DNA from: Mesorhizobium sp. ZC-5
GTDB lineage: Bacteria > Pseudomonadota > Alphaproteobacteria > Rhizobiales > Rhizobiaceae
Assembly (NCBI RefSeq): GCF_025753855.1
Contig: NZ_JAOWPT010000011.1
Location: forward strand, 124,001 to 188,000
Direction of reading: 5' to 3'
Length of the DNA stretch: 64,000 nt
In this document: one piece after another, positions 1 through 64,000 of the stretch
Numbering within the stretch: the first letter of the stretch is position 1
Layout: each line of letters begins with the position of its first letter
Notes under the pieces: generated by a model
Databases searched by the model: none
Seen by the model: the letters and a program-made list of their open reading frames with translations, nothing else
What the model was told of the DNA's origin: nothing
Program-made: the position numbers and the translations under genes

Positions 1-437
1 CCGCTTGACCGGAAACAAAAGATCGGCTGGCGTTGAGGCGCCGAACCTGAACAACGTGGTCGAATCCCATGACGGCCCGACGAACTCGCATCCGCGCGCG
101 TCGATTGCCGGTCCTTCCTTTCCCCATCCGCCCGTCGGCCAGCGGATCGATCGCGCCATATACCGGCGATGAGCGCGATGAGGCCAAAGAAGGTATTTCG
201 TGGGCGGCTTCCGACCCGGATCAAGGCATTCGGTGCATCGCCGCTTTTCTCACGCCCCGGTACAGCCGGAAGGAGGCGGCAAGTCACGGATGTATTAACG
301 GCTACGCCAAGAGCGCGTGAAGCATGATATGATCCGAAGACCGGGGCAGCAGATTGCTGCAAGTCTTCAGAAACGTTCGTGGCCCGCGAGCCCGTCGGCC
401 GACAGGAAACGCTGGATCTTGCCGGCCGACATTTTGG
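1..437. other. Left-edge stretch with no gene recognised
   Basis: I see no convincing coding region here. The open frames are short, arginine-rich and resemble no family I know. The leftward sulfur operon ends at 438, so this holds its 3' flank. No hairpin followed by a T-tract was evident in the direction of that operon. Confidence 0.5.
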
Positions 438-1532
438 CTACTTCGCCGCGTCGGCGAGGCGGCGCGCCTCGGCCAGCGGTTCATGCGCAACCCAGTCCGG
501 CACGCTGAAGTCGTTCGGGATGAAGCCCCATTTCAGCAGGAAGTTCTTCTGGTCTTCCAGCAGGCCGATCAGTTCCGGCGTCAGGTTGGGCTCCAGCACT
601 TGGGCGACGTTCGGCGAATAGGCGGCATCCACCCATTCCTCGCCGAGGCTGGAATCGCGGGCGATCTGGCGCTTGGCGTCGACTGGGTTGGCGTGGGCCC
701 AGCGGGCCGTCTTGATGGCGCGCGCCAGATAGCGCGCCACGACGTCCGGGCGGTTGTCCAGCAGTTCGCCACGCACCGTGAAGGCGACCGGCGCCAGGTT
801 GTTGATGCGGCTCTTGCGGTCCGGGAAGGCGCTGACATCGGTCACCACATGCGCGTCGAGCAGCGCCGCTAGTTCGACGCCCTGGCTCGACTGGTAGATG
901 GCGTCGACCTCACCGGTCAGAAGCGCGCGCAGTTCCGGCCCTTGGCGCCGACGGGTGACGCGCGACGAGAAATGCGAGCTGCTCAGCGCGCCGGCTTCCG
1001 GCGGCTTGCCGACCAGCGGTTCGCTGAGCACGATATCGACGAAGGTCACGTCGTCATAGCCGAGCCCGACGCTTTCCAGCGCCGTCAGATAGCCGCGCAG
1101 CGCCGTGGCGCGCGGGAAGTCGACCGGATCGTTCGGCCGCTTGATCAGGCCGAGACGCTTGCCCTTCAGATCGGCGGCCGTCTTGATGCCCGATTCCGGC
1201 AGCGCCAGGACCGAGGAGTAGTGGTCGATCCAGGAGAGGCCGATGATGCGGAGGTTCTGCCCCTTCGACTTCGATGTGATCGGCGGGATGTTGCCGCCCT
1301 CGCGGAACAGGTTCGGATGCGACTGGTCGTAATGCGCCTCGCGCACCTTGCGGTCGGGATGCGAGCGGATCGAGTGCAGCGTGATGTCGGAGCCCTGGAA
1401 TTCCTGCTCGTAGTCGCCGCGGGCGAGCGCGATGCTGGCGGCGGAGGGAACGGGGCAGACGGTGTACCAGACGTCCTGCGAGTTCTGCTGCGCGTCCGAC
1501 TGGCGCGCGCCGACAGGGGTGGCGATGTTCAT
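438..1532 (-). CDS. DszB-like desulfinase (SsuA/NMT1 fold)
   Basis: Predicted to release sulfite from an organic sulfinate in the cytoplasm, the last step of a dsz-type pathway. The 364-residue product has the periplasmic-binding-protein type II fold but no signal peptide. Its N-terminus (Y-T-V-C-P-V-P at residues 23-29) aligns by eye with the active-site Cys27 segment of Rhodococcus DszB (Y-S-N-C-P-V-P). A Y-D-Q motif followed by R77-x-G-G-x-I-P-P (77-84) matches the region holding the DszB catalytic Arg70 and Gly73. The C-terminal L-L-E-x-x-x-x-F-L-L stretch is also shared. The DszB active-site His is not at the identical position; a His lies three residues later by my alignment. It is the last gene of the operon, 15 bp after the DszC-like gene, with an AAGGA ribosome site. 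A cytoplasmic binding protein is the alternative, but it would not explain the conserved Cys. Confidence 0.72.
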   Translation of the reverse strand: MNIATPVGARQSDAQQNSQDVWYTVCPVPSAASIALARGDYEQEFQGSDITLHSIRSHPDRKVREAHYDQSHPNLFREGGNIPPITSKSKGQNLRIIGLSWIDHYSSVLALPESGIKTAADLKGKRLGLIKRPNDPVDFPRATALRGYLTALESVGLGYDDVTFVDIVLSEPLVGKPPEAGALSSSHFSSRVTRRRQGPELRALLTGEVDAIYQSSQGVELAALLDAHVVTDVSAFPDRKSRINNLAPVAFTVRGELLDNRPDVVARYLARAIKTARWAHANPVDAKRQIARDSSLGEEWVDAAYSPNVAQVLEPNLTPELIGLLEDQKNFLLKWGFIPNDFSVPDWVAHEPLAEARRLADAAK

Positions 1533-1547
1533 GGCAAGGTCCTTTTG

Positions 1548-2771
1548 CTAGACGATGAGGGCTTGGCGCGGCGGCGTGCGGCCATTGAGGACGAAGTCGC
1601 CGATGTAGTGGTATTTCCACACTTCGGGATCGTGGAGCGTGTGGGTGCGGGCGTTGCGCCAGTGACGGTGCAGGTTCCATTTCTCGTCGGCCGCGCTTGT
1701 GCCGGCGAGCGCGAAGAGGTCGTTACCGACCTTGACGCAGACGGCGGAGGCCGCGGCCTTGGCAGCGGCGACGAGGATCGCCAGCCGGATCGTCGCGGCC
1801 TCGTCCAGCGGTCCGGCCAGCACGCGGTCGAATGTGTCGGCCGCATGCAGCAGAAGCGCATGCGCGGCTTCCGTCTCGACGAAGAGCTCGCCGACGCGAC
1901 GGATGATGTGCGGGTCGTCGCCGGCGCGTTCGAGGTCGGCCCCATACCAAGGCCGCGAGCGCTCGCGCACATAAGCGGTCGTGTCGGCCAGCGCCTCCTG
2001 GGCGATGCCGATGTCGACCGCGACATGCATGATCTGGCCGAAGGCGAGCCGCGTCGTCGGGCCGGCATCGTATTTCCAGATCGGCACGAGATCGCGCTCG
2101 GTCACGGTGACGTCGTCGAAGATCGCCGTGCCGCTGGCGGTGCCGCGCTGGCCCATCGAGTTCCAGTCGTCGACGATCTCGACGCCCGGTGCATGACGCT
2201 CGGCCATGACCATATAGGCGCGGCCCTGCTCGTCCAGTGCCGCGACCGGCAGCCATTGCGCGAACAGCGCGCCGGTGGAGTAGAACTTCTTCCCCGTGAG
2301 CGCGAAGCTGCCGTTCGGACGCTGGAGGACGCGCGTCTTCATGTTGGCATAGCCGCCCTTCGGCGTGCCGCGCTCGGAGAGGGCATTGCCCCAGAGCTGG
2401 CCGGCGAGAACGCCGCCATAGAAGAAGGCCTGCTGCTCCGGTGCGCCCAGCGCCCGGACATTTTCCAGATGCGAGAAATGGTTCTGCGGGATCTGGCCGA
2501 TCGCCGGATCCGCCGCCGAGACGATGCGGAACACCTCGACCAGAGTGCGGATCGAGACTTCCGGCCCGCCAAAAGCCTTCGGCACCATGATGCCCAGCAG
2601 GCCGGTCGAGCGCAGGTCCTCGATCTCGGCTAGCGGACGGCGGCGCTCCGAATCCCGCGCGGATGCGCCGGGGCGGATGCGGTCGGCATAGGCCGTGGCG
2701 ATCTCGATCGCCTCGGCGTCGGAGGCGATCACATGCGCCTTGCCGTGGAGAGCACCGGGGCGGACGTTCAT
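1548..2771 (-). CDS. DszC/SfnC-type flavin-dependent monooxygenase (acyl-CoA dehydrogenase fold)
   Basis: Predicted FMNH2-dependent oxygenase that oxidises sulfur (DszC: dibenzothiophene to sulfone; SfnC family: small sulfur compounds) or a related substrate. The 407 residues match the usual length of about 400-417. Acyl-CoA dehydrogenase-fold features are present: an N-terminal helical domain with L-R-S-T-G-L-L-G-I-M-V-P near 53-64, a central beta domain with W-G-N-A-L-S-E, and a C-terminal R-N-A-R-T-H-T-L-H-D-P motif near 380 that is typical of DszC-like proteins and replaces the acyl-CoA dehydrogenase catalytic region. It starts by ATGA overlap with the monooxygenase gene upstream, which suggests coupled translation. 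No flavin reductase is in the operon, so FMNH2 must come from elsewhere. The substrate is unknown. Confidence 0.82.
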   Translation of the reverse strand: MNVRPGALHGKAHVIASDAEAIEIATAYADRIRPGASARDSERRRPLAEIEDLRSTGLLGIMVPKAFGGPEVSIRTLVEVFRIVSAADPAIGQIPQNHFSHLENVRALGAPEQQAFFYGGVLAGQLWGNALSERGTPKGGYANMKTRVLQRPNGSFALTGKKFYSTGALFAQWLPVAALDEQGRAYMVMAERHAPGVEIVDDWNSMGQRGTASGTAIFDDVTVTERDLVPIWKYDAGPTTRLAFGQIMHVAVDIGIAQEALADTTAYVRERSRPWYGADLERAGDDPHIIRRVGELFVETEAAHALLLHAADTFDRVLAGPLDEAATIRLAILVAAAKAAASAVCVKVGNDLFALAGTSAADEKWNLHRHWRNARTHTLHDPEVWKYHYIGDFVLNGRTPPRQALIV

Positions 2772-3838
2772 TGCGCCGCCTCGAGCTGCGCCGTTTCGCG
2801 TTCCCGCACCCGCGGGATGACGTGTTCGGCAAAGCGCCGCATCTCGGCCGCCAGCGGCTGGAACTGCAGCATGAACAGTTCGATGCCGGCATCGCGGAAA
2901 GCGACGATCTTGTCCGCCACCTGGTCGTAGCTGCCGACCAAGCCTGCATTGGTGCCGCCGTTCGAGCCGACGACCGGCACGCCGGCATTGACCTTCATCA
3001 TCTGCACCGCGGCGTCGGTGCCGGCCTTCAGGCGTCCGACATTGTTGTCAGCGACCAGCGACAGGAGATGGTCGAACTCGGCTTTGGCCGCCGCCTCGGT
3101 CTCGCGGGCGATGACGAAGGCCGAGAGCGCGAAGCGCAGCGGCGCCTTGGTGCGCGGCCGCGCCACCACGTCGGCGATCAGCGCGGTCGTGTCCGCCAGA
3201 TTTCGGCCGTTGATGAAGTAGACGTCGGCCTGTTCGGCGGCCAGCACGCGCGCGGGCTCGGACTCGCCGCCGAAATAGACCGGCACGCCGCTAGCCCTCT
3301 GCGGCTTCGGGCGCAGGATCAGGCCATCGACGCCGACATAGTCGCCGGACTGGCTGACGGTATCGCCCGCCAGCAGGTTGCGCACGATCCGCAGCCACTC
3401 GGCCGAGTAGTCGTAACGCGTGTCGTGATCGAGAATCGGCAGCCCGAGCTGCTTCATCTCCGGCACGAACCAGCCGCTGACGAGATTGATGCCGAACCGG
3501 CCCTCGCTGATCTGGTCGATGCCGGTGACCAGCTTCGCCAGGATGCCCGGATTGTAGAGATAGGGCTTGATCGCTGCGATGATCTCGATGCGGCTGGTCG
3601 CCTCCGCGATGCCGGCGGAGGCGGTCCAAGCCTCCAGCACCTCGGCTTCGGGATCGCGCGGGCTGATCGTGTGCTGCGCGATCAGCGTCGCGTCGAAGCC
3701 GAGCTTTTCGGCCTCGACGACCACTGCCCGGTTGCGGCGGTAGCTGGCGTCGGGAAGATCGTCCGGATGATGGTCCGACCCGAAGAAGCCGTGGTGCGGC
3801 GCCCAGACGCCGAACCGGATGGCGTGGCGGGCGCTCAC
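2768..3838 (-). CDS. LLM-class FMN-dependent sulfonate/sulfone monooxygenase (SsuD/SfnG-like)
   Basis: Predicted to cleave or oxygenate a C-S bond with FMNH2 and O2. I chose the GTG start at 3838, which overlaps the binding-protein stop (GTGA) and gives 356 residues, normal for SsuD/SfnG. The open frame runs further upstream, but that part is antisense-like, arginine-rich and overlaps the binding-protein gene. Bacterial-luciferase-family features are visible: R-F-G-V-W-A-P near the start, E-A-E-K-L-G-F-D near residue 40, and G-R-F-G-I-N-L-V-S-G-W, the phosphate-binding part of the TIM barrel. It is shorter than DszA (about 450), so this is the SsuD/SfnG branch. It sits between the transporter genes and the DszC-like gene. 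Confidence 0.85.
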   Translation of the reverse strand: MSARHAIRFGVWAPHHGFFGSDHHPDDLPDASYRRNRAVVVEAEKLGFDATLIAQHTISPRDPEAEVLEAWTASAGIAEATSRIEIIAAIKPYLYNPGILAKLVTGIDQISEGRFGINLVSGWFVPEMKQLGLPILDHDTRYDYSAEWLRIVRNLLAGDTVSQSGDYVGVDGLILRPKPQRASGVPVYFGGESEPARVLAAEQADVYFINGRNLADTTALIADVVARPRTKAPLRFALSAFVIARETEAAAKAEFDHLLSLVADNNVGRLKAGTDAAVQMMKVNAGVPVVGSNGGTNAGLVGSYDQVADKIVAFRDAGIELFMLQFQPLAAEMRRFAEHVIPRVRERETAQLEAAQ

Positions 3839-4815
3839 TGGTTCACCTGCGGAGCGACCGGCTCCTTGATAGCGTCGTTGAAGTCGGTGACGAAGAGGTC
3901 GCGCACGTCGAGTTTCTTGCGGATAATGCCGGTCTCGAAGATCTCGTCGGCATAGGCCTGCTTGGCCGCGAGGAAGGCGTCGTCGATGACAGCCAGCCCG
4001 TCCGAATTGTTGTTCAGCGCGGTGCGGACGGCGTTTTCCGACACGCCAAGCTTCGGCGAGACCAGCTTGACGTATTCCTCCGGGTTGGCCTTCGCCCACT
4101 TGATGGTCTTCTCGTATTCGCCAATGAAGGCGCGGATCGCGTCGGCCTTGGTCTCGACGGCGTTCGGCGTCGCGAAGATGCAGTAGAGGTTGGAAATGTC
4201 GTACTGGTCGCCGCGGGCCAGCACATAGCTGCCCGTCACCTTTTCGAGGATCTGTGCCGCCGTCGGCGAGTTCTGCGAGGTCGCGTCGACCTGGCCGGTG
4301 ATGAAGGCCGCGACCGCCTCGGCGCCCAGGATGTTCAGCGACTCGAAATCCGAATCCTTGACGCCATGCGCCTTCTGCAGATGCACCACGAAGAGCTTGT
4401 GGTTGTTGTTCTGCGCATAGGCGATGCGCTTGCCCTTCAGGTCGGCGAAGGTGGTCGCCTTGACCTCGGGGCGGACGATCAGATTGGTGTTGCGGCCATT
4501 CGAGCCGGTGCAGGCGACGACCTTGTTCTTCGAACCGTTGGCCGACATCTGGATCGGGCCGATCTCGCCCTGGTCCTCGATGTCGACCGCACCCGACAGG
4601 ATCGCGTCGTTCAGGTCGTTGCTGTTGGGGAAGTATTTGTACTCGACCTTCACGCCCGGCAGCTGGACGTCCTTCTGCCAGAGCGCGGCGAAATAACCGA
4701 AGGCCTGCGGCACGCCGACTCTCAGGACGACATCCTCGGCGAAAGCGGACGAACTCATCAGCAGCGAGGCGACGCCGCCGATCACAAGCCGGCGGAAAAT
4801 AGTGTTTGTGGTCAT
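3835..4815 (-). CDS. ABC transporter substrate-binding protein, SsuA/TauA-like
   Basis: Periplasmic receptor expected to deliver an aliphatic sulfonate or another organosulfur compound to the adjacent permease. The 326-residue product begins with a Sec signal peptide (basic start, hydrophobic core, A-F-A cleavage near residue 26). It then shows the SsuA/NMT1 pattern L-R-V-G-V-P-Q-A-F-G-Y-F, with D-L-K-G-K-R-I-A-Y at the start of the second lobe. It follows the ATPase gene by 28 bp and its stop overlaps the monooxygenase start. The ligand cannot be read from sequence; sulfonate, sulfone and aromatic sulfur compounds are all possible. Confidence 0.88.
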   Translation of the reverse strand: MTTNTIFRRLVIGGVASLLMSSSAFAEDVVLRVGVPQAFGYFAALWQKDVQLPGVKVEYKYFPNSNDLNDAILSGAVDIEDQGEIGPIQMSANGSKNKVVACTGSNGRNTNLIVRPEVKATTFADLKGKRIAYAQNNNHKLFVVHLQKAHGVKDSDFESLNILGAEAVAAFITGQVDATSQNSPTAAQILEKVTGSYVLARGDQYDISNLYCIFATPNAVETKADAIRAFIGEYEKTIKWAKANPEEYVKLVSPKLGVSENAVRTALNNNSDGLAVIDDAFLAAKQAYADEIFETGIIRKKLDVRDLFVTDFNDAIKEPVAPQVNQ

Positions 4816-4843
4816 GGTCTTGTCCTTGTTTGACGAAATTGAA

Positions 4844-5583
<740 letters not shown>

Positions 5584-5587
<4 letters not shown>

Positions 5588-6450
5588 TTCAGGAACCCCC
5601 TGCTCCAGGGCAGCAGCCGCCATTCCAGCAGGCGCACCAGCGCCTCCATCAGCAGGCCGAGAATGGCGTAGAGCACGAGACCGAGGATGATCCAGTCGGT
5701 CTGCAGCGCGTTGCGGCCCTGTGCGACCAGATAGCCGATGCCGCCCTGCGCATTGATGCCTTCGCCGATGACAAGGCTAAGCCAGGCGATGCCGAGCGAC
5801 AGACGTAGGCCGACCAGCGCCGACGGCAGCGCGCCTGGCAGGATGACGCGGGTCAAGAGTTCCCGCCGGCTCGCACCACACATCTGCGCCAGTTCGGCGA
5901 AGCGCCGGTCGATGCCGCGGATGCCCTTATAGAGATTGATGTAGAGCGGAAAAACCACACCGATCGCCACCAGCCCGACTTTCACCCCCTCGTCGATGCC
6001 GAGCCAGATCACCAGTAGCGGCGCGGTGCCGAGCGACGGCATGGCGCGGATCATCTGCAGCGGCGGATCGATCGCCTCCTCGCCGAGCTTCGACAGCCCG
6101 GACGCGACGCCCAGCATGACCGCCACCGTTCCGCCGATCGCCAGCCCGAGCAGAACGCGCTGCAGCGAGGTCAGGACGTGGACAAGGATTTCGCCAGTGC
6201 TCGAAAGCTCCACAAAGGTGGCCCACACCTGCGACGGTGGCGCCAACACGGCCGGATCGACCCAGCCAACGGCGGTCGCATATTGCCACAGCGCTATCAG
6301 CAGGAGAGGCGTGACGCTGCGGCGGACGATCGACCACGGAAATGTGCGCGGAATGAATCGCGACACAATTTGGGTTAGCCTGTCCTTCGCGTCGAGCGGA
6401 ACCGGGCCGTCGCTTTTGTCATGCTGAAACTCTGTCTGGGCAAACACCAC
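5584..6450 (-). CDS. ABC transporter permease, SsuC/TauC-like
   Basis: Inner-membrane permease and first gene of the sulfur operon. The 288-residue product has a cytoplasmic N-terminus of about 45 residues, then about six membrane segments. The EAA loop lies near residues 190-210 (E-L-A-Q-M-C-G-A-S-R-R-E-L), and G-I-A-W-L-S-L-V-I-G-E is the BPD_transp_1 pattern of the SsuC/TauC/NrtB subfamily. The ATPase gene follows with ATGA overlap. The 455 bp upstream should contain the operon promoter, including an imperfectly centred palindrome 35 bp upstream of the start. Confidence 0.92.
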
Positions 6451-6484
6451 ATGTCCCTCCGGCTGCCGGATGCATGTGACGAAT

Positions 6485-6503
6485 GTCTACCAATTCGATA
6501 GAC
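6485..6503. promoter_or_regulatory. Inverted repeat upstream of the sulfur operon
   Basis: GTCTACCAATTCGATAGAC is a palindrome of 5-bp arms (GTCTA/TAGAC) with partial symmetry inside, 35 bp upstream of the permease start and next to an AT-rich tract (6504-6530). A LysR-type or similar operator would sit here, but no regulator gene lies beside the operon. The assignment is only positional. Confidence 0.35.
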
Positions 6504-6905
6504 TATATAAGAAGACCGTTTCTAATAATGCCGGGCAGAGCGAAATCCTGCAGTGGAAAGAGTCCCCCTGAAGGAATCTGTTTCCGCACGCAGGCTATCA
6601 GCGCCGTCACCATGCTAGACGACGGCCAGCCCCATAGCTTTTTGGGTCAAACTCCCCTTCCGAGGTGCTCTTCGCTGTGAAAGGCGGGTTTCGTTATGAC
6701 GCGACGCGATAGGCGAACGGCACTGATTCCGAATGTGGGGAGCGCTTGTAGCGGTCTCCCGCTACCATCGATCCCCACACACCTGTGCGGGTTTTGTTCA
6801 CTGTGGGGATCGCTTGTAGCGCTCCGATGGTGGGACATTTTTATTTTTTTCAATGAGATAGCTCTGTTTAGCGATTGACCGCGAAACGCCCTGAAGGACG
6901 CCGGG
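6504..6905. other. Intergenic stretch between guaA and the sulfur operon
   Basis: About 400 bp without a convincing gene, part of a 455-bp gap. It carries an AT-rich tract near 6504-6530 (likely promoter side of the sulfur operon), a pair of related GC-rich repeats (6734-6821) and a T-rich run at 6838-6851. guaA ends at 6906 on the minus strand, so its terminator should also lie in the right part. I found no clean hairpin with a minus-strand T-tract. Confidence 0.5.
6734..6821. repeat. Imperfect long hairpin plus a second copy of its arm
   Basis: TGTGGGGAGCGCTTGTAGCG (6734-6753) recurs as TGTGGGGATCGCTTGTAGCG at 6802-6821, differing at one base. The first copy also pairs with the inverted sequence ending in CGATCCCCACA at 6779, so 6734-6779 can fold into a stem of about 21 bp with three mismatches and a short loop. 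This looks like a REP-like or other non-coding repeat. It lacks the features of a simple terminator. Confidence 0.6.
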
Positions 6906-8480
6906 TCATTCCCACTCTATTGTCCCCGGTGGTTTGCTCGTCACGTCGTAGACGACGCGGTTGATGCCTTTCACCTCGTTGATGATCCGGGTCGCGGCGC
7001 GGCCGAGGAAATCCATGTCGTAGTGGTAGAAATCGGCGGTCATCCCGTCGATCGAGGTCACGGCGCGCAGCGCGCAGACGAATTCGTAGGTGCGGCCATC
7101 GCCCATCACGCCCACCGTCTGCACCGGCAGCAGCACGGCGAACGCCTGCCAGATGGCGTCGTAGAGGCCGGCCTTCCTGATCTCGTCGAGATAGATGGCA
7201 TCGGCCTCGCGCAGAATATCGAGCTTTTCGCGGGTGATGCCGCCGGGGCAGCGGATCGCCAGGCCCGGCCCGGGAAACGGATGCCGGCCGATGAAGCTTT
7301 CAGGCAGGCCGAGTTCCTTGCCGAGCGCCCGCACCTCGTCCTTGAAGAGCTCGCGCAATGGCTCCACCAGCTTCATGTTCATACGCTCGGGCAGGCCGCC
7401 GACATTGTGGTGCGACTTGATCGTCACCGACGGACCGCCGCTGAAAGAGACGCTTTCGATGACATCGGGATAGAGCGTTCCCTGCGCCAGGAAATCGGGC
7501 GTCTTGCCATCGCGCGCCAGCTTCTTTGCCTCCTCCTCGAACACCTCGATGAACAGCCGGCCAATCGTCTTGCGTTTCTTTTCCGGATCACTCTCGCCCT
7601 CCAGCGCGCCGATGAAGCGGTCAGCGGCGTTCACATGGACGAGCGGGATGTTGTAGTGTTCGCGGAACATGGCGACCACTTCGGCCGCCTCGTTTTTCCG
7701 CATCAGGCCATGATCGACGAAGATGCAGGTGAGCCGTTCGCCGATGGCTTCATGGATGAGCACGGCCGCGACGGAGGAATCGACTCCGCCGGAAAGCGCG
7801 CAGATCACCCTGCCCTCGCCGACCTGCTTCCTTATCGACTCCACAGCATGGTCGCGGTAAGCGCGCATCGTCCAGTCGCCAGCAATGCCGGCGATGTTGT
7901 GGACGAAGTTCGCCAGGAGCTTCGAGCCGTCCGGTGTGTGCACGACCTCGGGATGGAACTGTACCGCGTAGAAACTGCGCTTCTCGTCGGCGATCGCCGC
8001 GAAAGGCGCGCCGGCCGACGTGCCGACAACCTTGAAACCGGGCGGTATCGCCGTCACCTTGTCGCCGTGGCTCATCCAGACCTGATGGCGGGTGCCCTTT
8101 GCCCAGATGCCTTCGAAGAGCGGATTGTCCTCCTCGATCTCCAGGAAGGCGCGCCCGAATTCACGGTGATGGCCGGCTTCGACCTTGCCACCCAGTTGCG
8201 CGCACATCGTCTGTTCGCCGTAGCAGATGCCGAGCACCGGAATACCCGCATCGAATACCGCATCCGGCGCTCGCGGGCTGCCGATGTCGACGGTCGAATG
8301 CGGACTGCCGGAAAGGATGACGGCCTTCGGCTTGATGCGCCGGAAGCCTTCCTCGGCCGATTGGAAGGGCACGATTTCGGAAAACACGCCGGCTTCGCGG
8401 ACGCGCCGGGCGATCAGTTGCGTCACCTGGCTGCCGAAATCGACGATCAGGACGGTGTCTGGGTGCGTGGGGTTCTTCAT
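6906..8480 (-). CDS. guaA: GMP synthase (glutamine-hydrolysing)
   Basis: Converts XMP, ATP and glutamine to GMP, the last step of guanine nucleotide synthesis, in the cytoplasm. At 524 residues it matches the family. The N-terminal class I amidotransferase domain has the nucleophile Cys86 in G-I-C-Y-G-E-Q and the His176/Glu178 pair in F-H-P-E-V. The ATP pyrophosphatase domain has the PP-loop S-G-G-V-D-S-S at 230-236. The C-terminal dimerisation domain carries R-P-F-type motifs near 400 and ends in K-P-P-G-T-I-E-W-E. The next gene upstream is 139 bp away. guaB of the same pathway lies 7 kb further along the same strand. Confidence 0.99.
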
Positions 8481-8619
8481 GGCGGGCGTTTAAAGAAAGA
8501 AATGAGTCGGTGCAATGGGTTGCCGCGCTGCGCTGCCATTTTGATTCCGCCGCCTGACCTGGCGTATGAGCGGCTTCATGCGGTTCATGTTTTGATTCAA
8601 CTGGCTGCGGCATGCCGCT

Positions 8620-9249
8620 CTAGACAACGAGTTCGCCAGAAGCGATTGCAGCCTGCAGCCGGTCGACCGCCGCGGCGAGCCTTTCGTCGATGATATGCAG
8701 GTATTCCGTCCAGTCGCCGACATGCTTCAGGTCGGCAGCACCATCCGAAATGCCGCGCAGTGCGATCAGCGGCACTCCGAAAAGCTGGCAAGCCCGCAGT
8801 ACGGCAAAGGTTTCCATGTCGACCATGTCGGCGGCAATGCCTGCATAGGCGTCACCCGAAATAATGCCGGCGCCGGTCGACAGGCTGGCCTCTTTTATGC
8901 CGGGAACACGATGCGTCAGCGGAACGATCGCCGGCAGGTCGAGAAAGGGCGTCGTTCCCTTTTCGAAGCCGAGCGGCGAGGCATCCATGTCGCGGTACGA
9001 CACGAACACGGCCTGGTAGATTTCCGTCTGCGCGAGGCTGCGGCTGCCGGCCGAACCGAGTGAGACGACCAGGTCAGGCAGCCCGCCTTCGATCTTCAGG
9101 CGGGCAAGTTCGGCACCGAGCCTGACTCCTGCTTCCACCGGACCCACGCCGGTCATCAACGGGACAAAGCGCTTTTGAAGATTGGGACCGTACTCGGCAT
9201 CCGCCGCCATGACGAAGAGGATTCTTTTTGCTGGTTCCAACGCGCTCAC
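8620..9249 (-). CDS. 5'-methylthioadenosine/S-adenosylhomocysteine nucleosidase
   Basis: Predicted to hydrolyse MTA and SAH to adenine and the thioribose or ribosyl-homocysteine product, clearing by-products of SAM-dependent reactions. The 209 residues belong to the PNP_UDP_1 superfamily. The N-terminal V-M-A-A-D-A-E-Y-G segment carries the E that binds water/substrate in MtnN, V-D-M-E-T-F-A-V supplies the ribose-binding M-E pair, and G-I-S-D-G-A the catalytic Asp. It is slightly shorter than E. coli MtnN (232). The following thioesterase gene is only 14 bp upstream on the same strand, so the two are probably co-transcribed. Another nucleoside phosphorylase-like specificity is possible. Confidence 0.85.
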   Translation of the reverse strand: MSALEPAKRILFVMAADAEYGPNLQKRFVPLMTGVGPVEAGVRLGAELARLKIEGGLPDLVVSLGSAGSRSLAQTEIYQAVFVSYRDMDASPLGFEKGTTPFLDLPAIVPLTHRVPGIKEASLSTGAGIISGDAYAGIAADMVDMETFAVLRACQLFGVPLIALRGISDGAADLKHVGDWTEYLHIIDERLAAAVDRLQAAIASGELVV

Positions 9250-9263
9250 CTGCTTGATCCGGC

Positions 9264-9722
9264 TCAGCCCTCGACGCCTTCTCGGCCCACCACCGTCATC
9301 ATGGTTCCGGTCATGGTGGCGATTAGCTTGGCTTCGCCGTCAGCCGCGAACGCATAGGCCTGACCGTCCGCCACGATGATGGTGCGGCCAGGCTTGGTGA
9401 CGGAGCCGCGGAAGAGGAACCGTTCGCCCTTGCCCGGCGCCAGCAGGTTGACCTTGAATTCGATGGTCAGCACCCCGGCATTTGCAGGCATCAGCGAAAA
9501 GGCGGCATAACCGCAGGCCGAATCAAGCGCCGTCGATATGATGCCGGCATGCAGGAAGCCGTGCTGCTGGGTAAGCCCGATGGAATGGGGCATCTCGATT
9601 TCGATGATGCCCGGCGTCACCAATGTCAATTCGGCGCCGATCGTCGTCATCGCGCTCTGGCGCGCGAAGGACTTGCGCACGCGCTCTTCGAAATCAGGAT
9701 CGGGAACGGGTTTTGCCGTCAC
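9264..9722 (-). CDS. PaaI-family hotdog thioesterase
   Basis: Predicted acyl-CoA thioesterase of the 4HBT hotdog fold, 152 residues. The conserved Q-Q-H-G-F-L-H-A-G-I segment around residues 53-62 followed by an alpha helix (A-L-D-S-A-C-G-Y-A-A) is the PaaI/YdiI signature; the acidic residue of that helix (Asp) is the usual catalytic position. The C-terminal T-x-T-G-T-M strand completes the fold. It precedes the nucleosidase gene with a 14-bp gap. The acyl substrate cannot be inferred from sequence. Confidence 0.88.
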   Translation of the reverse strand: MTAKPVPDPDFEERVRKSFARQSAMTTIGAELTLVTPGIIEIEMPHSIGLTQQHGFLHAGIISTALDSACGYAAFSLMPANAGVLTIEFKVNLLAPGKGERFLFRGSVTKPGRTIIVADGQAYAFAADGEAKLIATMTGTMMTVVGREGVEG

Positions 9723-9811
9723 TGGAAATGCCTCAAATTCTGGAACCGCTTATCGCAAATTTCAGAAAAGGCGCAATTGGCAAATGTTGCAATGCAAAAA
9801 GCGCGCTGAGA

Positions 9812-10618
9812 TCAGACGCTCGTAGCCGGTTTCGGCTCTTCGCCGGCAACGGGAGCTCCTTGTACACTCTCGCGGTTCTCTTCCGCAGGCTCGCTCTTGG
9901 CGACGGTGGGTACACGGTTCGCATCGTTCATACGCTCCAGTTTTCCCACCAGATTGCGGTTGAAGCTGTATTCCAGCGCCTGCCTGATGCCCGGATTCTT
10001 CTTGTTCAGCGCCCTGAGCACACCGGGATCGAACACGCAGCAGCGTATTTCGTTGGCCACCCTTACCGTCGCTGATGCCGGCTTGCCGGTCAGAAAGCTC
10101 ATCTCGCCGAGAAAATCGCCTGGGCCGCACACGCCGATAATCGTCGTCCCGGTTTCGATGCTTGCCGCACCGCTGGCAATGAAAACGAGTTCGGGCGCGG
10201 CCTGTCCCTCCTCCACCAGCACTTCGCCGGGCTCGCGCGTCTGCCAGCGTGCCAGCTTGAGCATGCGTCCGCGCAGATTGGGCTCGAGCGTCGGCATTAC
10301 CGTCTCGATGAAGAATTTCTCGTCGTCACTGCCGGAACGCCGGCGTCCGGCAAGCAGGACGATCGCCAGTTGCACCGCATTGACCCCGGCGAAGATGAAT
10401 TCCCACGTCGCGCTGATGTTGTCGTGGATCAGAAATCCGTAATAAAAAACGCCGACCACGCCGCTGGCGATGCCGAACACCCGCAACCAGCGCATGCTGC
10501 TCATCGAGACGGAGATGATGACGAGTATGTAGTTGAGGTGCCCGACCGCATTGTTGAAATCGGTCAATTGGGCGATGACGTAATCCACCGGCAACCCTCC
10601 AGGGTCCTTCGAACGCAC
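9812..10618 (-). CDS. Popeye-like membrane protein with cyclic-nucleotide-binding domain
   Basis: Probable membrane sensor, 268 residues. Three hydrophobic segments occupy roughly residues 24-45, 48-62 and 72-90. They are followed by a cNMP-binding beta-roll (about 105-220) with P-G-E-V-L-V-E-E-G-Q-A-A-P-E-L-V-F-I-A-S-G and F-L-G-E-M-S-F-L-T-G-K-P-A-S-A-T-V-R, whose G-E and R-x-A-T-like positions form the phosphate-binding cassette. The proline/glutamate-rich tail looks disordered. There is no helix-turn-helix, so this is not a Crp-type regulator. The arrangement (three TM helices, then the cNMP domain) matches bacterial relatives of Popeye (POPDC) proteins. The gene stands alone between the thioesterase and rsmB. 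Confidence 0.8.
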   Translation of the reverse strand: MRSKDPGGLPVDYVIAQLTDFNNAVGHLNYILVIISVSMSSMRWLRVFGIASGVVGVFYYGFLIHDNISATWEFIFAGVNAVQLAIVLLAGRRRSGSDDEKFFIETVMPTLEPNLRGRMLKLARWQTREPGEVLVEEGQAAPELVFIASGAASIETGTTIIGVCGPGDFLGEMSFLTGKPASATVRVANEIRCCVFDPGVLRALNKKNPGIRQALEYSFNRNLVGKLERMNDANRVPTVAKSEPAEENRESVQGAPVAGEEPKPATSV

Positions 10619-10636
10619 TTGCTCCGTCTACCGTGC

Positions 10637-11926
10637 TCACGATTTCCTTGAAAGTGCCGCGAAATAAAATCCATCGGTGCCGGTTCGTGTCGGGCTCAGC
10701 ATGATGCCTCCGGAAGCGTCGATGCGAGCGGTCGGGTCCTGATCGGGGAAATGCCCATTCCACAGAGCCGCGTGGTCGACGGGGGCGAAATCCGGACTGC
10801 GCTTGATGAACGAGGCGACCTGTTCCCGGTTTTCCTCTTCGAATACCGAACAGGTGATGTAAACGAGACGGCCGCCGGGCCTGACATAAGCGCTGGCGGC
10901 ATCGAAGATCGCTGCCTGCTCGGCCGTGCGCACATCGAGCTGCCTCTGGGTCAGCCGCCACTTGGCGTCCGGGCGACGGCGCCAGGTGCCGCTGCCGGTA
11001 CAAGGCGCGTCGACAAGCACCAGATCCATGTTGCCGCGCAGTCCTTCAAGTTCAGATGCGCGACTCGCGACCTGCACATTGCGGCAGCCAGCCCGGTTGA
11101 GGCGGTCGAAAATCGGCGCGAGCCGCTGTTTTTCCGAATCGTAGGCGAAAATCTGGCCATGGTTCTCCATCAATGCCGAGAGCGCCAATGTCTTGCCGCC
11201 CGCCCCCGCGCAATAGTCGAGAACCTGGCCGCCCGAAGCCGGCACGGCGAGTGCGGCGACAATCTGTGAACCTTCGTCCTGAACCTCGAACCAGCCTTTC
11301 TGGAATGCCGGCTCGGCCTGAACGTTGGGATGCCGGCCATGGCCGGCGATCGGCGGGATCCGGATACCTTGCGGTGCGATTGGTGATGCCTCGGCGCCGG
11401 TACCCTGAAGCTCACCCAAAACGCGTTCGCGATCGGCCTTCAGCGTATTCACCCGCAGGTCGAGCGGCGGACGCTTCGACAGCCCCTGCCCTTCGCCGAT
11501 CCAATCGCCGCCATAGGTCTTTTCCAGAAGCGGCACGCACCAGTCGGGGCAGTCGGCCCGAATGGCATCGGGAGCATCGGCCAGGGTGCGCGAGGCGAAT
11601 AGCTTGACTTCGTTTTCGTTCAAAGGCTCGGGGGCGAATTTGTCGCCGTCGAGTTCCGCATTTAGGCTCTCGGGGGTTTCGCTCCATTCGAGAAGAAGCG
11701 CTCCAAAACCGAGCGCCCTTGGCGCGTCACTATCCAGCAGCCAGGCGGCGGAACGACGCCGGCGCAGCGCGTCGTAGACGATGTTGCCGATGGCGGCACG
11801 GTCACCGGCACCTGCAAAGCGATGGGAGAGCCCCCAATCGCGCAATGCCTCCGCTGCGGGGCGATGCCGCCGCTCGATATCTTCGAGAACTTCGATGGCC
11901 GCAGCCAATCGTCCGCCAAGCCGCAT
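10637..11926 (-). CDS. rsmB: RsmB/NOP-family 16S rRNA cytosine-5 methyltransferase
   Basis: SAM-dependent methyltransferase expected to place m5C on 16S rRNA. The 429-residue protein has an N-terminal helical (NusB-like) region, then a Rossmann catalytic domain. SAM motif D-Y-C-A-G-A-G-G-K-T lies near residue 235. The two signature cysteines are in motif IV (D-A-P-C-T-G-S-G-T-W) and motif VI (Y-I-T-C-S-V-F-E-E-E-N). Rhizobial genomes carry several RsmB-like paralogues, so the exact target base is not certain. The stop lies 18 bp from the start of the Popeye-like gene, so the two may be co-transcribed. Confidence 0.9.
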   Translation of the reverse strand: MRLGGRLAAAIEVLEDIERRHRPAAEALRDWGLSHRFAGAGDRAAIGNIVYDALRRRRSAAWLLDSDAPRALGFGALLLEWSETPESLNAELDGDKFAPEPLNENEVKLFASRTLADAPDAIRADCPDWCVPLLEKTYGGDWIGEGQGLSKRPPLDLRVNTLKADRERVLGELQGTGAEASPIAPQGIRIPPIAGHGRHPNVQAEPAFQKGWFEVQDEGSQIVAALAVPASGGQVLDYCAGAGGKTLALSALMENHGQIFAYDSEKQRLAPIFDRLNRAGCRNVQVASRASELEGLRGNMDLVLVDAPCTGSGTWRRRPDAKWRLTQRQLDVRTAEQAAIFDAASAYVRPGGRLVYITCSVFEEENREQVASFIKRSPDFAPVDHAALWNGHFPDQDPTARIDASGGIMLSPTRTGTDGFYFAALSRKS

Positions 11927-12044
11927 GTCTGGTTTTCCCGTGTTCGGTTCGCCCGTCCGGCGGCCTGACTATCCGGCAAAACGAAAACAGACAAGCACAA
12001 CGGAGCTGAAGCCGGGAAAAACATTCCACTTTCGAACGCCTTCG

Positions 12045-12077
12045 AAAACGAAAACGGGCGCGGACGTATCCGCGCCT
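12045..12077 (-). terminator. Rho-independent terminator of katG
   Basis: On the minus strand an 8-bp perfect stem, TCCGCGCC pairing as GGCGCGGA (arms 12057-12064 and 12069-12076, 4-nt loop), is followed by TTTTCGTTTT. It lies 31 bp downstream of the katG stop and upstream of rsmB, so it should separate the two. Confidence 0.85.
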
Positions 12078-12107
12078 GTTCCGTCTGAAAAATGGTCCGC
12101 CTGCTTT

Positions 12108-14411
<2,304 letters not shown>

Positions 14412-14458
14412 CTATAAAGACAAATTGCCTTTCCTGTTTTTATCGATAGGATTTGGTT

Positions 14459-15367
14459 ATGATCAGATTGACCGTTCGCCAGATGCAGTATTTCGATGCG
14501 CTGGCTCAGACATTGCATTTTGGCCGTGCTGCAGCATTGGCCGGAGTTTCGCAACCAGCGCTTTCGGCGCAGATCGCTGAAATGGAGGAGCGGCTTGCGT
14601 GCCGGCTCTTTGACCGCGGTGGAAAATCCGTGCGCATGACGGATGAAGCTCTGGCGCTGCAGCCCAGAATAGAGCGCATTCTCGGCGAGATGCGCGAGAT
14701 CGAATCCGTTGCCAGGCGCGGCCGCCTTGCCATGGAGGGCCGTTTCCGACTCGGTATCATTCCGACCATCGCGCCCTATCTCTTGCCGCACGTCCTGCCC
14801 GAGTTGAAATCGCGCTTTCCCGCGCTTGTGCTGGAGCTTCGCGAGGCGGTCACCGCATCGCTGGTTGAAGGAACCGCCAGCGGCCGCATCGACGGTTTCG
14901 TGGCGGCGCTGCCGCTCGACTTTCCCGGCCTGGTCACCGAGGAACTTTTCCCGGATCGCTTCTTCCTTGCCGTACCGGCCGACGATCCGGGCTTCGCTTC
15001 GCCGCCGGTGCCGCCGGAGAGCCCGGCGCTCGAACGGCTGATGCTGCTGGAGGAAGGGCATTGCATGCGCGAGCAGGCGCTCGCCGTCTGCGGCAGTGTC
15101 AAGCCGGTGGCGATGGCCAGCTATGGCGCGACCAGCCTCACCACTTTGCTGCAGATGGTGGCGCATGGGCTGGGTATCACGCTCATCCCCGAAATGGCCG
15201 CGCGGCCTGCCGGCGCGATGCCCGACCTCAAGATCGTACCCTTCGCCGACCCGATGCCGTCGCGCACCATCTGCCTTGCCTGGCGGCGCAACAGCACGCG
15301 GCACAACGAGTGCGTCGAACTGGCAAGCATCATCCGCGGGCTGCGCGGCGTTTTGATGCCGGATTGA
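14459..15367 (+). CDS. oxyR: LysR-family peroxide sensor OxyR
   Basis: Redox-sensing transcription activator of peroxide defence, 302 residues from the ATG at 14459. An in-frame TTG lies 6 bp upstream, but AGGA at 14448-14451 favours the ATG. The N-terminal winged helix-turn-helix covers residues 4-63 (H-F-G-R-A-A-A-L-A-G-V-S-Q-P-A-L-S). The LysR substrate domain contains the paired redox cysteines Cys202 and Cys211 (G-H-C-M-R-E-Q-A-L-A-V-C-G), with the same 9-residue spacing as E. coli Cys199/Cys208. It is divergent from katG, the classical arrangement in rhizobia. Its 3' end nearly abuts the convergent MAPEG gene (3 bp). Confidence 0.96.
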   Translation: MIRLTVRQMQYFDALAQTLHFGRAAALAGVSQPALSAQIAEMEERLACRLFDRGGKSVRMTDEALALQPRIERILGEMREIESVARRGRLAMEGRFRLGIIPTIAPYLLPHVLPELKSRFPALVLELREAVTASLVEGTASGRIDGFVAALPLDFPGLVTEELFPDRFFLAVPADDPGFASPPVPPESPALERLMLLEEGHCMREQALAVCGSVKPVAMASYGATSLTTLLQMVAHGLGITLIPEMAARPAGAMPDLKIVPFADPMPSRTICLAWRRNSTRHNECVELASIIRGLRGVLMPD

Positions 15368-15370
15368 AGG

Positions 15371-15789
15371 TCAGACAGCGCCCACAAGGTGCAGCGCGAA
15401 CCAGATCCACATCAGCCCCAGCACCAGGAAACCGAAAGCGAAGGCCGGCTGCCGGAAACGGATACGGTTCGACGTTACGTGGATAAAGGCGTGCAGGTAG
15501 CGCGACAGCACGAACAGCCACGCCAGCACCACAGGAACAAGCCCCGCCCCTGATGTGACGTAGAGGCACAGGCATACGATATGGAAAAGCCCCGGCAGTT
15601 CGAACTGGTTGGCGAGATTGTTGCGGATAAACAGGCTCTCGGCGGGCTCGCTCAGGTTCTCGCGGAATTGCGAAGCCTTGGCGTTGCCCGACTTGACGGC
15701 TGCCCTGCGGCGGAGGCTCATCAACGCATAAATGACATAGACCAGCACCACATGCGCGATCATCGGCCAGAAGATTGCCGTCTGGTTCA

Positions 15790-15790
<1 letters not shown>
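15371..15790 (-). CDS. MAPEG-family membrane protein
   Basis: Small integral membrane protein, 139 residues, four predicted helices, of the MAPEG family (eicosanoid/glutathione metabolism-like; role in bacteria mostly unknown). Seen: an N-terminal helix ending A-L-M-S-L-R-R-R, the conserved E-N-L-S-E central stretch with N-x-x-x-x-F-E-L-P (N-N-L-A-N-Q-F-E-L-P), and the R-Y-x-H-A-F-I-H motif characteristic of MAPEG proteins. The start ATG overlaps the guaB stop by one base (TGATG), so it is the downstream partner of guaB; a GTG 3 bp earlier is an alternative. No functional link to guaB is evident. Confidence 0.88.
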
Positions 15791-17298
<1,508 letters not shown>

Positions 17299-17311
17299 TT
17301 AATGCAAAAGG

Positions 17312-17335
17312 GGCGCTGGCCCACTGGGCAGCGCC
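17312..17335 (-). promoter_or_regulatory. Leader hairpin 22 bp upstream of guaB
   Basis: GGCGCTG pairs with CAGCGCC (7 bp), extended inside by CCC/GGG after one bulged base, with a 3-nt loop. On the minus strand it is followed by CCTTTTGC and then the guaB ribosome site. It looks like a weak intrinsic terminator or attenuator in the 5' leader. It could also be the terminator of an upstream transcript, but no minus-strand gene lies upstream. Confidence 0.5.
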
Positions 17336-17494
17336 GACTCGTAAGTTCCCTTTCAGGATTGGCACGGGCTGGTACCATGTATCTTGTCGTTTGAAAAGAC
17401 GACCGCTTCACCTGCCGACCCTTGCGGGCAATTGCATTCTCGGCAAGGTTGCAGTTCCACTGCAAGCTCACCGAAGCCGCACCACGAGGGGAAA

Positions 17495-18604
17495 ATGAAC
17501 GATACCGACGTGCCTCAAGCGGCCGTTCCATCCACGATCCGAATGCAGCGGGAGAAATTTTCCTTCACAGGCACGACGCGCGAATATTTCGGCATCTGGA
17601 TCGTCAACGTGCTTCTGACGATCGTGACGATCGGCATCTATTCCGCCTGGGCAAAGGTCCGCCGCCAGCGCTATTTTTATGGCAACACCCATCTCGCCGG
17701 CGCCACGTTCGACTATCACGCGCGTCCGATCCAGATCCTGATCGGCCGCATCATCGTGCTGGTGCTGCTGATCGCCTACAATCTTCTCGCGACTTTCGCG
17801 CCCCTCGTCAGCGGCATCTTCGCTGTGGCCTTTCTGTTCGCATTGCCCTGGTTCATCATGCGAGGCATGCGTTTCAGCGCGCGCGTCACCAGCTACCGAA
17901 ACGTTCGGTTCGATTTCACCGGTGGCTACTGGGGCGCATTCCAGGCGTACATTCTCGGCGGCGCGCTGATCTACGGCACCGCCGGAATCCTGGCTCCGCT
18001 CGCTTCACAGTGGATGTGGAATTACACGCTCGGCAATCTCAGATATGGCGACCGTCCGATAAAGAGCGATCCACGGCTCGAAAAACTCTATGGCCAGTGG
18101 TGGCTTCCGGCTTTCGTGCTGGCCGGAGGATTTCTGGTGTTGGTCGCGGTGGCGGTTGCACTCGTTATCCTTTTTTCCACCCAGATCGGCGAATTTTTCA
18201 ATACCGGCGACGATCCTCAGGTTTCGCCCTACATGATCGTTGTCCTGTTTTATGTGGCCGTTGTCCCCTTCCTGATCCTCTATTTCGTCGCTGGCTTGCT
18301 CTATCGGGCCGGCACGCGCAACGTGGCTTTGAACGAAACGATCATCGACGACAGGCACGCCATGGCCTCCTGCATCCATCGCGGCCGCTACGCATGGATT
18401 TCCATAACCAACCTGCTCGCCACATTGGCAACGCTCGGCTTTGCCCGGCCGTGGGCAGCGATCCGAATGGCCCGGTACCTCGCCACCGTCACCGCGCTCG
18501 ATACCACCGGCCCGCTTGACGTATATGTAGGCACCATCCGCGACGAAGGTGGCGCGGTCGGGTCGGAATACATGGACGTGGAAGGATTTGATCTTGGCTT
18601 CTGA
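17495..18604 (+). CDS. DUF898 (YjgN-family) membrane protein
   Basis: Integral membrane protein of unknown function, 369 residues, with about six to eight hydrophobic helices. The start ATG follows GAGGGG closely. The N-terminal K-F-S-F-T-G-T-T-R-E-Y-F-G-I-W and W-A-K-V-R-R-Q-R-Y-F-Y-G-N-T motifs are the DUF898 hallmark, and a second copy-like segment near the C-terminus (W-I-S-I-T-N-L-L-A-T-L-A-T-L-G-F-A-R-P-W) shows internal duplication of the unit. The next gene, an M48 metalloprotease, overlaps its end. This pairing suggests a shared envelope function, but no role is known to me. Confidence 0.9.
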   Translation: MNDTDVPQAAVPSTIRMQREKFSFTGTTREYFGIWIVNVLLTIVTIGIYSAWAKVRRQRYFYGNTHLAGATFDYHARPIQILIGRIIVLVLLIAYNLLATFAPLVSGIFAVAFLFALPWFIMRGMRFSARVTSYRNVRFDFTGGYWGAFQAYILGGALIYGTAGILAPLASQWMWNYTLGNLRYGDRPIKSDPRLEKLYGQWWLPAFVLAGGFLVLVAVAVALVILFSTQIGEFFNTGDDPQVSPYMIVVLFYVAVVPFLILYFVAGLLYRAGTRNVALNETIIDDRHAMASCIHRGRYAWISITNLLATLATLGFARPWAAIRMARYLATVTALDTTGPLDVYVGTIRDEGGAVGSEYMDVEGFDLGF

Positions 18605-19688
18605 AACCCGCCTGCCGATGGCGGTGGAAGGCCTCTGGCGCCCGCCCGCCGTCGGGCGTGCCAAGGCAGCGGTCCTGACTGTCGGCCCTGACGCCACCGT
18701 CACCGCCGCCGACCGTGATACCGGCGCGATCTTTTCTTCGGCGGCGTTCCCGACAGTCCGGATATCCGACCGCGTCGGCTCTATTCCTCGCAATATCACC
18801 TTCCCCGATCAAAGCGTCTTTGAAACAAGCGACAACGACACCGTCGACACTCTGGTGCGGCCGCATCGGAAGAAGAACTTCGGCTTCATCCATGGCCTCG
18901 AGCGGTTCCATCCACGACTGGTTGTCCTTGCCGCGCTGGTCGTCGCATTTTGTTTCGCGCTTTATCGTTTCGCCCTGCCGATGCTGGTCGAGGTGGCGAT
19001 CGTGGCAACGCCGCCGGTGGTCCCACAATTGTTGAGCCAGGGCGCTCTTGCCTCCCTGGATCAGACGTTTTTCGAGCCGACCAAGCTAAGCGCCGAGAGG
19101 CAGAAGGCGCTGACCGATCAGTTCACCGCCATTGCGGCCCTGGCGCGCGGCGGCAATGGAGTTGCTGCACCTGCGCAGGTGCCGCCCTACACGCTCAACT
19201 TCCGCGGTGGGGGTTCGATCGGGCCGAACGCCTTTGCGCTTCCCGACGGAACCGTCGTGCTGACCGACGAACTGGTGGAACTTGCCCAGGACGACGAGAT
19301 GGTGCTCGGCGTGCTCGCCCACGAAATCGGCCATGTCGATCATCAGCACAGCCTCCGACAGCTTTATCGGGCAGCCGGTGTCACCGCGCTCATCATGCTG
19401 ATCGGCGGCGATATCGGCTCGGGAACGGAAGATATCCTGGTCCAGGGCTCAGCGCTTGCCTCGCTTTCCTATTCGCGCGACGCCGAGGCGGAGGCCGACC
19501 ATTATAGCGTCGAATTGATGCACAAGGCCGGCCACGATCCGGCAGCCATTGCGCGGTTCTTCGAGTTGATGCGCGACAAGCTGGGCGACAAGGGCGAGAA
19601 CGATTTCCTCTCGACGCATCCGGCAACACCTGAACGCATCGCCGAAACCAAGCGGTATGCCGAAGAAATCGCCAGCCGGAAGAAATGA
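18594..19688 (+). CDS. M48-family membrane metalloprotease
   Basis: Predicted zinc endopeptidase of the inner membrane, 364 residues. I chose the TTG at 18594, 7 nt after GGAAGGA, overlapping the DUF898 stop; an ATG at 18618 is the main alternative. A soluble N-terminal part (about 110 residues) precedes one membrane helix (L-V-V-L-A-A-L-V-V-A-F-C-F-A-L). The peptidase domain follows, with the zinc site H-E-I-G-H and the third ligand in D-A-E-A-E-A-D, and a terminal T-H-P-A-T-P-E-R-I motif typical of M48 peptidases such as HtpX/LoiP relatives. The substrate is unknown; the overlap with the DUF898 gene implies joint expression. Confidence 0.88.
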   Translation: MASETRLPMAVEGLWRPPAVGRAKAAVLTVGPDATVTAADRDTGAIFSSAAFPTVRISDRVGSIPRNITFPDQSVFETSDNDTVDTLVRPHRKKNFGFIHGLERFHPRLVVLAALVVAFCFALYRFALPMLVEVAIVATPPVVPQLLSQGALASLDQTFFEPTKLSAERQKALTDQFTAIAALARGGNGVAAPAQVPPYTLNFRGGGSIGPNAFALPDGTVVLTDELVELAQDDEMVLGVLAHEIGHVDHQHSLRQLYRAAGVTALIMLIGGDIGSGTEDILVQGSALASLSYSRDAEAEADHYSVELMHKAGHDPAAIARFFELMRDKLGDKGENDFLSTHPATPERIAETKRYAEEIASRKK

Positions 19689-19829
19689 CCTCATCCCGGC
19701 AAAGGTTGGCATTGTCACGGTAAGCTGACGGTCCAGTCACGGAAAATCCGCGACAAGCCAAAACAACCATGCTACCCGCCCAAACGTCGACGTCCCACGC
19801 ATTCCGCGACGTAATTCCGGATCTGGTCC

Positions 19830-21236
19830 TTGAACCGCATCATCCCGCTCATTCTCGCGGTTGCCCTCTTCATGGAAAACATGGACTCGACGGTGATCGC
19901 AACGTCGTTGCCTGCCATTGCCACCGACATCGGCACCAGTCCGGTCGCCTTGAAGCTAGCGCTTACCGCGTATCTCGTGTCGCTCGCCATCTTCATCCCC
20001 ATCAGTTCTTGGATGGCCGACAAGCATGGCGCAAAACGGGTGTTCCGCATTGCAATCGCGGTTTTCGTGATCGGTTCGATCGGATGCGCGGCAGCAAATG
20101 CGCTGGGCGGCTTCGTGCTGGCCCGCTTCGTCCAGGGTATCGGCGGCGCTATGATGACGCCGGTCGCGAGGCTGGTGCTGGTGCGCTCCACACCCAAACG
20201 CGAACTCGTTTCAGCCATGGCCTGGCTGACAATGCCCGCGCTGATCGGACCGATGCTCGGGCCACCGGTCGGCGGCTTCATAACGACTTTCTTCAGCTGG
20301 CATTGGATATTCATCATCAATGTGCCGATCGGCGTCCTCGGCATCTGGCTGGCCGGACGTTTCCTCCCGGAAATCCCCTCGGCGGGCGCGGGACCGATCG
20401 ACCTGCCAGGCTTTTTCCTCTCGGCGATCGCCGCATCCGGCATCGTGTTTGGGCTGTCCGTGGTCAGCCTGCCGGCGCTTCCCCCTGCCTTCGGCGTGGC
20501 GGCGGTGCTCGTCGGCATCGCGGCAGCCATTTTTTATGTTCGCCACTCCCGCAGGCGGTCCCACCCGCTGCTCAATCTCAGGCTGTTCGCCAACCCGGTC
20601 TTCAGGGCCGCGGTCATCGGCGGTTTGGTGTTCCGCGTCGGCATCGGCGCGGTTCCTTTTTTGTTGCCACTGCTCTTCCAGCTCGGTTTCGGCATGAGCC
20701 CCTTCCAGTCCGGCATGCTGACCTTTGCATCGGCAATGGGCGCTTTCGCCATGAAACTGCTGGCCCCGATCATGTTGCGCCTGGGCGGGTTCCGCACAAT
20801 TCTCATCGCTTCCGGCCTGCTGAGCGCCGGCCTGATCGCCGTCAACGGCTTCTTCACCCCTGCAACCTCGGCAGGAGTCATCATCCTGGTGCTGCTGGTT
20901 GCCGGATTTTTCCGATCTCTCTTCTTCACGTCGACCAACGCGCTGGTTTTCGCGGATATCGAGAGCGCTGATGCCAGCCAGGCGACCGCGATCAGCGCGG
21001 TGTCGCAGCAGATCAGCATCGCGCTCGGCGTGGCTGTCGGCGGCACCACGCTGGAGGCAGCGGCCTACTTCTCGGGACAGGCCATCGGGCCGTCGGCGTT
21101 CACGACTGCTTTCCTGGTCATCGCCTTCATCAGCATGCTCGCGGTCATTCCGTTCATCGGGCTCGCGCCGACCGCCGGCAATTCGGTGTCGGGACACCGG
21201 CTGTCCGATCCGGAAGAGCCGCGGGCGCCGCTTTAA
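19830..21236 (+). CDS. MFS multidrug exporter, DHA2 (EmrB-like) family
   Basis: Proton-driven efflux permease, 468 residues from a TTG start, with about 14 hydrophobic segments. The N-terminal motif M-E-N-M-D-S-T-V-I-A-T-S-L-P is the family motif D1. Motif A appears as S-S-W-M-A-D-K-H-G-A-K-R-V-F after helix 2, motif C as L-I-G-P-M-L-G-P-P-V-G-G-F-I, and the H-W-I-F-I-I-N-V-P-I-G segment is typical of EmrB. No periplasmic adaptor (EmrA) gene lies beside it, so it probably works alone. Substrates cannot be inferred. Confidence 0.92.
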   Translation: MNRIIPLILAVALFMENMDSTVIATSLPAIATDIGTSPVALKLALTAYLVSLAIFIPISSWMADKHGAKRVFRIAIAVFVIGSIGCAAANALGGFVLARFVQGIGGAMMTPVARLVLVRSTPKRELVSAMAWLTMPALIGPMLGPPVGGFITTFFSWHWIFIINVPIGVLGIWLAGRFLPEIPSAGAGPIDLPGFFLSAIAASGIVFGLSVVSLPALPPAFGVAAVLVGIAAAIFYVRHSRRRSHPLLNLRLFANPVFRAAVIGGLVFRVGIGAVPFLLPLLFQLGFGMSPFQSGMLTFASAMGAFAMKLLAPIMLRLGGFRTILIASGLLSAGLIAVNGFFTPATSAGVIILVLLVAGFFRSLFFTSTNALVFADIESADASQATAISAVSQQISIALGVAVGGTTLEAAAYFSGQAIGPSAFTTAFLVIAFISMLAVIPFIGLAPTAGNSVSGHRLSDPEEPRAPL

Positions 21237-21276
21237 CCTGCTTCACGGAGAACGGCGAACGGCCTGTCAGCAAGGT

Positions 21277-21981
21277 TCACGTCTCCGGGCGGCCCTTGAA
21301 ATCCTTAGCGAGAAGATAAAGCTCCACCGACTCGTTGCGCGATGCCGGCGGCTTCACGTGATGCACCGAGCGGAAATTCCGTTTCAACGCATCGAGAAGG
21401 CCGGATTCCGTGCCGCCCTGAAAGGTCTTGGCGAGAAAATGGCCGCCGGGCCTCAGCACCGAAATCGCGAAATCGGCTGCCACCTCGCACAAGTGCATGG
21501 TCCGGATATGGTCTGTGCGCTGGTGCCCGGTCGTCGGCGCCGCCATGTCGGAAAGCACGATGTCGGGCTCGCCGCCTAGGGTCTCGACAAGCTTTGCCGG
21601 CGCCGCCTCGTCGAGGAAATCCATCTGCAGGAAGGCCGAGCCCGGCACCGCATCCATTTCGAGGTAGTCGATGCCCACTACCCGCGGGTTCTGCTCGGTC
21701 GACTTGACGCGCGCCGCCGCCACCTGGCACCAGCCGCCGGGTGCGGCACCGAGATCGATCACCCGCATGCCCGGCTTGAGCAGATGGTGCTTGTCGTCGA
21801 TTTCGATCAGTTTGTATGCGGCGCGCGAGCGGTAGCCGTCGGCCTTGGAGCGCTGCACGTAAGGGTCGTTGAGGTGGCGTTCGAGCCAGCGGCGCGACGA
21901 TTCCTTCAGGCCGCGCTTCTTCTTGACCTTCGTTCTCAAGACCCGCGCGCCGGTCCCGGTGCCACCCGGTTTCTTGGTCAT
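21277..21981 (-). CDS. rlmE: 23S rRNA (uridine-2552) 2'-O-methyltransferase RlmE
   Basis: FtsJ-type enzyme that methylates U2552 in the A-loop of 23S rRNA. The 234-residue product starts at 21981, its ATG overlapping the ppx stop (ATGA); the frame stays open further upstream inside ppx but that portion is non-coding. A basic N-terminus (K-V-K-K-K-R-G) precedes [11 protein letters not shown], which carries the first catalytic Lys. The SAM site is D-L-G-A-A-P-G-G-W. The D-M-A-A-P-T-T-G segment supplies the Asp and L-A-K-T-F-Q-G-G the second Lys of the K-D-K triad. Confidence 0.97.
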
Positions 21982-23315
21982 GGCCGCGGTCCCGGCCGCC
22001 AGTTGCGACGCCACACGCCGTCGTCGGCCATCAGTTCGCTGAGAATGCCTTCGCGCAGGCCGCGGTCGGCGACGCGCAGCCGTTCCGAGGGCCAGATGCC
22101 GCGGATCGCCTCGAGGATGGCGCAACCGGCAAGCACCAGGTCGGCGCGGTCGGCGCCGATGCAGGGATTGGCGACGCGCGCTTCGAAATCCCAGCCGAGC
22201 AGCTTTTCGATCATCGAATCGACGTTTGGCCGGTCCATCCACAGCCCGTCGACGCGGCGGCGATCGTAGCGTTCGAGCCCCAGATGCACGCCGGCCAGCG
22301 TCGTCACCGTGCCGGAAGTGCCAAGCAGGTGGAAGCGCGAGCCTGAGGTCAGGTGGGCCAGCCGGTCGCGGCCGTCGAACGCGCCGAGCATGCCCGTCAC
22401 GTCGTCGACCATCGCCTTGAAGACTGCCGGTGTCACGTCGCGGCCGCCGAAACGCTCGGCAAGCGAGACGACGCCGACCGGCAGCGAGGTCCATGAGACG
22501 ATGTGGTTGGCGAGCCGCGGCGTGCGCTGCCGCGATACATCGACCAGCGCGATCTCCGACGAGCCGCCGCCAATGTCGAACAGCACGATGCCGTCGGTAT
22601 CGCGCTCGACCAGCGAGCCGCAGCCGGAAACCGCCAGGCGCGCCTCGGTGCGCCGGTCGATGATCTCCAGCGACAGGCCGGTCTCGGCCTTCACCCGCGC
22701 CAGGAATTCGGCGCCGTTGTCGGCGGTGCGGCACGCCTCGGTGGCGATAAGACGGGCGCGGCGTACCGTACGCTGGCGAAGCTTGTCGGCGCAGATCTTC
22801 AACGCTTCGACGGCGCGATCCATCGCCGCCTCGCCGAGTCTGCCGTTGGCCGTCAGCCCCTCACCGAGGCGGACGATGCGCGAGAAGGCATCGATGACGC
22901 GGAACTGGCCCGGCCGCCCCGGAACGGCGACCAGCAGGCGGCAATTGTTGGTGCCGAGGTCAAGCGCCGCATAGACCGGCAGGTCCTGAAACGCCGGCCG
23001 CCGCGGCGCATCGGCTTCGGGCGCCGGTACTGGGGCTGGCGTAGGCGGTTCCTCAACCGACGGCGCATCTTTCGCGGGCAGTCCCTGCGGCACGCCGTCG
23101 CGCACGAAAACCTTGCGGCCGCGCCGGCGCTTGCGGCGCTTCTTCCATTTCGGCTTGTCGTTCGGGATCGCGCCAAGCGCCTGTCCGTTGCCGGACCAGC
23201 CCTCCGCCGGTCGGGCAGGAATAATCGGATTGGCGGACGGACTCGCGCCGTCGTGCGGCGGAAAGCCCCGTGACGCCCCATTTTCCGGCAACACGCCGGT
23301 ATCGGGGTCCTTCAC
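21978..23315 (-). CDS. ppx: Ppx/GppA family exopolyphosphatase
   Basis: Hydrolyses polyphosphate or pppGpp terminal phosphates; 445 residues. The catalytic region begins at about residue 113 with [14 protein letters not shown], the ASKHA phosphate-1 loop, followed by R-I-V-R-L-G-E-G-L and the phosphate-2 motif [10 protein letters not shown]. It lacks the long C-terminal HD domain of E. coli Ppx and instead has a roughly 110-residue N-terminal extension that is basic and proline-rich ([13 protein letters not shown]), likely disordered. The downstream rlmE is coupled by ATGA. PPX and GppA activities cannot be separated by sequence alone. Confidence 0.92.
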
Positions 23316-23633
23316 CTTCTTGTTCCTTCTGGCGCCGCGCGAACCATAACGGACGCTGCACGCGCTTTATGTTTTCTTCGTTGCCGTCAACGTACCAGCG
23401 CCGGTCGCAATCACCAAGCCCTGCTTTTGCAGAATTGACCCGCATCGAGCCTCTCCGCGCGCAGGATTGAAATTCCGATTTGATTGCCAGCGAAGAAAAC
23501 GGTTCTATCTGCGGAGGGGTGCGTTTAACCACGTGCTGACGATTCGGTCACTGTCGCATCGGCCCGGAAATCGGCAACAGTTTCCGGACCGCGATGCGTA
23601 ACTCAACGACCTCGGGCATCTTGCGCGTCGGCA
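23316..23633. other. Divergent intergenic region, ppx and YbhN-like gene
   Basis: 318 bp between two divergent genes. No reading frame with family resemblance is seen. It should hold promoters for both directions; a T-rich stretch near 23368-23390 is the only AT-rich patch. No palindrome stood out. Confidence 0.5.
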
Positions 23634-24653
23634 ATGGCGAGCGATGCTCCAGGGCACAGGAGCGACCCGCACGGGATGAAGTGGAAGGATTATATCTGGC
23701 CGGCCATCGGCCTTCTCGCCGTCACGCTTTCGGTATGGCTGCTCTACAAGGAACTGCGCGGCATTTCGCTCGACGATGTCGGTGACGGGCTCGCCGCCAT
23801 CCGGTTGCACCAATGGCTGCTCGCGGCGCTGGGTTCGGTCGTCGCCTACGCGGCGCTCGCCGGCTACGACCACATCGCGCTTCTGCATATCGGCAAGAAG
23901 GTGTCGTGGCTGTTCATCTCGCTGTGCTCCTTCACCACCTATGCGCTTTCCCACAACATCGGCGGCTCCGTCATTTCAGGCGCGGTCATCCGCTACCGGG
24001 CCTACGGGTCGAAGGGCCTGACCGCATCGGAGGTCGGCATCCTCGTCGCCGTCTGCTGGTTCACCTTCGTTCTCGCGACCATCGTGCTCGCCGGCTTCGT
24101 GCTGGTGCTCGAACCGTCACTCATCCACCGCTACATTGAAGGCACGCCGCCGATCGTGGCGTTCGCGATCGGCGCCTTTCTGCTCGGCCTGGTCGCGCTC
24201 TATGTCTTCTGCAGCTGGCTGCACCTGAACCCGCTGAACATCCGCGGCCTCGCCATCCATTATCCGCGCCTGCCGATCGTCGCCAGGCAGCTCATCATCG
24301 GCCCGCTGGAGCTGCTGGGGGCCGCCTCGATCATCTATTTCGCTCTGCCCGAAGCCGGAAATCCGGGGTTCATCACGGTACTCGGCGTTTTCATCGCCTC
24401 GTTTTCGCTGGCGCAGATCTCGCATGCGCCGGGCGGGCTCGGCGTGCTCGAGATCGTCTTTCTGTCGGGGCTGTCCGACATGGATCCGGTGGGCGTGCTC
24501 GCCGCCCTGCTCGTCTTTCGCCTGTTCTACCTGATCATCCCGCTGGCTTTGGCGCTGGTCGTCGTGCTGGTCTTCGAGCGCTCGCAATTCGCCCAGCAAT
24601 GGTCACGGCCGCTGCCCGTGGACATCGACACAAAACCACCGGATCCTGCCTGA
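23634..24653 (+). CDS. YbhN/UPF0104-type membrane protein (MprF N-terminal-like)
   Basis: Integral membrane protein of about eight helices, 339 residues from the ATG at 23634; an internal ATG at 23676 (giving M-K-W-K-D-Y) is equally plausible as start. It belongs to the lysylphosphatidylglycerol synthetase transmembrane family: G-Y-D-H-I-A-L in helix 3 region, N-I-G-G-S-V-I-S-G-A-V-I-R-Y-R, and S-H-A-P-G-G-L-G-V-L-E are the conserved flippase-like motifs. The soluble tRNA-dependent synthase domain of MprF is absent, so lipid translocation rather than aminoacylation is the likely role. It is a single gene with its own promoter region. Confidence 0.85.
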   Translation: MASDAPGHRSDPHGMKWKDYIWPAIGLLAVTLSVWLLYKELRGISLDDVGDGLAAIRLHQWLLAALGSVVAYAALAGYDHIALLHIGKKVSWLFISLCSFTTYALSHNIGGSVISGAVIRYRAYGSKGLTASEVGILVAVCWFTFVLATIVLAGFVLVLEPSLIHRYIEGTPPIVAFAIGAFLLGLVALYVFCSWLHLNPLNIRGLAIHYPRLPIVARQLIIGPLELLGAASIIYFALPEAGNPGFITVLGVFIASFSLAQISHAPGGLGVLEIVFLSGLSDMDPVGVLAALLVFRLFYLIIPLALALVVVLVFERSQFAQQWSRPLPVDIDTKPPDPA

Positions 24654-24847
24654 TCCCACCCTTCGACATCCGCATCGACGCGATCAGTACGGTGCAGTTG
24701 CCGAACCTGCACCGGCAATTTCCACGGCACGTCTCCACCCCTTGCTACCTTGAAGCCGAACAATCCCTTGACTATTTCGGGTCCATGGCTAAAACGCAGG
24801 CCGCGCGGACACTTTGGTGCCGACGCCAGCGGGTAATGACCGCCTGC

Positions 24848-24921
24848 TGGGGAATAGGTTAACGGTAGACCCACGGACTCTGACTCCGTTAGTCCTGGTT
24901 CGAATCCAGGTTCCCCAGCCA
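24848..24921 (+). tRNA. tRNA-Gln (anticodon CTG)
   Basis: A complete cloverleaf: acceptor TGGGGAA/TTCCCCA, D-arm with GGTTAACGG, anticodon stem ACGGA/TCCGT (24873-24889) with loop CTCTGAC giving anticodon CTG (24880-24882), T-arm CCTGG-TTCGAAT-CCAGG, discriminator G and encoded CCA (24919-24921). A TCTTTTTT tract at 24922-24930 follows as probable terminator. Confidence 0.97.
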
Positions 24922-25003
24922 TCTCTTTTTTCCACATAGCTCCCGTTCGCCGGCCGGCCGAGAAGCCGTCGTCTTTTCCCGCTTCCCGTCGAACGCCGGA
25001 CGA

Positions 25004-25471
25004 TCACGACGTGTCGGGACGGTTTGTGGCGCCCCGAAGCATGCCGTGTTGCCCGTTCGTGCCTGACGCGCGGCGCGAAGGAAAGACCGCAGAACTACGG
25101 AACAACGCCCAACCGGCGAACACGCCCGCCTGCCGGTCAGGAACCCAATCATCGGCGAGCCGCCCGGCCTGTGTGGCGAGACCCGTCAGCGCCGCGGCCA
25201 GCGCGCGAAAGCACAAAGCGAGGCGCATCGCCTCCGCCGACCGGTCGCCGGCCTGTAGAAGGGCTATCGGCGCGGCGGGCGCGCCGGTCATCTGCAACCC
25301 GGTGGTGACGAACTCCAGGGCGACGGACTCGGCGCGACGCAGGATCCAGAGCATGAAATCGCGGACAGGGAGCGGGCTGCCGGCCACACGCTCGGCCAGC
25401 TCGGCCAGGGCGACGAGCACAACCGCGATGCGCCTGAGCGCTTGCCTGTGATCCTCCATCGTCCAGTCCAT
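25004..25471 (-). CDS. Hypothetical protein
   Basis: A 155-residue product starting at the ATG at 25471 behind GGAGGGG; ATG 25459 and a TTG at 25483 are other starts. It is alanine- and leucine-rich, with two amphipathic-looking stretches (A-V-V-L-V-A-L-A-E-L-A-E-R and L-R-L-A-L-C-F-R-A-L-A-A-A-L). The pattern of a short regulator-free, all-helical protein resembles uncharacterised proteins I associate with rhizobial genomes, but no domain is recognised. The tail after residue 125 is low complexity and may not be ordered. Convergent with the tRNA-Gln gene. Confidence 0.55.
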   Translation of the reverse strand: MDWTMEDHRQALRRIAVVLVALAELAERVAGSPLPVRDFMLWILRRAESVALEFVTTGLQMTGAPAAPIALLQAGDRSAEAMRLALCFRALAAALTGLATQAGRLADDWVPDRQAGVFAGWALFRSSAVFPSRRASGTNGQHGMLRGATNRPDTS

Positions 25472-25483
25472 CAACCCCTCCAA

Positions 25484-25986
25484 CCAGTTCGGAGAGCATT
25501 ATGCGCGCGTTGGCCGAGACGTGGATAAAGCCGAGGAAAACATTCCTGGCGCCTGCTGACAAAGCGACCAAATTCGCACGAGATCATCCGCCACTACGGG
25601 CTGGACGGCCGTGTAGCCGTTCAGAGATCGTGGTCCAGCGGCAACCGATATGATGCTACGACCGACCGCCTTGTCGCCAGCGTTGTCCGCGAGTGCTGAC
25701 TGGGCACGAGACTTGAGTCTGGAAAATCATCCGGAGCTTTTGCATCCGCTCAAGCATTGGAGCCGGATCCGAATCCAAGATGCGATCCTGATCAACCAGA
25801 AACGCTCGTTAGGCGTGATCTCGTGGTCACGAATATTGGCGATTTGGCCCCAGCCTTCGGCGGATAGACGCCGCGAAAGCGGTCCAGTCGGACAGCATGT
25901 CGTGGGGACGCCATGCGCCCTTTGTGGATGTCGTTCAATAGCGGAAAAATCCCCAAACCCTTGCCCAGCAACAAAAACCGTGCTTA
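25484..25986. other. About 500 bp without a recognisable gene
   Basis: Between the hypothetical protein and the operator of the Rieske oxygenase gene. Several short frames exist on both strands, none with family resemblance. The region is less GC-rich than its surroundings. It might contain decayed mobile-element or gene remnants, but I could not identify a transposase motif. The 3' part (about 25900-25986) must hold the promoter of the downstream oxygenase gene. Confidence 0.45.
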
Positions 25987-26006
25987 TATTGAATGAACAT
26001 TCAATA
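25987..26006. promoter_or_regulatory. Palindromic operator 1, upstream of the Rieske gene
   Basis: TATTGAATGAACATTCAATA: 9-bp arms around AA, 10 bp before the start codon of the Rieske oxygenase, overlapping where RNA polymerase would sit. The same element recurs at 28809 and 34580 in front of other genes of this block. The size and symmetry suit a TetR/BetI-type repressor; the BetI-like gene at 33006 is the obvious candidate. Confidence 0.8.
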
Positions 26007-26016
26007 AGTAAGAGCC

Positions 26017-27222
26017 ATGAAGATGAACCGGCACGTTCGCGATGTGGCGGTCCCAAACGATTGGGATCGCAGGGGTTTGCCGGGCTGGTGCTACCATAGC
26101 CCGGCCCTGCTCGAGGTCGAAAAGGAGCACGTTTTCCGCAACCACTGGCAGATCGCCTGCCATGTGTCGGACGTGCCTGACCGCGGAAATTACCTGACCA
26201 TGGACGTGGTCGGCGAACGCGCGCTGATCGTGCGCGGCGCCGACGGCGTCGTGCGCGCCTTCCACAACATCTGCCGCCATCGCGGCTCCCGGGTCGTCGC
26301 CGACGAAAAGGGCACCTGCAAAAACGCGCTGGTCTGCCCGTTCCACGGCTGGGTCTACAATCTCGACGGCACGCTGAGGGGTGCTGCGCGCCCTCGCTCC
26401 TTCCCCGATCTCGACAAGACCGAATTCGGCCTGATGCCGCTCGACCTCGAAATCTGGATGGGACTGATCTTCGTGCGCTTCCGCAAGGGGCCGCAGCCGT
26501 CGGTGGCCGAACTCATGGCGCCGTTCGAGGCCGAAATCGCCAACTACCGCGTCGCCGACATGGTGCCGACTACGGGCATCTGGTCGCACACCTCGCCGGT
26601 CAACTGGAAATCCGTGCGCGACGTCGACAACGAGGGCTATCACGTTGCGATGGCGCATCCCGCCCTGCAGGATCTCTACGGCGCGACCTATTTCGACGAG
26701 CCGTTCGTCAACGGCGTATCGCGGTCTTTCGCCACCTACAACCCGCATGCCGGGCGGCGCTGGAGCGTGAAGAACTATGTCAAGCTGGCACCCGAGCCGA
26801 CAAACCTGCCGGAGAACCTGCGCAAGGCGTGGGTCTATTACGGCCTGTTTCCGAACGGCGCCCTGGCGCTGATGCCGGAATCGATCCAGTTCTACCAGGA
26901 GTTCCCGCTGTCGACCGGCGAAACCATGTTGCGCGGCGCGGTCTACCGCTATGCCGACGAGAGCCGCGAGCAGGCCGCGGCGCGCTATCTTGCCTATCGC
27001 ATCGACCGCGAGACGCTGGAGGAAGACGTCCAGCTCACCATCTGGTCGAACGAATCCATGCTGTCGGAATCCTTCTCGGGCTTCTACCTGTCCGATCTCG
27101 AATATGGGGTGCGCACCCACCACGACCACCTGCGCAAGCTGGTACCGGTCGTCGGGCTCGACACCGCGCCCGACGAGAAGGATATTTGGAATTTGAACGA
27201 GGCGCTGAGATCGCAAGCTTAA
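26017..27222 (+). CDS. Rieske non-heme iron oxygenase alpha subunit (GbcA-like)
   Basis: Predicted oxygenase of the aromatic-ring-hydroxylating/betaine-demethylase type, 401 residues. The Rieske cluster ligands are C86-x-H88 and C107-x2-H110 (I-C-R-H-R-G and C-P-F-H-G-W). The mononuclear iron site is H209 and H214 in D-N-E-G-Y-H-V-A-M-A-H, with E206 as likely electron bridge. Relatives that demethylate glycine betaine or other quaternary amines share this length and motif set, but ring hydroxylases do too. No reductase or beta-subunit gene is nearby. The operator 10 bp before the start, shared with the transporter and aminotransferase genes, ties it to the amine block. RBS is weak (AAGAGCC). 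Confidence 0.85.
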   Translation: MKMNRHVRDVAVPNDWDRRGLPGWCYHSPALLEVEKEHVFRNHWQIACHVSDVPDRGNYLTMDVVGERALIVRGADGVVRAFHNICRHRGSRVVADEKGTCKNALVCPFHGWVYNLDGTLRGAARPRSFPDLDKTEFGLMPLDLEIWMGLIFVRFRKGPQPSVAELMAPFEAEIANYRVADMVPTTGIWSHTSPVNWKSVRDVDNEGYHVAMAHPALQDLYGATYFDEPFVNGVSRSFATYNPHAGRRWSVKNYVKLAPEPTNLPENLRKAWVYYGLFPNGALALMPESIQFYQEFPLSTGETMLRGAVYRYADESREQAAARYLAYRIDRETLEEDVQLTIWSNESMLSESFSGFYLSDLEYGVRTHHDHLRKLVPVVGLDTAPDEKDIWNLNEALRSQA

Positions 27223-27224
27223 AT

Positions 27225-27294
27225 ATAGCGAGTAGCGACAGATCAACGGAATCGATCAGGCGCAAGGTTTTTTTATCTATTCGCTACTCGCTAT
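27225..27294. terminator. 14-bp perfect inverted repeat between convergent genes
   Basis: ATAGCGAGTAGCGA (27225-27238) pairs perfectly with TCGCTACTCGCTAT (27281-27294). It spans the gap between the convergent Rieske and aminotransferase genes, starting 3 bp after the former's stop. The loop contains seven T residues at 27268-27274. A bidirectional terminator or REP-like element is the simplest reading; the inner loop is long (42 nt) for a classical terminator. Confidence 0.6.
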
Positions 27295-27300
27295 TCGCTT

Positions 27301-28728
27301 CTATCCCCTCCACACCCCTTCCCGCCGCAAATCCTCCATCGTCCGCGAAATACCCTCGTGCAGGATGCCGACCATGTCGTCGATCTGCTGCTTGGTGATG
27401 ATCAGCGGCGGCGACATCACGCACATGTTGATCAGCGGCCGCACCAGAAGGCCGAGCTCGTGGCAATGCGCGTCGATGCGTTTTCCGACATCCTTGTCGA
27501 GTTGCAGGGGATCCCGGCTCTCGCGGTCGGCGACGCATTCCACGCAACCCATCAGGCCGGCGCCGCGCACCTCGCCGACCAGCGGCAGTTCTTCCAGCGT
27601 CTTCAGCTGCGCCTGGAAATACGGCGCGACCTTGCGGGCATGATCGAGCACGCCACCTTCCAGCAGGTCGAGATTCTTCAATGCCACCGCGCAGCCGACC
27701 GGGTGACTGGTGTAGGTCAGCCCGTGGCCGAACATCGCGTCCGGGTGGTTGGAGCGCCGCAATTCTTCCATCAGACGCGCCGAGATCACCACACCGCCGA
27801 GCGGGAAATAGCCCGAAGTGACGCCCTTGGCGAAGGTGATCATGTCGGGTTCGATGCCGAACACCTCTTCCGATGCAAAGACATGGCCGAGACGACCGAA
27901 GGCGGTCACCACCTCGTCGGAGACGTAGAGAATATCGTTCTGCCGGCAGATCTCGCGTATCCGCTTCAGGTAGCCGTCCGGCGGCACGATGACGCCGCCG
28001 GAAGCCTGCACCGGCTCGCCGACGAAGGCGCCGATCCTGTCGGCGCCGACCCGGGCGACGGTGTCGCGGAATTCATCGACCAGGAAATCCGCGAACGCTT
28101 CGACGCTCAGGCCAGCCGGCCGGCGAAACGGGTTCGGCGACGACAGCTTGACGATCAGCTCGTCGGCGCCGTCCATCCAGTCGCGGTCGCGCGGCCGGCC
28201 GTTCAGCGATGCGGAAAGATAGGTCGAGCCGTGATAGGCGCCGCCGCGGCTCAGGATCAGCTTCTTTTCCGGGCGGCCGCGCACATTGTTGTAGAACTGC
28301 ATGAAGCGCAGCGCCGTCTCCACAGCCGACGAACCGCCGGTGGTGAAGAATACGTGGTCGAGATCACCCGGCGCGTAAGCCGCGATGCGCTGCGCGAGTT
28401 CCGCCGACGGCGCGTTCATCGTGTACCATGGCGTGTTGTAGGACAGCGCCATCGCCTGGTCGTACATTACCCGGGCGAGCTCCTCGCGGCGGTGGCCGAC
28501 ATTGACGCACCACATGCCGGCCGGCCCGTCGATCAGCTGCTTGCCGTCGCCGTCGGTGATGTAGATGCCCTCGCCTTCGCCGATCAGCGCGCGTGCCTCC
28601 GTTCCAATGGAGCCGGCAAGCGGCCAGGGCTGCACCAGATGCCGCTTGGCGCGTTCGACCGCATCGCCGCTTTCCGCCCGCGCGGAAGGCGCATTCGCAC
28701 CGGTTCTGGTCTCTCTTAGTGCCGCCAT
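27301..28728 (-). CDS. Class III PLP-dependent aminotransferase
   Basis: Transaminase of the omega-amino-acid:pyruvate/GABA type (fold type I), 475 residues. The phosphate-binding G-G-S-S-A-V-E-T-A motif lies near residue 131, and V-S-D-E-V-V-T-A-F-G-R supplies the conserved Asp. The catalytic Lys is in T-F-A-K-G-V-T-S-G-Y, and T-Y-T-S-H-P-V-G-C completes the active site. The amino donor is unknown; beta-alanine, GABA, taurine or a polyamine derivative are typical. Its start lies about 80 bp from operator 2 and it is divergent from the transporter, so it probably deaminates a product of the imported amine. Confidence 0.9.
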   Translation of the reverse strand: MAALRETRTGANAPSARAESGDAVERAKRHLVQPWPLAGSIGTEARALIGEGEGIYITDGDGKQLIDGPAGMWCVNVGHRREELARVMYDQAMALSYNTPWYTMNAPSAELAQRIAAYAPGDLDHVFFTTGGSSAVETALRFMQFYNNVRGRPEKKLILSRGGAYHGSTYLSASLNGRPRDRDWMDGADELIVKLSSPNPFRRPAGLSVEAFADFLVDEFRDTVARVGADRIGAFVGEPVQASGGVIVPPDGYLKRIREICRQNDILYVSDEVVTAFGRLGHVFASEEVFGIEPDMITFAKGVTSGYFPLGGVVISARLMEELRRSNHPDAMFGHGLTYTSHPVGCAVALKNLDLLEGGVLDHARKVAPYFQAQLKTLEELPLVGEVRGAGLMGCVECVADRESRDPLQLDKDVGKRIDAHCHELGLLVRPLINMCVMSPPLIITKQQIDDMVGILHEGISRTMEDLRREGVWRG

Positions 28729-28808
28729 GGGATCACCTCGTATTTCGCTCGCCTGCTTGGAATTTCCGAACGCCGGCCAGCCCGCTAAACACGCCTTGCT
28801 GAGCTTAT

Positions 28809-28826
28809 TTTGAATGTCCGTTCAAT
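28809..28826. promoter_or_regulatory. Palindromic operator 2, between aminotransferase and transporter
   Basis: TTTGAATGTCCGTTCAAT has the same 18-bp layout as operator 1 (TTGAATG, two bases, CGTTCAA) with one mismatch between arms. It lies 80 bp upstream of the minus-strand aminotransferase start and about 160 bp upstream of the plus-strand permease, so it could control both directions. Confidence 0.72.
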
Positions 28827-28984
28827 CAATATCACAGAAATAGCGCTTGATTTCAATCGCCGTATGCGCTCATGATGAAGAAAGTCGGCAGCCAACGGGA
28901 ACTGGCGAACCGGCACCGTTCAATGGGATGCTGCATGGCGGAACTCTCAGCACGTGGGATCGAGCCCGCACCCGGAGCCCTGCA

Positions 28985-29902
28985 ATGACGGCGGCTGCAG
29001 AAGGTTCGCCGCCCTTGCGCGCAACGCGCAGCCGCGGCGGCCCTCTTCTGCAATCCGAACAGGCGCAGGGCATGGCCCTGATCAGTCCGACCTTCCTCTA
29101 CGCCCTCGTCTTGCTCGCCGTGCCGATCCTGGTGGTCATCGCCCATAGTTTCTGGACGCAGAACTACCTCACCATCGACCGCACCTTCACGCTCGAGAAT
29201 TACCGGGTGACGCTGACGGAGCCGATCTACCGCGATCTCCTGTTCCGCTCGCTCTACATCTCGCTGGTGGTCAGCTTCGTCACGGTGATCCTGGCCTATC
29301 CGATCGCCTACTTCATCTCGTTCCATGGCGGCAGCCGCAAGAATCTGTGGCTGTTCCTGATCACCATCCCGTTCTGGACGAGCTATCTGCTCCGGGTGAT
29401 GTCGTGGAAGGTCATCCTCGGTTATGGCGGCGTCCTGAATTCGGGCCTGATGGGCCTCGGCGTCATCGACGAACCCTCGACCGCCTTCCTCTACAACACC
29501 ACCGCCGTCATCATCACGCTGACCCATGCCTGGGCGGCCTTCGCCATCCTGCCGATCTTCGTCTCGCTGGAAAAGGTCGACCGCACGCTCTTGGAAGCGG
29601 CCACCGACCTCGGCGATGGGCCGATCCGCCGTTTCCTGCGCATCACCTTGCCGCTGTCGATGCCCGGCGTCATTTCCGCACTGATGATCGTCATGATCCC
29701 GACGGTCGGCGACTACGTGACGCCGCGTCTGGTCGGCGGCAAGGATGGTGTCATGATCGCCAACGCCATCCAGGCGCAGTTCGGCAAGGCCTCCAACTGG
29801 CCGCTCGGTGCCGCGCTTTCGGTGACCACCATGGTGATCGTCACGGCGATGGCCGGCATCACCGTCTTCATCCTGCGATGGGCCGCGAGGCGCGCGCGAT
29901 GA
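28985..29902 (+). CDS. ABC transporter permease, PotB-like
   Basis: Inner-membrane permease of the spermidine/putrescine (Pot) class, 305 residues from the ATG at 28985 (GGAG at -12). A longer frame reaches 28847 but its extra N-terminus looks non-coding. A hydrophilic tail of about 30 residues precedes six helices. The family features W-T-S-Y-L-L-R-V, T-H-A-W-A-A-F-A-I-L-P-I-F (near helix 3-4), and the EAA loop E-A-A-T-D-L-G-D-G-P-I-R are clear, and I-P-T-V-G-D-Y-V-T is typical of PotB/PotH. The PotC-like gene follows with ATGA overlap. Confidence 0.92.
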   Translation: MTAAAEGSPPLRATRSRGGPLLQSEQAQGMALISPTFLYALVLLAVPILVVIAHSFWTQNYLTIDRTFTLENYRVTLTEPIYRDLLFRSLYISLVVSFVTVILAYPIAYFISFHGGSRKNLWLFLITIPFWTSYLLRVMSWKVILGYGGVLNSGLMGLGVIDEPSTAFLYNTTAVIITLTHAWAAFAILPIFVSLEKVDRTLLEAATDLGDGPIRRFLRITLPLSMPGVISALMIVMIPTVGDYVTPRLVGGKDGVMIANAIQAQFGKASNWPLGAALSVTTMVIVTAMAGITVFILRWAARRAR

Positions 29903-30720
29903 CCGCCGTCCGCAGGCTGCTGACCAACTGGCTGCCGGTCTACGCGGCGCTCTATATCGGATTTCTCTATCTGCCGATCCTGCTCCTGCCGGTGTTCTCC
30001 TTCAACACCTCGGCGATCCCGAAATTCCCGCTCACCGGGCTGACGCTGAAATGGTACGAAAGCCTGCCCAACACGCCGGCGCTGCTCGACGCAGCCTGGA
30101 ACAGCCTGGTCGTCGGCGTGGCGGCATCCATCGTCAGCACCATGCTCGGCATCTGCGCCGCGCGCGCCATGACCCGCTACCGCTTTGCCGGGCAGCGCGC
30201 GGTGAGCGGGCTGATCATGGCGCCCTTGGTGCTGCCCGAAATCATCGTCGCGGTATCGCTGCTTTTGGTGCTGCTGCAGCTCGGCCTCAGCCTGTCCCTG
30301 TTCACCGTGGTGCTCGGCCATGTGCTGATCTGCGTGCCGTACTCGGTCACGGTGCTGATCTCCGGCTTCGAGGGTTTCGACCGCAGCCTGGAGGAGGCGT
30401 CCGCCGATCTCGGCGAAACCGCCTTTGGCACCTTCCGCCGGGTGACGCTTCCGATGGTGGCGCCGGCGATCATTTCGAGCCTGCTCGTGTCCTTCACCAT
30501 CTCGCTCGATGAGTTCATCATGGCGTTCTTCCTCACCGGCACCGATCCGACATTGCCTGTCTACATCTGGGGCCAGTTGCGTTTCGCGGCGAAACTTCCC
30601 GGCGTGCTGGCGCTCGGCACGCTGCTGCTGGTCGGTTCGTTCATTCTCCTCACCTTCGCCGAAATCATGCGGCGGCGCGCGACACGCCGTACCCAGAACG
30701 CAGGGGGTGCCTTTGTCTGA
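29899..30720 (+). CDS. ABC transporter permease, PotC-like
   Basis: Second inner-membrane permease of the polyamine-type importer, 273 residues, six helices. Start ATG overlaps the upstream stop (ATGA). The Pot-type signature L-Y-L-P-I-L-L-L-P-V-F-S-F-N-T-S near residue 25, A-L-L-D-A-A-W-N-S-L, and the EAA motif E-E-A-S-A-D-L-G-E-T-A-F are seen, plus S-L-D-E-F-I-M-A-F-F in the following helix. The stop overlaps the start of the ATPase gene by 8 bp, so the three transporter genes are translated together. Confidence 0.92.
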   Translation: MTAVRRLLTNWLPVYAALYIGFLYLPILLLPVFSFNTSAIPKFPLTGLTLKWYESLPNTPALLDAAWNSLVVGVAASIVSTMLGICAARAMTRYRFAGQRAVSGLIMAPLVLPEIIVAVSLLLVLLQLGLSLSLFTVVLGHVLICVPYSVTVLISGFEGFDRSLEEASADLGETAFGTFRRVTLPMVAPAIISSLLVSFTISLDEFIMAFFLTGTDPTLPVYIWGQLRFAAKLPGVLALGTLLLVGSFILLTFAEIMRRRATRRTQNAGGAFV

Positions 30721-31801
30721 CAGGCCGATGATCGAGATTGCCGGCGTCACCCGCAGCTACGGGGCCTTCAAGGCGCTGGACGATACCTCATTGAGCATCC
30801 GCGAGGGCGAGTTCTTCTCGCTGCTTGGCCCTTCCGGCTGCGGCAAGACCACGCTGCTCCGGATGATCGCCGGTTTCGATACCCCCACCAGCGGCAGCAT
30901 CGCCATCGACGGCCAGCCGATGGATGGCATCGCCGCCAATCGCCGACCCACCAACATGGTGTTCCAGAGCTACGCGATCTTCCCCCATCTCAACGTCGCG
31001 CAGAATGTCGCTTACGGGCTGAAGCGCCTGCGGCTCGACGCCGGCGAAGAAAAGCGCCGCGTCGAGGAGGCCCTGGCGCAGGTATCGCTCTCGGGCCTCG
31101 GCAGCCGCGGCGCCACCGAACTCTCGGGCGGCCAGCGCCAGCGTGTCGCACTCGCCCGCGCGCTCGTGATGCGGCCGAAGGTGCTGCTGCTCGACGAGCC
31201 GCTTTCGGCGCTCGACAAGAAGCTGCGCGAGCAGATGCAGGTGGAGTTGCGCCGGCTGCAACAGGCGGTCGGCATCACCTTCGTACTGGTCACCCACGAC
31301 CAGTACGAGGCGCTTGCCATGTCGGACCGCATCGCCGTGATGTTCGGCGGCAGGATCGCGCAGGTCGCGGCACCCAAGGAAATCTACCAGCGCCCCGTCA
31401 ACCGGCAGGTCGCCGATTTCCTTGGCGGCATGAATTTCGTCAAGGCCGAGATCGTCGAGGAGAGCGGCGCTTCGATCATCGTCGAGACCCACGGTTTCGG
31501 CCGCGTGAAGACCGACAAGCCGCAGGCCTTCGTGCGCAACGGCAAGGCAGCGACCCTCGGCATCCGGCCGGAACGTCTGCGTGTCCTGTGGGACGACGCC
31601 ACCAGCAGTCACCAGGTCACCGGCAAGGTGGTCGACCGCCATTACTTCGGCGAGATAACCCACCTGATCGTCGAGGTTCCCGGCCTTGAAAAGCCGCTGT
31701 CGGTTTCGGAGACAAACAATTTCGGCGCCGACGACATCCCGGTCGGCGCCGCGATCCGGCTCGCCTACGATCCGGATGCCCTGGTTGCCATGGCGGATTG
31801 A
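30713..31801 (+). CDS. ABC transporter ATP-binding protein, PotA-like
   Basis: ATPase of the Pot-type importer, 362 residues from a TTG start that follows AGGGGG by 5 nt and overlaps the permease stop; ATG 30728 is the alternative. Walker A G-P-S-G-C-G-K-T-T, Q-loop V-F-Q-S-Y-A-I-F-P-H, signature L-S-G-G-Q-R-Q-R and Walker B V-L-L-L-D-E-P-L-S-A-L-D are intact. The C-terminal regulatory TOBE domain of PotA/OpuA types follows from about residue 240. The gene ends 99 bp before its convergent substrate-binding-protein gene. Confidence 0.94.
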   Translation: MSDRPMIEIAGVTRSYGAFKALDDTSLSIREGEFFSLLGPSGCGKTTLLRMIAGFDTPTSGSIAIDGQPMDGIAANRRPTNMVFQSYAIFPHLNVAQNVAYGLKRLRLDAGEEKRRVEEALAQVSLSGLGSRGATELSGGQRQRVALARALVMRPKVLLLDEPLSALDKKLREQMQVELRRLQQAVGITFVLVTHDQYEALAMSDRIAVMFGGRIAQVAAPKEIYQRPVNRQVADFLGGMNFVKAEIVEESGASIIVETHGFGRVKTDKPQAFVRNGKAATLGIRPERLRVLWDDATSSHQVTGKVVDRHYFGEITHLIVEVPGLEKPLSVSETNNFGADDIPVGAAIRLAYDPDALVAMAD

Positions 31802-31806
31802 AACGA

Positions 31807-31830
31807 TGCATCTCCCCGACGGGAGATGCA
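31807..31830. terminator. 10-bp perfect hairpin between ABC ATPase and binding-protein genes
   Basis: TGCATCTCCC / GGGAGATGCA with CGAC loop, 5 bp after the ATPase stop and 70 bp from the convergent binding-protein stop. No T-tract follows on the plus strand, so it may end transcription from either side only weakly. Confidence 0.6.
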
Positions 31831-31875
31831 AACCGCAGTAACTGGTTGGACAGGTGAGGCCGACAAGCGTCCTCA

Positions 31876-31900
31876 CCTCATCCTGAGCTTGCCGAAGGAT
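31876..31900. repeat. Dispersed intergenic repeat with CCTGAGCTTGCCGAAGG core
   Basis: CCTCATCCTGAGCTTGCCGA followed by AGGAT. Its palindromic ends ATCCT/AGGAT enclose a CTTCGGCAAGCTCAGG-type core that I recognise as a widely dispersed intergenic repeat of alphaproteobacteria. It touches the stop codon of the binding-protein gene. I saw no other copy in this window. Confidence 0.5.
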
Positions 31901-32976
31901 CAATACCCCGATTTGATCTTCTCGAACTCGGCGATCATCTTCTGCTTGAGTTCGCTCGGCACGGGCGACTGGAACAGCGTCTTGTCGACGAACTTGTCGA
32001 CGTCGGCATAACCCTGTGCTGCGACCACGGCCGGATCGATCGCCGCCATGCTCTTGGCGTCGGCATGGCCATAGCCCCAATCCGACAGCAGGAAGCTCGC
32101 CACCTCCGGTGCGTTGATCGCGTTCAGGTAGTCGTAGGCTTTGTCGGCATTGCCCGGCGCGCCCTTGAGGCGGACGTAACCACAGACCCAGGTTGACAAG
32201 CCTTCTGCCGTATCGCGCGTCGATTTGATCGGCGCGCCGGCAAGCGCCGATTGCACCGCCGCGTCGTTCCACGCCCAGGCGAGATCGACCTCGCCGCCGC
32301 TCATCGCCTGCACGATCTCGGTGTTGTCGGTCCAGTAGAGACGAACGTTCTTGTGCACCTCGCGCAAGAAAGCGGAGGCCTCGGCAAACTGCGCGTCGGT
32401 CATTTGCGTCCAGTCCTTTAGCCCGATGGCGAGCGAGGCAAGCGCATAGGCGTCGTCGACATTGTCGCCGATCGAAACACGGTCCTTGAACTTCGGGTCG
32501 GCCAGCGATTTCAGCGACTTGATGTCCGCCGGATCGACCTTCTCCGAATTGTAGGTCAAAAGGGTGTTGCCCCAGTCCCAGGGCATGAACCAGGCCGTGC
32601 CGTCGGCCGTGGTGGCCAGGTCCTTCATCGCCATGATGGCGGGGTTCATATCCTTCCAGCCTTCGATCTTGGAGGTGTCCAGCGGCTCCAGCAGACCCGC
32701 CTCGCGCCACTTGACCACGCTCTGAGAGCAGGGATGGGCAAGGTCGGTCTTGAAGCCGGAGCGGATCTTCTGGAAGGCTTCCTCCTCGTCGCCGAAGAAG
32801 GTGAATGTCGGCGAATCGCCATTCTTTGAAATATAGCCCGGGTGGAACTCCGGTGCCTCGTAGCCGGACCAGTCGAATACCGTCAGTTCCGCATCTTCGG
32901 CGAATGCCATGGGCGCCACCGAAGCCGAAAGCGCGACCGTCAAGACCAATACCGTTCGTCTGTTGATTCCTCTCAT
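31900..32976 (-). CDS. ABC transporter substrate-binding protein, PotD-like
   Basis: Periplasmic receptor for the Pot-type importer, 358 residues. The start at 32976 gives a classical Sec signal peptide ending A-F-A near residue 26; the open frame extends upstream but without signal features. L-T-V-F-D-W-S-G-Y is the N-terminal strand of PotD-type proteins, and the W-D-W-G-N-T-L-L-T-Y and E-I-V-Q-A-M-S-G-G-E-V-D-L-A-W segments line the ligand site in this family. It lies convergent to the ATPase gene and downstream of the regulator gene on the same strand, so it may be read with the methyltransferase-repressor operon. Ligand unknown, probably a cationic amine. Confidence 0.9.
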   Translation of the reverse strand: MRGINRRTVLVLTVALSASVAPMAFAEDAELTVFDWSGYEAPEFHPGYISKNGDSPTFTFFGDEEEAFQKIRSGFKTDLAHPCSQSVVKWREAGLLEPLDTSKIEGWKDMNPAIMAMKDLATTADGTAWFMPWDWGNTLLTYNSEKVDPADIKSLKSLADPKFKDRVSIGDNVDDAYALASLAIGLKDWTQMTDAQFAEASAFLREVHKNVRLYWTDNTEIVQAMSGGEVDLAWAWNDAAVQSALAGAPIKSTRDTAEGLSTWVCGYVRLKGAPGNADKAYDYLNAINAPEVASFLLSDWGYGHADAKSMAAIDPAVVAAQGYADVDKFVDKTLFQSPVPSELKQKMIAEFEKIKSGY

Positions 32977-33005
32977 TTCAAGTGCTCCCTGTTCTTGTTG
33001 ATTGC

Positions 33006-33722
33006 CTATCCCACATTTCGTTCGCTGCGGGTTTGCCCCGGATAGTGCTTGGGGAATGCCAGGGAGAGAAACTCGAAAGCCGCCTGAAGGGCGGATTCCC
33101 GCGTCACGTCCTCGGTTCCCATCATCAGCCTCAGCCACAGCCCTTCCAGCATGGCGCTCAACGCCAGGGCCGTCCCCTGAGGATCAAAATCGTAGCCGGC
33201 CTCTTCCTTCAATTTCCGGCAGAGATCGATGAAGACATTCTGGTAGGCCGCATCCCGAGCCCCGCAGAGAGCCTGATAGGTGGGCCGCGACTTGGCCTCG
33301 CCCCAGAAGGCGCACCATGCGGCGAGCTTGCGCTTGTTGGATATCGACCGATCGAAATCGGCGGCAACCAGCGCACGAAGCTGGCGCGCCGGATCGTCGC
33401 CGGCTTTCAGCAGGGCGGCGCGCCAATGTGCCGAATATTCGTCGTACATATGCTGCAGCGTAGCGACGAGCAGCTTTTCCTTGCTCTCGAAATGGAAATT
33501 CACGATGCCGCGCGACAACCCTGCCCCGTCAGCGACATCAGCCATGGTGGTTTCGGAATAGCCGCGCTTGGCAAGGGAATCGATCGTCGCTTCGATCAGT
33601 TGCAGCCGCCTGACCTCCTTGGAGGCCTTGCGGCCGCGCTTCTCGTTGTCCTGGGCGGCCTCTTTCGGCAATGCCGATTTCATGAGCGTATCCATCTTCA
33701 GCACCGCCGGACGGGGACTCAT
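33006..33722 (-). CDS. TetR-family repressor, BetI-like
   Basis: Predicted ligand-responsive repressor of the amine block, 238 residues. The helix-turn-helix spans residues 55-85 ([21 protein letters not shown]). The C-terminal half follows BetI closely: A-W-C-A-F-W-G-E-A and A-M-L-E-G-L-W-L-R match the aligned A-W-L-A-F-W and A-L-I-D-G-L-W-L-R of E. coli BetI. A roughly 30-residue N-terminal extension precedes the HTH, so a start at Met10 or Met14 is possible. Its ATG overlaps the methyltransferase stop. Three similar palindromes in this block are probable binding sites, one in its own operon's control region. Confidence 0.87.
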
Positions 33723-34543
33723 TGTTCCGGCCTTCGTCCGCGCAGATGAGTGGGACGGTGTTCGCCGCTGTCAAGAACCTTCTGCATGGCCTCCCAGGTT
33801 CTGATGTTCTTGTCGACATAGGCGCGGCCCACCGCGGCGGCAGCGACGTCGTAGAGCGGGCCTTTCAGCCTCTCGAGTTCGCCACGCGCCACGTCGCGAT
33901 ACCAGCCATTCCTGTCGGTGACAGTAACTTCAACGAAGCCGGCAAGCAGCATGGCGCGACGATAGCGTTCGGGCGAGGCCATGCTGAACGACAGGCCTTC
34001 GGCGGCAATGTAGTCGGCCATGTCTTTCGAAGGCGGTCCGTCGTGACCGATCAGCCAGTCACTGGCAGCGAATACGCCGCCGGGTTTCAGCACCCGGAAA
34101 ATATCGGCGAACAACGCATCCTTGTCCGGCACGTGAAGCAGCGCGTCCTTGGAGAACACCAGGTCGAAGACGCCGTCGTCAAACGGCAGCCGACCGGGCG
34201 GCGCCTGGACGAAATCGGTCTTGCTGGAAAGACGCTGTTCAGCGGCGCGGCGGCGCGCATTTTCGATTACCGGCAGTTCGACGTCGAAACCGGTTGCGTG
34301 GCCGGCGCCATGCTTCTCGACCAGGTGCAGCGTGATGCCGCCTGAGCCGCAGCCAACGTCGAGGACTCGCTTGCCCTCCAGCAAGAGCCCGTGCAGCACG
34401 CGATCGACTTCCTCCGGTCCGCCGGGCGAGAGGTAGCCCTCGCCCCACAGCGCCTCGAGAAAGCGGATCGCGGTATCGTCGTACTCCGGCCCTGCGCCAT
34501 GGGCATCGATCATCAGCAATTCCCAATGCCGAAATTTCTTCAA
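33719..34543 (-). CDS. SAM-dependent methyltransferase (N-methyltransferase-like)
   Basis: Class I methyltransferase, 274 residues. SAM motif I is [12 protein letters not shown] near residue 60; motif II-like D-V-E-L and the post-motif [13 protein letters not shown] are seen. The layout resembles phosphoethanolamine, sarcosine and dimethylglycine N-methyltransferases, but also other small-molecule enzymes. It is the first gene of an operon with the BetI-like repressor (ATGA overlap) and its start is 37 bp from operator 3. In an amine-degrading block, an N-methyltransferase is unexpected and could make a ligand, or methylate a pathway intermediate. Confidence 0.8.
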
Positions 34544-34579
34544 AGCCTACTCCGAACTGCGGAAAACGCAACATGGTTT

Positions 34580-34597
34580 GTTGAACATTCATTCAAT
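34580..34597. promoter_or_regulatory. Palindromic operator 3, between methyltransferase and oxidoreductase
   Basis: GTTGAACATTCATTCAAT; its reverse complement has the operator layout ATTGAATG-AA-TGTTCAAC, with the same spacing as operators 1 and 2. It sits between the divergent methyltransferase/repressor operon (36 bp away) and the FAD oxidoreductase operon (63 bp away), so it could give autoregulation as well as control of the oxidoreductases. Confidence 0.72.
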
Positions 34598-34660
34598 ATG
34601 ACTGGACAGAAGTCGGGCGCCCGTGCCAGATTTGGTAGGGAGAGGGGCCGAGCGACAAAT

Positions 34661-36280
34661 ATGAAGACATGGGATGCAATCGTCATCGGCGGCGGCCACA
34701 ATGGCTTGGTCAACGCCTGCTATCTGCAGCGGGCAGGCCTTGATGTGCTGGTCGTCGAGAAGAACGCGTGGGTCGGTGGCGCGGCGACTAGCCGCGAACT
34801 GACACCGGGATTTCTCTATTCGAATTGCTCCTACGTCTGCTCGCTGTTTCGCCCCGAGATCATGCGCGATCTCGAACTGCCGCGCTTCGGCCTTCAGGTC
34901 ATCTCCTATGAAGGCGGCGCGGTGTTCACTCGCGATGGCGACTATCTCGCCAACTACCGCGACCATGACGCGCATCGCCGCGAGTTCGCGCGGTTCTCCG
35001 CCCGCGACGCTGAGGCCTATGACCGCTATGCCCGCGACGTGACGCGGCAATGCCGCTTCATCCAGCCGCTGCTGATGCGCACGGCCCCGGACCCAACCAG
35101 CCTGCGTCCGCGCGACATTGGCGAGCTGATGTATCTCGGCAGGAAATTCGCTGGTCTAGGCGCCGAGGAAATGGCGCTGACATTGCGCTTCTGGACCATG
35201 TCGATCTCCGATTTCCTCGACGAATATTTCGAGACCGACGTCATCAAGGCCAACTTCGCGCTCTCGGGCATTATCGGCACCGCACTCGGGCCGATGTCGC
35301 CCGGCACCGCCTATGTGCTGCTTCACCACTACATGGGCGAGGTCGACGGTTCGGTCGGCGCTTGGGGTTACGCGCGCGGTGGCATGGGAGCGGTGACAAA
35401 GGCGCTGGCGGATTCCTTCCGCGCCTCTGGCGGCACCATTCGCACCGAAGCCGAGGTCGATCATGTGCTGGTCAAGAGCGGCAAGGCCAACGGTATCGTG
35501 CTTGCCAGCGGCGAGGAGGTCTATGGCAAGCTCGTCGTCTCCAATGCCGACGTGAAGCGCACCTTCCTCAAGCTCGTCGAGGAAAAGGAGCTGCCCGAAA
35601 TCTTCCTGCGCCGCGTCCGCAACTTCAAGATCCGCGGCTCGTCCGGCAAGGTCAACATCGCACTGGATTCCATGCCGGAATTCCCGGCGCTGCCGAAGGA
35701 TTCGCCCTGCTACCGGGGCGACATGCATTTCACTGATTCCGTCGAGCGCATGGAACGCGCCTATGACGACTGGAAAGCCGGGAAATGGTCGGCAGATCCA
35801 TTCCTCGACATGGTGATCCCGACCACGCTCGACCCGACCATGGCCGCGCCGGGCAAACATTTCATGAGCTGCTTCGTCCAGTACGCTCCACCGAAGGTCG
35901 GCGGACGCGACTGGACCGACGCCGACCGCGACGGGTTTGCCGAAAGCGTCATCTCGCAGATTGCGGAATACTCTCCCGGTTTCCGCGATCGCATCGTGCA
36001 TATGGAGGTCCGCACGTCGCGCGAGATCGAGGCCGAGGTCGGCCTTACCGAGGGCAACATCTTCCAGGGCGAACTGACCTTCGACCAGTTGCTGTTCAAC
36101 CGGCCCGTGCCCGGCTACGCGCAGTACCGTTCACCGGTCGGCGGGCTCTACATGTGCGGTTCATCCACCCATCCCGGCGGCGGCGTCATGGGTGCGCCGG
36201 GGCACAACGCGGCCGCCGAAATCCTGCGCGACCTGAAGCGCGGCACCAAGCATATGAGCCCGGCCCATGACGTCATTTGA
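34661..36280 (+). CDS. FAD-dependent oxidoreductase, PYROXD2/phytoene-desaturase-like (1)
   Basis: NAD(P)/FAD-type amine oxidoreductase-fold flavoprotein of 539 residues. The dinucleotide-binding site V-I-G-G-G-H-N-G-L is at residues 8-16, with E-K-N at the end of the second strand. G-Y-A-R-G-G-M-G-A-V-T lies near 240, and the C-terminal FAD motif is G-L-Y-M-C-G-S-S-T-H-P-G-G-G-V-M-G-A-P-G-H-N. These are PYROXD2/CrtI-type hallmarks. It begins the operon rightwards from operator 3. The next gene encodes a paralogue and overlaps it by 14 bp. Substrate unknown. Confidence 0.88.
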   Translation: MKTWDAIVIGGGHNGLVNACYLQRAGLDVLVVEKNAWVGGAATSRELTPGFLYSNCSYVCSLFRPEIMRDLELPRFGLQVISYEGGAVFTRDGDYLANYRDHDAHRREFARFSARDAEAYDRYARDVTRQCRFIQPLLMRTAPDPTSLRPRDIGELMYLGRKFAGLGAEEMALTLRFWTMSISDFLDEYFETDVIKANFALSGIIGTALGPMSPGTAYVLLHHYMGEVDGSVGAWGYARGGMGAVTKALADSFRASGGTIRTEAEVDHVLVKSGKANGIVLASGEEVYGKLVVSNADVKRTFLKLVEEKELPEIFLRRVRNFKIRGSSGKVNIALDSMPEFPALPKDSPCYRGDMHFTDSVERMERAYDDWKAGKWSADPFLDMVIPTTLDPTMAAPGKHFMSCFVQYAPPKVGGRDWTDADRDGFAESVISQIAEYSPGFRDRIVHMEVRTSREIEAEVGLTEGNIFQGELTFDQLLFNRPVPGYAQYRSPVGGLYMCGSSTHPGGGVMGAPGHNAAAEILRDLKRGTKHMSPAHDVI

Positions 36281-37826
36281 TGTTATCGTCATCGGTGGCG
36301 GCCACAACGGCCTCGTCGCCGCCACCACCCTTGGCAGGGCCGGGCGGAAGGTGCTCGTTCTGGAAGCCGCAGGCGAGATCGGCGGTGCGGCACGCACAGA
36401 GGAATTTTTCCCCGGCTTCCGCGTTTCGTCGATCGCCCATGTGCTGAACCGGCTGCATCCGGAGGTCGTCAAGATACTCGAACTGGAAAAGCATGGTCTT
36501 GCCTTCGAACGCCAAGCGACGCCATCAGTCGCGCTTTCGACGACGGACGATCCGCTGGTGTTGCGCGGCGCCTACGGCGAGAGCCTTGACGGCGCAACCG
36601 ACAGCGAGGCCGCAGCGTGGCGCGAATTGCGCGCACTGCTTTTCCGCTACGCCGGCATCCTGAAGCCGTTCCTTGCCCGCCGTCCTCCGGATCTCGCCGA
36701 CATGTCGCTCTCGGAGACATCGGCACTGGCGATGGCCGGGCTGTCGCTCAAACGGCTCGGCAAGGAGGACATGCGCGACTTCCTGCGCATGCTGCTCATG
36801 AATGTCGCCGACGTGCTCGACGAGCACCTGGAGGACGACCGGCTGAAAGGCCTGCTCGCTTTCGATGCGGTGCTCGGTTCGCATCTCGGGCCGCGCTCCC
36901 CGACTTCGCTCCTCGGTCTTTACTACCGGCTGGCGGGGGAGATCGGCGGCGTCCCCGGCGCCCAGTTGCTGCCCAAAGGCGGAATGGGCGCGATCATCGC
37001 AGCAATGGGCGCTTCCGCGTCCGCGGCGGGGATCGTTGTGCGCTCCAACGCTGAAGTTGCGAAAATTCTCGTCGAAAAGGGCCGTGCAGTCGGTGTCGCT
37101 CTTCAAAACGATGAGCAAATTCGCGCAAAAACCATCGTTTCCGCCATCAACCCATCCTCCACCTTCAGTCTTGTGGGAAGCCGCGAACTCGACACCGGAT
37201 TTGTCCGGAAAGTGAAGAATATCCGCATGATGGGCGATGCGGCCAAGCTCCATCTGGCGCTAGACCGGCCGCCGGAATTTCTTGGCGTGCGCACCGAAGA
37301 TCATCGCGGCCGGCTGGTCATCGCGCCGTCCACCGATCATGTCGAACGCGCCTTCAACCCTTCGAAGTATGGGGAATTCTCGCCGGAACCGGTCATGGAA
37401 ATCACGCTGCCGAGCCTCGCCGACCCGTCGCTTGCGCCGGACGGCGCCTGCGTCCTGTCGGCCGTGGTGCAGTATGCACCATACGCGCTGGGGGAAGGCT
37501 GGGAAGCCGGAAAGCCCAAATTTCTCAATGCGATAATGGCGCAGCTCGAAGCCCATGCACCAGGCATCGCCAAGTCGATCCGCCATACCGAACTGCTGAC
37601 GCCGCTCGATATCGAGCAGCGCTATCGCATGCCCGGCGGCCACTGGCACCACGGCGAATTGCAGGCGGACCAGATGCTGATGTCGCGGCCGGTCTCGGGC
37701 GCCGCAGGCTACAGCACGCCCGTCGACGGGCTCTATCTTTGCGGCGCCGGATCGCATCCGGGCGGCGGCGTTTCCGGCGTTCCCGGGCTGAACGCGGCGC
37801 GCCACATCATCGCGATGAAAGCATAG
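36267..37826 (+). CDS. FAD-dependent oxidoreductase, PYROXD2/phytoene-desaturase-like (2)
   Basis: Paralogue of the preceding protein, 519 residues, with the same three landmarks: V-I-G-G-G-H-N-G-L-V at residues 8-17, P-K-G-G-M-G-A-I-I in the middle, and G-L-Y-L-C-G-A-G-S-H-P-G-G-G-V-S-G-V-P-G-L-N at the end. Sequence identity by eye is moderate, confined to motifs, so an old duplication or a heteromeric pair is likely. Overlap of 14 bp with the upstream gene and a gap of 2 bp to the GcvT-like gene downstream suggest one transcript. A role in oxidising an N-alkylated or aldehyde-type intermediate is conjecture. Confidence 0.88.
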   Translation: MTSFDVIVIGGGHNGLVAATTLGRAGRKVLVLEAAGEIGGAARTEEFFPGFRVSSIAHVLNRLHPEVVKILELEKHGLAFERQATPSVALSTTDDPLVLRGAYGESLDGATDSEAAAWRELRALLFRYAGILKPFLARRPPDLADMSLSETSALAMAGLSLKRLGKEDMRDFLRMLLMNVADVLDEHLEDDRLKGLLAFDAVLGSHLGPRSPTSLLGLYYRLAGEIGGVPGAQLLPKGGMGAIIAAMGASASAAGIVVRSNAEVAKILVEKGRAVGVALQNDEQIRAKTIVSAINPSSTFSLVGSRELDTGFVRKVKNIRMMGDAAKLHLALDRPPEFLGVRTEDHRGRLVIAPSTDHVERAFNPSKYGEFSPEPVMEITLPSLADPSLAPDGACVLSAVVQYAPYALGEGWEAGKPKFLNAIMAQLEAHAPGIAKSIRHTELLTPLDIEQRYRMPGGHWHHGELQADQMLMSRPVSGAAGYSTPVDGLYLCGAGSHPGGGVSGVPGLNAARHIIAMKA

Positions 37827-37828
37827 CC

Positions 37829-39073
37829 ATGGCGAAGACTGCGCGGAAAACCAATGCTTCAACACGGCCGCCCCGCGCGGCCCTGCAGGGTCATTTCCGC
37901 ACGCTGCGCCTGCCCTCGCCCCTCCAGCCGCGCATTGACGCGCTGGCGAAGACCGAGGACTGGTACACCTGGGCGGGCTACAAGGCGCCGCTTTCGCTGT
38001 GGGACGAAGAGCTCGAATATTTCACCATCCGCAGCCAGGCGGCGGCCTTCGACATCTCGCCGATGGTGAAATACCGCATAGAGGGCGCGGACGCCGAAGC
38101 GTTCTGCAACCGCGTCACGCTGCGCGACGTTAGCAAGCTGAAACCCGGCCGTGTCCACTACACCGCCTGGTGCGATGATGCCGGCCATGTGCTGGACGAT
38201 GGTACGCTTTTTCGCCTGGCACCGACCCATTTCCGCCTTTGCTGCCAGGAACGGCACCTGCCTTGGCTGCTCGACAGCACCATCGGGTTCGATGTCATGG
38301 TGGAAGAGGAGACCGAAGCTGTCGCCGGCCTTGCCTTGCAGGGCCCGACGTCGCTTGCTGTCTTGCGCGACGCCGGCTTCGCGGGTGTCGAGAAGCTAAA
38401 GATCTTCGATCTTGCTGAATTTCCTCATGAAAGCGGCATGGTGGCGATCTCGCGCACCGGCTTCACCGGCGATCTCGGCTACGAGCTGTTCGTTCCGGCA
38501 AAACTGGCGCTTAGCCTGTGGGATCGGCTATTCGAGGTCGGGCGGCTGCACGGCATCCGCGCCATTGGCTACACCGCACTCAATCGGGCGCGCATCGAGG
38601 CGGGGCTGATCGTCGCCAATGCCGATTTCGTCACCGCCGAACATGCCATACGCGGCGATCGGCTGCGCCTGCCCGACGAGATCGGCCTCGGCTTCATGGT
38701 CGATGCCGAAAAACCGCATTTCAATGGCCGCCGCACCATCCTCGCCGCGCGCGCCAACCGCAGCATGAAACATGTGCTGGTGGGGCTGGAGATCGAGGGC
38801 AACATTCCCGCCGAGCATGCGATCGTCTATCATCGGCAGAAGAGAGAAGTAGGTCTCGTCAGCGCCGCGATCTGGTCGCCGATGGCCAAGCGCAACATCG
38901 CCATCGCAAGCCTGTCGCGGCCCTATGGCGACACGGTGACCGATGATTTGTGGGTCGAGATCTATGCCATGCGCGAGCTGAAATACGAACGGCTGATGAA
39001 GCGCGCCAGGATCGTGCCGCGCCCGTTCATCAAGCTTGAACGTCGCACCGCCAACCCGCCTGCCAATGTCTGA
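37829..39073 (+). CDS. GcvT/DmdA-family tetrahydrofolate-dependent aminomethyl- or methyltransferase
   Basis: Folate-binding protein of 414 residues, GcvT family (also DmdA, sarcosine/dimethylglycine oxidase C-terminal domain, LigM). The core G-x-x-C-N-R-V-T-L-like segment (A-F-C-N-R-V-T-L-R-D), Y-T-A-W-C-D-D-A-G, S-R-T-G-F-T-G-D-L-G-Y-E-L (folate site, about residue 210) and R-I-E-A-G-L are visible. It is longer than glycine-cleavage T protein and has an N-terminal extension of about 55 residues. No other glycine cleavage genes are here, so demethylation with transfer of a C1 unit to tetrahydrofolate is the likelier role. It starts 2 bp after the upstream flavoprotein stop. Confidence 0.82.
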   Translation: MAKTARKTNASTRPPRAALQGHFRTLRLPSPLQPRIDALAKTEDWYTWAGYKAPLSLWDEELEYFTIRSQAAAFDISPMVKYRIEGADAEAFCNRVTLRDVSKLKPGRVHYTAWCDDAGHVLDDGTLFRLAPTHFRLCCQERHLPWLLDSTIGFDVMVEEETEAVAGLALQGPTSLAVLRDAGFAGVEKLKIFDLAEFPHESGMVAISRTGFTGDLGYELFVPAKLALSLWDRLFEVGRLHGIRAIGYTALNRARIEAGLIVANADFVTAEHAIRGDRLRLPDEIGLGFMVDAEKPHFNGRRTILAARANRSMKHVLVGLEIEGNIPAEHAIVYHRQKREVGLVSAAIWSPMAKRNIAIASLSRPYGDTVTDDLWVEIYAMRELKYERLMKRARIVPRPFIKLERRTANPPANV

Positions 39074-39311
39074 TACGGAAGACAAGGAAGCTGCCGAGCA
39101 GTGGGCGCTGGTCAACACGCCGCTCGGCGAGGAGTGGTCCGGCCGCACCCGCTATGCGGCGGCGATGTATTTCTACAAACGCGGCGAAATGAGCGCCGAA
39201 GCACTGGAAGTCTATCGCATCTGCTCGCGCCTCGACAGCCAGGATCCCTTGTCGATCATCCGCGACCGCAATGTCGGCAAGGAATGGCTGGAGCGTATAG
39301 CCCGGAAATAA
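39066..39311 (+). CDS. Small hypothetical protein (81 aa) of the amine operon
   Basis: Soluble, acidic-to-neutral 81-residue protein, starting by 8-bp overlap with the GcvT-like stop, so it is translated with it. Predicted helical hairpins (R-T-R-Y-A-A-A-M-Y-F-Y-K-R-G-E-M and A-L-E-V-Y-R-I-C-S-R) suggest a tetratricopeptide-like or small adaptor unit. No family recognised. It closes the operon that begins at 34661; the next gene is on the opposite strand 9 bp away. Confidence 0.75.
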   Translation: MSDTEDKEAAEQWALVNTPLGEEWSGRTRYAAAMYFYKRGEMSAEALEVYRICSRLDSQDPLSIIRDRNVGKEWLERIARK

Positions 39312-39320
39312 TCGCGGCCG

Positions 39321-39659
39321 TCAGGTCAGAAAATCGGCGCGGTGCGGCGTGAACGTATCGACCAGCCGCCCGGCCTCAAGCGCCTTCACGCCATGCACCA
39401 AATTCGACGGCACGATGAAGCCGTCGCCGGCCGAAAGCGTCTGCGCCTGCCCGTCGATCGTCACCTCGAAACGCCCCTCGGCGACGTAGCTCGACTGTAC
39501 ATGCGGATGCGAATGCAACGCGCCGACACCGCCCTTTTCAAAGGCGAATTCGACCATCATCAACTCGTCTGTATGGAGCAGGACACGTCGGCGGTTGCCG
39601 TCGGGAGTTTCGGTCCATTCACCGTCGCCGGCGCGGAAGAATATCTTGTTGTCGATCAT
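39321..39659 (-). CDS. Cupin-domain protein
   Basis: Single-domain cupin of 112 residues, the last gene of the leftward hexuronate operon. The double-stranded beta-helix metal site is seen as H-S-H-P-H followed by the second motif (G-D-G-F-I-V-P-S-N-L-V-H-G). A long frame extends upstream over the KduD gene but is antisense noise; the ATG at 39659 is the chosen start. In uronate clusters such cupins often act as pectin-degradation (KdgF-like) enzymes that linearise unsaturated uronates, consistent with the neighbouring KduI/KduD. That function is inference from context. Confidence 0.82.
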   Translation of the reverse strand: MIDNKIFFRAGDGEWTETPDGNRRRVLLHTDELMMVEFAFEKGGVGALHSHPHVQSSYVAEGRFEVTIDGQAQTLSAGDGFIVPSNLVHGVKALEAGRLVDTFTPHRADFLT

Positions 39660-39670
39660 TCGTGGTGTCC

Positions 39671-40438
39671 TCAGCGCGCCAGCCAGCCGCCGTCGACCGG
39701 CACGATGGCGCCATGCATGTAGTCCGACGCTCTCGCCAGCATGAACACGGCCGTGTCGCCGATGTCCTCCGGCCCGCCCCAGCGACCGGCCGGAATGCGC
39801 GCCAGGATGGACGCGCTGCGGTCCGGATCGGCGCGCAGGATGGCTGTGTTGTTGGTCTCGATGTAACCCGGCGCGATGGCGTTGACGTTGATCCCCTTGG
39901 CCGCCCATTCATTGGCGAGGATGCGGGTAACGCCGACCACACCGTGCTTGGCCGCCGTATAGGATGCGACGCGGATGCCGCCCTGGAAGCTCAGCATCGA
40001 AGCGATGTTGACGACCTTTCCGCGACGGCCCGGCTCGGCGAACACGCGCCTGCCAAAGGTCTGGCAGAGGAAGAACAGCGACTTCAGATTGACGTCGATC
40101 ACGCTGTCCCAGTCGGCTTCGGAGAAATCGACTGCATCGCCACGCGATATGATGCCCGCATTGTTGACCAGCCCGTCGATCGGGCCGGACTTGTCCCAAA
40201 GCTCGTCCAGCATGGCCTGCGCCGCTGCATGGTCGCCAAGGTCGCAGCGCGCCTCGCTGAATGATCCGCCGAGGCCGGCGATGATCCCGGCGGTCTCGTC
40301 CATGGCGGAGCGTCCGACACCGACGACCGTCCCCCCTGCCCTGGCAATCGAAACCGCTATCCCTTGCCCTATGCCGGTGTTGGCACCGGTAACGACGATC
40401 CGCTTGCCCTCCAGGCTGAATGCCGACAGATCGCTCAC
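39671..40438 (-). CDS. kduD: 2-dehydro-3-deoxy-D-gluconate 5-dehydrogenase KduD (SDR)
   Basis: NAD-dependent reductase of the short-chain dehydrogenase family, 255 residues, close to E. coli KduD (253). It reduces 3-deoxy-D-glycero-2,5-hexodiulosonate to 2-keto-3-deoxygluconate. Coenzyme site T-G-A-N-T-G-I-G-Q-G at about residues 18-27, N-N-A-G near 92, catalytic S-x12-Y-x3-K (S147-type Ser in N-I-A-S-M-L-S-F-Q and Y-T-A-A-K). The GTG start overlaps the KduI stop (GTGA). It could accept related keto-sugars; the KduI neighbour makes this assignment strong. Confidence 0.93.
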   Translation of the reverse strand: MSDLSAFSLEGKRIVVTGANTGIGQGIAVSIARAGGTVVGVGRSAMDETAGIIAGLGGSFSEARCDLGDHAAAQAMLDELWDKSGPIDGLVNNAGIISRGDAVDFSEADWDSVIDVNLKSLFFLCQTFGRRVFAEPGRRGKVVNIASMLSFQGGIRVASYTAAKHGVVGVTRILANEWAAKGINVNAIAPGYIETNNTAILRADPDRSASILARIPAGRWGGPEDIGDTAVFMLARASDYMHGAIVPVDGGWLAR

Positions 40439-41283
40439 CGGAGATCTCCAATCGCAACCTGGTCGACATCGGTGTAGTCGACGTTATCGCCCGCCATCGC
40501 CCAGACAAAGGCATAGTTGGAGGTCCCTGCCCCCGAATGGATCGACCAGCCAGGCGACAGTACGGCTTCCTCGCTTTTCATCACCACATGCCGGGTTTCG
40601 TCGGGCTCTCCCATGAAATGGAAAACCCGCGCGGTCTCTTCCAGGTCGAAATAGAGATAGGCCTCCATGCGCCGGTCGTGCACATGGCATGGCATGGTAT
40701 TCCACACCGAGCCTGGCGCCAGTTGCGTCATGCCGACGACAAGCTGGCAGGTCTTGACGCCATCCGGGTGAATGAACTGGAAGATCGAGCGCTCGTTGGA
40801 GGTCTGCTGGCTGCCGAGGTCGAGGCGCTTAGCATCGTCTATGCCGATCCGCTTGGTCGGATAGGCGTGATGGGCCGGCGCGCTCAGCAGATAGAATTTT
40901 GCCGGCGCCACCGCATCATCCGAGGCGAAACTGACGGCTTCGGTTCCCATGCCGACATAGATCATGTCGCGCGAGCCGATCTTGTGCGTGTCGCTGCCTG
41001 TTTTCACGCTGCCGGCACCGCCGATGTTGACTGCAATCAGTTCGCGCCGGTCGAGGAAGTTTTTCGTGCCGGTCGGCTTGATGGCTTCAAGCAACAGCGG
41101 CGCATCGACCGGCATGGCGCCGCCGACAACCATACGATCGTAATGGGTGTAGGTGAGTTGGATGCTACCGGGCTGGAAGAGGCCGGGAATATGAAAATTG
41201 TGGCGCAATTCATCCGTGCCCATCGTGGCGGCCGTGCTCGGGTCGATCGCGTAGCGCGATGAAAAAACGGTAGTGTCGGGCAT
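40435..41283 (-). CDS. kduI: 5-dehydro-4-deoxy-D-glucuronate isomerase KduI
   Basis: Isomerises 5-keto-4-deoxyuronate (from unsaturated uronates) to 3-deoxy-hexodiulosonate; 282 residues versus 278 in E. coli. The start at 41283 follows a G-G-A-A-G-A-A-G-A-G purine run; a start 27 bp upstream is possible. The cupin-like metal site is in M-P-C-H-V-H-D-R-R-M-E-A-Y-L-Y-F-D, with an earlier G-S-R-D-M-I-Y-V-G-M-G strand. It precedes kduD with GTGA overlap and follows the FadR-type regulator. In bacteria KduI also helps isomerise glucuronate. Confidence 0.96.
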   Translation of the reverse strand: MPDTTVFSSRYAIDPSTAATMGTDELRHNFHIPGLFQPGSIQLTYTHYDRMVVGGAMPVDAPLLLEAIKPTGTKNFLDRRELIAVNIGGAGSVKTGSDTHKIGSRDMIYVGMGTEAVSFASDDAVAPAKFYLLSAPAHHAYPTKRIGIDDAKRLDLGSQQTSNERSIFQFIHPDGVKTCQLVVGMTQLAPGSVWNTMPCHVHDRRMEAYLYFDLEETARVFHFMGEPDETRHVVMKSEEAVLSPGWSIHSGAGTSNYAFVWAMAGDNVDYTDVDQVAIGDLR

Positions 41284-41306
41284 GTCTGAACTCTTCTTCC
41301 TGATGG

Positions 41307-42077
41307 TCAAAATGTCCTGACCCGTGGGCTTGCGGCCAGGTATTCCGTCTGCTGGCTGGCCAGACGTTTGCGGTAGCGATCCTGCGCGGCGACCAGATGC
41401 GCGCGCATGGCATCGCGGGCGGCGTGGGGATCGCCGGCGGAAATTGCTCTCAATATCAGCAAGTGCTCGCGCTGAAGACCGGTCAGGTATTCCGTCGACA
41501 AGACTTCCACCGAATACCAGGGTGAGTTGCGGTCGCAGGGAATGGTGCGATCGCCGAGCGCGTCGAGTATTTCGACGTAGAAGGGATTGTTGGTCGCGGA
41601 AGCAATCTCGCGATGGAAAGCGAAGTCCGCCTTGCCGGTCGGCTCGCCGAGATTGAGCAACCGCTCGAATTCGAAGAAGGCCTCCTGGATGAGCGCCTCC
41701 TGTGCGGCGTTCCGGCGGATCGCCGCCAGCCCGGCACTTTCAATCTCGATGCCCATGCGGACCTCGAGCACATTGATTGCCTGGCTGACCTTGTTGATAT
41801 CCTGGCTGATCGAGCCGAAGGCCAGGGTAGAATGCTCGAGCACGAAAACGCCGGCCCCCTGCCGCGATTCGACCAGCCCATCGGCGGCAAGCGACGCGAT
41901 CGCCTCGCGGATGACGGTACGGCTGACACCGAAGGTTTCGGTGAGCTGGCTTTCTGTCGGCAGTTTCTGTCCGGGCGCGACCTCGCCGCCAAGCACCTGC
42001 GCGCGCAACGCTGCGACCACGTGCTCGGAGAGTTTTGGTTTGCGTTCGATGCGCTGGTCGGTCGCGGCGTCGGCCAT
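41307..42077 (-). CDS. GntR/FadR-family transcriptional regulator
   Basis: Likely repressor of the hexuronate genes, 256 residues from the ATG at 42077. The winged helix-turn-helix at residues 15-80 shows L-P-T-E-S-Q-L-T-E-T-F-G-V-S-R-T-V-I-R-E-A-I, followed by the W-wing G-L-V-E-S-R-Q-G-A-G-V-F-V. The FCD ligand domain (D-x-x-x-H-x-x-x types: D-F-A-F-H-R-E-I and H-L-V-A-A-Q-D-R) binds metal and sugar acids. It sits between kduI and the TRAP permease on the same strand. The palindrome at 46476 between uxaC and the uxuB-like gene is a plausible operator for it. Confidence 0.88.
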   Translation of the reverse strand: MADAATDQRIERKPKLSEHVVAALRAQVLGGEVAPGQKLPTESQLTETFGVSRTVIREAIASLAADGLVESRQGAGVFVLEHSTLAFGSISQDINKVSQAINVLEVRMGIEIESAGLAAIRRNAAQEALIQEAFFEFERLLNLGEPTGKADFAFHREIASATNNPFYVEILDALGDRTIPCDRNSPWYSVEVLSTEYLTGLQREHLLILRAISAGDPHAARDAMRAHLVAAQDRYRKRLASQQTEYLAASPRVRTF

Positions 42078-42085
42078 GTCGATCC

Positions 42086-43366
42086 CTATTTGAACACGCT
42101 GGGCAGCCACAGCGAGATCGCCGGGATGTACGTGACCAGCCCGAGAACCACCAGTCCTGCAGCATAGAACGGCCAGATCGAGCGCATGGCCTCCCACACG
42201 CTTATCTTGCCGACGGCACAGGCCACGAATTGCACCGCTCCCACCGGCGGGGTGTTCAGCCCTATGCCGAAGTTGAGGATCATGATGACGCCGAAATGCA
42301 CGGGATCGACGCCGTAGGCCTGGGCTACCGGCAGGAAGATCGGCGTGCAGATGATGATCGTCGGCCCCATGTCCATGAAGGTGCCAAGGAAAAGCATCAG
42401 CACATTGAGCAGGAGAAGCACGATCAGCGGATCTTCCGAGACCGCGTTCATCGAGGCGATCAGCGCGGCTGGTACCTTCAGGAACGCCATCAGCCACGAA
42501 AAGGCCGCCGCCATGCCGATGATGAGAAGCACCATCGCAGTCGTGCGCACGGCGCCGTGGGTGGCGTGGACGAACCCTTCCCAGCTCATCTGCCGATAGA
42601 CGAACACCGTGACGAGCAAGGCGTAGATGACAGCGATGCACGAACTCTCCGTTGCGGTGAATATGCCAGACCGCACGCCGCCGAAGATGATAGCGATCAG
42701 AAGCAGGCCAGGAACCGCCACGGCAGCGAGATGCACAATGGCGGTAAAGCCGGGGAACGGCTCGGTCGGGTAACCTCGGCTGCGCGCGACGAAATAGGCG
42801 GTAACCATCAGCGCTGCGGCCAACAGCAGGCCCGGGATGATGCCGGCGGTGAACAGGTCGGCGATGGAAATTTTCCCACCCGCCGAGATCGAATAGATGA
42901 TCATGTTGTGCGAGGGGGGTAAAAGCAGTGCGATCAGTGCCGCCATCGAGGTGACGTTCACTGCGTAGTCGGCGCCGTAGCCGCGCGCTTTCATCTGCGG
43001 GATCATCAGGCCGCCGACAGCGGCCGCCTCAGCGACCGCCGAGCCGGAAATGCCGCCAAACAGAGTGGCGGTGACGATGTTCACCTGCCCCAGCCCGCCG
43101 CGCAAATGCCCGACCAGCGATGCGGCAAAGGCAACGATCTTCTGCGCGATGCCACCTCGCACCATAAGGTCGCCGGCATAGATGAAGAAGGGGATGGCGA
43201 GCAGCGAAAACACGCTCATGCCGGAGTTCAGCCGCTGGAACACGATCAGCGGCGGCAGTCCCATGTAGATCACGGTGGCGAAGCTCGCCACGCCGAGACA
43301 GAACGCGATCGGCGTGCCGATGATCATCAGCAAGGTGAAGACGCCAAACAATATCCAAAGTTCCAT
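42086..43366 (-). CDS. TRAP transporter large permease (DctM-like)
   Basis: Membrane ion-coupled permease of 426 residues, about 12 helices. The family sequence starts with L-W-I-L-F-G-V-F-T-L-L-M-I-I-G-T-P-I-A-F, contains F-I-Y-A-G-D-L-M-V-R-G-G-I and S-G-S-A-V-A-E-A-A-A-V-G, and near the end T-P-P-V-G. It imports a carboxylated substrate using a sodium or proton gradient. The small-permease gene lies 4 bp upstream. With UxaC and UxuAB nearby a hexuronate substrate such as D-glucuronate or galacturonate is likely. Confidence 0.94.
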   Translation of the reverse strand: MELWILFGVFTLLMIIGTPIAFCLGVASFATVIYMGLPPLIVFQRLNSGMSVFSLLAIPFFIYAGDLMVRGGIAQKIVAFAASLVGHLRGGLGQVNIVTATLFGGISGSAVAEAAAVGGLMIPQMKARGYGADYAVNVTSMAALIALLLPPSHNMIIYSISAGGKISIADLFTAGIIPGLLLAAALMVTAYFVARSRGYPTEPFPGFTAIVHLAAVAVPGLLLIAIIFGGVRSGIFTATESSCIAVIYALLVTVFVYRQMSWEGFVHATHGAVRTTAMVLLIIGMAAAFSWLMAFLKVPAALIASMNAVSEDPLIVLLLLNVLMLFLGTFMDMGPTIIICTPIFLPVAQAYGVDPVHFGVIMILNFGIGLNTPPVGAVQFVACAVGKISVWEAMRSIWPFYAAGLVVLGLVTYIPAISLWLPSVFK

Positions 43367-43370
43367 GCCG

Positions 43371-43931
43371 TCAGACCTTCAAATTGGCTGTATCGAGTTC
43401 GGCGGCGACTTCGGCCGGGGGCAACTCGTCGAGAGCATCGTCGATCGGCGCGCCGGAGAGCCGCAGCACGATGCGTTCGAGAGTGAACAGCACGACAAAC
43501 GCGCCGCCCGCGACCAGCGGAACGTAGTCCCAGCCGCCCGAGATGCCGAGCGACGGCAGCGTGGTGTTCCAGGTCAGCGCGACAAGCTGGCCGCCGTACC
43601 AGATCATGCCGATGCCGAAGGCAAAGGCGACGAGGTCGGAGATCATGCGCAGCCATTTCTTGCCGCCCTTGGGCAGCACGTACAGCAGCACGTCGAAGCC
43701 GAGATGGTAGTTTTCGCGCACGCCGACTGCAGCGCCGAGGAAGATGAACCAGCTCATCAGCATGACCGACCCCGGTTCGGTCCAGCTTGGCGAATCGTTG
43801 AGCACGTAACGGCAGAACACCTGCCAGGCGACGAAGATGGTCATCAGCACGAGGCCGATGCCGGCCGCCCAAAGCGCCAGCTGGTTAAGCTTCGACAGAA
43901 ATCGACCCGTTTTTTCCAGCGTCGCGGACAT
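43371..43931 (-). CDS. TRAP transporter small permease (DctQ-like)
   Basis: Four-helix membrane protein of 186 residues from the ATG at 43931. Typical DctQ features: an N-terminal helix with L-N-Q-L-A-L-W-A-A-G-I, then V-F-C-R-Y-V-L-N-D-S-P-S-W-T-E-P (the conserved WTE motif) and Y-H-L-G-F-D near 80. It helps stabilise the large permease for the same substrate. Between the binding-protein and large-permease genes, in the standard P-Q-M order reading leftwards. Confidence 0.93.
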   Translation of the reverse strand: MSATLEKTGRFLSKLNQLALWAAGIGLVLMTIFVAWQVFCRYVLNDSPSWTEPGSVMLMSWFIFLGAAVGVRENYHLGFDVLLYVLPKGGKKWLRMISDLVAFAFGIGMIWYGGQLVALTWNTTLPSLGISGGWDYVPLVAGGAFVVLFTLERIVLRLSGAPIDDALDELPPAEVAAELDTANLKV

Positions 43932-43990
43932 GCGCTGCTCCTGAATTGCAGGATGGGCCGACCGGACGGACCGGCCCATCCTATCGCTGG

Positions 43991-44968
43991 TTACTGCACC
44001 GCCTGGACGTCGGCGACCATCTTCTTCAGCACATCATCCGTGACGTGCTTCTCGTAAACCGGCTTCATCGCATCGATGAATCCCTGCTTTTCCGGCGTGG
44101 TGATCTGCGCGCCGGCCTCTTCCACCTTCTTGCGCGATTCACCGACCTTGGCCGCCCACAGCTCGCGCTGTTTGGCGACCGAGTCCTTCGCCGCCTGCTT
44201 GAAGATTTCCTGATCTTCCGGCGTCAGCTTGTCGAAGGCCGCCTTGTTCATGACGAACACCTCCGGAAGGATGGTGTGCTCGTCGAGCGAGAGGTTCTTG
44301 GCGACTTCGAAATGCTTGGCGGTATCATAGCTCGGGAAGTTGTTTTCGGCGCCGTCGATGACGCCGGTCTCGATCGACGAATAGACCTCGCCGTAAGGCA
44401 TCGGCGTGGCATTGGCACCGAGCGCGGCAACCATGTCGACGAAGATGTCGGACTGGATGACGCGGAACTTCAGGCCCGCCATGTCGGCGACCGAGTTGAT
44501 CGGTTTGGTCTTGTTGTAGAAGGAGCGCGCGCCCGCATCGTAGAAGGCGAGCACCACGAGACCGGCTGGCTCGAACGCCGCTTTGATCTGGTCGCCGATC
44601 GGACCATCCATCACCTTGTGCATGTGGTCTTCCGATCGGAAGATGTAGGGCAACGCCGGAACGATCGTTTCCTTCACCGTACCGTTGAACGGTGCCATCG
44701 AGACGCGGTTGAGCTCGATGACGCCCGAGCGCACTTGCTCGATCGTGTCCTTTTCCTCGCCGAGCTGGGCCGAGTGATAGACTTCGACCGAGTAGCGGCC
44801 GCCGGTGCGTTCCTTCACCAGCTCACCGAAATACTTGACGCCCTCGACCGTCGGATAGCCGTCCGGATGGGTGTCGGACGATTTCAGCACCGTCTGCGCG
44901 AGCGCCGTCCCCGTCATCAGCGCGGCAGCCAGCAACGTGGCCCCCGCCAGTTTCGAAAAATGCAGCAT
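43991..44968 (-). CDS. TRAP transporter substrate-binding protein (DctP-like)
   Basis: Periplasmic receptor, 325 residues, with a signal peptide (hydrophobic core A-T-L-L-A-A-A-L-M-T-G, A-L-A site near residue 24). The mature protein begins L-K-S-S-D-T-H-P-D-G-Y-P-T. Family motifs are R-T-G-G-R-Y-S-V-E-V-Y and G-L-K-F-R-V-I-Q-S, the latter carrying the carboxylate-binding Arg, plus D-G-A-E-N-N near residue 210. The start ATG at 44968 has GGGAGG at about -12. It lies 36 bp from uxaC on the same strand. Sugar acids are the expected ligand. Confidence 0.93.
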   Translation of the reverse strand: MLHFSKLAGATLLAAALMTGTALAQTVLKSSDTHPDGYPTVEGVKYFGELVKERTGGRYSVEVYHSAQLGEEKDTIEQVRSGVIELNRVSMAPFNGTVKETIVPALPYIFRSEDHMHKVMDGPIGDQIKAAFEPAGLVVLAFYDAGARSFYNKTKPINSVADMAGLKFRVIQSDIFVDMVAALGANATPMPYGEVYSSIETGVIDGAENNFPSYDTAKHFEVAKNLSLDEHTILPEVFVMNKAAFDKLTPEDQEIFKQAAKDSVAKQRELWAAKVGESRKKVEEAGAQITTPEKQGFIDAMKPVYEKHVTDDVLKKMVADVQAVQ

Positions 44969-45004
44969 TGTTTCCTCCCGTTTCAAATGTCGGGCTTTCG
45001 CCCA

Positions 45005-46414
45005 CTAGAGCCGGTACGCCTTTTTTGCGAGCGTATAGGCAAGATCTTGCGCAAGCTCGTGCGCCTCGTCCTCGCGGAGCCTGTGCTCCGAGACGAGACG
45101 TGCAAGGAATGCGCAATCAACCCGGCGCGCCACATCGTGACGGGCCGGAATGGATGGAAAGGCGCGGGTGTCGTCGTTGAATCCGACCGTGTTGTAGAAG
45201 CCCGCGGTTTCGGTGGTCATCTCGCGGAAACGCCGCATGCCTTCCGGGCTGTCGTGGAACCACCAGGCCGGCCCGAGCCGCAGCGCCGGATAGACCCCCG
45301 CCAGCGGCGCGAGTTCGCGTGCATAGCTCGTTTCATCCAGCGTGAAGACGATGACGGTCAGCTCCGGTTCGGTGCCGACGGCGTCGAGCAACGGTTTCAA
45401 GGCGGTCACGTAGTCGGTGCGGGTGGGAATATCGAAACCCTTGTCGCGGCCGAACTTCTTCAGCATCGAAGGCGAGTGATTTCGCCAGGACCCCGGGTGA
45501 ATTTGCAGAACGAGCCCATCGTCGAGGCTCATTTTCGCCATTTCGGTCAGCATTTGCGCGCGGAAAAGCCGGCGCTCGCGTTCGTCCTCGGAACCGCTCC
45601 GGATGCGGTTGAACAGTTCCTCGGCAGCTGCATCCGAGAGGTTCGCGGTCTCCGCCGTTGCGTGTCCATGGTCGGTCGACGTGGCGCCGAACGACTTGAA
45701 AAAAGCCCGCCGCGATCTGTGAGAATCCAGATAACCTCGCCAATTTCCCGTGTCGCAGCCGGTAATTTCGCCAAGACGGTCGAGGTTTTCGCCAAAATTT
45801 TCGAAATCCGGATCGACGACCGAATCCGGCCGATAAGCGGTCATGACACGTCCCTTCCAGCCGCTGTCGCGGATCATGGCGTGCCATTTGAGATCGTCGA
45901 GCGCGCCTTCGGTGGTGGCGATCGCTTCGATGTTGAACCGCTCGAATAGCGCGCGCGGACGATAATCGTCACGCTGCAGATGCTCGGCGATGGTGTCGTA
46001 ATGCGCGTCCGCGGTCTTCGCGGTCAGCGGTTCGGAAATGCCGAACAGATCGGAGAAAACATAATCCAGCCAGATGCGGGTCGGAGTGCCGCGGAAGAGA
46101 TGATAGTTTTCGGCGAAACGCCGCCAGATCTTCCGGCCATCGGTTTCGACCGGGGAACCATCGAGCGTGGGCACGCCGAGATCCTCCAGGCGTACGCCCT
46201 GGCTGAACAGCATGCGGAAAATATAGTGGTCGGGTACTATCAGCAGGCGTGCCGGGTCCGGGAAAGGTTCGTTGAGCGCAAACCAGCTGGGATCGGTATG
46301 CCCGTGCGGGCTGACGATCGGAAGGCCTTTGACCTCGGCATAAAGCTTTCGCGCGATCGAGCGTGTGCGCTCTTCGGCCGGAAACAGCAGATCGGGATCG
46401 ATGAGCATGCTCAT
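45005..46414 (-). CDS. uxaC: Glucuronate isomerase UxaC
   Basis: Converts D-glucuronate to D-fructuronate (or galacturonate to tagaturonate); 469 residues, same length as E. coli UxaC (470). Metal-binding P-H-G-H-T-D lies near residue 36; the N-terminal L-P-I-V-S motif, central D-A-H-Y-D-T, and the near-terminal W-W-F-H-D-S-P-E-G and G-F-N-D-D-T-R-A motifs of the amidohydrolase-like UxaC fold are present. It leads the leftward operon with the TRAP transporter, regulator and KduI/KduD, and faces uxuB across a 198-bp gap with a palindrome. Confidence 0.97.
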   Translation of the reverse strand: MSMLIDPDLLFPAEERTRSIARKLYAEVKGLPIVSPHGHTDPSWFALNEPFPDPARLLIVPDHYIFRMLFSQGVRLEDLGVPTLDGSPVETDGRKIWRRFAENYHLFRGTPTRIWLDYVFSDLFGISEPLTAKTADAHYDTIAEHLQRDDYRPRALFERFNIEAIATTEGALDDLKWHAMIRDSGWKGRVMTAYRPDSVVDPDFENFGENLDRLGEITGCDTGNWRGYLDSHRSRRAFFKSFGATSTDHGHATAETANLSDAAAEELFNRIRSGSEDERERRLFRAQMLTEMAKMSLDDGLVLQIHPGSWRNHSPSMLKKFGRDKGFDIPTRTDYVTALKPLLDAVGTEPELTVIVFTLDETSYARELAPLAGVYPALRLGPAWWFHDSPEGMRRFREMTTETAGFYNTVGFNDDTRAFPSIPARHDVARRVDCAFLARLVSEHRLREDEAHELAQDLAYTLAKKAYRL

Positions 46415-46475
46415 GCCAACGTGCCGCTCCTCCCTCGGCGCGACAATGGCTAGGGCGAGCGACTGATAATGTCAA

Positions 46476-46500
46476 CATACAAAAAATAGATTGTTGTATG
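46476..46500. promoter_or_regulatory. Inverted repeat in the uxaC-uxuB divergent gap
   Basis: CATACAA (46476-46482) and TTGTATG (46494-46500) form a perfect 7-bp inverted repeat, 62 bp from uxaC and 113 bp from the uxuB-like start. GntR/FadR-type operators often have comparable T-G-T/A-C-A arms, and the FadR-type regulator of this block is encoded 4 kb away. A direct test is needed. Confidence 0.5.
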
Positions 46501-46612
46501 ATGACTTTGTTGCACGCGCTCCCGAACCGTTGTAGGCAGGATTGCCGACGAGGATGGGCGGCAGGAGGAATCTTTTGACACTGCTCACATCGTGCGCCGG
46601 TTGATATCCATT

Positions 46613-48094
46613 ATGCGCCACCGGCTTTCCAGCAACACGCTCACCACAATTCCCGCTCCCGTCGCCTGCCCGCGTTACGATCGCAGCGCGGTTGTTCCCG
46701 GCATCGTGCATCTTGGCCTCGGCGCATTTCACCGGGCGCATCAGGCCGCGTATGTCGAGGATTGCCTCGCTGCCGGCGAGACCGGTTGGGGCATTGTCGG
46801 CGCCTCCCTGCGCAGCACCGACACGCGCGACGCGCTGGGGCCGCAGGACGGGCTCTACACGCTCGCCGTTCGCGACGGAGAACATGAAGGTCTGCGTGTC
46901 GTCGGGTCCATCGTCTCGGTGCTGGTTGCGCCGGAAAATCCCGAGGCATTGCTCGACGCCCTAATCGATCCCCGCATCCGCATCGTCACGTTGACCGTGA
47001 CGGAGAAAGCCTACCTGCGCAATGCCGCCGGCGATCTCGACACCAGGCATCCGGATGTCGCCTGGGACCTGTCCAATCCCGACCGGCCGAAGACCTTGTA
47101 CGGCTTCCTCGCAGAGGGACTTGCCCGCCGGAGATCGGCGGGGACACCTCCCTTCACCGTGCTGTGTTGCGACAACCTGCCTGCCAACGGAGCGACGCTT
47201 CGGCGGCTTCTGCTGGAATTCGCCGCCGAGCGCGACGCGGAACTCGAAGCTCATATCACCGGCGAAGTGGCGTTTCCGTCCAGCATGGTCGACCGCATCG
47301 TGCCGGCGACCACGGATGCAGACCGGGCGCGGGTATCCGAGCGGCTTGGCGCCGACGATGCGTGGCCGGTGATGACCGAACCGTTCTGCCAGTGGGTAGT
47401 CGAGGACAACTTCACCGCCGGTCGCCCGGACTGGGAAAAATTCGGCGTCACCATGGTCGAGGACGTGCGGCCGTTCGAGGACATGAAACTCAGGCTGCTC
47501 AACGGCTCGCACTCGGCGATCGCCTATCTCGGTCTGCTTCTCGGCCATGCAACCGTGGCCGAGGCCTTCGCGGATCCGGCGATCAGAAGATTTGTCGGCA
47601 ACCTTTGGGCCGAGACCATCCCCACCCTGCCCAAAGGCGCCGGGCTCGATCCGCAAGCCTACATCGAAAAACTCGCCAACCGCTACGCCAACACATCGCT
47701 TCAGCACCGCACCGCCCAGATCGCCAATGACGGCAGCCAGAAGCTGCCGCAACGCGTCATTGCCTCGGCATTGGATCGAGCCGGCGAAAACACGCCGGTC
47801 ACGCACCTGATGCTGGTCGTTGCAGCGTGGATTGCCGCTTGCGAGGCGCGCGGCGGCAAGCTGTCCATCGGGCTCTTCAGCGACCCGCTGGACGGACCGC
47901 TTGCCGATATCGCCGCGGGCGAGTTTTCGGCAGCCGAAACAGTGCGCCGCGTTTTCGATGCCGCGGGTTTCGCCAAGGACCAGAACAACCGCGAACGCCT
48001 CATGTCGGCAGCAGCCGATCATCTCGAAACCATCCGCCGAAAGGGTGCTTCCGTTGCCCTTTCCGAACTTGCCGAAAAGGATTCCGCAGCGTGA
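46613..48094 (+). CDS. uxuB: Mannitol dehydrogenase-family oxidoreductase (fructuronate reductase UxuB-like)
   Basis: NAD-linked oxidoreductase, 493 residues, predicted to reduce D-fructuronate to D-mannonate. Start ATG at 46613 chosen; a GTG at 46592 is possible but places the AGGAGGA site poorly. N-terminal coenzyme fold G-I-V-H-L-G-L-G-A-F-H-R-A-H-Q, then I-R-I-V-T-L-T-V-T-E-K-A-Y, C-D-N-L-P-A-N-G, and the catalytic Lys-containing M-K-L-R-L-L-N-G-S-H-S, as in polyol dehydrogenases. The uxuA gene follows with GTGA overlap, so the two catalyse successive steps. A tagaturonate reductase role is also possible. Confidence 0.9.
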   Translation: MRHRLSSNTLTTIPAPVACPRYDRSAVVPGIVHLGLGAFHRAHQAAYVEDCLAAGETGWGIVGASLRSTDTRDALGPQDGLYTLAVRDGEHEGLRVVGSIVSVLVAPENPEALLDALIDPRIRIVTLTVTEKAYLRNAAGDLDTRHPDVAWDLSNPDRPKTLYGFLAEGLARRRSAGTPPFTVLCCDNLPANGATLRRLLLEFAAERDAELEAHITGEVAFPSSMVDRIVPATTDADRARVSERLGADDAWPVMTEPFCQWVVEDNFTAGRPDWEKFGVTMVEDVRPFEDMKLRLLNGSHSAIAYLGLLLGHATVAEAFADPAIRRFVGNLWAETIPTLPKGAGLDPQAYIEKLANRYANTSLQHRTAQIANDGSQKLPQRVIASALDRAGENTPVTHLMLVVAAWIAACEARGGKLSIGLFSDPLDGPLADIAAGEFSAAETVRRVFDAAGFAKDQNNRERLMSAAADHLETIRRKGASVALSELAEKDSAA

Positions 48095-49269
48095 AACAGA
48101 CCTGGCGCTGGTTCGGTCCCGACGACCCGGTGAAGCTTTCCCATGTCCGGCAGGCCGGTGCGACAGGCATCGTCACTGCCCTGCATCATCTGAACGACGG
48201 CCGCGCCTGGCCGGACGACGAGATCGGCAAACGCAAAGCCGAAGTCGAAGCGGCCGGCCTCACCTGGTCAGTGGTCGAAAGCATCATCGTCCACGAGGAT
48301 ATCAAGACGCGTACGGGGCGCTTTCACGAACTGATCGAGAACTACAAGGCGTCCATCCGCGCCGTCGCCGCGGCCGGCATCAAGACCGTCTGCTACAATT
48401 TCATGGCGATCACCGACTGGACACGCACCGACCTCGACTATCCCATGTGGCACGGCGGCACCGCGCTGCGCTTCGATATTGTCGAGTTCTGCGCCTACGA
48501 TGTCCTGGTGCTGAAGCGCCGCAACGCGGAAAACGAACATCCGGCCGAGCGCATCGAGGCCGCCCGCAAGCGGCTCGCAACGATGAGCGAAAGCGACCTC
48601 GTGCGGCTGGAGAAAAACCTGATCGGCTGGGTGCCTGCGCGCGAATTCATCTACGACCGCGAGAGCTTCCGCAGGGCGCTCGACGTCTATCGCGACCTCT
48701 CGGCCGACGGCCTGCGCGAAAATCTGTTCGCATTCCTGCGCGAGATCGTTCCCGTCGCGGAGGAGGCCGGCGTAAAACTCGCCATCCATCCCGACGACCC
48801 GCCCTTCCCGATCTTCGGCCTGCCCCGCGTCGTTTCGGGTGCGGCCGATGCCCGCGCCCTGCTTGCCGCCATCCGCTCCTCGTCGAACGGGCTGACGCTG
48901 TGCACCGGTTCTTACGGCGCAGGCGCGCAGAACAACCTAGTCGCCATGGCCGACGAGTTCGCTTCGGACGTCTATTTCGCGCACCTGCGCAACGTCACCA
49001 AGGAAGCCGACGGCTCCTTCCACGAAGCCGAGCACCTCGAGGGCGACACCGATATGGTCCGCGTCGTCGCCCTCCTGATGGCCGAGGAACGCCGGCGCAA
49101 GGCAGCAGGACGCGAAGACTTCGAAATCCCGATGCGGCCCGACCATGGCCATGCGATCGTCGACGACATCGGCAAACAAGTGAACCCGGGCTATTCCTGC
49201 ATCGGCCGCCTTAAGGGGTTGGCCGAGTTGCGCGGCATCATGCGCACCATCGATACATTCGGGTATTGA
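48091..49269 (+). CDS. uxuA: Mannonate dehydratase UxuA
   Basis: Dehydrates D-mannonate to 2-keto-3-deoxygluconate; 392 residues against 394 in E. coli. The GTG start overlaps the uxuB stop. Metal-site and barrel motifs visible include T-W-S-V-V-E-S-I near residue 60, N-F-M-A-I-T-D-W-T-R-T near 110, H-P-D-D-P-P near 230 (His-Asp ligands), and R-P-D-H-G-H near the end (metal-binding His). The downstream Gfo/Idh gene starts 5 bp after its stop. Completes the UxaC-UxuB-UxuA route to 2-keto-3-deoxygluconate. Confidence 0.97.
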   Translation: MKQTWRWFGPDDPVKLSHVRQAGATGIVTALHHLNDGRAWPDDEIGKRKAEVEAAGLTWSVVESIIVHEDIKTRTGRFHELIENYKASIRAVAAAGIKTVCYNFMAITDWTRTDLDYPMWHGGTALRFDIVEFCAYDVLVLKRRNAENEHPAERIEAARKRLATMSESDLVRLEKNLIGWVPAREFIYDRESFRRALDVYRDLSADGLRENLFAFLREIVPVAEEAGVKLAIHPDDPPFPIFGLPRVVSGAADARALLAAIRSSSNGLTLCTGSYGAGAQNNLVAMADEFASDVYFAHLRNVTKEADGSFHEAEHLEGDTDMVRVVALLMAEERRRKAAGREDFEIPMRPDHGHAIVDDIGKQVNPGYSCIGRLKGLAELRGIMRTIDTFGY

Positions 49270-49274
49270 GAAGC

Positions 49275-50297
49275 ATGGCAAAGACACGCCTCGCCATCAT
49301 CGGCCTCGGCATGGCCGCGGCACCGCATGCAAAGAGCCTGGCGGATCTAAGTGATCGCGTCGAGGTGGCGGCAGCGTTCAGCCCCACTCCGGCGCGCCGA
49401 AAAGCCTTCGCCGAAACTTACGGCTTCCCTACATGCGACGATGCCGAAACCATCTTCAACGACGCGTCGATCGACGCCGTGCTGCTGCTCACGCCGCCCA
49501 ACACGCATCTGGAACTGGTCCGGCGCGCGGCCCTGGCGGGCAAGCACACCCTTCTCGAAAAGCCGCTGGAAACGAGCTTTGAACGCGCCGAATCCCTGGT
49601 CGCCGCGGCGGAAAGGGCAAAGGTCAAGCTCGGCATCGTGTTGCAGCACCGGTTTCGACCGACCAGCCTGGCGCTCGCCGATATCATGAGACAAGGCCGC
49701 CTCGGCACCTTGGTCAGCGCGTCGGCACGATTGCACAATTGGCGGCCGCAGAGCTACTACGACCAGCCGGGACGCGGCACCAAGGCGCGCGACGGCGGCG
49801 GCGTCCTGCTCACGCAGGCGATCCACACGCTGGATCTCCTGATTTCACTCGCCGGCCTGCCGGTCGAGACGATCGCCTACTGCACGACCAGCCCGATCCA
49901 CAAAATGGAAACCGAAGACCTGGCGATGGGCGCCATACGATTCGAAAACGGCGCCATCGGTTCGATCAGCGCCACCACCTGCGCCTATCCGGGTCAGCCC
50001 GACGCGATCGACATCATCGGCACCATGGGTATGGCGCGTCTCGACGGAACACGGCTGTCGGTTCAGTTCCACGACGGCAGCGAATTTTCAGCGGCTGACG
50101 AAGCCGCGGGCGGTGGCGCCGGCGCCGACCCGATGGCTTTTCCGCACAACCATCATCGCGCCGCGATCGCCGATTTCCTCGAGGCGATCGGGCAGCATCG
50201 CCATCCCCTGGTAACCGGTCGTGAGGCGCTGAAGGTGCATCGCCTCATCGAAGCCATCCTTCGCTCGTCTGATACGGGCCAAAGGCAGCCGGTCTGA
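49275..50297 (+). CDS. Gfo/Idh/MocA-family oxidoreductase
   Basis: NAD(P)-linked sugar or inositol dehydrogenase-like protein, 340 residues, starting at the ATG at 49275. The Rossmann site G-L-G-M-A-A-A-P-H-A-K lies at residues 11-21, and L-E-K-P-L-E-T-S near 100 has the family's E-K-P catalytic Lys. The C-terminal domain follows with D-G-G-G-V-L-L-T-Q-A-I-H-T-L-D. It is 5 bp after uxuA, in the same operon, so a step on an acidic or keto sugar is plausible. The substrate is unknown. Confidence 0.88.
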   Translation: MAKTRLAIIGLGMAAAPHAKSLADLSDRVEVAAAFSPTPARRKAFAETYGFPTCDDAETIFNDASIDAVLLLTPPNTHLELVRRAALAGKHTLLEKPLETSFERAESLVAAAERAKVKLGIVLQHRFRPTSLALADIMRQGRLGTLVSASARLHNWRPQSYYDQPGRGTKARDGGGVLLTQAIHTLDLLISLAGLPVETIAYCTTSPIHKMETEDLAMGAIRFENGAIGSISATTCAYPGQPDAIDIIGTMGMARLDGTRLSVQFHDGSEFSAADEAAGGGAGADPMAFPHNHHRAAIADFLEAIGQHRHPLVTGREALKVHRLIEAILRSSDTGQRQPV

Positions 50298-50299
50298 CC

Positions 50300-51244
50300 T
50301 TAGAGTGAGCCGCGCGCGAAAACCGCGTTCGCTTCCTTGAGACTTGGCATCGATGGCGCGGTGCCGGGGCGGGTCACCGAAATGCCGGCCACCGCGCAGC
50401 CGAAACGCACCGCTTCCAGCGGCTCGAAACCGCGCGCCAAACCAACCGCGAAGCCGCCGTTGAAGGCATCGCCGGCGCCGGTCGTTTCGGCCACCGGACC
50501 GACGCGGTAGGCCGGCACCAGTTCCGAGAGCGTCCTGGTGTGTAGCAACGCACCCTTTTCGCCGAGCGTGATGACGGCGGCGCCGGCACCGCGCTCCATC
50601 AGCTTCGCCGCCGCTGCACGCGCCTGGTCGACGGTCTCGACCTTCATGCCGGTCAGTTCTTCGGTCTCCGTCTCGTTCGGCGTGACGTAGTCGCAAAGCC
50701 TGAAGATTTCGTCGGCAAGGGGCGCGGCTGGTGCCGGATTGAGCACCGTGGTGACGCCGGTCTCGCGTGCGATCCGCAGCGCCCGCAGCGCCGCCTCGAC
50801 CGGCTGCTCCAGTTGCGTGACGAACACGCCGGCGGAGCGGATGAGATCGGCATGCGCGTCGATGTCGGCCGGCGAGATCAGCGAAGCCGCACCCGGCGAA
50901 ACGATGATGGCGTTGTTGCCGGTGTTTTCCTCGACAAAGATGTAGGCCGCGCCGGTGTAACTTTCCGGCGTCTCGATCACCGCGGGTTTTACTCCCGCAT
51001 CGGCCCAGGTCTGCATCGCCATCTCGGCGAAGGTGTCCTTGCCGAGCCGGGTGATGAACGAGACATCGGCCTCCAGCCTGGCAGCCGCGACCGCCTGGTT
51101 CGAGCCCTTGCCGCCCGGCCCGAGCGTGAAGCCGGTGCCGAGGATCGTTTCGCCCATGCGCGGCTGCCGGGACGCGCGATAGGCCGTGTCGGCGACGAAA
51201 ACGCCGAGAATGACGATGGGCTTGCCCGTCGCCATGACGCTCAC
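50300..51244 (-). CDS. Ribokinase-like PfkB sugar kinase
   Basis: ATP-dependent kinase of the PfkB/ribokinase family, 314 residues from a GTG that overlaps the mutarotase gene stop (GTGA); an ATG 9 bp later is the other choice. The N-terminal family box G-P-G-G-K-G-S-N-Q-A-V-A-A-A-R-L (about residue 45) and the C-terminal catalytic G-A-G-D-A-F-N-G-G are intact, and N-x-x-E (N-E-T-E-T-E) is present. It phosphorylates a pentose or hexose such as ribose. It ends 3 bp from the convergent Gfo/Idh gene. The exact sugar is not readable. Confidence 0.9.
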   Translation of the reverse strand: MSVMATGKPIVILGVFVADTAYRASRQPRMGETILGTGFTLGPGGKGSNQAVAAARLEADVSFITRLGKDTFAEMAMQTWADAGVKPAVIETPESYTGAAYIFVEENTGNNAIIVSPGAASLISPADIDAHADLIRSAGVFVTQLEQPVEAALRALRIARETGVTTVLNPAPAAPLADEIFRLCDYVTPNETETEELTGMKVETVDQARAAAAKLMERGAGAAVITLGEKGALLHTRTLSELVPAYRVGPVAETTGAGDAFNGGFAVGLARGFEPLEAVRFGCAVAGISVTRPGTAPSMPSLKEANAVFARGSL

Positions 51245-51696
51245 TTGGCGTCCGGAGGCACGACGCCTTTGCGGAACGCGAAGCAGCCATAAAAGCGCCG
51301 CTCACCCGTCTGGATCACGCAGTAGGCCTGCTTGGCGCGCTCGTAGAAGGCATAGCGTTCGACCGAAATCATCGGCCAGGACTTGCCTTCGGCCTTGTCG
51401 ATTTCCTTCTGCACCTCCTGCTGCACCGGCGGTATTTCATCGGGCGAGCCGACGATCTCCATGCGGCCGGCCGCGTCATCCACGAAGGTATCCAGCGGGT
51501 AGACCGACAGGACGGCCGCCGCAGCTTCCGCGGCCGTCACATTGTCGATCCTGAGAAGTTTGCCCAGCCGCGTCTGCCGCGCGATGGAATCGGAGGGGAA
51601 GTTGGTGTCGGCGATGATCAGATCGTCGCCATGCCCCATCGCCCGCAGTGCCTGCAGCACGTCGGCGTTCAACAGCGGGCTGATCCCTTTCAGCAT
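51241..51696 (-). CDS. RbsD/FucU-family sugar mutarotase
   Basis: Interconverts sugar anomers or pyran/furan forms, 151 residues. The N-terminal P-L-L-N-A-D-V-L-Q-A-L-R-A-M-G-H-G-D with the conserved His-Gly-Asp, A-D-T-N-F-P, and Y-A-F-Y-E-R-A-K near the C-terminus match FucU (L-fucose mutarotase) more than RbsD. It is the first gene of a pair with the ribokinase-like gene. A sugar with slow mutarotation such as L-fucose or ribose is expected as substrate. Confidence 0.9.
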   Translation of the reverse strand: MLKGISPLLNADVLQALRAMGHGDDLIIADTNFPSDSIARQTRLGKLLRIDNVTAAEAAAAVLSVYPLDTFVDDAAGRMEIVGSPDEIPPVQQEVQKEIDKAEGKSWPMISVERYAFYERAKQAYCVIQTGERRFYGCFAFRKGVVPPDAK

Positions 51697-51731
51697 GATT
51701 TTCTCCCTCGTCCCCGATTATCTGAAGTGGT

Positions 51732-52790
51732 CTAAATTCGTTGTCCGGTCTCGGCATGAAACAGATGAACCCGGTCCGGACGCGGCCTGAGATGGATGGT
51801 GTCGCCCGGCTTGAAATCGTGACGCTCGCGAAACAGCGCCACCAGCTTGTCTTCGCCCGCACGCAGGAAAACCATCGTCTCCGAACCTGTCGGCTCGACC
51901 ACCGAAATCTGTGCCGGGAAACCATCCGAGGCCAGTTCGAGGTGCTCCGGCCGGATGCCGAACAGCACGGGCTGGCCGTCAGCGACCTCGTACTTTCCAG
52001 CCACGGGCAGGCTGACGCCGGCCAAGGAAACCGCCGGCTTGTCGCCGCCGGACACGGCACCCTTCAGCAGATTCATCGAGGGCGAGCCGATGAAGCCCGC
52101 CACGAAAACATTGGCCGGCCTGTCGAACAATTCGAGCGGTGCGCCGACCTGCTCGACGCGGCCGTCCTGCATGACGACAATCTTGTCGGCCATGGTCATC
52201 GCCTCGACCTGGTCGTGGGTGACGTAGACCGTGGTCGTCTTCAGCCGCTGGTGCAGTTCCTTGATCTCGGTGCGCATCTGGACGCGCAGCTTGGCGTCGA
52301 GGTTGGAAAGCGGCTCGTCGAACAGGAAGACCTGCGGGTCGCGCACGATGGCGCGCCCCATCGCAACGCGCTGCCTCTGCCCACCGGAAAGCTGGCGCGG
52401 GTAACGCTGAAGGTAAGGCTTGAGGCCGAGTATGTCGGCGGCCTTGCCGACCCGATCGGCGATTTCTTTCGGATCGGTCCGCCGCAGTTTGAGCGCGAAA
52501 GCCATGTTCTGCGCCACCGTCTTGTGCGGATAGAGCGCGTAGTTCTGGAATACCATGGCGATATCGCGTTCGGCTGGCGCCAGATTGTTGACGACCCTCT
52601 CGCCGATCGACACCTGACCGGCGGTGACGCTTTCGAGGCCGGCGATCATGCGCAGCAAGGTCGACTTGCCGCAACCGGACGGTCCGACCAGCACGACGAA
52701 TTCGCCGTCGGCGATATCGATCGACACACCGTGGATGACTTCCACGGCTTCGAACGCCTTGCGCACGTCGCGAACGGTCACCTTCGCCAT
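51732..52790 (-). CDS. ABC transporter ATP-binding protein, UgpC/MalK-like
   Basis: ATPase of the CUT1 sugar class, 352 residues from the ATG at 52790 (GGGAGG at -10). Walker [11 protein letters not shown]-loop [10 protein letters not shown], signature L-S-G-G-Q-R-Q-R, Walker [13 protein letters not shown], then a C-terminal OB-type regulatory domain with I-R-P-E-H. It energises the permeases encoded at 54855-56856, on the opposite strand, since that operon has no ATPase gene. It precedes the FucU/kinase genes by 35 bp and may be co-transcribed with them. Confidence 0.94.
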
Positions 52791-52893
52791 CGATCCTCCC
52801 ATGCGGCCGGCGATTGGCCGAACGAAACGATTAGCTGACCCGCCCGCGGGTGTCCACCGCGAGAACAATCCATTGAAAATCGCCGGCGACTTG

Positions 52894-52906
52894 TTCCATA
52901 CTGGAA
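52894..52906. promoter_or_regulatory. Palindrome in the divergent ABC promoter region
   Basis: TTCCATACTGGAA is a 5-bp-arm inverted repeat midway in the 261-bp gap between the ATPase and binding-protein operons. The layout resembles operators of IclR-type regulators, but no regulator gene is close. Low confidence. Confidence 0.3.
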
Positions 52907-53051
52907 TGGTGTCGTTTCCGGGAGAGAGAAGGCAAGCGGCAGGTTTGGGAAGGAGCCTGCTTGCAGACTGGTTGCGTATCGCGACCGGCAGACGACCCCT
53001 CAAAGACATTCCAGCCAGACGCTGGACCAAACACTTCAGGGAGGAACTGAC

Positions 53052-54728
53052 ATGAGGAAAGAGGTCTATGACCGGCTGATGATGATGCAATCCAGCCGTC
53101 GAAACGTTTTGAAAGGCGCTGCGGCGGTTGGTGCGCTTGCCGTCGGATCGTCAGGGATCGTTGGTGCGCTGACGCGCCCGGCCAGCGCGCAGGACAATTT
53201 GCGTGCGCAGATCCTGCAGATTCCGGGTATCGGCAAGGGCCAGCCGACCGATGCCGATTTCCAGAAAGTCGGCGAACTGTGCCTCGCCGCCACCAAGGCC
53301 AATGTCACCGAAGGCGAATTCGCCGGCGTCGAACTCACCTTCATGGGGCTGAACAACCAGAACCTGCACAACGTGCTGTTCCGCGGCTTCCTGAAGCCGT
53401 GGGAGGCCTACACCGGCGCCAAGATCAACTGGATCGACCTGGCGCAGGCCGACTACAATGCCCGCCTGCAGCAATCGATCGCCACAGGAACGGTCGACTT
53501 CGACATCCTGCAGATGGGAGCGCCTTTCGAGGGCGACGTCTGCGGCAAGGGGCTGACCTCCGAGATGCCGGACTGGGTCAAGACGCAGATCGACATGCAG
53601 GACGTCGTGAGCTACCTGCAGCCGCCGGTCGGCACGTGGGACGGCAAGCAGTACCGCATCACCGTCGACGGCGACGCCCACAACTTCAACTACCGCACCG
53701 ACGTATTCTCCGACGCGGCACTGGCCGAAGCCTGGAAAGCTGACGCGGGAGACAAGGCGGGACTCGCCGAATGGGGCGTACCGAAAACCTGGCAGCAGGT
53801 TCAGGCGACGACGAAGTTCCTCAAGGGCAAGCAGGTCGGCGGCCAGGATGTCTACGGCTACCTCGATGCGCCGAAAGCCTGGGGCGGCTTCGGCTTCTAC
53901 TTCCTCGGCAGCCGTGCCAGCGCCTATGCCAAGCATCCGGACGACAAGGCGTGGCTGTTCGATTCCGACACCATGAAGCCGCGCATCAACAATCCGGCCT
54001 GGGTGCGGGCGATCCAGGATGTCATCGACGCGCTTCCGTCGGAACCGCCGGACCAGATCAACGCCGACCCCAACCAGACCGCGTTCCAGCAGTTCCTCGC
54101 CGGCACCGGTTCGATGGTGGTGTGGTGGGGCGACGTCGGTTCCAACGTCAAGACCAACGATTCTTCCGTGGTCGGCGACGTCACCGGCTTCTCGATCCTG
54201 CCGGGCTCGGACGATGTCTACAATTCCAAGACCAGCCAGTGGGACAAGCTGCCGAGCGGTCCGAACTATGCTCCAAACTGCGCCTATATCGGCTGGGGCA
54301 TCTATGTGATGGCGCGCGTCGACAGCGACGAAAAGAAGAAGAAGGCGGCGTGGTCGGCCGCCGCGCATCTCGGCGGCAAGGACCTGTCGCTCTGGTGCGC
54401 TGCCTATCCATCAGGCTTCCAGCCCTACCGAAACAGCCATTTCGACATTCCGGAGTGGGTGGCGGCAGGCTACGACGAGGCGTTCATCTCGTCCTATCTC
54501 AAGTCGGAGGCGGATTCCTACAACCACCCGAATGCGGCGATCGAACCCCGCATCCCCGGCATCTTCCAGTATTATTCTGTCGCGGAAGACGAGTTGGCGA
54601 AAACCTTCGCCGGCCAGGGAACTGCACAGGAGGGCGCCGACCGCATCGCCTCTGCCTGGGAAAAGATCACCGACCAGATCGGGCGTGAAAACCAGATCAA
54701 GCTCTACAAGGCTTCGCTCGGCATGTAG
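53052..54728 (+). CDS. ABC transporter substrate-binding protein, Tat-exported
   Basis: Sugar-binding receptor of 558 residues. It starts at the ATG at 53052 after GGAGG, and its N-terminus carries the Tat motif S-R-R-N-V-L-K-G at residues 15-22, a hydrophobic segment and an A-S-A cleavage site near residue 46. The family is bacterial extracellular solute-binding protein type 1, but it is about 100 residues longer than typical CUT1 receptors. The aromatic-rich ligand regions include Y-F-L-G-S-R and W-W-G-D-V-G. Tat export suggests folding in the cytoplasm. It is the first gene of the operon with the two permeases. Confidence 0.88.
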   Translation: MRKEVYDRLMMMQSSRRNVLKGAAAVGALAVGSSGIVGALTRPASAQDNLRAQILQIPGIGKGQPTDADFQKVGELCLAATKANVTEGEFAGVELTFMGLNNQNLHNVLFRGFLKPWEAYTGAKINWIDLAQADYNARLQQSIATGTVDFDILQMGAPFEGDVCGKGLTSEMPDWVKTQIDMQDVVSYLQPPVGTWDGKQYRITVDGDAHNFNYRTDVFSDAALAEAWKADAGDKAGLAEWGVPKTWQQVQATTKFLKGKQVGGQDVYGYLDAPKAWGGFGFYFLGSRASAYAKHPDDKAWLFDSDTMKPRINNPAWVRAIQDVIDALPSEPPDQINADPNQTAFQQFLAGTGSMVVWWGDVGSNVKTNDSSVVGDVTGFSILPGSDDVYNSKTSQWDKLPSGPNYAPNCAYIGWGIYVMARVDSDEKKKKAAWSAAAHLGGKDLSLWCAAYPSGFQPYRNSHFDIPEWVAAGYDEAFISSYLKSEADSYNHPNAAIEPRIPGIFQYYSVAEDELAKTFAGQGTAQEGADRIASAWEKITDQIGRENQIKLYKASLGM

Positions 54729-54748
54729 GCGCTCATTGAGCATTGGAG

Positions 54749-54774
54749 GGCCGGCGACGGAGACGCCGCCGGCC
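54749..54774 (+). terminator. Hairpin between binding-protein and permease genes
   Basis: GGCCGGCG and CGCCGGCC form a perfect 8-bp stem (54749-54756 and 54767-54774, 10-nt loop) followed by ATTTTG. Located 20 bp after the binding-protein stop and 80 bp before the first permease, it probably attenuates readthrough and raises the receptor level relative to the permeases, a common arrangement. Confidence 0.65.
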
Positions 54775-54854
54775 ATTTTGATCCAAAGCGATAGCCATAA
54801 TTCAACGACAGGCAGGTCGGGTGCGCAAGATGATCTTCCACGGCGAGAGCGTGC

Positions 54855-55943
54855 ATGACACTTGAGGTCGTGACGGACGAAATTTCCACCGCGCGGCGCA
54901 ATGCTGGCAGGCTGGTCATCGCCGCCGGCTCGCTTCTGCTGGTTGCCGCGTTCGCCATGCAGATCCTCTACAAATCCGGCACGACGACGCTCGGCTACGA
55001 GACTTGGCGCGTGGTGCTCTACGCCTATGTCGCCTGGGGCATCGCACTCGGCATCGGCCAGGTGCTGATGCGCGGCGAGGCCGGCTGGCGGGCGCTATTC
55101 ATCCTGCCGGCGGTGCTGTTCACCGTGGCGATGGTGATCTTCCCGACGCTGTTCGGCTTCTATATCGCCATGACCGACTGGAACCTGTCCAGCTTCAGCG
55201 GCCGCAAGTTCAACGGGCTCGCCAATCTCTGGCAGATGCTGGCCGATCCCTATTACCGCAATGCCCTGCTCAACATGGTCTTCTATGTGCTCGCCGTGCT
55301 GGTCGAATACATCGTCGCCTTCGGCCTGGCGCTGCTGCTCAACGCGCAGATCCGCGCCCGCAAATTCTTCCGCGTCGTATTCCTCCTGCCGCTGATGCTC
55401 TCGCCCGTCGCGGTCTCCTGGATGATCGGCAAATCGCTCATGGAATACCGCTTCGGCCCGGCCGCCAAGCTGGCGCGCTGGCTCGGCTGGGACACGCCAG
55501 CTTTCTTCGCCACACCCGAGATCGCCCGCCTCAGCATCATGCTCCTGGACGCCTGGACCTTCATCCCGTTCATGATGATCATGCTGCTTGCCGGCCTGCA
55601 GGCGCTGCCGAAGGATGTCATGGAGGCTGCCCATGTCGATGGCGCCACACCCTGGCAAGCCTTCTGGGGCGTCACCTTCCCGCTGATGCTACCGGTATCG
55701 ATCACCGCCGTGATCCTGCGCATCATTTTCAAACTAAAGCTCGCCGACATCGTCATCAACGTCACATCGGGCGGGCCGGGTGGCGCCACCGACACGGTCA
55801 CCAGCTTCATCTTTCGGGAATACCGCGACCGCTCGAATGTCGGCTACGGCACCATGCTGGCGATGGTCTATCTGATCTTGATCATCGTCTTCATCACCCT
55901 GCTCCTGAAATTCGTCAGCCGGTGGACGCGCGATGTCAACTGA
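54855..55943 (+). CDS. ABC transporter permease, UgpA/MalF-like
   Basis: Sugar ABC inner-membrane permease of 362 residues. An N-terminal pair of hydrophobic segments (about 20-70) is added to the usual six helices, a MalF-type feature. The EAA loop lies near residue 255 (E-A-A-H-V-D-G-A-T-P-W-Q-A-F). The following region V-I-N-V-T-S-G-G-P-G-G-A-T-D-T-V is typical of MalF/UgpA. It overlaps the second permease by 11 bp. The ATPase for this transporter is the minus-strand gene at 51732. Confidence 0.92.
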   Translation: MTLEVVTDEISTARRNAGRLVIAAGSLLLVAAFAMQILYKSGTTTLGYETWRVVLYAYVAWGIALGIGQVLMRGEAGWRALFILPAVLFTVAMVIFPTLFGFYIAMTDWNLSSFSGRKFNGLANLWQMLADPYYRNALLNMVFYVLAVLVEYIVAFGLALLLNAQIRARKFFRVVFLLPLMLSPVAVSWMIGKSLMEYRFGPAAKLARWLGWDTPAFFATPEIARLSIMLLDAWTFIPFMMIMLLAGLQALPKDVMEAAHVDGATPWQAFWGVTFPLMLPVSITAVILRIIFKLKLADIVINVTSGGPGGATDTVTSFIFREYRDRSNVGYGTMLAMVYLILIIVFITLLLKFVSRWTRDVN

Positions 55944-56856
55944 AGTGGTTTCGTATGACGAGGACGCGGTGACGCCGGCCATGAAGGCGCGCTTGCTGAG
56001 CAGCCGGGTACTGATCTACGGCGCCCTGTTGCTGTGGGCGTTCATCTGCCTGTTCCCGCTCTACTGGACAGTGACGACGTCGTTCAAGGTCGCCGTCAAC
56101 GTCACCCAGGGCCATCTGATCCCATGGGTCGATTTCCAGCCCGACTGGCGCGGCTGGCGCTCGCTCGGCCTGTCCCCCGACACCATCGGCACGACATCGA
56201 CGGTGCGCGACGAATTCGTCAAACGCTTCACCAACAGCGTCATCACCAGCGTCTGCGCTTCACTGCTCGCCATCGTCATCGGCAGCCTTGCCGCCTACGG
56301 ATTGACCCGGTTCCGCTACCGTTTCACATTCATGCGCAACGCCGACATTTCGTTCTTCTTCCTGTCGCAGCTCATCCTGCCGCCGGTCGTGCTCGCACTG
56401 CCGTTCCTCGTGCTCTACCGGGAACTCAACCTGCTCGACACGCGGATCGGACTCATCCTGCTTTATGCGCTGATGGTGTTGCCGATCGTCATCTGGATCA
56501 TGCGCGACCAGTTCAACTCGATCCCGGTCGAACTCGAGGAGGCAGCGCTCGTCGACGGCCTGTCGATCTGGGGCGCTTTCTTCCAGATCGTGCTGCCCAT
56601 AGCACTGCCCGGCATGGTCGCCGCCTTCGTGCTGTCGCTGGTGCTGTGCTGGAACGAGTATTTCTTCGCGGCGCTGCTGACCAGCACCGACGCCAAGACC
56701 TTGCCGGTGATGGTGGCCAGCCAGACCGGCTCGCAAGGCATCAACTGGTGGTCGATGGCCGCGCTCTCGACCGCCGCCATCGCGCCGCTGGTCATCATCG
56801 GCATCGTGCTTGAGCGCTACATCATCCAGGGCATGACGGCCGGCGCGGTGAAATAG
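55933..56856 (+). CDS. ABC transporter permease, UgpE/MalG-like
   Basis: Second permease, 307 residues, six helices. Start overlaps the first permease. L-F-P-L-Y-W-T-V-T-T-S-F-K (residues 41-53), the EAA motif E-E-A-A-L-V-D-G-L-S-I-W-G-A-F-F, and W-N-E-Y-F-F-A in the next helix are the standard MalG/UgpE features. Ends 8 bp from the convergent creatininase-family gene. Together with the preceding genes it forms a CUT1 importer. Confidence 0.93.
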   Translation: MSTEVVSYDEDAVTPAMKARLLSSRVLIYGALLLWAFICLFPLYWTVTTSFKVAVNVTQGHLIPWVDFQPDWRGWRSLGLSPDTIGTTSTVRDEFVKRFTNSVITSVCASLLAIVIGSLAAYGLTRFRYRFTFMRNADISFFFLSQLILPPVVLALPFLVLYRELNLLDTRIGLILLYALMVLPIVIWIMRDQFNSIPVELEEAALVDGLSIWGAFFQIVLPIALPGMVAAFVLSLVLCWNEYFFAALLTSTDAKTLPVMVASQTGSQGINWWSMAALSTAAIAPLVIIGIVLERYIIQGMTAGAVK

Positions 56857-56864
56857 AACGCGAC

Positions 56865-57608
56865 CTACGCTGTCAGCACCGCCCGCATGTGGGCGAGGAT
56901 CAGGTCGCGGCCCTTGCGGCCCAACTCGGCCGAAGCGTCTTTCGCGGTCGCCGTGTACCAGCCCTTGTTGTCGCCGAATTTTTCCATCTCCACCGCCTCC
57001 GGGCACAGCGCCATCATCAGCGACGTCTCGCCGATCCCGGCGTGATCGAAGGGATACTCGCGCATGATTTCCGCGGTCATCAGCGGATGGGCCTTGATCC
57101 AGTTGAAGGGATCGCTGCCCGTCGCATGCTGCGCATAGTAGTCGGCCATTTTCTTGTCGCCCCACCAGCCCTCGCCGCGCTGCTTTTCCAGGAAGCGGAA
57201 GATCGCCTGCCGCGCAGCGAGCTTGAAGGCCAGATCTGTCGGCATCCCGGCGGCGAAATTCTCAGTCTGGTGATGAACGAAAACATGCATGTTGCGGAAA
57301 CCTATCCGCAGCAGCCCGTGGAACAGCTCTTCGGCGAACGGCATCAGCTTGCCGGCGTCGACCTGCACCGAACCGTTCCCTTCCGGCGGTTCGACAGCAT
57401 AGCTCGCGGCGCCATAATAGAATGGCGGCAGGATGATGATATCCATCTCCGCCTCGATGAGCTCCACCATCTTGATGACAGCGATCGTGTCCATGCCGAA
57501 GGCCATGTGTTCGCCGTGATATTCGAGCACGCCGAGCGGCAGGACGACCGGCCAGTTCCCGTCGATCGCCCTGCGCAATTGGTGCGGCAGCATCAGTTCG
57601 TAACGCAT
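56865..57608 (-). CDS. Creatininase-family amidohydrolase
   Basis: Metal-dependent hydrolase of the creatininase superfamily, 247 residues. Metal ligands: L-P-L-G-V-L-E-Y-H-G-E-H near residue 25 and the D in F-G-M-D-T near 39. Y-Y-G-A-A and V-H-H-Q-T-E-N near 112 and E in G-E-T-S near 195 complete the site. Members hydrolyse creatinine or cyclic amides, or in some pathways sugar-related substrates. It is downstream of the FGGY kinase gene on the same strand (31 bp) and with the M42 and BtpA genes forms one operon. Function in that set is unknown. Confidence 0.88.
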   Translation of the reverse strand: MRYELMLPHQLRRAIDGNWPVVLPLGVLEYHGEHMAFGMDTIAVIKMVELIEAEMDIIILPPFYYGAASYAVEPPEGNGSVQVDAGKLMPFAEELFHGLLRIGFRNMHVFVHHQTENFAAGMPTDLAFKLAARQAIFRFLEKQRGEGWWGDKKMADYYAQHATGSDPFNWIKAHPLMTAEIMREYPFDHAGIGETSLMMALCPEAVEMEKFGDNKGWYTATAKDASAELGRKGRDLILAHMRAVLTA

Positions 57609-57639
57609 GATCTTGCTTAGCCTCGGGTGGAAAATGGCC

Positions 57640-59133
57640 TCAGGAAAGCTCCGCCATCAGGTCCTTGGTCTGCCGGTACAGCGCCTTGAACACATCGTAC
57701 TGGCGTCCGTAGACCGCGCGGTTGCGCTTGTCGGGGGCGATCCGCCGCGCCACCGGATTCCAGGCAAGGATATCCTTCTTGCGTAGATCGCCGACGGCAA
57801 GTGCTGCAAGGAATGCGTCGCCATAACAGGCGCCGACCGTCTTCTGGCAGACAATCTGCGCCAGACCCGAAATATCCGAGGTCGCCTGCGCCCATACAGC
57901 GTTCTTGGTACCGCCGCCTACCGCCAGCAGTTTCTTCGGCAGGTGGCCGATGTCGCGATGCGTCTCGAAGATATGGTTGGTCCCGAAAGCGATGCCTTCG
58001 AGCAGCGCCCGATAGATGTCGCCGCGCGTGTGGGTGAGATTCAGCCCGAAAAGGGTGCCCTTGGCAGCGGGGTCGTGGATCGGCGTCCGTTCCCCGGAGA
58101 AATACGGCAGCATCACCAATCCACGTGCGCCCGGCGGCGATTTTTCAGCCTCCCGCATCAGCTTGCCGAAGGCGCCCGCGGGAGCCAATTCGCGCGCCGC
58201 CTGGTCACGGAACCAGTGCGTAAGCGTGCCTGAGGTAGCGAGTCCGGCCATCGACGCGTGTTCGCCGCGAAACAGCCATGGCGCATACCACAGCCGCGGA
58301 TCCTCGATGCGCGCCCTGGACAGCATGATGGTGAAGATGGTCGAGCCATACATGACCATCATGTCGCCGGCGCCGATCACGCCTACACTCAGCGCTTCGG
58401 ACGCCGCATCGATGGTGCCGGCGATCACCGGCGTACCCTCGGCAAGACCGGTCGCACGCGCCGCTTTTCGTGTGATCCGGCCGGCAATGTCGGTCGACCA
58501 CAAGAGCTTCGGCAAGCGATCGAGTCCGATAATATCGGCCGAAAGTTCATCGCTCCAGTTCTGCTTGCCGACATCGTAGAGCGGCGAGAAATTCGCCGCC
58601 GAATAATGGTCGATGACGCATTCGCCGGTGAGTTTCTGGACGAGGTAGGTGGTCGAGGTGACGATCTTCGCCGCCTTGGCGAAAATTTCCGGACGGTTCT
58701 TTTTCAGCCACAGGATTTTCGGCCCGACCGACTGCGCGGTCAGCGCATTGCCGCAACGAGCCAGGATCCGCTCCGGCCCGATCGCCTCGTTCAGTTCTTC
58801 GATCTCCTTCGCCGCGCGTGCATCGACGCCGTAGAGCGCGGCATTCGAAAGCGCTTCTCCGTCGGCGTCGACGGGCAGCATGCAAGGGCCGATGGCGCTT
58901 GCGCCAACGCAGCGGATCGCCTTCGGATCGATCTTTGCCTCTGCAAGCATCTCCTTGCAGATGAAGGTGAAATCGCCCCACCAGTCCTGCTTCGGACGAT
59001 GTTCGGCCCAGCCCGGCTTCGGCACCAGCATCTTGTGCGGCCTGGCGGCACTGGCGACGATCCGGCCCGACTGGTCGACGATGACGCCTTTCGATTCGAA
59101 GGTGCCGATGTCGATGCCGAGATAATGGTTCAT
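57640..59133 (-). CDS. FGGY-family carbohydrate kinase (xylulokinase-like)
   Basis: ATP-dependent sugar kinase of 497 residues. Phosphate-1 motif L-G-I-D-I-G-T-F-E-S-K-G is at residues 5-16, the second domain carries the G-T-I-D-A-A-S-E loop (catalytic Asp about 240), F-S-G-E-R-T-P-I-H-D-P-A is the FGGY signature-2 region, and A-V-G-G-G-T-K-N precedes the C-terminus. The closest FGGY groups are xylulokinase and L-xylulose/erythrulose kinases. The M42 gene overlaps its start by 4 bp (ATGA). The sugar cannot be assigned. Confidence 0.9.
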   Translation of the reverse strand: MNHYLGIDIGTFESKGVIVDQSGRIVASAARPHKMLVPKPGWAEHRPKQDWWGDFTFICKEMLAEAKIDPKAIRCVGASAIGPCMLPVDADGEALSNAALYGVDARAAKEIEELNEAIGPERILARCGNALTAQSVGPKILWLKKNRPEIFAKAAKIVTSTTYLVQKLTGECVIDHYSAANFSPLYDVGKQNWSDELSADIIGLDRLPKLLWSTDIAGRITRKAARATGLAEGTPVIAGTIDAASEALSVGVIGAGDMMVMYGSTIFTIMLSRARIEDPRLWYAPWLFRGEHASMAGLATSGTLTHWFRDQAARELAPAGAFGKLMREAEKSPPGARGLVMLPYFSGERTPIHDPAAKGTLFGLNLTHTRGDIYRALLEGIAFGTNHIFETHRDIGHLPKKLLAVGGGTKNAVWAQATSDISGLAQIVCQKTVGACYGDAFLAALAVGDLRKKDILAWNPVARRIAPDKRNRAVYGRQYDVFKALYRQTKDLMAELS

Positions 59134-60233
59134 TGGATATGGTCGTCCCGGTCGAGGCTGAAACCCGGACCGATGCCCGAAATGCCTTCGACCAGAAGCC
59201 GCGTCAGTGCTTCGAGATCGCCAAGGTCGCAGACTTCCAGCGAAGAGTGCGAATAGCGCATGGGGAAACCGAGATCGATCGAGGCGACGCCGCCGCCGAC
59301 CAGTTGCACATACGCGGAATCGGTCAGTGCGCCAGTGTGGGCGCTGCGCTGCAGCGGCATTTTCAGTCGCCCGGCTGTCTTGTCGAACAGCGTCACCAGC
59401 GCTGGATGCGGGATGGTACCGTTGAGGGTTCCGCGACCGTGGAAGGAATACATGCTCATTGCCGGTCCGCCGCCGAGCCGCACGTCACCGCGATAGCCCA
59501 TGTCCGGCGTGTCGGTTGCAAGCAACAGGTCGAGCTGGATGGCAATATCGGGCTGCAGTACCTGCGCCGCCGTTAGCGCGCCGCGCAGGTTGAATTCCTC
59601 CTGTACCGAAAAGACGAAGTGCACGGTTGGCCGTTTCTTCATCCTACCCAGCGCACGCGCCACTTCGACGATGACCGCGCAGCCGGCGCGATCGTCCACG
59701 GCGCTGCCGGCGATGCGGGTCTCCGACAGCGCGACGACATTGGGGCGATAGATCACCGGCATACCGATATCGACGCCGGCGGCAAGAACCTCGTAAGCCG
59801 AACCGAAACCAGTATCGATATAGAGGTCGGAATACGGCACAACCTTGTACTTTTCCTCGGGCATGGTCGCATGATGGCTCTTGTTGGCGATGATGCCGGC
59901 AACATCGCGTCCCTCGCCAACGCACAAAAGAACCGCCTGCGATGGCAGCGCCCGCTCGGGCACTCCGCCCAGCCGCTCTACACGGATGAAGCCGTTTGCC
60001 TCGATCTTGCGCACCACGAAACCAAGCTGGTCCATATGTGCAAACAGCATGACGCTCGGCGCATCGGCATGACCTTCGAGCGTCGCGATCAGGTTGCCCA
60101 GCCGATCGGTGCGGGTCTCAAGTCCCAGGCCAGTCAATTCGCGCGCCAGATAGCGCCGCACGCGGCCCTCATAGCCGCTCAAGCCCGGAATAAGCATCAG
60201 TTCGGTCAGCAAGGTCCGCAGCCGGTCTTTCAT
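59130..60233 (-). CDS. M42-family peptidase/glycosidase-like protein (SgcX-like)
   Basis: Zinc-dependent hydrolase of M42 (glutamyl aminopeptidase/endoglucanase) type, 367 residues from the ATG at 60233; starts at 60251 or 60302 are possible. G-L-S-G-Y-E-G-R precedes the zinc ligands: H in F-A-H-M-D-Q-L-G-F, D in A-V-D-D-R-A-G-C, E-E in V-Q-E-E-F-N-L-R-G-A, D in T-D-T-P-D, and H in Y-S-H-S-S. In E. coli the homologue SgcX lies beside the BtpA-like SgcQ, as here. The start of the kinase gene overlaps its stop. Confidence 0.86.
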   Translation of the reverse strand: MKDRLRTLLTELMLIPGLSGYEGRVRRYLARELTGLGLETRTDRLGNLIATLEGHADAPSVMLFAHMDQLGFVVRKIEANGFIRVERLGGVPERALPSQAVLLCVGEGRDVAGIIANKSHHATMPEEKYKVVPYSDLYIDTGFGSAYEVLAAGVDIGMPVIYRPNVVALSETRIAGSAVDDRAGCAVIVEVARALGRMKKRPTVHFVFSVQEEFNLRGALTAAQVLQPDIAIQLDLLLATDTPDMGYRGDVRLGGGPAMSMYSFHGRGTLNGTIPHPALVTLFDKTAGRLKMPLQRSAHTGALTDSAYVQLVGGGVASIDLGFPMRYSHSSLEVCDLGDLEALTRLLVEGISGIGPGFSLDRDDHIQ

Positions 60234-60258
60234 GTGCTTCTTGCCCTGCATTCGGTCC

Positions 60259-61068
60259 CTAGCCCCGCGCGGCTCTGACGAGCCGCATGAACTCACTGGC
60301 ACGGTCGGGATCGACCGCGTTCCAGGTGTTGCCGTCGACCTTCAGCGACGAGCCGACGATGCAGCCATCGGCAATCCTGAGCACGTCGCCGACCGTCGCG
60401 TGCTTGACGCCGGTATTGGCGAGCACCGGCGTGTCGGGCAGCACCTTTTTCACCGCCTCGAGGTCACTGAGTGCGGCCGCCTCACCGGTAATCTGACCTG
60501 AAACCAGGATGGCATCCGGGATGCTGGAAAACACCGCGCTGCGTGCCCGGTCCGGCAGGCTGCGCTGGTCGAGCGAATGGGCGAATTCAGCCGAGACGTT
60601 GTAGAGCATAGCGAGGTCGGAGCGGTGCAGCCGGTCGCGGTAGCGCATTGCCTTGCCGGCGTCCGGCGTCCAGGAACCCATGTCGGATGCGTAGGTGCCG
60701 GTGAATATCTCGCGCACGAAGGACGCGCCGGTCGCTGCGGCAAGCGCGATCGAACTCATCGGATCCCACAGCACGTTGACCCCGAACGGGATCTTCATCG
60801 TTTCGCGGACGCGGCCGATGACATAGGCCATGGTGGCGGTCGAGGCCGTATCGACGTCGAACTCGTAAGGCCGGTCGTTCTCGTTGCCGAACATCACGGC
60901 ATCGAAGCCGGCGTCCTGCAGCGCCTTCAAATCCTTGGACACGCCATCGATCAGGCCCTCCACGCCGCCTTTGGCATCGTAGAGCGGCGAGCCCGGCAGG
61001 GCACCAAAATGCACCATTGCGATCACCGGTTTTGCCGTGCCGAACACGCGTCTGAACTTTTCGGTCAT
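60259..61068 (-). CDS. BtpA/SgcQ-family TIM-barrel protein
   Basis: Protein of 269 residues, BtpA family (first met as a photosystem I biogenesis factor in cyanobacteria; SgcQ in E. coli). Enzyme activity is unproven. Start ATG at 61068; the frame extends 14 codons upstream without family similarity. Visible motifs: V-I-A-M-V-H-F-G-A-L-P-G-S-P near residue 15, the G-N-E-N-D-R segment and P-V-L-A-N-T-G-V-K near residue 220, consistent with a TIM barrel that binds a phosphate. It opens the operon with M42, kinase and creatininase-family genes; 25 bp separates it from the M42 start. Confidence 0.88.
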   Translation of the reverse strand: MTEKFRRVFGTAKPVIAMVHFGALPGSPLYDAKGGVEGLIDGVSKDLKALQDAGFDAVMFGNENDRPYEFDVDTASTATMAYVIGRVRETMKIPFGVNVLWDPMSSIALAAATGASFVREIFTGTYASDMGSWTPDAGKAMRYRDRLHRSDLAMLYNVSAEFAHSLDQRSLPDRARSAVFSSIPDAILVSGQITGEAAALSDLEAVKKVLPDTPVLANTGVKHATVGDVLRIADGCIVGSSLKVDGNTWNAVDPDRASEFMRLVRAARG

Positions 61069-61204
61069 CGCCTCCCCTTCGGCCCCTCTCGGCCGCCGCG
61101 ATGCTAGCAACGCACCTATCCACTGTCCAATGGTCCACCGGGCTTTTGGCGATGGATCATTGTGCTAGTTTGCGCGCCAGGCGGAGTGAGCAGGAGCATT
61201 TTTC

Positions 61205-62245
61205 ATGAAGACCAGGCGTTGGCGGCGAAGCGGAAGTGAACGACTGGAATTCACCGAACTCGGGTTCGGTGCCGCACCGGTGGCCAATCTCTATCGCGCG
61301 ATATCGGATGAGGATGCGCACGCCGTCCTTTGCGAAGCCTGGGACACCGGCAGCCGTTATTTCGACACCGCGCCGCTCTATGGACTCGGCCTTTCCGAGA
61401 CGCGGCTCAACCGCTTCCTGCGCGGCAAACGGCGCGACGATTATCTGCTGTCCAGCAAGGTCGGCCGCGTCCTCAAGGTCTGCGCGCCGGAGGAGCGCAC
61501 CGGGATCGGAAAGTTCTTCGACACGCCGACTAGGCGCGAGCACTACGATTACAGCCATGACGGCATCATGCGTTCATTCGAGGCGTCGCTTGAACGGCTC
61601 GGCGTCGACCGGATCGACATCCTGTATGTCCACGATCTCGACCTCTTCACACACGGCACGCAGGATGTTGTCGATGCGAAGCGTTCCGAGTTCATGAAGT
61701 CGGGGTATGCCGCCCTGCTCTCGCTACGCGACCAGAAAGTCATCAAGGCGTTCGGTGGCGGCATCAATGAATCGGAAGCCTGCCAGTGGCTGGCCGAGCG
61801 CGGCGATTTCGACCTGTTCCTGCTCGCCGGGCGCTACACGCTGCTGGAACAGGGCGCGCTCGATACGCTGCTGCCGCTTTGCGAGCAGCGCGGCATCGGC
61901 ATCGTGCTCGGCGGGCCGTACAATTCAGGCATACTGGCGGGAGGACCGAAGCCCGGGGCCTTTTACAATTACTCCGAGGCACCCCAATCCGTGCTCGACA
62001 AAGCCGCCCGGATAGAAGCGGCATGTCACCGATACGGCGTGAAGCTCATCGAGGCCGCGCTGCAGTTCCCGCTTCTCCATCCATCCGTGGTCTCGGTGAT
62101 CCCGGGCGGACAGACCGTCGATCAGGTTCGCGGAAACCGCTCCATTCTCGATGCCGAAATACCGCCGGCGCTTTGGGATGAACTGAAGGCCGAGGGCCTG
62201 ATCCGTCCGGACGCGCCGACCGAGCCAAGAGAAGCCGCCGCATGA
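61205..62245 (+). CDS. Aldo/keto reductase, D-threo-aldose 1-dehydrogenase-like
   Basis: Oxidoreductase of the aldo-keto reductase family, 346 residues, most like the L-fucose/D-threo-aldose 1-dehydrogenase and pyridoxal dehydrogenase group. Catalytic tetrad: D near 52 (Y-F-D-T-A-P-L-Y), Y59-type Tyr in P-L-Y-G-L-G, K in S-S-K-V-G-R, H in Y-V-H-D-L-D. Coenzyme-binding I-P-G-G-Q-T-V near residue 300. The lactonase gene follows with ATGA overlap, so oxidation of a sugar to a lactone is plausible. Confidence 0.85.
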   Translation: MKTRRWRRSGSERLEFTELGFGAAPVANLYRAISDEDAHAVLCEAWDTGSRYFDTAPLYGLGLSETRLNRFLRGKRRDDYLLSSKVGRVLKVCAPEERTGIGKFFDTPTRREHYDYSHDGIMRSFEASLERLGVDRIDILYVHDLDLFTHGTQDVVDAKRSEFMKSGYAALLSLRDQKVIKAFGGGINESEACQWLAERGDFDLFLLAGRYTLLEQGALDTLLPLCEQRGIGIVLGGPYNSGILAGGPKPGAFYNYSEAPQSVLDKAARIEAACHRYGVKLIEAALQFPLLHPSVVSVIPGGQTVDQVRGNRSILDAEIPPALWDELKAEGLIRPDAPTEPREAAA

Positions 62246-63093
62246 CCCCCCGTATCGACGCCCATCATCACTTCTGGAACCCGGCTCGGGGCGACTACGA
62301 CTGGATGCCGAAGGACAACGCCGTTCTCAACCGGTCCTATCTGCCGCACGACTTTGCACCGCATCTGGCAGAAGCCGGTATCGGCAGCACCGTGCTCGTG
62401 CAGGCCGCCGCGACAGTCGAGGAAACCGAATACATGATCGGCATCGCCGACGCGACCGGCAGCGTCGCCGCCGTCGTCGGGTGGATCGATTTCGAGGACC
62501 GTAGCCACCTCAAGCATCTGGAACGTCTGCGCGATCATCCGAAATTCGTCGGCGTGCGGCCGATGATCCAGGACATTCCCGATGTCGACTGGATGCTGCG
62601 AGACGATGTGCAATGGGCCTATTCCGCGCTGGTCGACCTCGACCTCACCTTCGACGCGCTGGGTTTTTCGCGGCATCTCGTCAATTTCCTCGCGCTCCTC
62701 AAGCGCTATCCGAAACTCCGCGTCGTCGTCGACCATTGCATGAAGCCGCAGATCAGGGACCATGGAACGACGCGCGAAGAGTTCGCCTTGTGGGCGGAAG
62801 GCATGGCCCGCATCGCCGACGAAACGACCGCGTTCTGCAAATTCTCAGGGCTGGTGACAGAAGCAAACGAAGGCTGGACCGTTGACGACCTTCGGCCCTA
62901 CGCAGCGCATCTCCTGCAAGTTTTCGGGCCTGACAGGCTGATGTGGGGGTCAGACTGGCCGGTGTGCCTGTTGCGCGCGGATTATCGCGACTGGCACCAG
63001 GCCGCACAAACGCTCATGGCCGAATTGAGCGATCCCGGCAAGGAACAGGTCTTCGGCGGCACCGCCGCGCGCTTCTATGGGATAAAGTCCTGA
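62242..63093 (+). CDS. Amidohydrolase-family sugar lactonase (L-fuconolactonase-like)
   Basis: TIM-barrel hydrolase of 283 residues, COG3618-type (L-fuconolactonase, L-rhamnono-gamma-lactonase). Metal site D-A-H-H-H-F-W near residue 6, V-V-D-H-C near 160 and W-G-S-D-W-P near 235 with the catalytic Asp. It overlaps the aldose dehydrogenase gene by 4 bp, so it would open the lactone made by that enzyme. The convergent UxaA-like gene ends 33 bp away. The sugar type is inferred from the family. Confidence 0.87.
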   Translation: MTPRIDAHHHFWNPARGDYDWMPKDNAVLNRSYLPHDFAPHLAEAGIGSTVLVQAAATVEETEYMIGIADATGSVAAVVGWIDFEDRSHLKHLERLRDHPKFVGVRPMIQDIPDVDWMLRDDVQWAYSALVDLDLTFDALGFSRHLVNFLALLKRYPKLRVVVDHCMKPQIRDHGTTREEFALWAEGMARIADETTAFCKFSGLVTEANEGWTVDDLRPYAAHLLQVFGPDRLMWGSDWPVCLLRADYRDWHQAAQTLMAELSDPGKEQVFGGTAARFYGIKS

Positions 63094-63114
63094 CGGCCGG
63101 CTGCTCGGCCATCA

Positions 63115-63130
63115 GTAAGCAAACGCTTAC
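63115..63130. repeat. Small inverted repeat between convergent genes
   Basis: GTAAGC-AAAC-GCTTAC, 6-bp arms with a 4-nt loop; it overlaps the stop codon of the UxaA-like gene. The short stem has no T-tract. It could help end transcription or bind a LacI-type regulator, but neither is supported. Confidence 0.3.
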
Positions 63131-64000
63131 ATGACCGCGCCGAGCTGCCACGGTACATACTCATTGTCGCCGAGGCCGAGATTTTCGCTCTTGCTCTTCT
63201 CGCCGGACGCGACCGCCAGAATGCGGTCGATGATCTGCCGCCCCTTTTCCTCGATCGGCACGCCATCGTCGATGATGTCGCCGCAGTTCAGGTCCATGTC
63301 CTCCTCGAGTTGGCGGTACATGGCGGAGTTGGTCGCGAGCTTGATGGTCGGGGCAGGCTTGGAGCCGAAGGCCGAGCCGCGGCCGGTCGTGAAGACGATG
63401 ATCTGCGAACCCGAAGCGATCTGGCCGGTGGCAGAAACCGGATCGTACCCAGGCGAATCCATGAACACGAAGCCGGGTTTCTTGACCCGCTCGGCGTAGA
63501 GCAGCACATCGGAAAGCGCCAGCGTGCCGCCCTTGGCCGCCGCCCCGAGCGACTTTTCAAGGATGGTCGTCAGTCCGCCCGCCTTGTTTCCCGGCGACGG
63601 ATTGTTGTCCATCGAGCCGCCGTTCATCTGCGTGTAGTTCTCCCACCAGCGGATACGCTCGATCAGCTTGTCGCCGACCTCCTGCGAGGCGGCGCGGCGC
63701 ACCAGCAATTGCTCGGCGCCATAGATTTCTGGCGTTTCGGAGAGCAGCGCCGTACCGCCATTGCGCACAAGGATGTCGGTTGCAGCCCCCAGCGCCGGGT
63801 TGGCAGTCACGCCCGAAAAGCCGTCGGAGCCGCCGCACTGCAGCCCGATCACCAGTTCGCTCACCGGGATGGGTTCGCGCCTGACAGCGTTGACGGCGGG
63901 CAGCAGTTCCTTGATCGCCGCGATGCCCGCCTCGATCGTCTTTCGCGTGCCGCCGGTTTCCTGGATGGTCAGGCCGTGGAAGCGTTCCTCGCCCCGCGAC
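63127..64000 (-). CDS. UxaA/GarD-family dehydratase, C-terminal part (runs off right edge)
   Basis: Partial gene: the reading frame is open through position 64000, so the N-terminal portion is outside the window; about 290 residues are seen. The conserved C-terminal domain begins G-L-T-I-Q-E-T-G-G-T and contains G-L-Q-C-G-G-S-D-G-F-S-G-V-T-A-N-P-A-L-G, with the Cys-Gly-Gly-Ser-Asp iron or metal site of altronate/galactarate dehydratases, and N-P-S-P-G-N-K-x-G-G-L near residue 140 of the visible part. It removes water from an aldonate; altronate, galactarate or a fuconate-like acid are candidates. Convergent with the lactonase gene. Confidence 0.92.
   Translation of the reverse strand, partial: SRGEERFHGLTIQETGGTRKTIEAGIAAIKELLPAVNAVRREPIPVSELVIGLQCGGSDGFSGVTANPALGAATDILVRNGGTALLSETPEIYGAEQLLVRRAASQEVGDKLIERIRWWENYTQMNGGSMDNNPSPGNKAGGLTTILEKSLGAAAKGGTLALSDVLLYAERVKKPGFVFMDSPGYDPVSATGQIASGSQIIVFTTGRGSAFGSKPAPTIKLATNSAMYRQLEEDMDLNCGDIIDDGVPIEEKGRQIIDRILAVASGEKSKSENLGLGDNEYVPWQLGAVM

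Follow-up and report, generated by a model that had tools for sequence, protein, structure and literature searches.

Results

Within the window, the 64,000-nucleotide stretch of Mesorhizobium sp. ZC-5 DNA analysed here, twelve intact genes make up the block at 25987..39311, and every gene that an earlier note on this DNA had named was recovered as an intact frame where that note had placed it. The block opens with a Rieske non-heme iron oxygenase (401 aa; 26017..27222, plus strand; Pfam PF00355 and PF00848, both above cut-off) and a class III aminotransferase (475 aa; 27301..28728, minus strand; NCBIfam PRK07036), followed on the plus strand by importer genes for a PotB-like permease (28985..29902) and a PotC-like permease (29899..30720), both assigned by family match, and for a PotA-like ATPase (30713..31801, with an uncertain start at 30713 or 30728). 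A perfect 10-bp inverted repeat 3' of PotA (31807..31830) is a putative transcription end. The minus strand then encodes a PotD-like periplasmic receptor in which Trp-rich stretches are conserved (31900..32976), a BetI-like TetR-family repressor (33006..33722) and a SAM-dependent methyltransferase (264 aa; 33719..34513). Back on the plus strand lie two CrtO-like flavoproteins, FAD1 (539 aa; 34661..36280) and FAD2 (519 aa; 36267..37826), a GcvT-like folate protein (414 aa; 37829..39073) and P81, an 81-residue protein (39066..39311) with no match in Pfam or NCBIfam, which in three Rhodobacteraceae shares a single frame with a DMSP-lyase-type cupin. Genes 3' of 39311 (an SDR, a KduI-like protein, a cupin recognised by eye from the DNA, and transporter-like frames) look like a separate uronate locus.

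A FAD1-pattern search with one genome per species returned at least 592 stretches, at least 586 of which encode a relative, distant ones included, and we compared the best 80 of these. In 74 of these best 80 the trio FAD1, FAD2 and GcvT is collinear, far more often than chance would allow, the remaining six being contigs that end too early. Moreover, orthologues of FAD1 (at least 60% identity) and GcvT (E at most 1e-60) occur in identical genomes in two samples, 17 of 297 and 11 of 398, while none of ten FAD1 paralogue loci, hand-picked from 51 matches, has a FAD2 or GcvT orthologue. The paralogue locus L149 contains a 26% DMGDH-like match that is not a GcvT orthologue. FAD1, to which FAD2 is 36% identical, is better conserved than GcvT and is the best conserved gene in most loci compared. 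FAD1-FAD2-GcvT is the invariant core. So the gene-neighbourhood comparison that the earlier note had proposed strongly supports clustering, and the lack of conserved clustering that would have spoken against that note did not occur. Its idea of the full gene set as a unit holds for the core but not for the Rieske and class III aminotransferase genes, which are not universal: the Rieske label is absent from some fully flanked loci (e.g. L054, L058, L067, L068). Among the best 80 relatives, the methyltransferase label is present in 35 and a GntE-like class III enzyme directly precedes FAD1 in 14.

One single inverted repeat is common to three promoter regions of the block: upstream of the Rieske gene (operator 1, TATTGAATGAACATTCAATA, 25987..26006), in the aminotransferase/PotB gap (operator 2, TTGAATGTCCGTTCAA, 28810..28825) and in the methyltransferase/FAD1 gap (operator 3, TTGAATGAATGTTCAA on the minus strand, 34581..34596). 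At up to two mismatches it has four matches in the 6.3-Mb genome, three of which are these promoter regions, against one match for the pattern read backwards; the fourth (C3:579172) was set aside, its surrounding genes looking unrelated to the block by eye. At up to three mismatches the window holds five matches at three places, where 0.27 are expected from dinucleotide shuffles. Among the testable relatives at loci L038-L083, the operator is found before FAD1 in 40 of 45, in the aminotransferase/PotB gap in 37/37 and before the Rieske gene in 12/12, and the search of relatives' loci gave 115 matches versus 3 in a mononucleotide-shuffle control. In most Rhodobacteraceae and Gammaproteobacteria the operator was not seen, with any match in only 9 of 34 loci (L084-L117), some of them intragenic. 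The regulon claimed earlier, one of all twelve genes, is strongly supported by an operator common to three promoter regions and recurring in relatives. The three putative operators would be bound by the BetI-like TetR protein, which scores 123.2 bits against BetI model NF001978 (cut-off 118) and 123.1 against TIGR03384 (cut-off 201.3); no betAB genes were recognised by eye in the window.

The Rieske protein has intact cluster and mononuclear-iron ligands (CRHRG, CPFHGW, Hx4H and a later Asp), in agreement with the earlier reading. Its closest solved structure is CntA, followed by 3vca/4qup, which we take to be Stc2, and its motif EGYHVAMAH supplies bridging Glu206 together with His209 and His214. 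The glutamate, whose bridging role is described for CntA E205 (PMC7948474, in excerpt), is kept in 30 of 31 Rieske orthologue frames from 97 loci, the last giving no pattern match. Compared with group V oxygenases (CntA, Stc2, GbcA), the protein resembles CntA most among solved members and conserves the bridging glutamate, yet it has Asp at the position of CntA Tyr203, no adjacent reductase, and no Cys-x-x-Cys pair of the kind found in some group V members (PMC10952381, in excerpt). Among 23 other Rieske frames at the 97 loci, 16 show ECYHC or ECLHC, three do not and four gave no match. Identity with glycine betaine monooxygenase GbcA (NF058607) was rejected, the score of 137 bits lying far under the cut-off of 670. 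In line with the earlier note, no partner reductase was recognised by eye among the window's predicted frames (first 90 residues each), and the four genomic PF00970 matches considered as partners all lie outside it. By eye, one of these sits by a PaaI-like frame, one is long and ferredoxin-fused and one looks like a ferredoxin-NADP reductase; the genome's second Rieske gene is likewise without a recognised reductase nearby. The block's Rieske protein is the likely catalyst of a first N-demethylation.

For the GcvT-like protein (Pfam GCV_T, 179 bits; cut-off 25.6) the closest solved structure is TMAO demethylase (E 5e-70), ahead of T-proteins, the GcvT-like protein 3tfh (presumably DmdA), and sarcosine and dimethylglycine oxidases. 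Asp124, kept in 12/12, aligns with T-protein Asp96, which we take to be the catalytic aspartate of the Thermotoga maritima enzyme. The protein scores below every NCBIfam cut-off for glycine-cleavage GcvT, DmdA, Tdm, LigM and DesA proper. Its best match is Tdm from Methylocella (230 bits), with which it has a DDGTLFR stretch in common; Tdm is a single long chain (763 residues in the model, 793 in the solved chain) that matches in its second half, and the block has only this folate part. BrdA, LigM, DesA and DmdA have the GcvT fold and folate use in common with our protein, LigM, DesA and DmdA matching it less well than Tdm, and none of the four is known to need a flavoprotein partner.

The flavoproteins score far below cut-off against both CrtO (FAD1 300 and FAD2 224 bits; cut-off 1000) and crtI_fam (127 and 121 bits; cut-off 238), their best family matches; among solved chains the closest is a phytoene dehydrogenase. 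The chemistry for which CrtO/CrtI-type flavoproteins are chiefly known takes place on carbon skeletons, and so FAD1 and FAD2 may not act on N-methyl groups. Were they C-C or ring desaturases instead, the GcvT-like protein alone would remove an O- or N-methyl in the manner of DmdA, LigM or BrdA, and THF-dependent demethylating relatives of GcvT (BrdA, LigM, DesA, DmdA) are indeed known (PMC5547118, in excerpt). We regard such a division of labour as unlikely: FAD1 orthologues and GcvT were never found apart in the genomes sampled, TMAO demethylase is a closer match to the GcvT-like protein than LigM or DesA, and several neighbours of the core are methylated-amine genes (sarcosine oxidase in L034, DMGDH-like in L088 and L093, dimethylamine monooxygenase DmmA in L066).

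The PotD-like receptor reaches 80 bits against a curated PotD/PotF cut-off of 582, and where PotD has acidic residues - presumably those that bind polyamine - 61 and 62 of 63 aligned sequences have Gly and Cys, respectively, the rest being gaps. Lacking these residues, the receptor makes a linear polyamine substrate unlikely. The same Gly and Cys pocket argues against an N-methylated polyamine, methylarginine or other amine in place of a betaine acid, an option for which one could cite the Pot-type importer, the class III aminotransferase (727 bits against PRK07036, cut-off 618, a model named only 'aminotransferase') and neighbours whose labels are glutamine-synthetase-like (L102, L105, L107, L109, L110), DAO-family (L093, L102, L109, L110) and arginine deiminase/dimethylargininase-like (L077, L099, L109, L110, L113), the representatives tested falling below NCBIfam cut-offs. 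These neighbours occur in a minority of the best 80 loci, and we give this option a small chance. Neighbours vary by lineage (glutamine synthetase-like, dimethylargininase-like, DMSP-lyase-like cupin), so that a wider or another class of substrates may be involved.

A carnitine/gamma-butyrobetaine gene set (carnitine dehydrogenase, BKACE, CaiD-like hydratase, acyl-CoA dehydrogenase and ligase) adjoins the core in four lineages only (L067, L097, L117 and G013, in the last of which no ligase was found). In the ZC-5 window and most relatives these genes lie outside the block, and their pathway is without an N-demethylation step. The set is enriched among FAD1 genomes, p moving from 1e-5 to 0.003 by genome and from 0.005 to 0.02 by genus once borderline matches are dropped (three half-length ones just over cut-off in FAD1 genomes, one in a genome without FAD1). 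Conceivably, the block could be a parallel route for glycine betaine, made for instance from carnitine, in which the Rieske enzyme yields dimethylglycine and FAD1/FAD2 with GcvT yield glycine; two flavoproteins, a folate protein and a Rieske enzyme fit that conversion, and the repressor is BetI-like. Yet glycine needs no omega-aminotransferase, the Rieske protein is far under the GbcA cut-off, and GCV_T matches 16 places in the genome, the block's included; nine distinct open frames among these are longer than 800 residues, as is usual for sarcosine/dimethylglycine enzymes, which by length they may be. We hold this route to be improbable.

Discussion

Our favoured reading, which we think more probable than not, is that the block is a catabolic regulon for a betaine-like N-methylated amine, which would be demethylated stepwise onto folate and then transaminated. 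The N-methylated amine catabolism proposed in the earlier note accordingly survives in part: it fits the Rieske and GcvT proteins and the neighbour genes, but by inference only. The substrate would likeliest belong to the gamma-butyrobetaine/carnitine/trimethyllysine (methyl-lysine) group or be a near analogue. In such a pathway, the BetI-like repressor would keep the genes off as long as neither the compound nor a product is bound to it, and the PotABCD-type importer would take the compound up. The Rieske oxygenase would strip a first methyl off the quaternary nitrogen as formaldehyde, whereupon FAD1 and FAD2 - either as a heterodimer or one after the other, on the tertiary and then the secondary amine - would convert the remaining N-methyls to iminium ions, whose carbon the GcvT-like protein would pass to tetrahydrofolate as methylene-THF. 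The resulting primary amine may be turned into an aldehyde by the class III transaminase (PRK07036 type in the ZC-5 window), then oxidised to enter central metabolism. This scheme leaves the methyltransferase and P81 without a part. The trio FAD1/FAD2/GcvT would hence be a functional counterpart, from another flavoprotein family, of dimethylglycine and sarcosine dehydrogenases and heterotetrameric sarcosine oxidase, to which it appears alike in pairing a flavoprotein with a folate domain of the GcvT type for capture of the carbon from the N-methyl group. In contrast to these enzymes, its flavoproteins are CrtO-like rather than DAO-family, are encoded by separate genes and number two per folate protein.

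Among the top matches in the open-licence literature we found no description of this gene set, so that the earlier claim of an undescribed system stands in that scope. The block might be, or overlap with, the homarine (N-methylpicolinate) pathway recently reported (Nat Microbiol 2026), homarine being an N-methyl compound. According to an excerpt of a citing paper, homarine catabolism involves N-methylglutamate dehydrogenase (Mgd), and Mgd would presumably make GcvT and the aminotransferase unnecessary. The carnitine synteny of the core also argues against this identity, which we consider very improbable.

The closest human relative of FAD1 and FAD2 is, we assume, PYROXD2. Its precise function is little known, and one child with a severe disorder of infancy carried biallelic variants (PMC8777681, in excerpt). 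Genetic associations tie its locus to levels of trimethylamine, dimethylamine, N-methylpipecolate and asymmetric dimethylarginine (PMC4564198, in excerpt) and to N2-acetyl-N6,N6-dimethyllysine, the latter losing significance in one sensitivity analysis (PMC13352909, in excerpt). Given the assumed kinship, these associations speak for the favoured reading. It is tempting to speculate, though we would not bet on it, that CrtO/PYROXD2-type flavoproteins here form the basis of a new class of folate-coupled oxidative N-demethylase, FAD1-FAD2-GcvT, conserved all the way from rhizobia in soil to Rhodobacteraceae and Gammaproteobacteria in the ocean, and that this class reveals the role of the orphan disease protein PYROXD2 as N-methyl oxidation of methylated lysine- or betaine-like amines. 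If the PYROXD2 kinship holds, a bacterial operon linking such flavoproteins and a folate enzyme would provide a simple system in which to test the PYROXD2 question. If the favoured pathway is true, genes whose sole annotation is NAD(P)/FAD-dependent oxidoreductase would gain a function, and the block would represent a widespread, so far unnamed route by which methylated organic nitrogen is returned to the C1 metabolism of folate.

Results

All twelve named genes of the block (25987..39311) are intact at the positions that the earlier note had claimed for them, as judged from frames and family profile matches, and in the window they fall into five apparent transcription units. These are the Rieske gene (+ strand), the aminotransferase (- strand), PotB-PotC-PotA (+ strand), methyltransferase-TetR-PotD (- strand) and a + strand unit with frames that overlap or nearly touch, comprising the CrtO-like flavoproteins FAD1 (34661-36280) and FAD2 (36267-37826), the GcvT-like folate protein (37829-39073) and the 81-residue protein P81 (39066-39311). 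Downstream (39320-43980), frames for a cupin, an SDR, a KduI-like protein, a GntR-like regulator and a TRAP-type permease, assigned partly by eye, resemble a distinct locus for uronate catabolism. Elsewhere in the 6.34 Mb genome a second Rieske oxygenase gene (L122, G000:C3:461147-461761), like that of the block, has no recognised reductase adjacent to it.

The core of the block is FAD1-FAD2-GcvT. Conserved clustering was borne out by neighbourhood comparison: the three genes keep order and strand in 74 of 80 named relatives (the best 80 of at least 586 FAD1 matches), the remaining six being loci where the contig ends first. FAD1 relatives reach 94% identity, with Mesorhizobium as closest named source among the matches listed, which may omit the genome's own record. 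In the order sample, a GcvT orthologue (E up to 1e-60) occurs in 17 of 297 genomes and FAD1 (>=64% identity) in the same 17, the next FAD1 relatives showing <=44% identity; in the phylum sample, FAD1 (>=60%) and GcvT share the same 11 of 398 genomes. Five such genomes are common to both samples, which leaves 23 distinct genomes and none discordant. Mean column identity is 82% for FAD1 (14 sequences) versus 68% for GcvT (12 sequences). One locus, L102, harbours two FAD1/FAD2 pairs (2-2486 and 9989-14361), separated by genes for a glutamine-synthetase-like protein and an enzyme of the OYE family.

Immediately upstream of the Rieske gene lies the inverted repeat TATTGAATGAACATTCAATA, near variants of which occupy the aminotransferase/PotB and methyltransferase/FAD1 gaps. 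Its 16-base core gives five matches (<=3 mismatches) at three places in the window versus 0.27 expected from dinucleotide shuffles; genome-wide (<=2 mismatches) there are four, three of them the block sites, against one for the control pattern read backwards. Among the first 46 named relatives (L038-L083), matches precede FAD1 in 40/45 testable loci, separate aminotransferase from PotB in 37/37 and precede the Rieske gene in 12/12, and 93 of 102 matches lie in those three promoter regions. In L084-L117, mostly Rhodobacteraceae and Gammaproteobacteria, any match is seen in 9/34 loci, some inside genes. The claim of a single regulon is strongly supported by these shared operator sites, and the BetI-like TetR protein of the block would be their obvious reader.

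Accessory genes vary over the 80 loci, with label counts that include distant homologues and, owing to contig ends, are lower bounds for close relatives: TetR (64), PotA (57), class III aminotransferase (50), P81 (48), PotD (45), methyltransferase (35), acyl-CoA dehydrogenase (10), NDP-forming acyl-CoA ligase (10), PuuC-like aldehyde dehydrogenase (7) and DMSP-lyase-type cupin (6). By hand count, 27 loci have a Rieske protein with roughly >=50% identity, many flanks ending short of that gene. A GntE-like class III PLP enzyme (guanitoxin transaminase-like, below cut-off) directly precedes FAD1 in 14 of the loci and, besides these, in L028 (7725-9161). Next to PotD, 26 loci carry a flavin amine oxidase-like gene (24 between PotA and PotD) that is absent from the window, where the short gap at 31801-31900 contains just a perfect 10-bp inverted repeat. 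In three Rhodobacteraceae P81 shares one frame with a DMSP-lyase-type cupin (L086:20857-21606, the only one tested for PF16867; L089:20028-21581; L094:20659-21507), a hint that an elimination step may come later. L033, L088 and L093 have such a cupin by itself in the vicinity of the core.

Carnitine 3-dehydrogenase scores over cut-off beside the core in L067 (Peteryoungia) and L097 (Pseudoroseicyclus), which further carry a GbdR-like regulator and a CaiD-like hydratase (both below cut-off where tested), BKACE, acyl-CoA dehydrogenase and ligase. In L117, which comes from a gammaproteobacterial MAG, the core is accompanied by BKACE (over the Pfam cut-off), hydratase, acyl-CoA dehydrogenase and ligase, and a dehydrogenase is partially matched where the fetched flank ends. 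In genome G013 carnitine dehydrogenase (over cut-off), BKACE, hydratase and acyl-CoA dehydrogenase adjoin the Pot genes. The dehydrogenase is over cut-off in 9/17 FAD1 genomes versus 24/280 others (one-sided p = 1e-5 by genome, 0.003 without borderline matches; 0.005 and 0.02, respectively, by hand-counted genus); the window's own genome has a match just below cut-off. Other neighbours are sarcosine oxidase alpha (over cut-off, gamma below; L034), DMGDH-like proteins (L088, L093), DmmA (over Pfam cut-off; L066), glutamine-synthetase-like and DAO enzymes (L102) and arginine deiminase/dimethylargininase-like proteins (L099, L109). The common theme is methylated nitrogen, and no one substrate accounts for every locus.

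Discussion

Among solved structures, TMAO demethylase is closest to the GcvT-like protein. The latter retains the DD pair in full, its second aspartate aligning (12/12 sequences) with T. maritima Asp96, the catalytic residue of T-protein. In the PotD-like receptor, aromatic stretches (FDW, WGN, STWVCGY) are conserved across almost all of the 63 sequences aligned, and Gly (61/63, two gaps) and Cys (62/63, one gap) replace acidic residues that bind polyamine in E. coli PotD. CntA is the nearest solved relative of the Rieske protein, followed by 3vca/4qup, presumably Stc2. The bridging glutamate of the block's Rieske protein, a Rieske oxygenase feature described in PMC7948474, is Glu206 and present in 30/31 orthologue frames, the other being without pattern match. 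Its motif EGYHVAMAH lacks the Cys pair described in PMC10952381; of the 23 further Rieske frames that these loci contain, 16 read ECYHC or ECLHC, three are without it and four gave no match.

For betaine-like N-methylated amines a stepwise scheme may be envisaged, all reactions of which we infer: the compound would be imported, Rieske would remove the first methyl, FAD1/FAD2 would oxidise the remaining N-methyls with GcvT transferring methylene to folate, and transamination, then oxidation, would follow. Such stepwise N-demethylation would explain both the sharing of one folate protein by two flavoproteins and the dispensability of the Rieske gene in some loci, since a tertiary amine could be processed without that enzyme. 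The scheme assigns no step to the methyltransferase or to P81 itself.

Among top-ranked matches in the open-licence literature we found no description of this gene set. Human PYROXD2 may be a relative of FAD1. According to PMC4564198 and PMC13352909, the PYROXD2 locus is associated with trimethylamine, dimethylamine, N-methylpipecolate, asymmetric dimethylarginine and N2-acetyl-N6,N6-dimethyllysine; for the dimethyllysine compound, significance was lost in one sensitivity analysis (PMC13352909). The glycine betaine demethylation system described in PMC12478193 is a cobalamin system and differs from the FAD1-FAD2-GcvT block.

FAD2 and the GcvT orthologue are absent from all ten FAD1 paralogue loci examined (L141-L150; 40-44% identity, hand-picked among 51 such matches), L149 showing one 26% DMGDH-like match. 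Several of the ten have Pot-type importer or Rieske labels nearby, so one class of substrates may be common to the wider family of FAD1-related flavoproteins.
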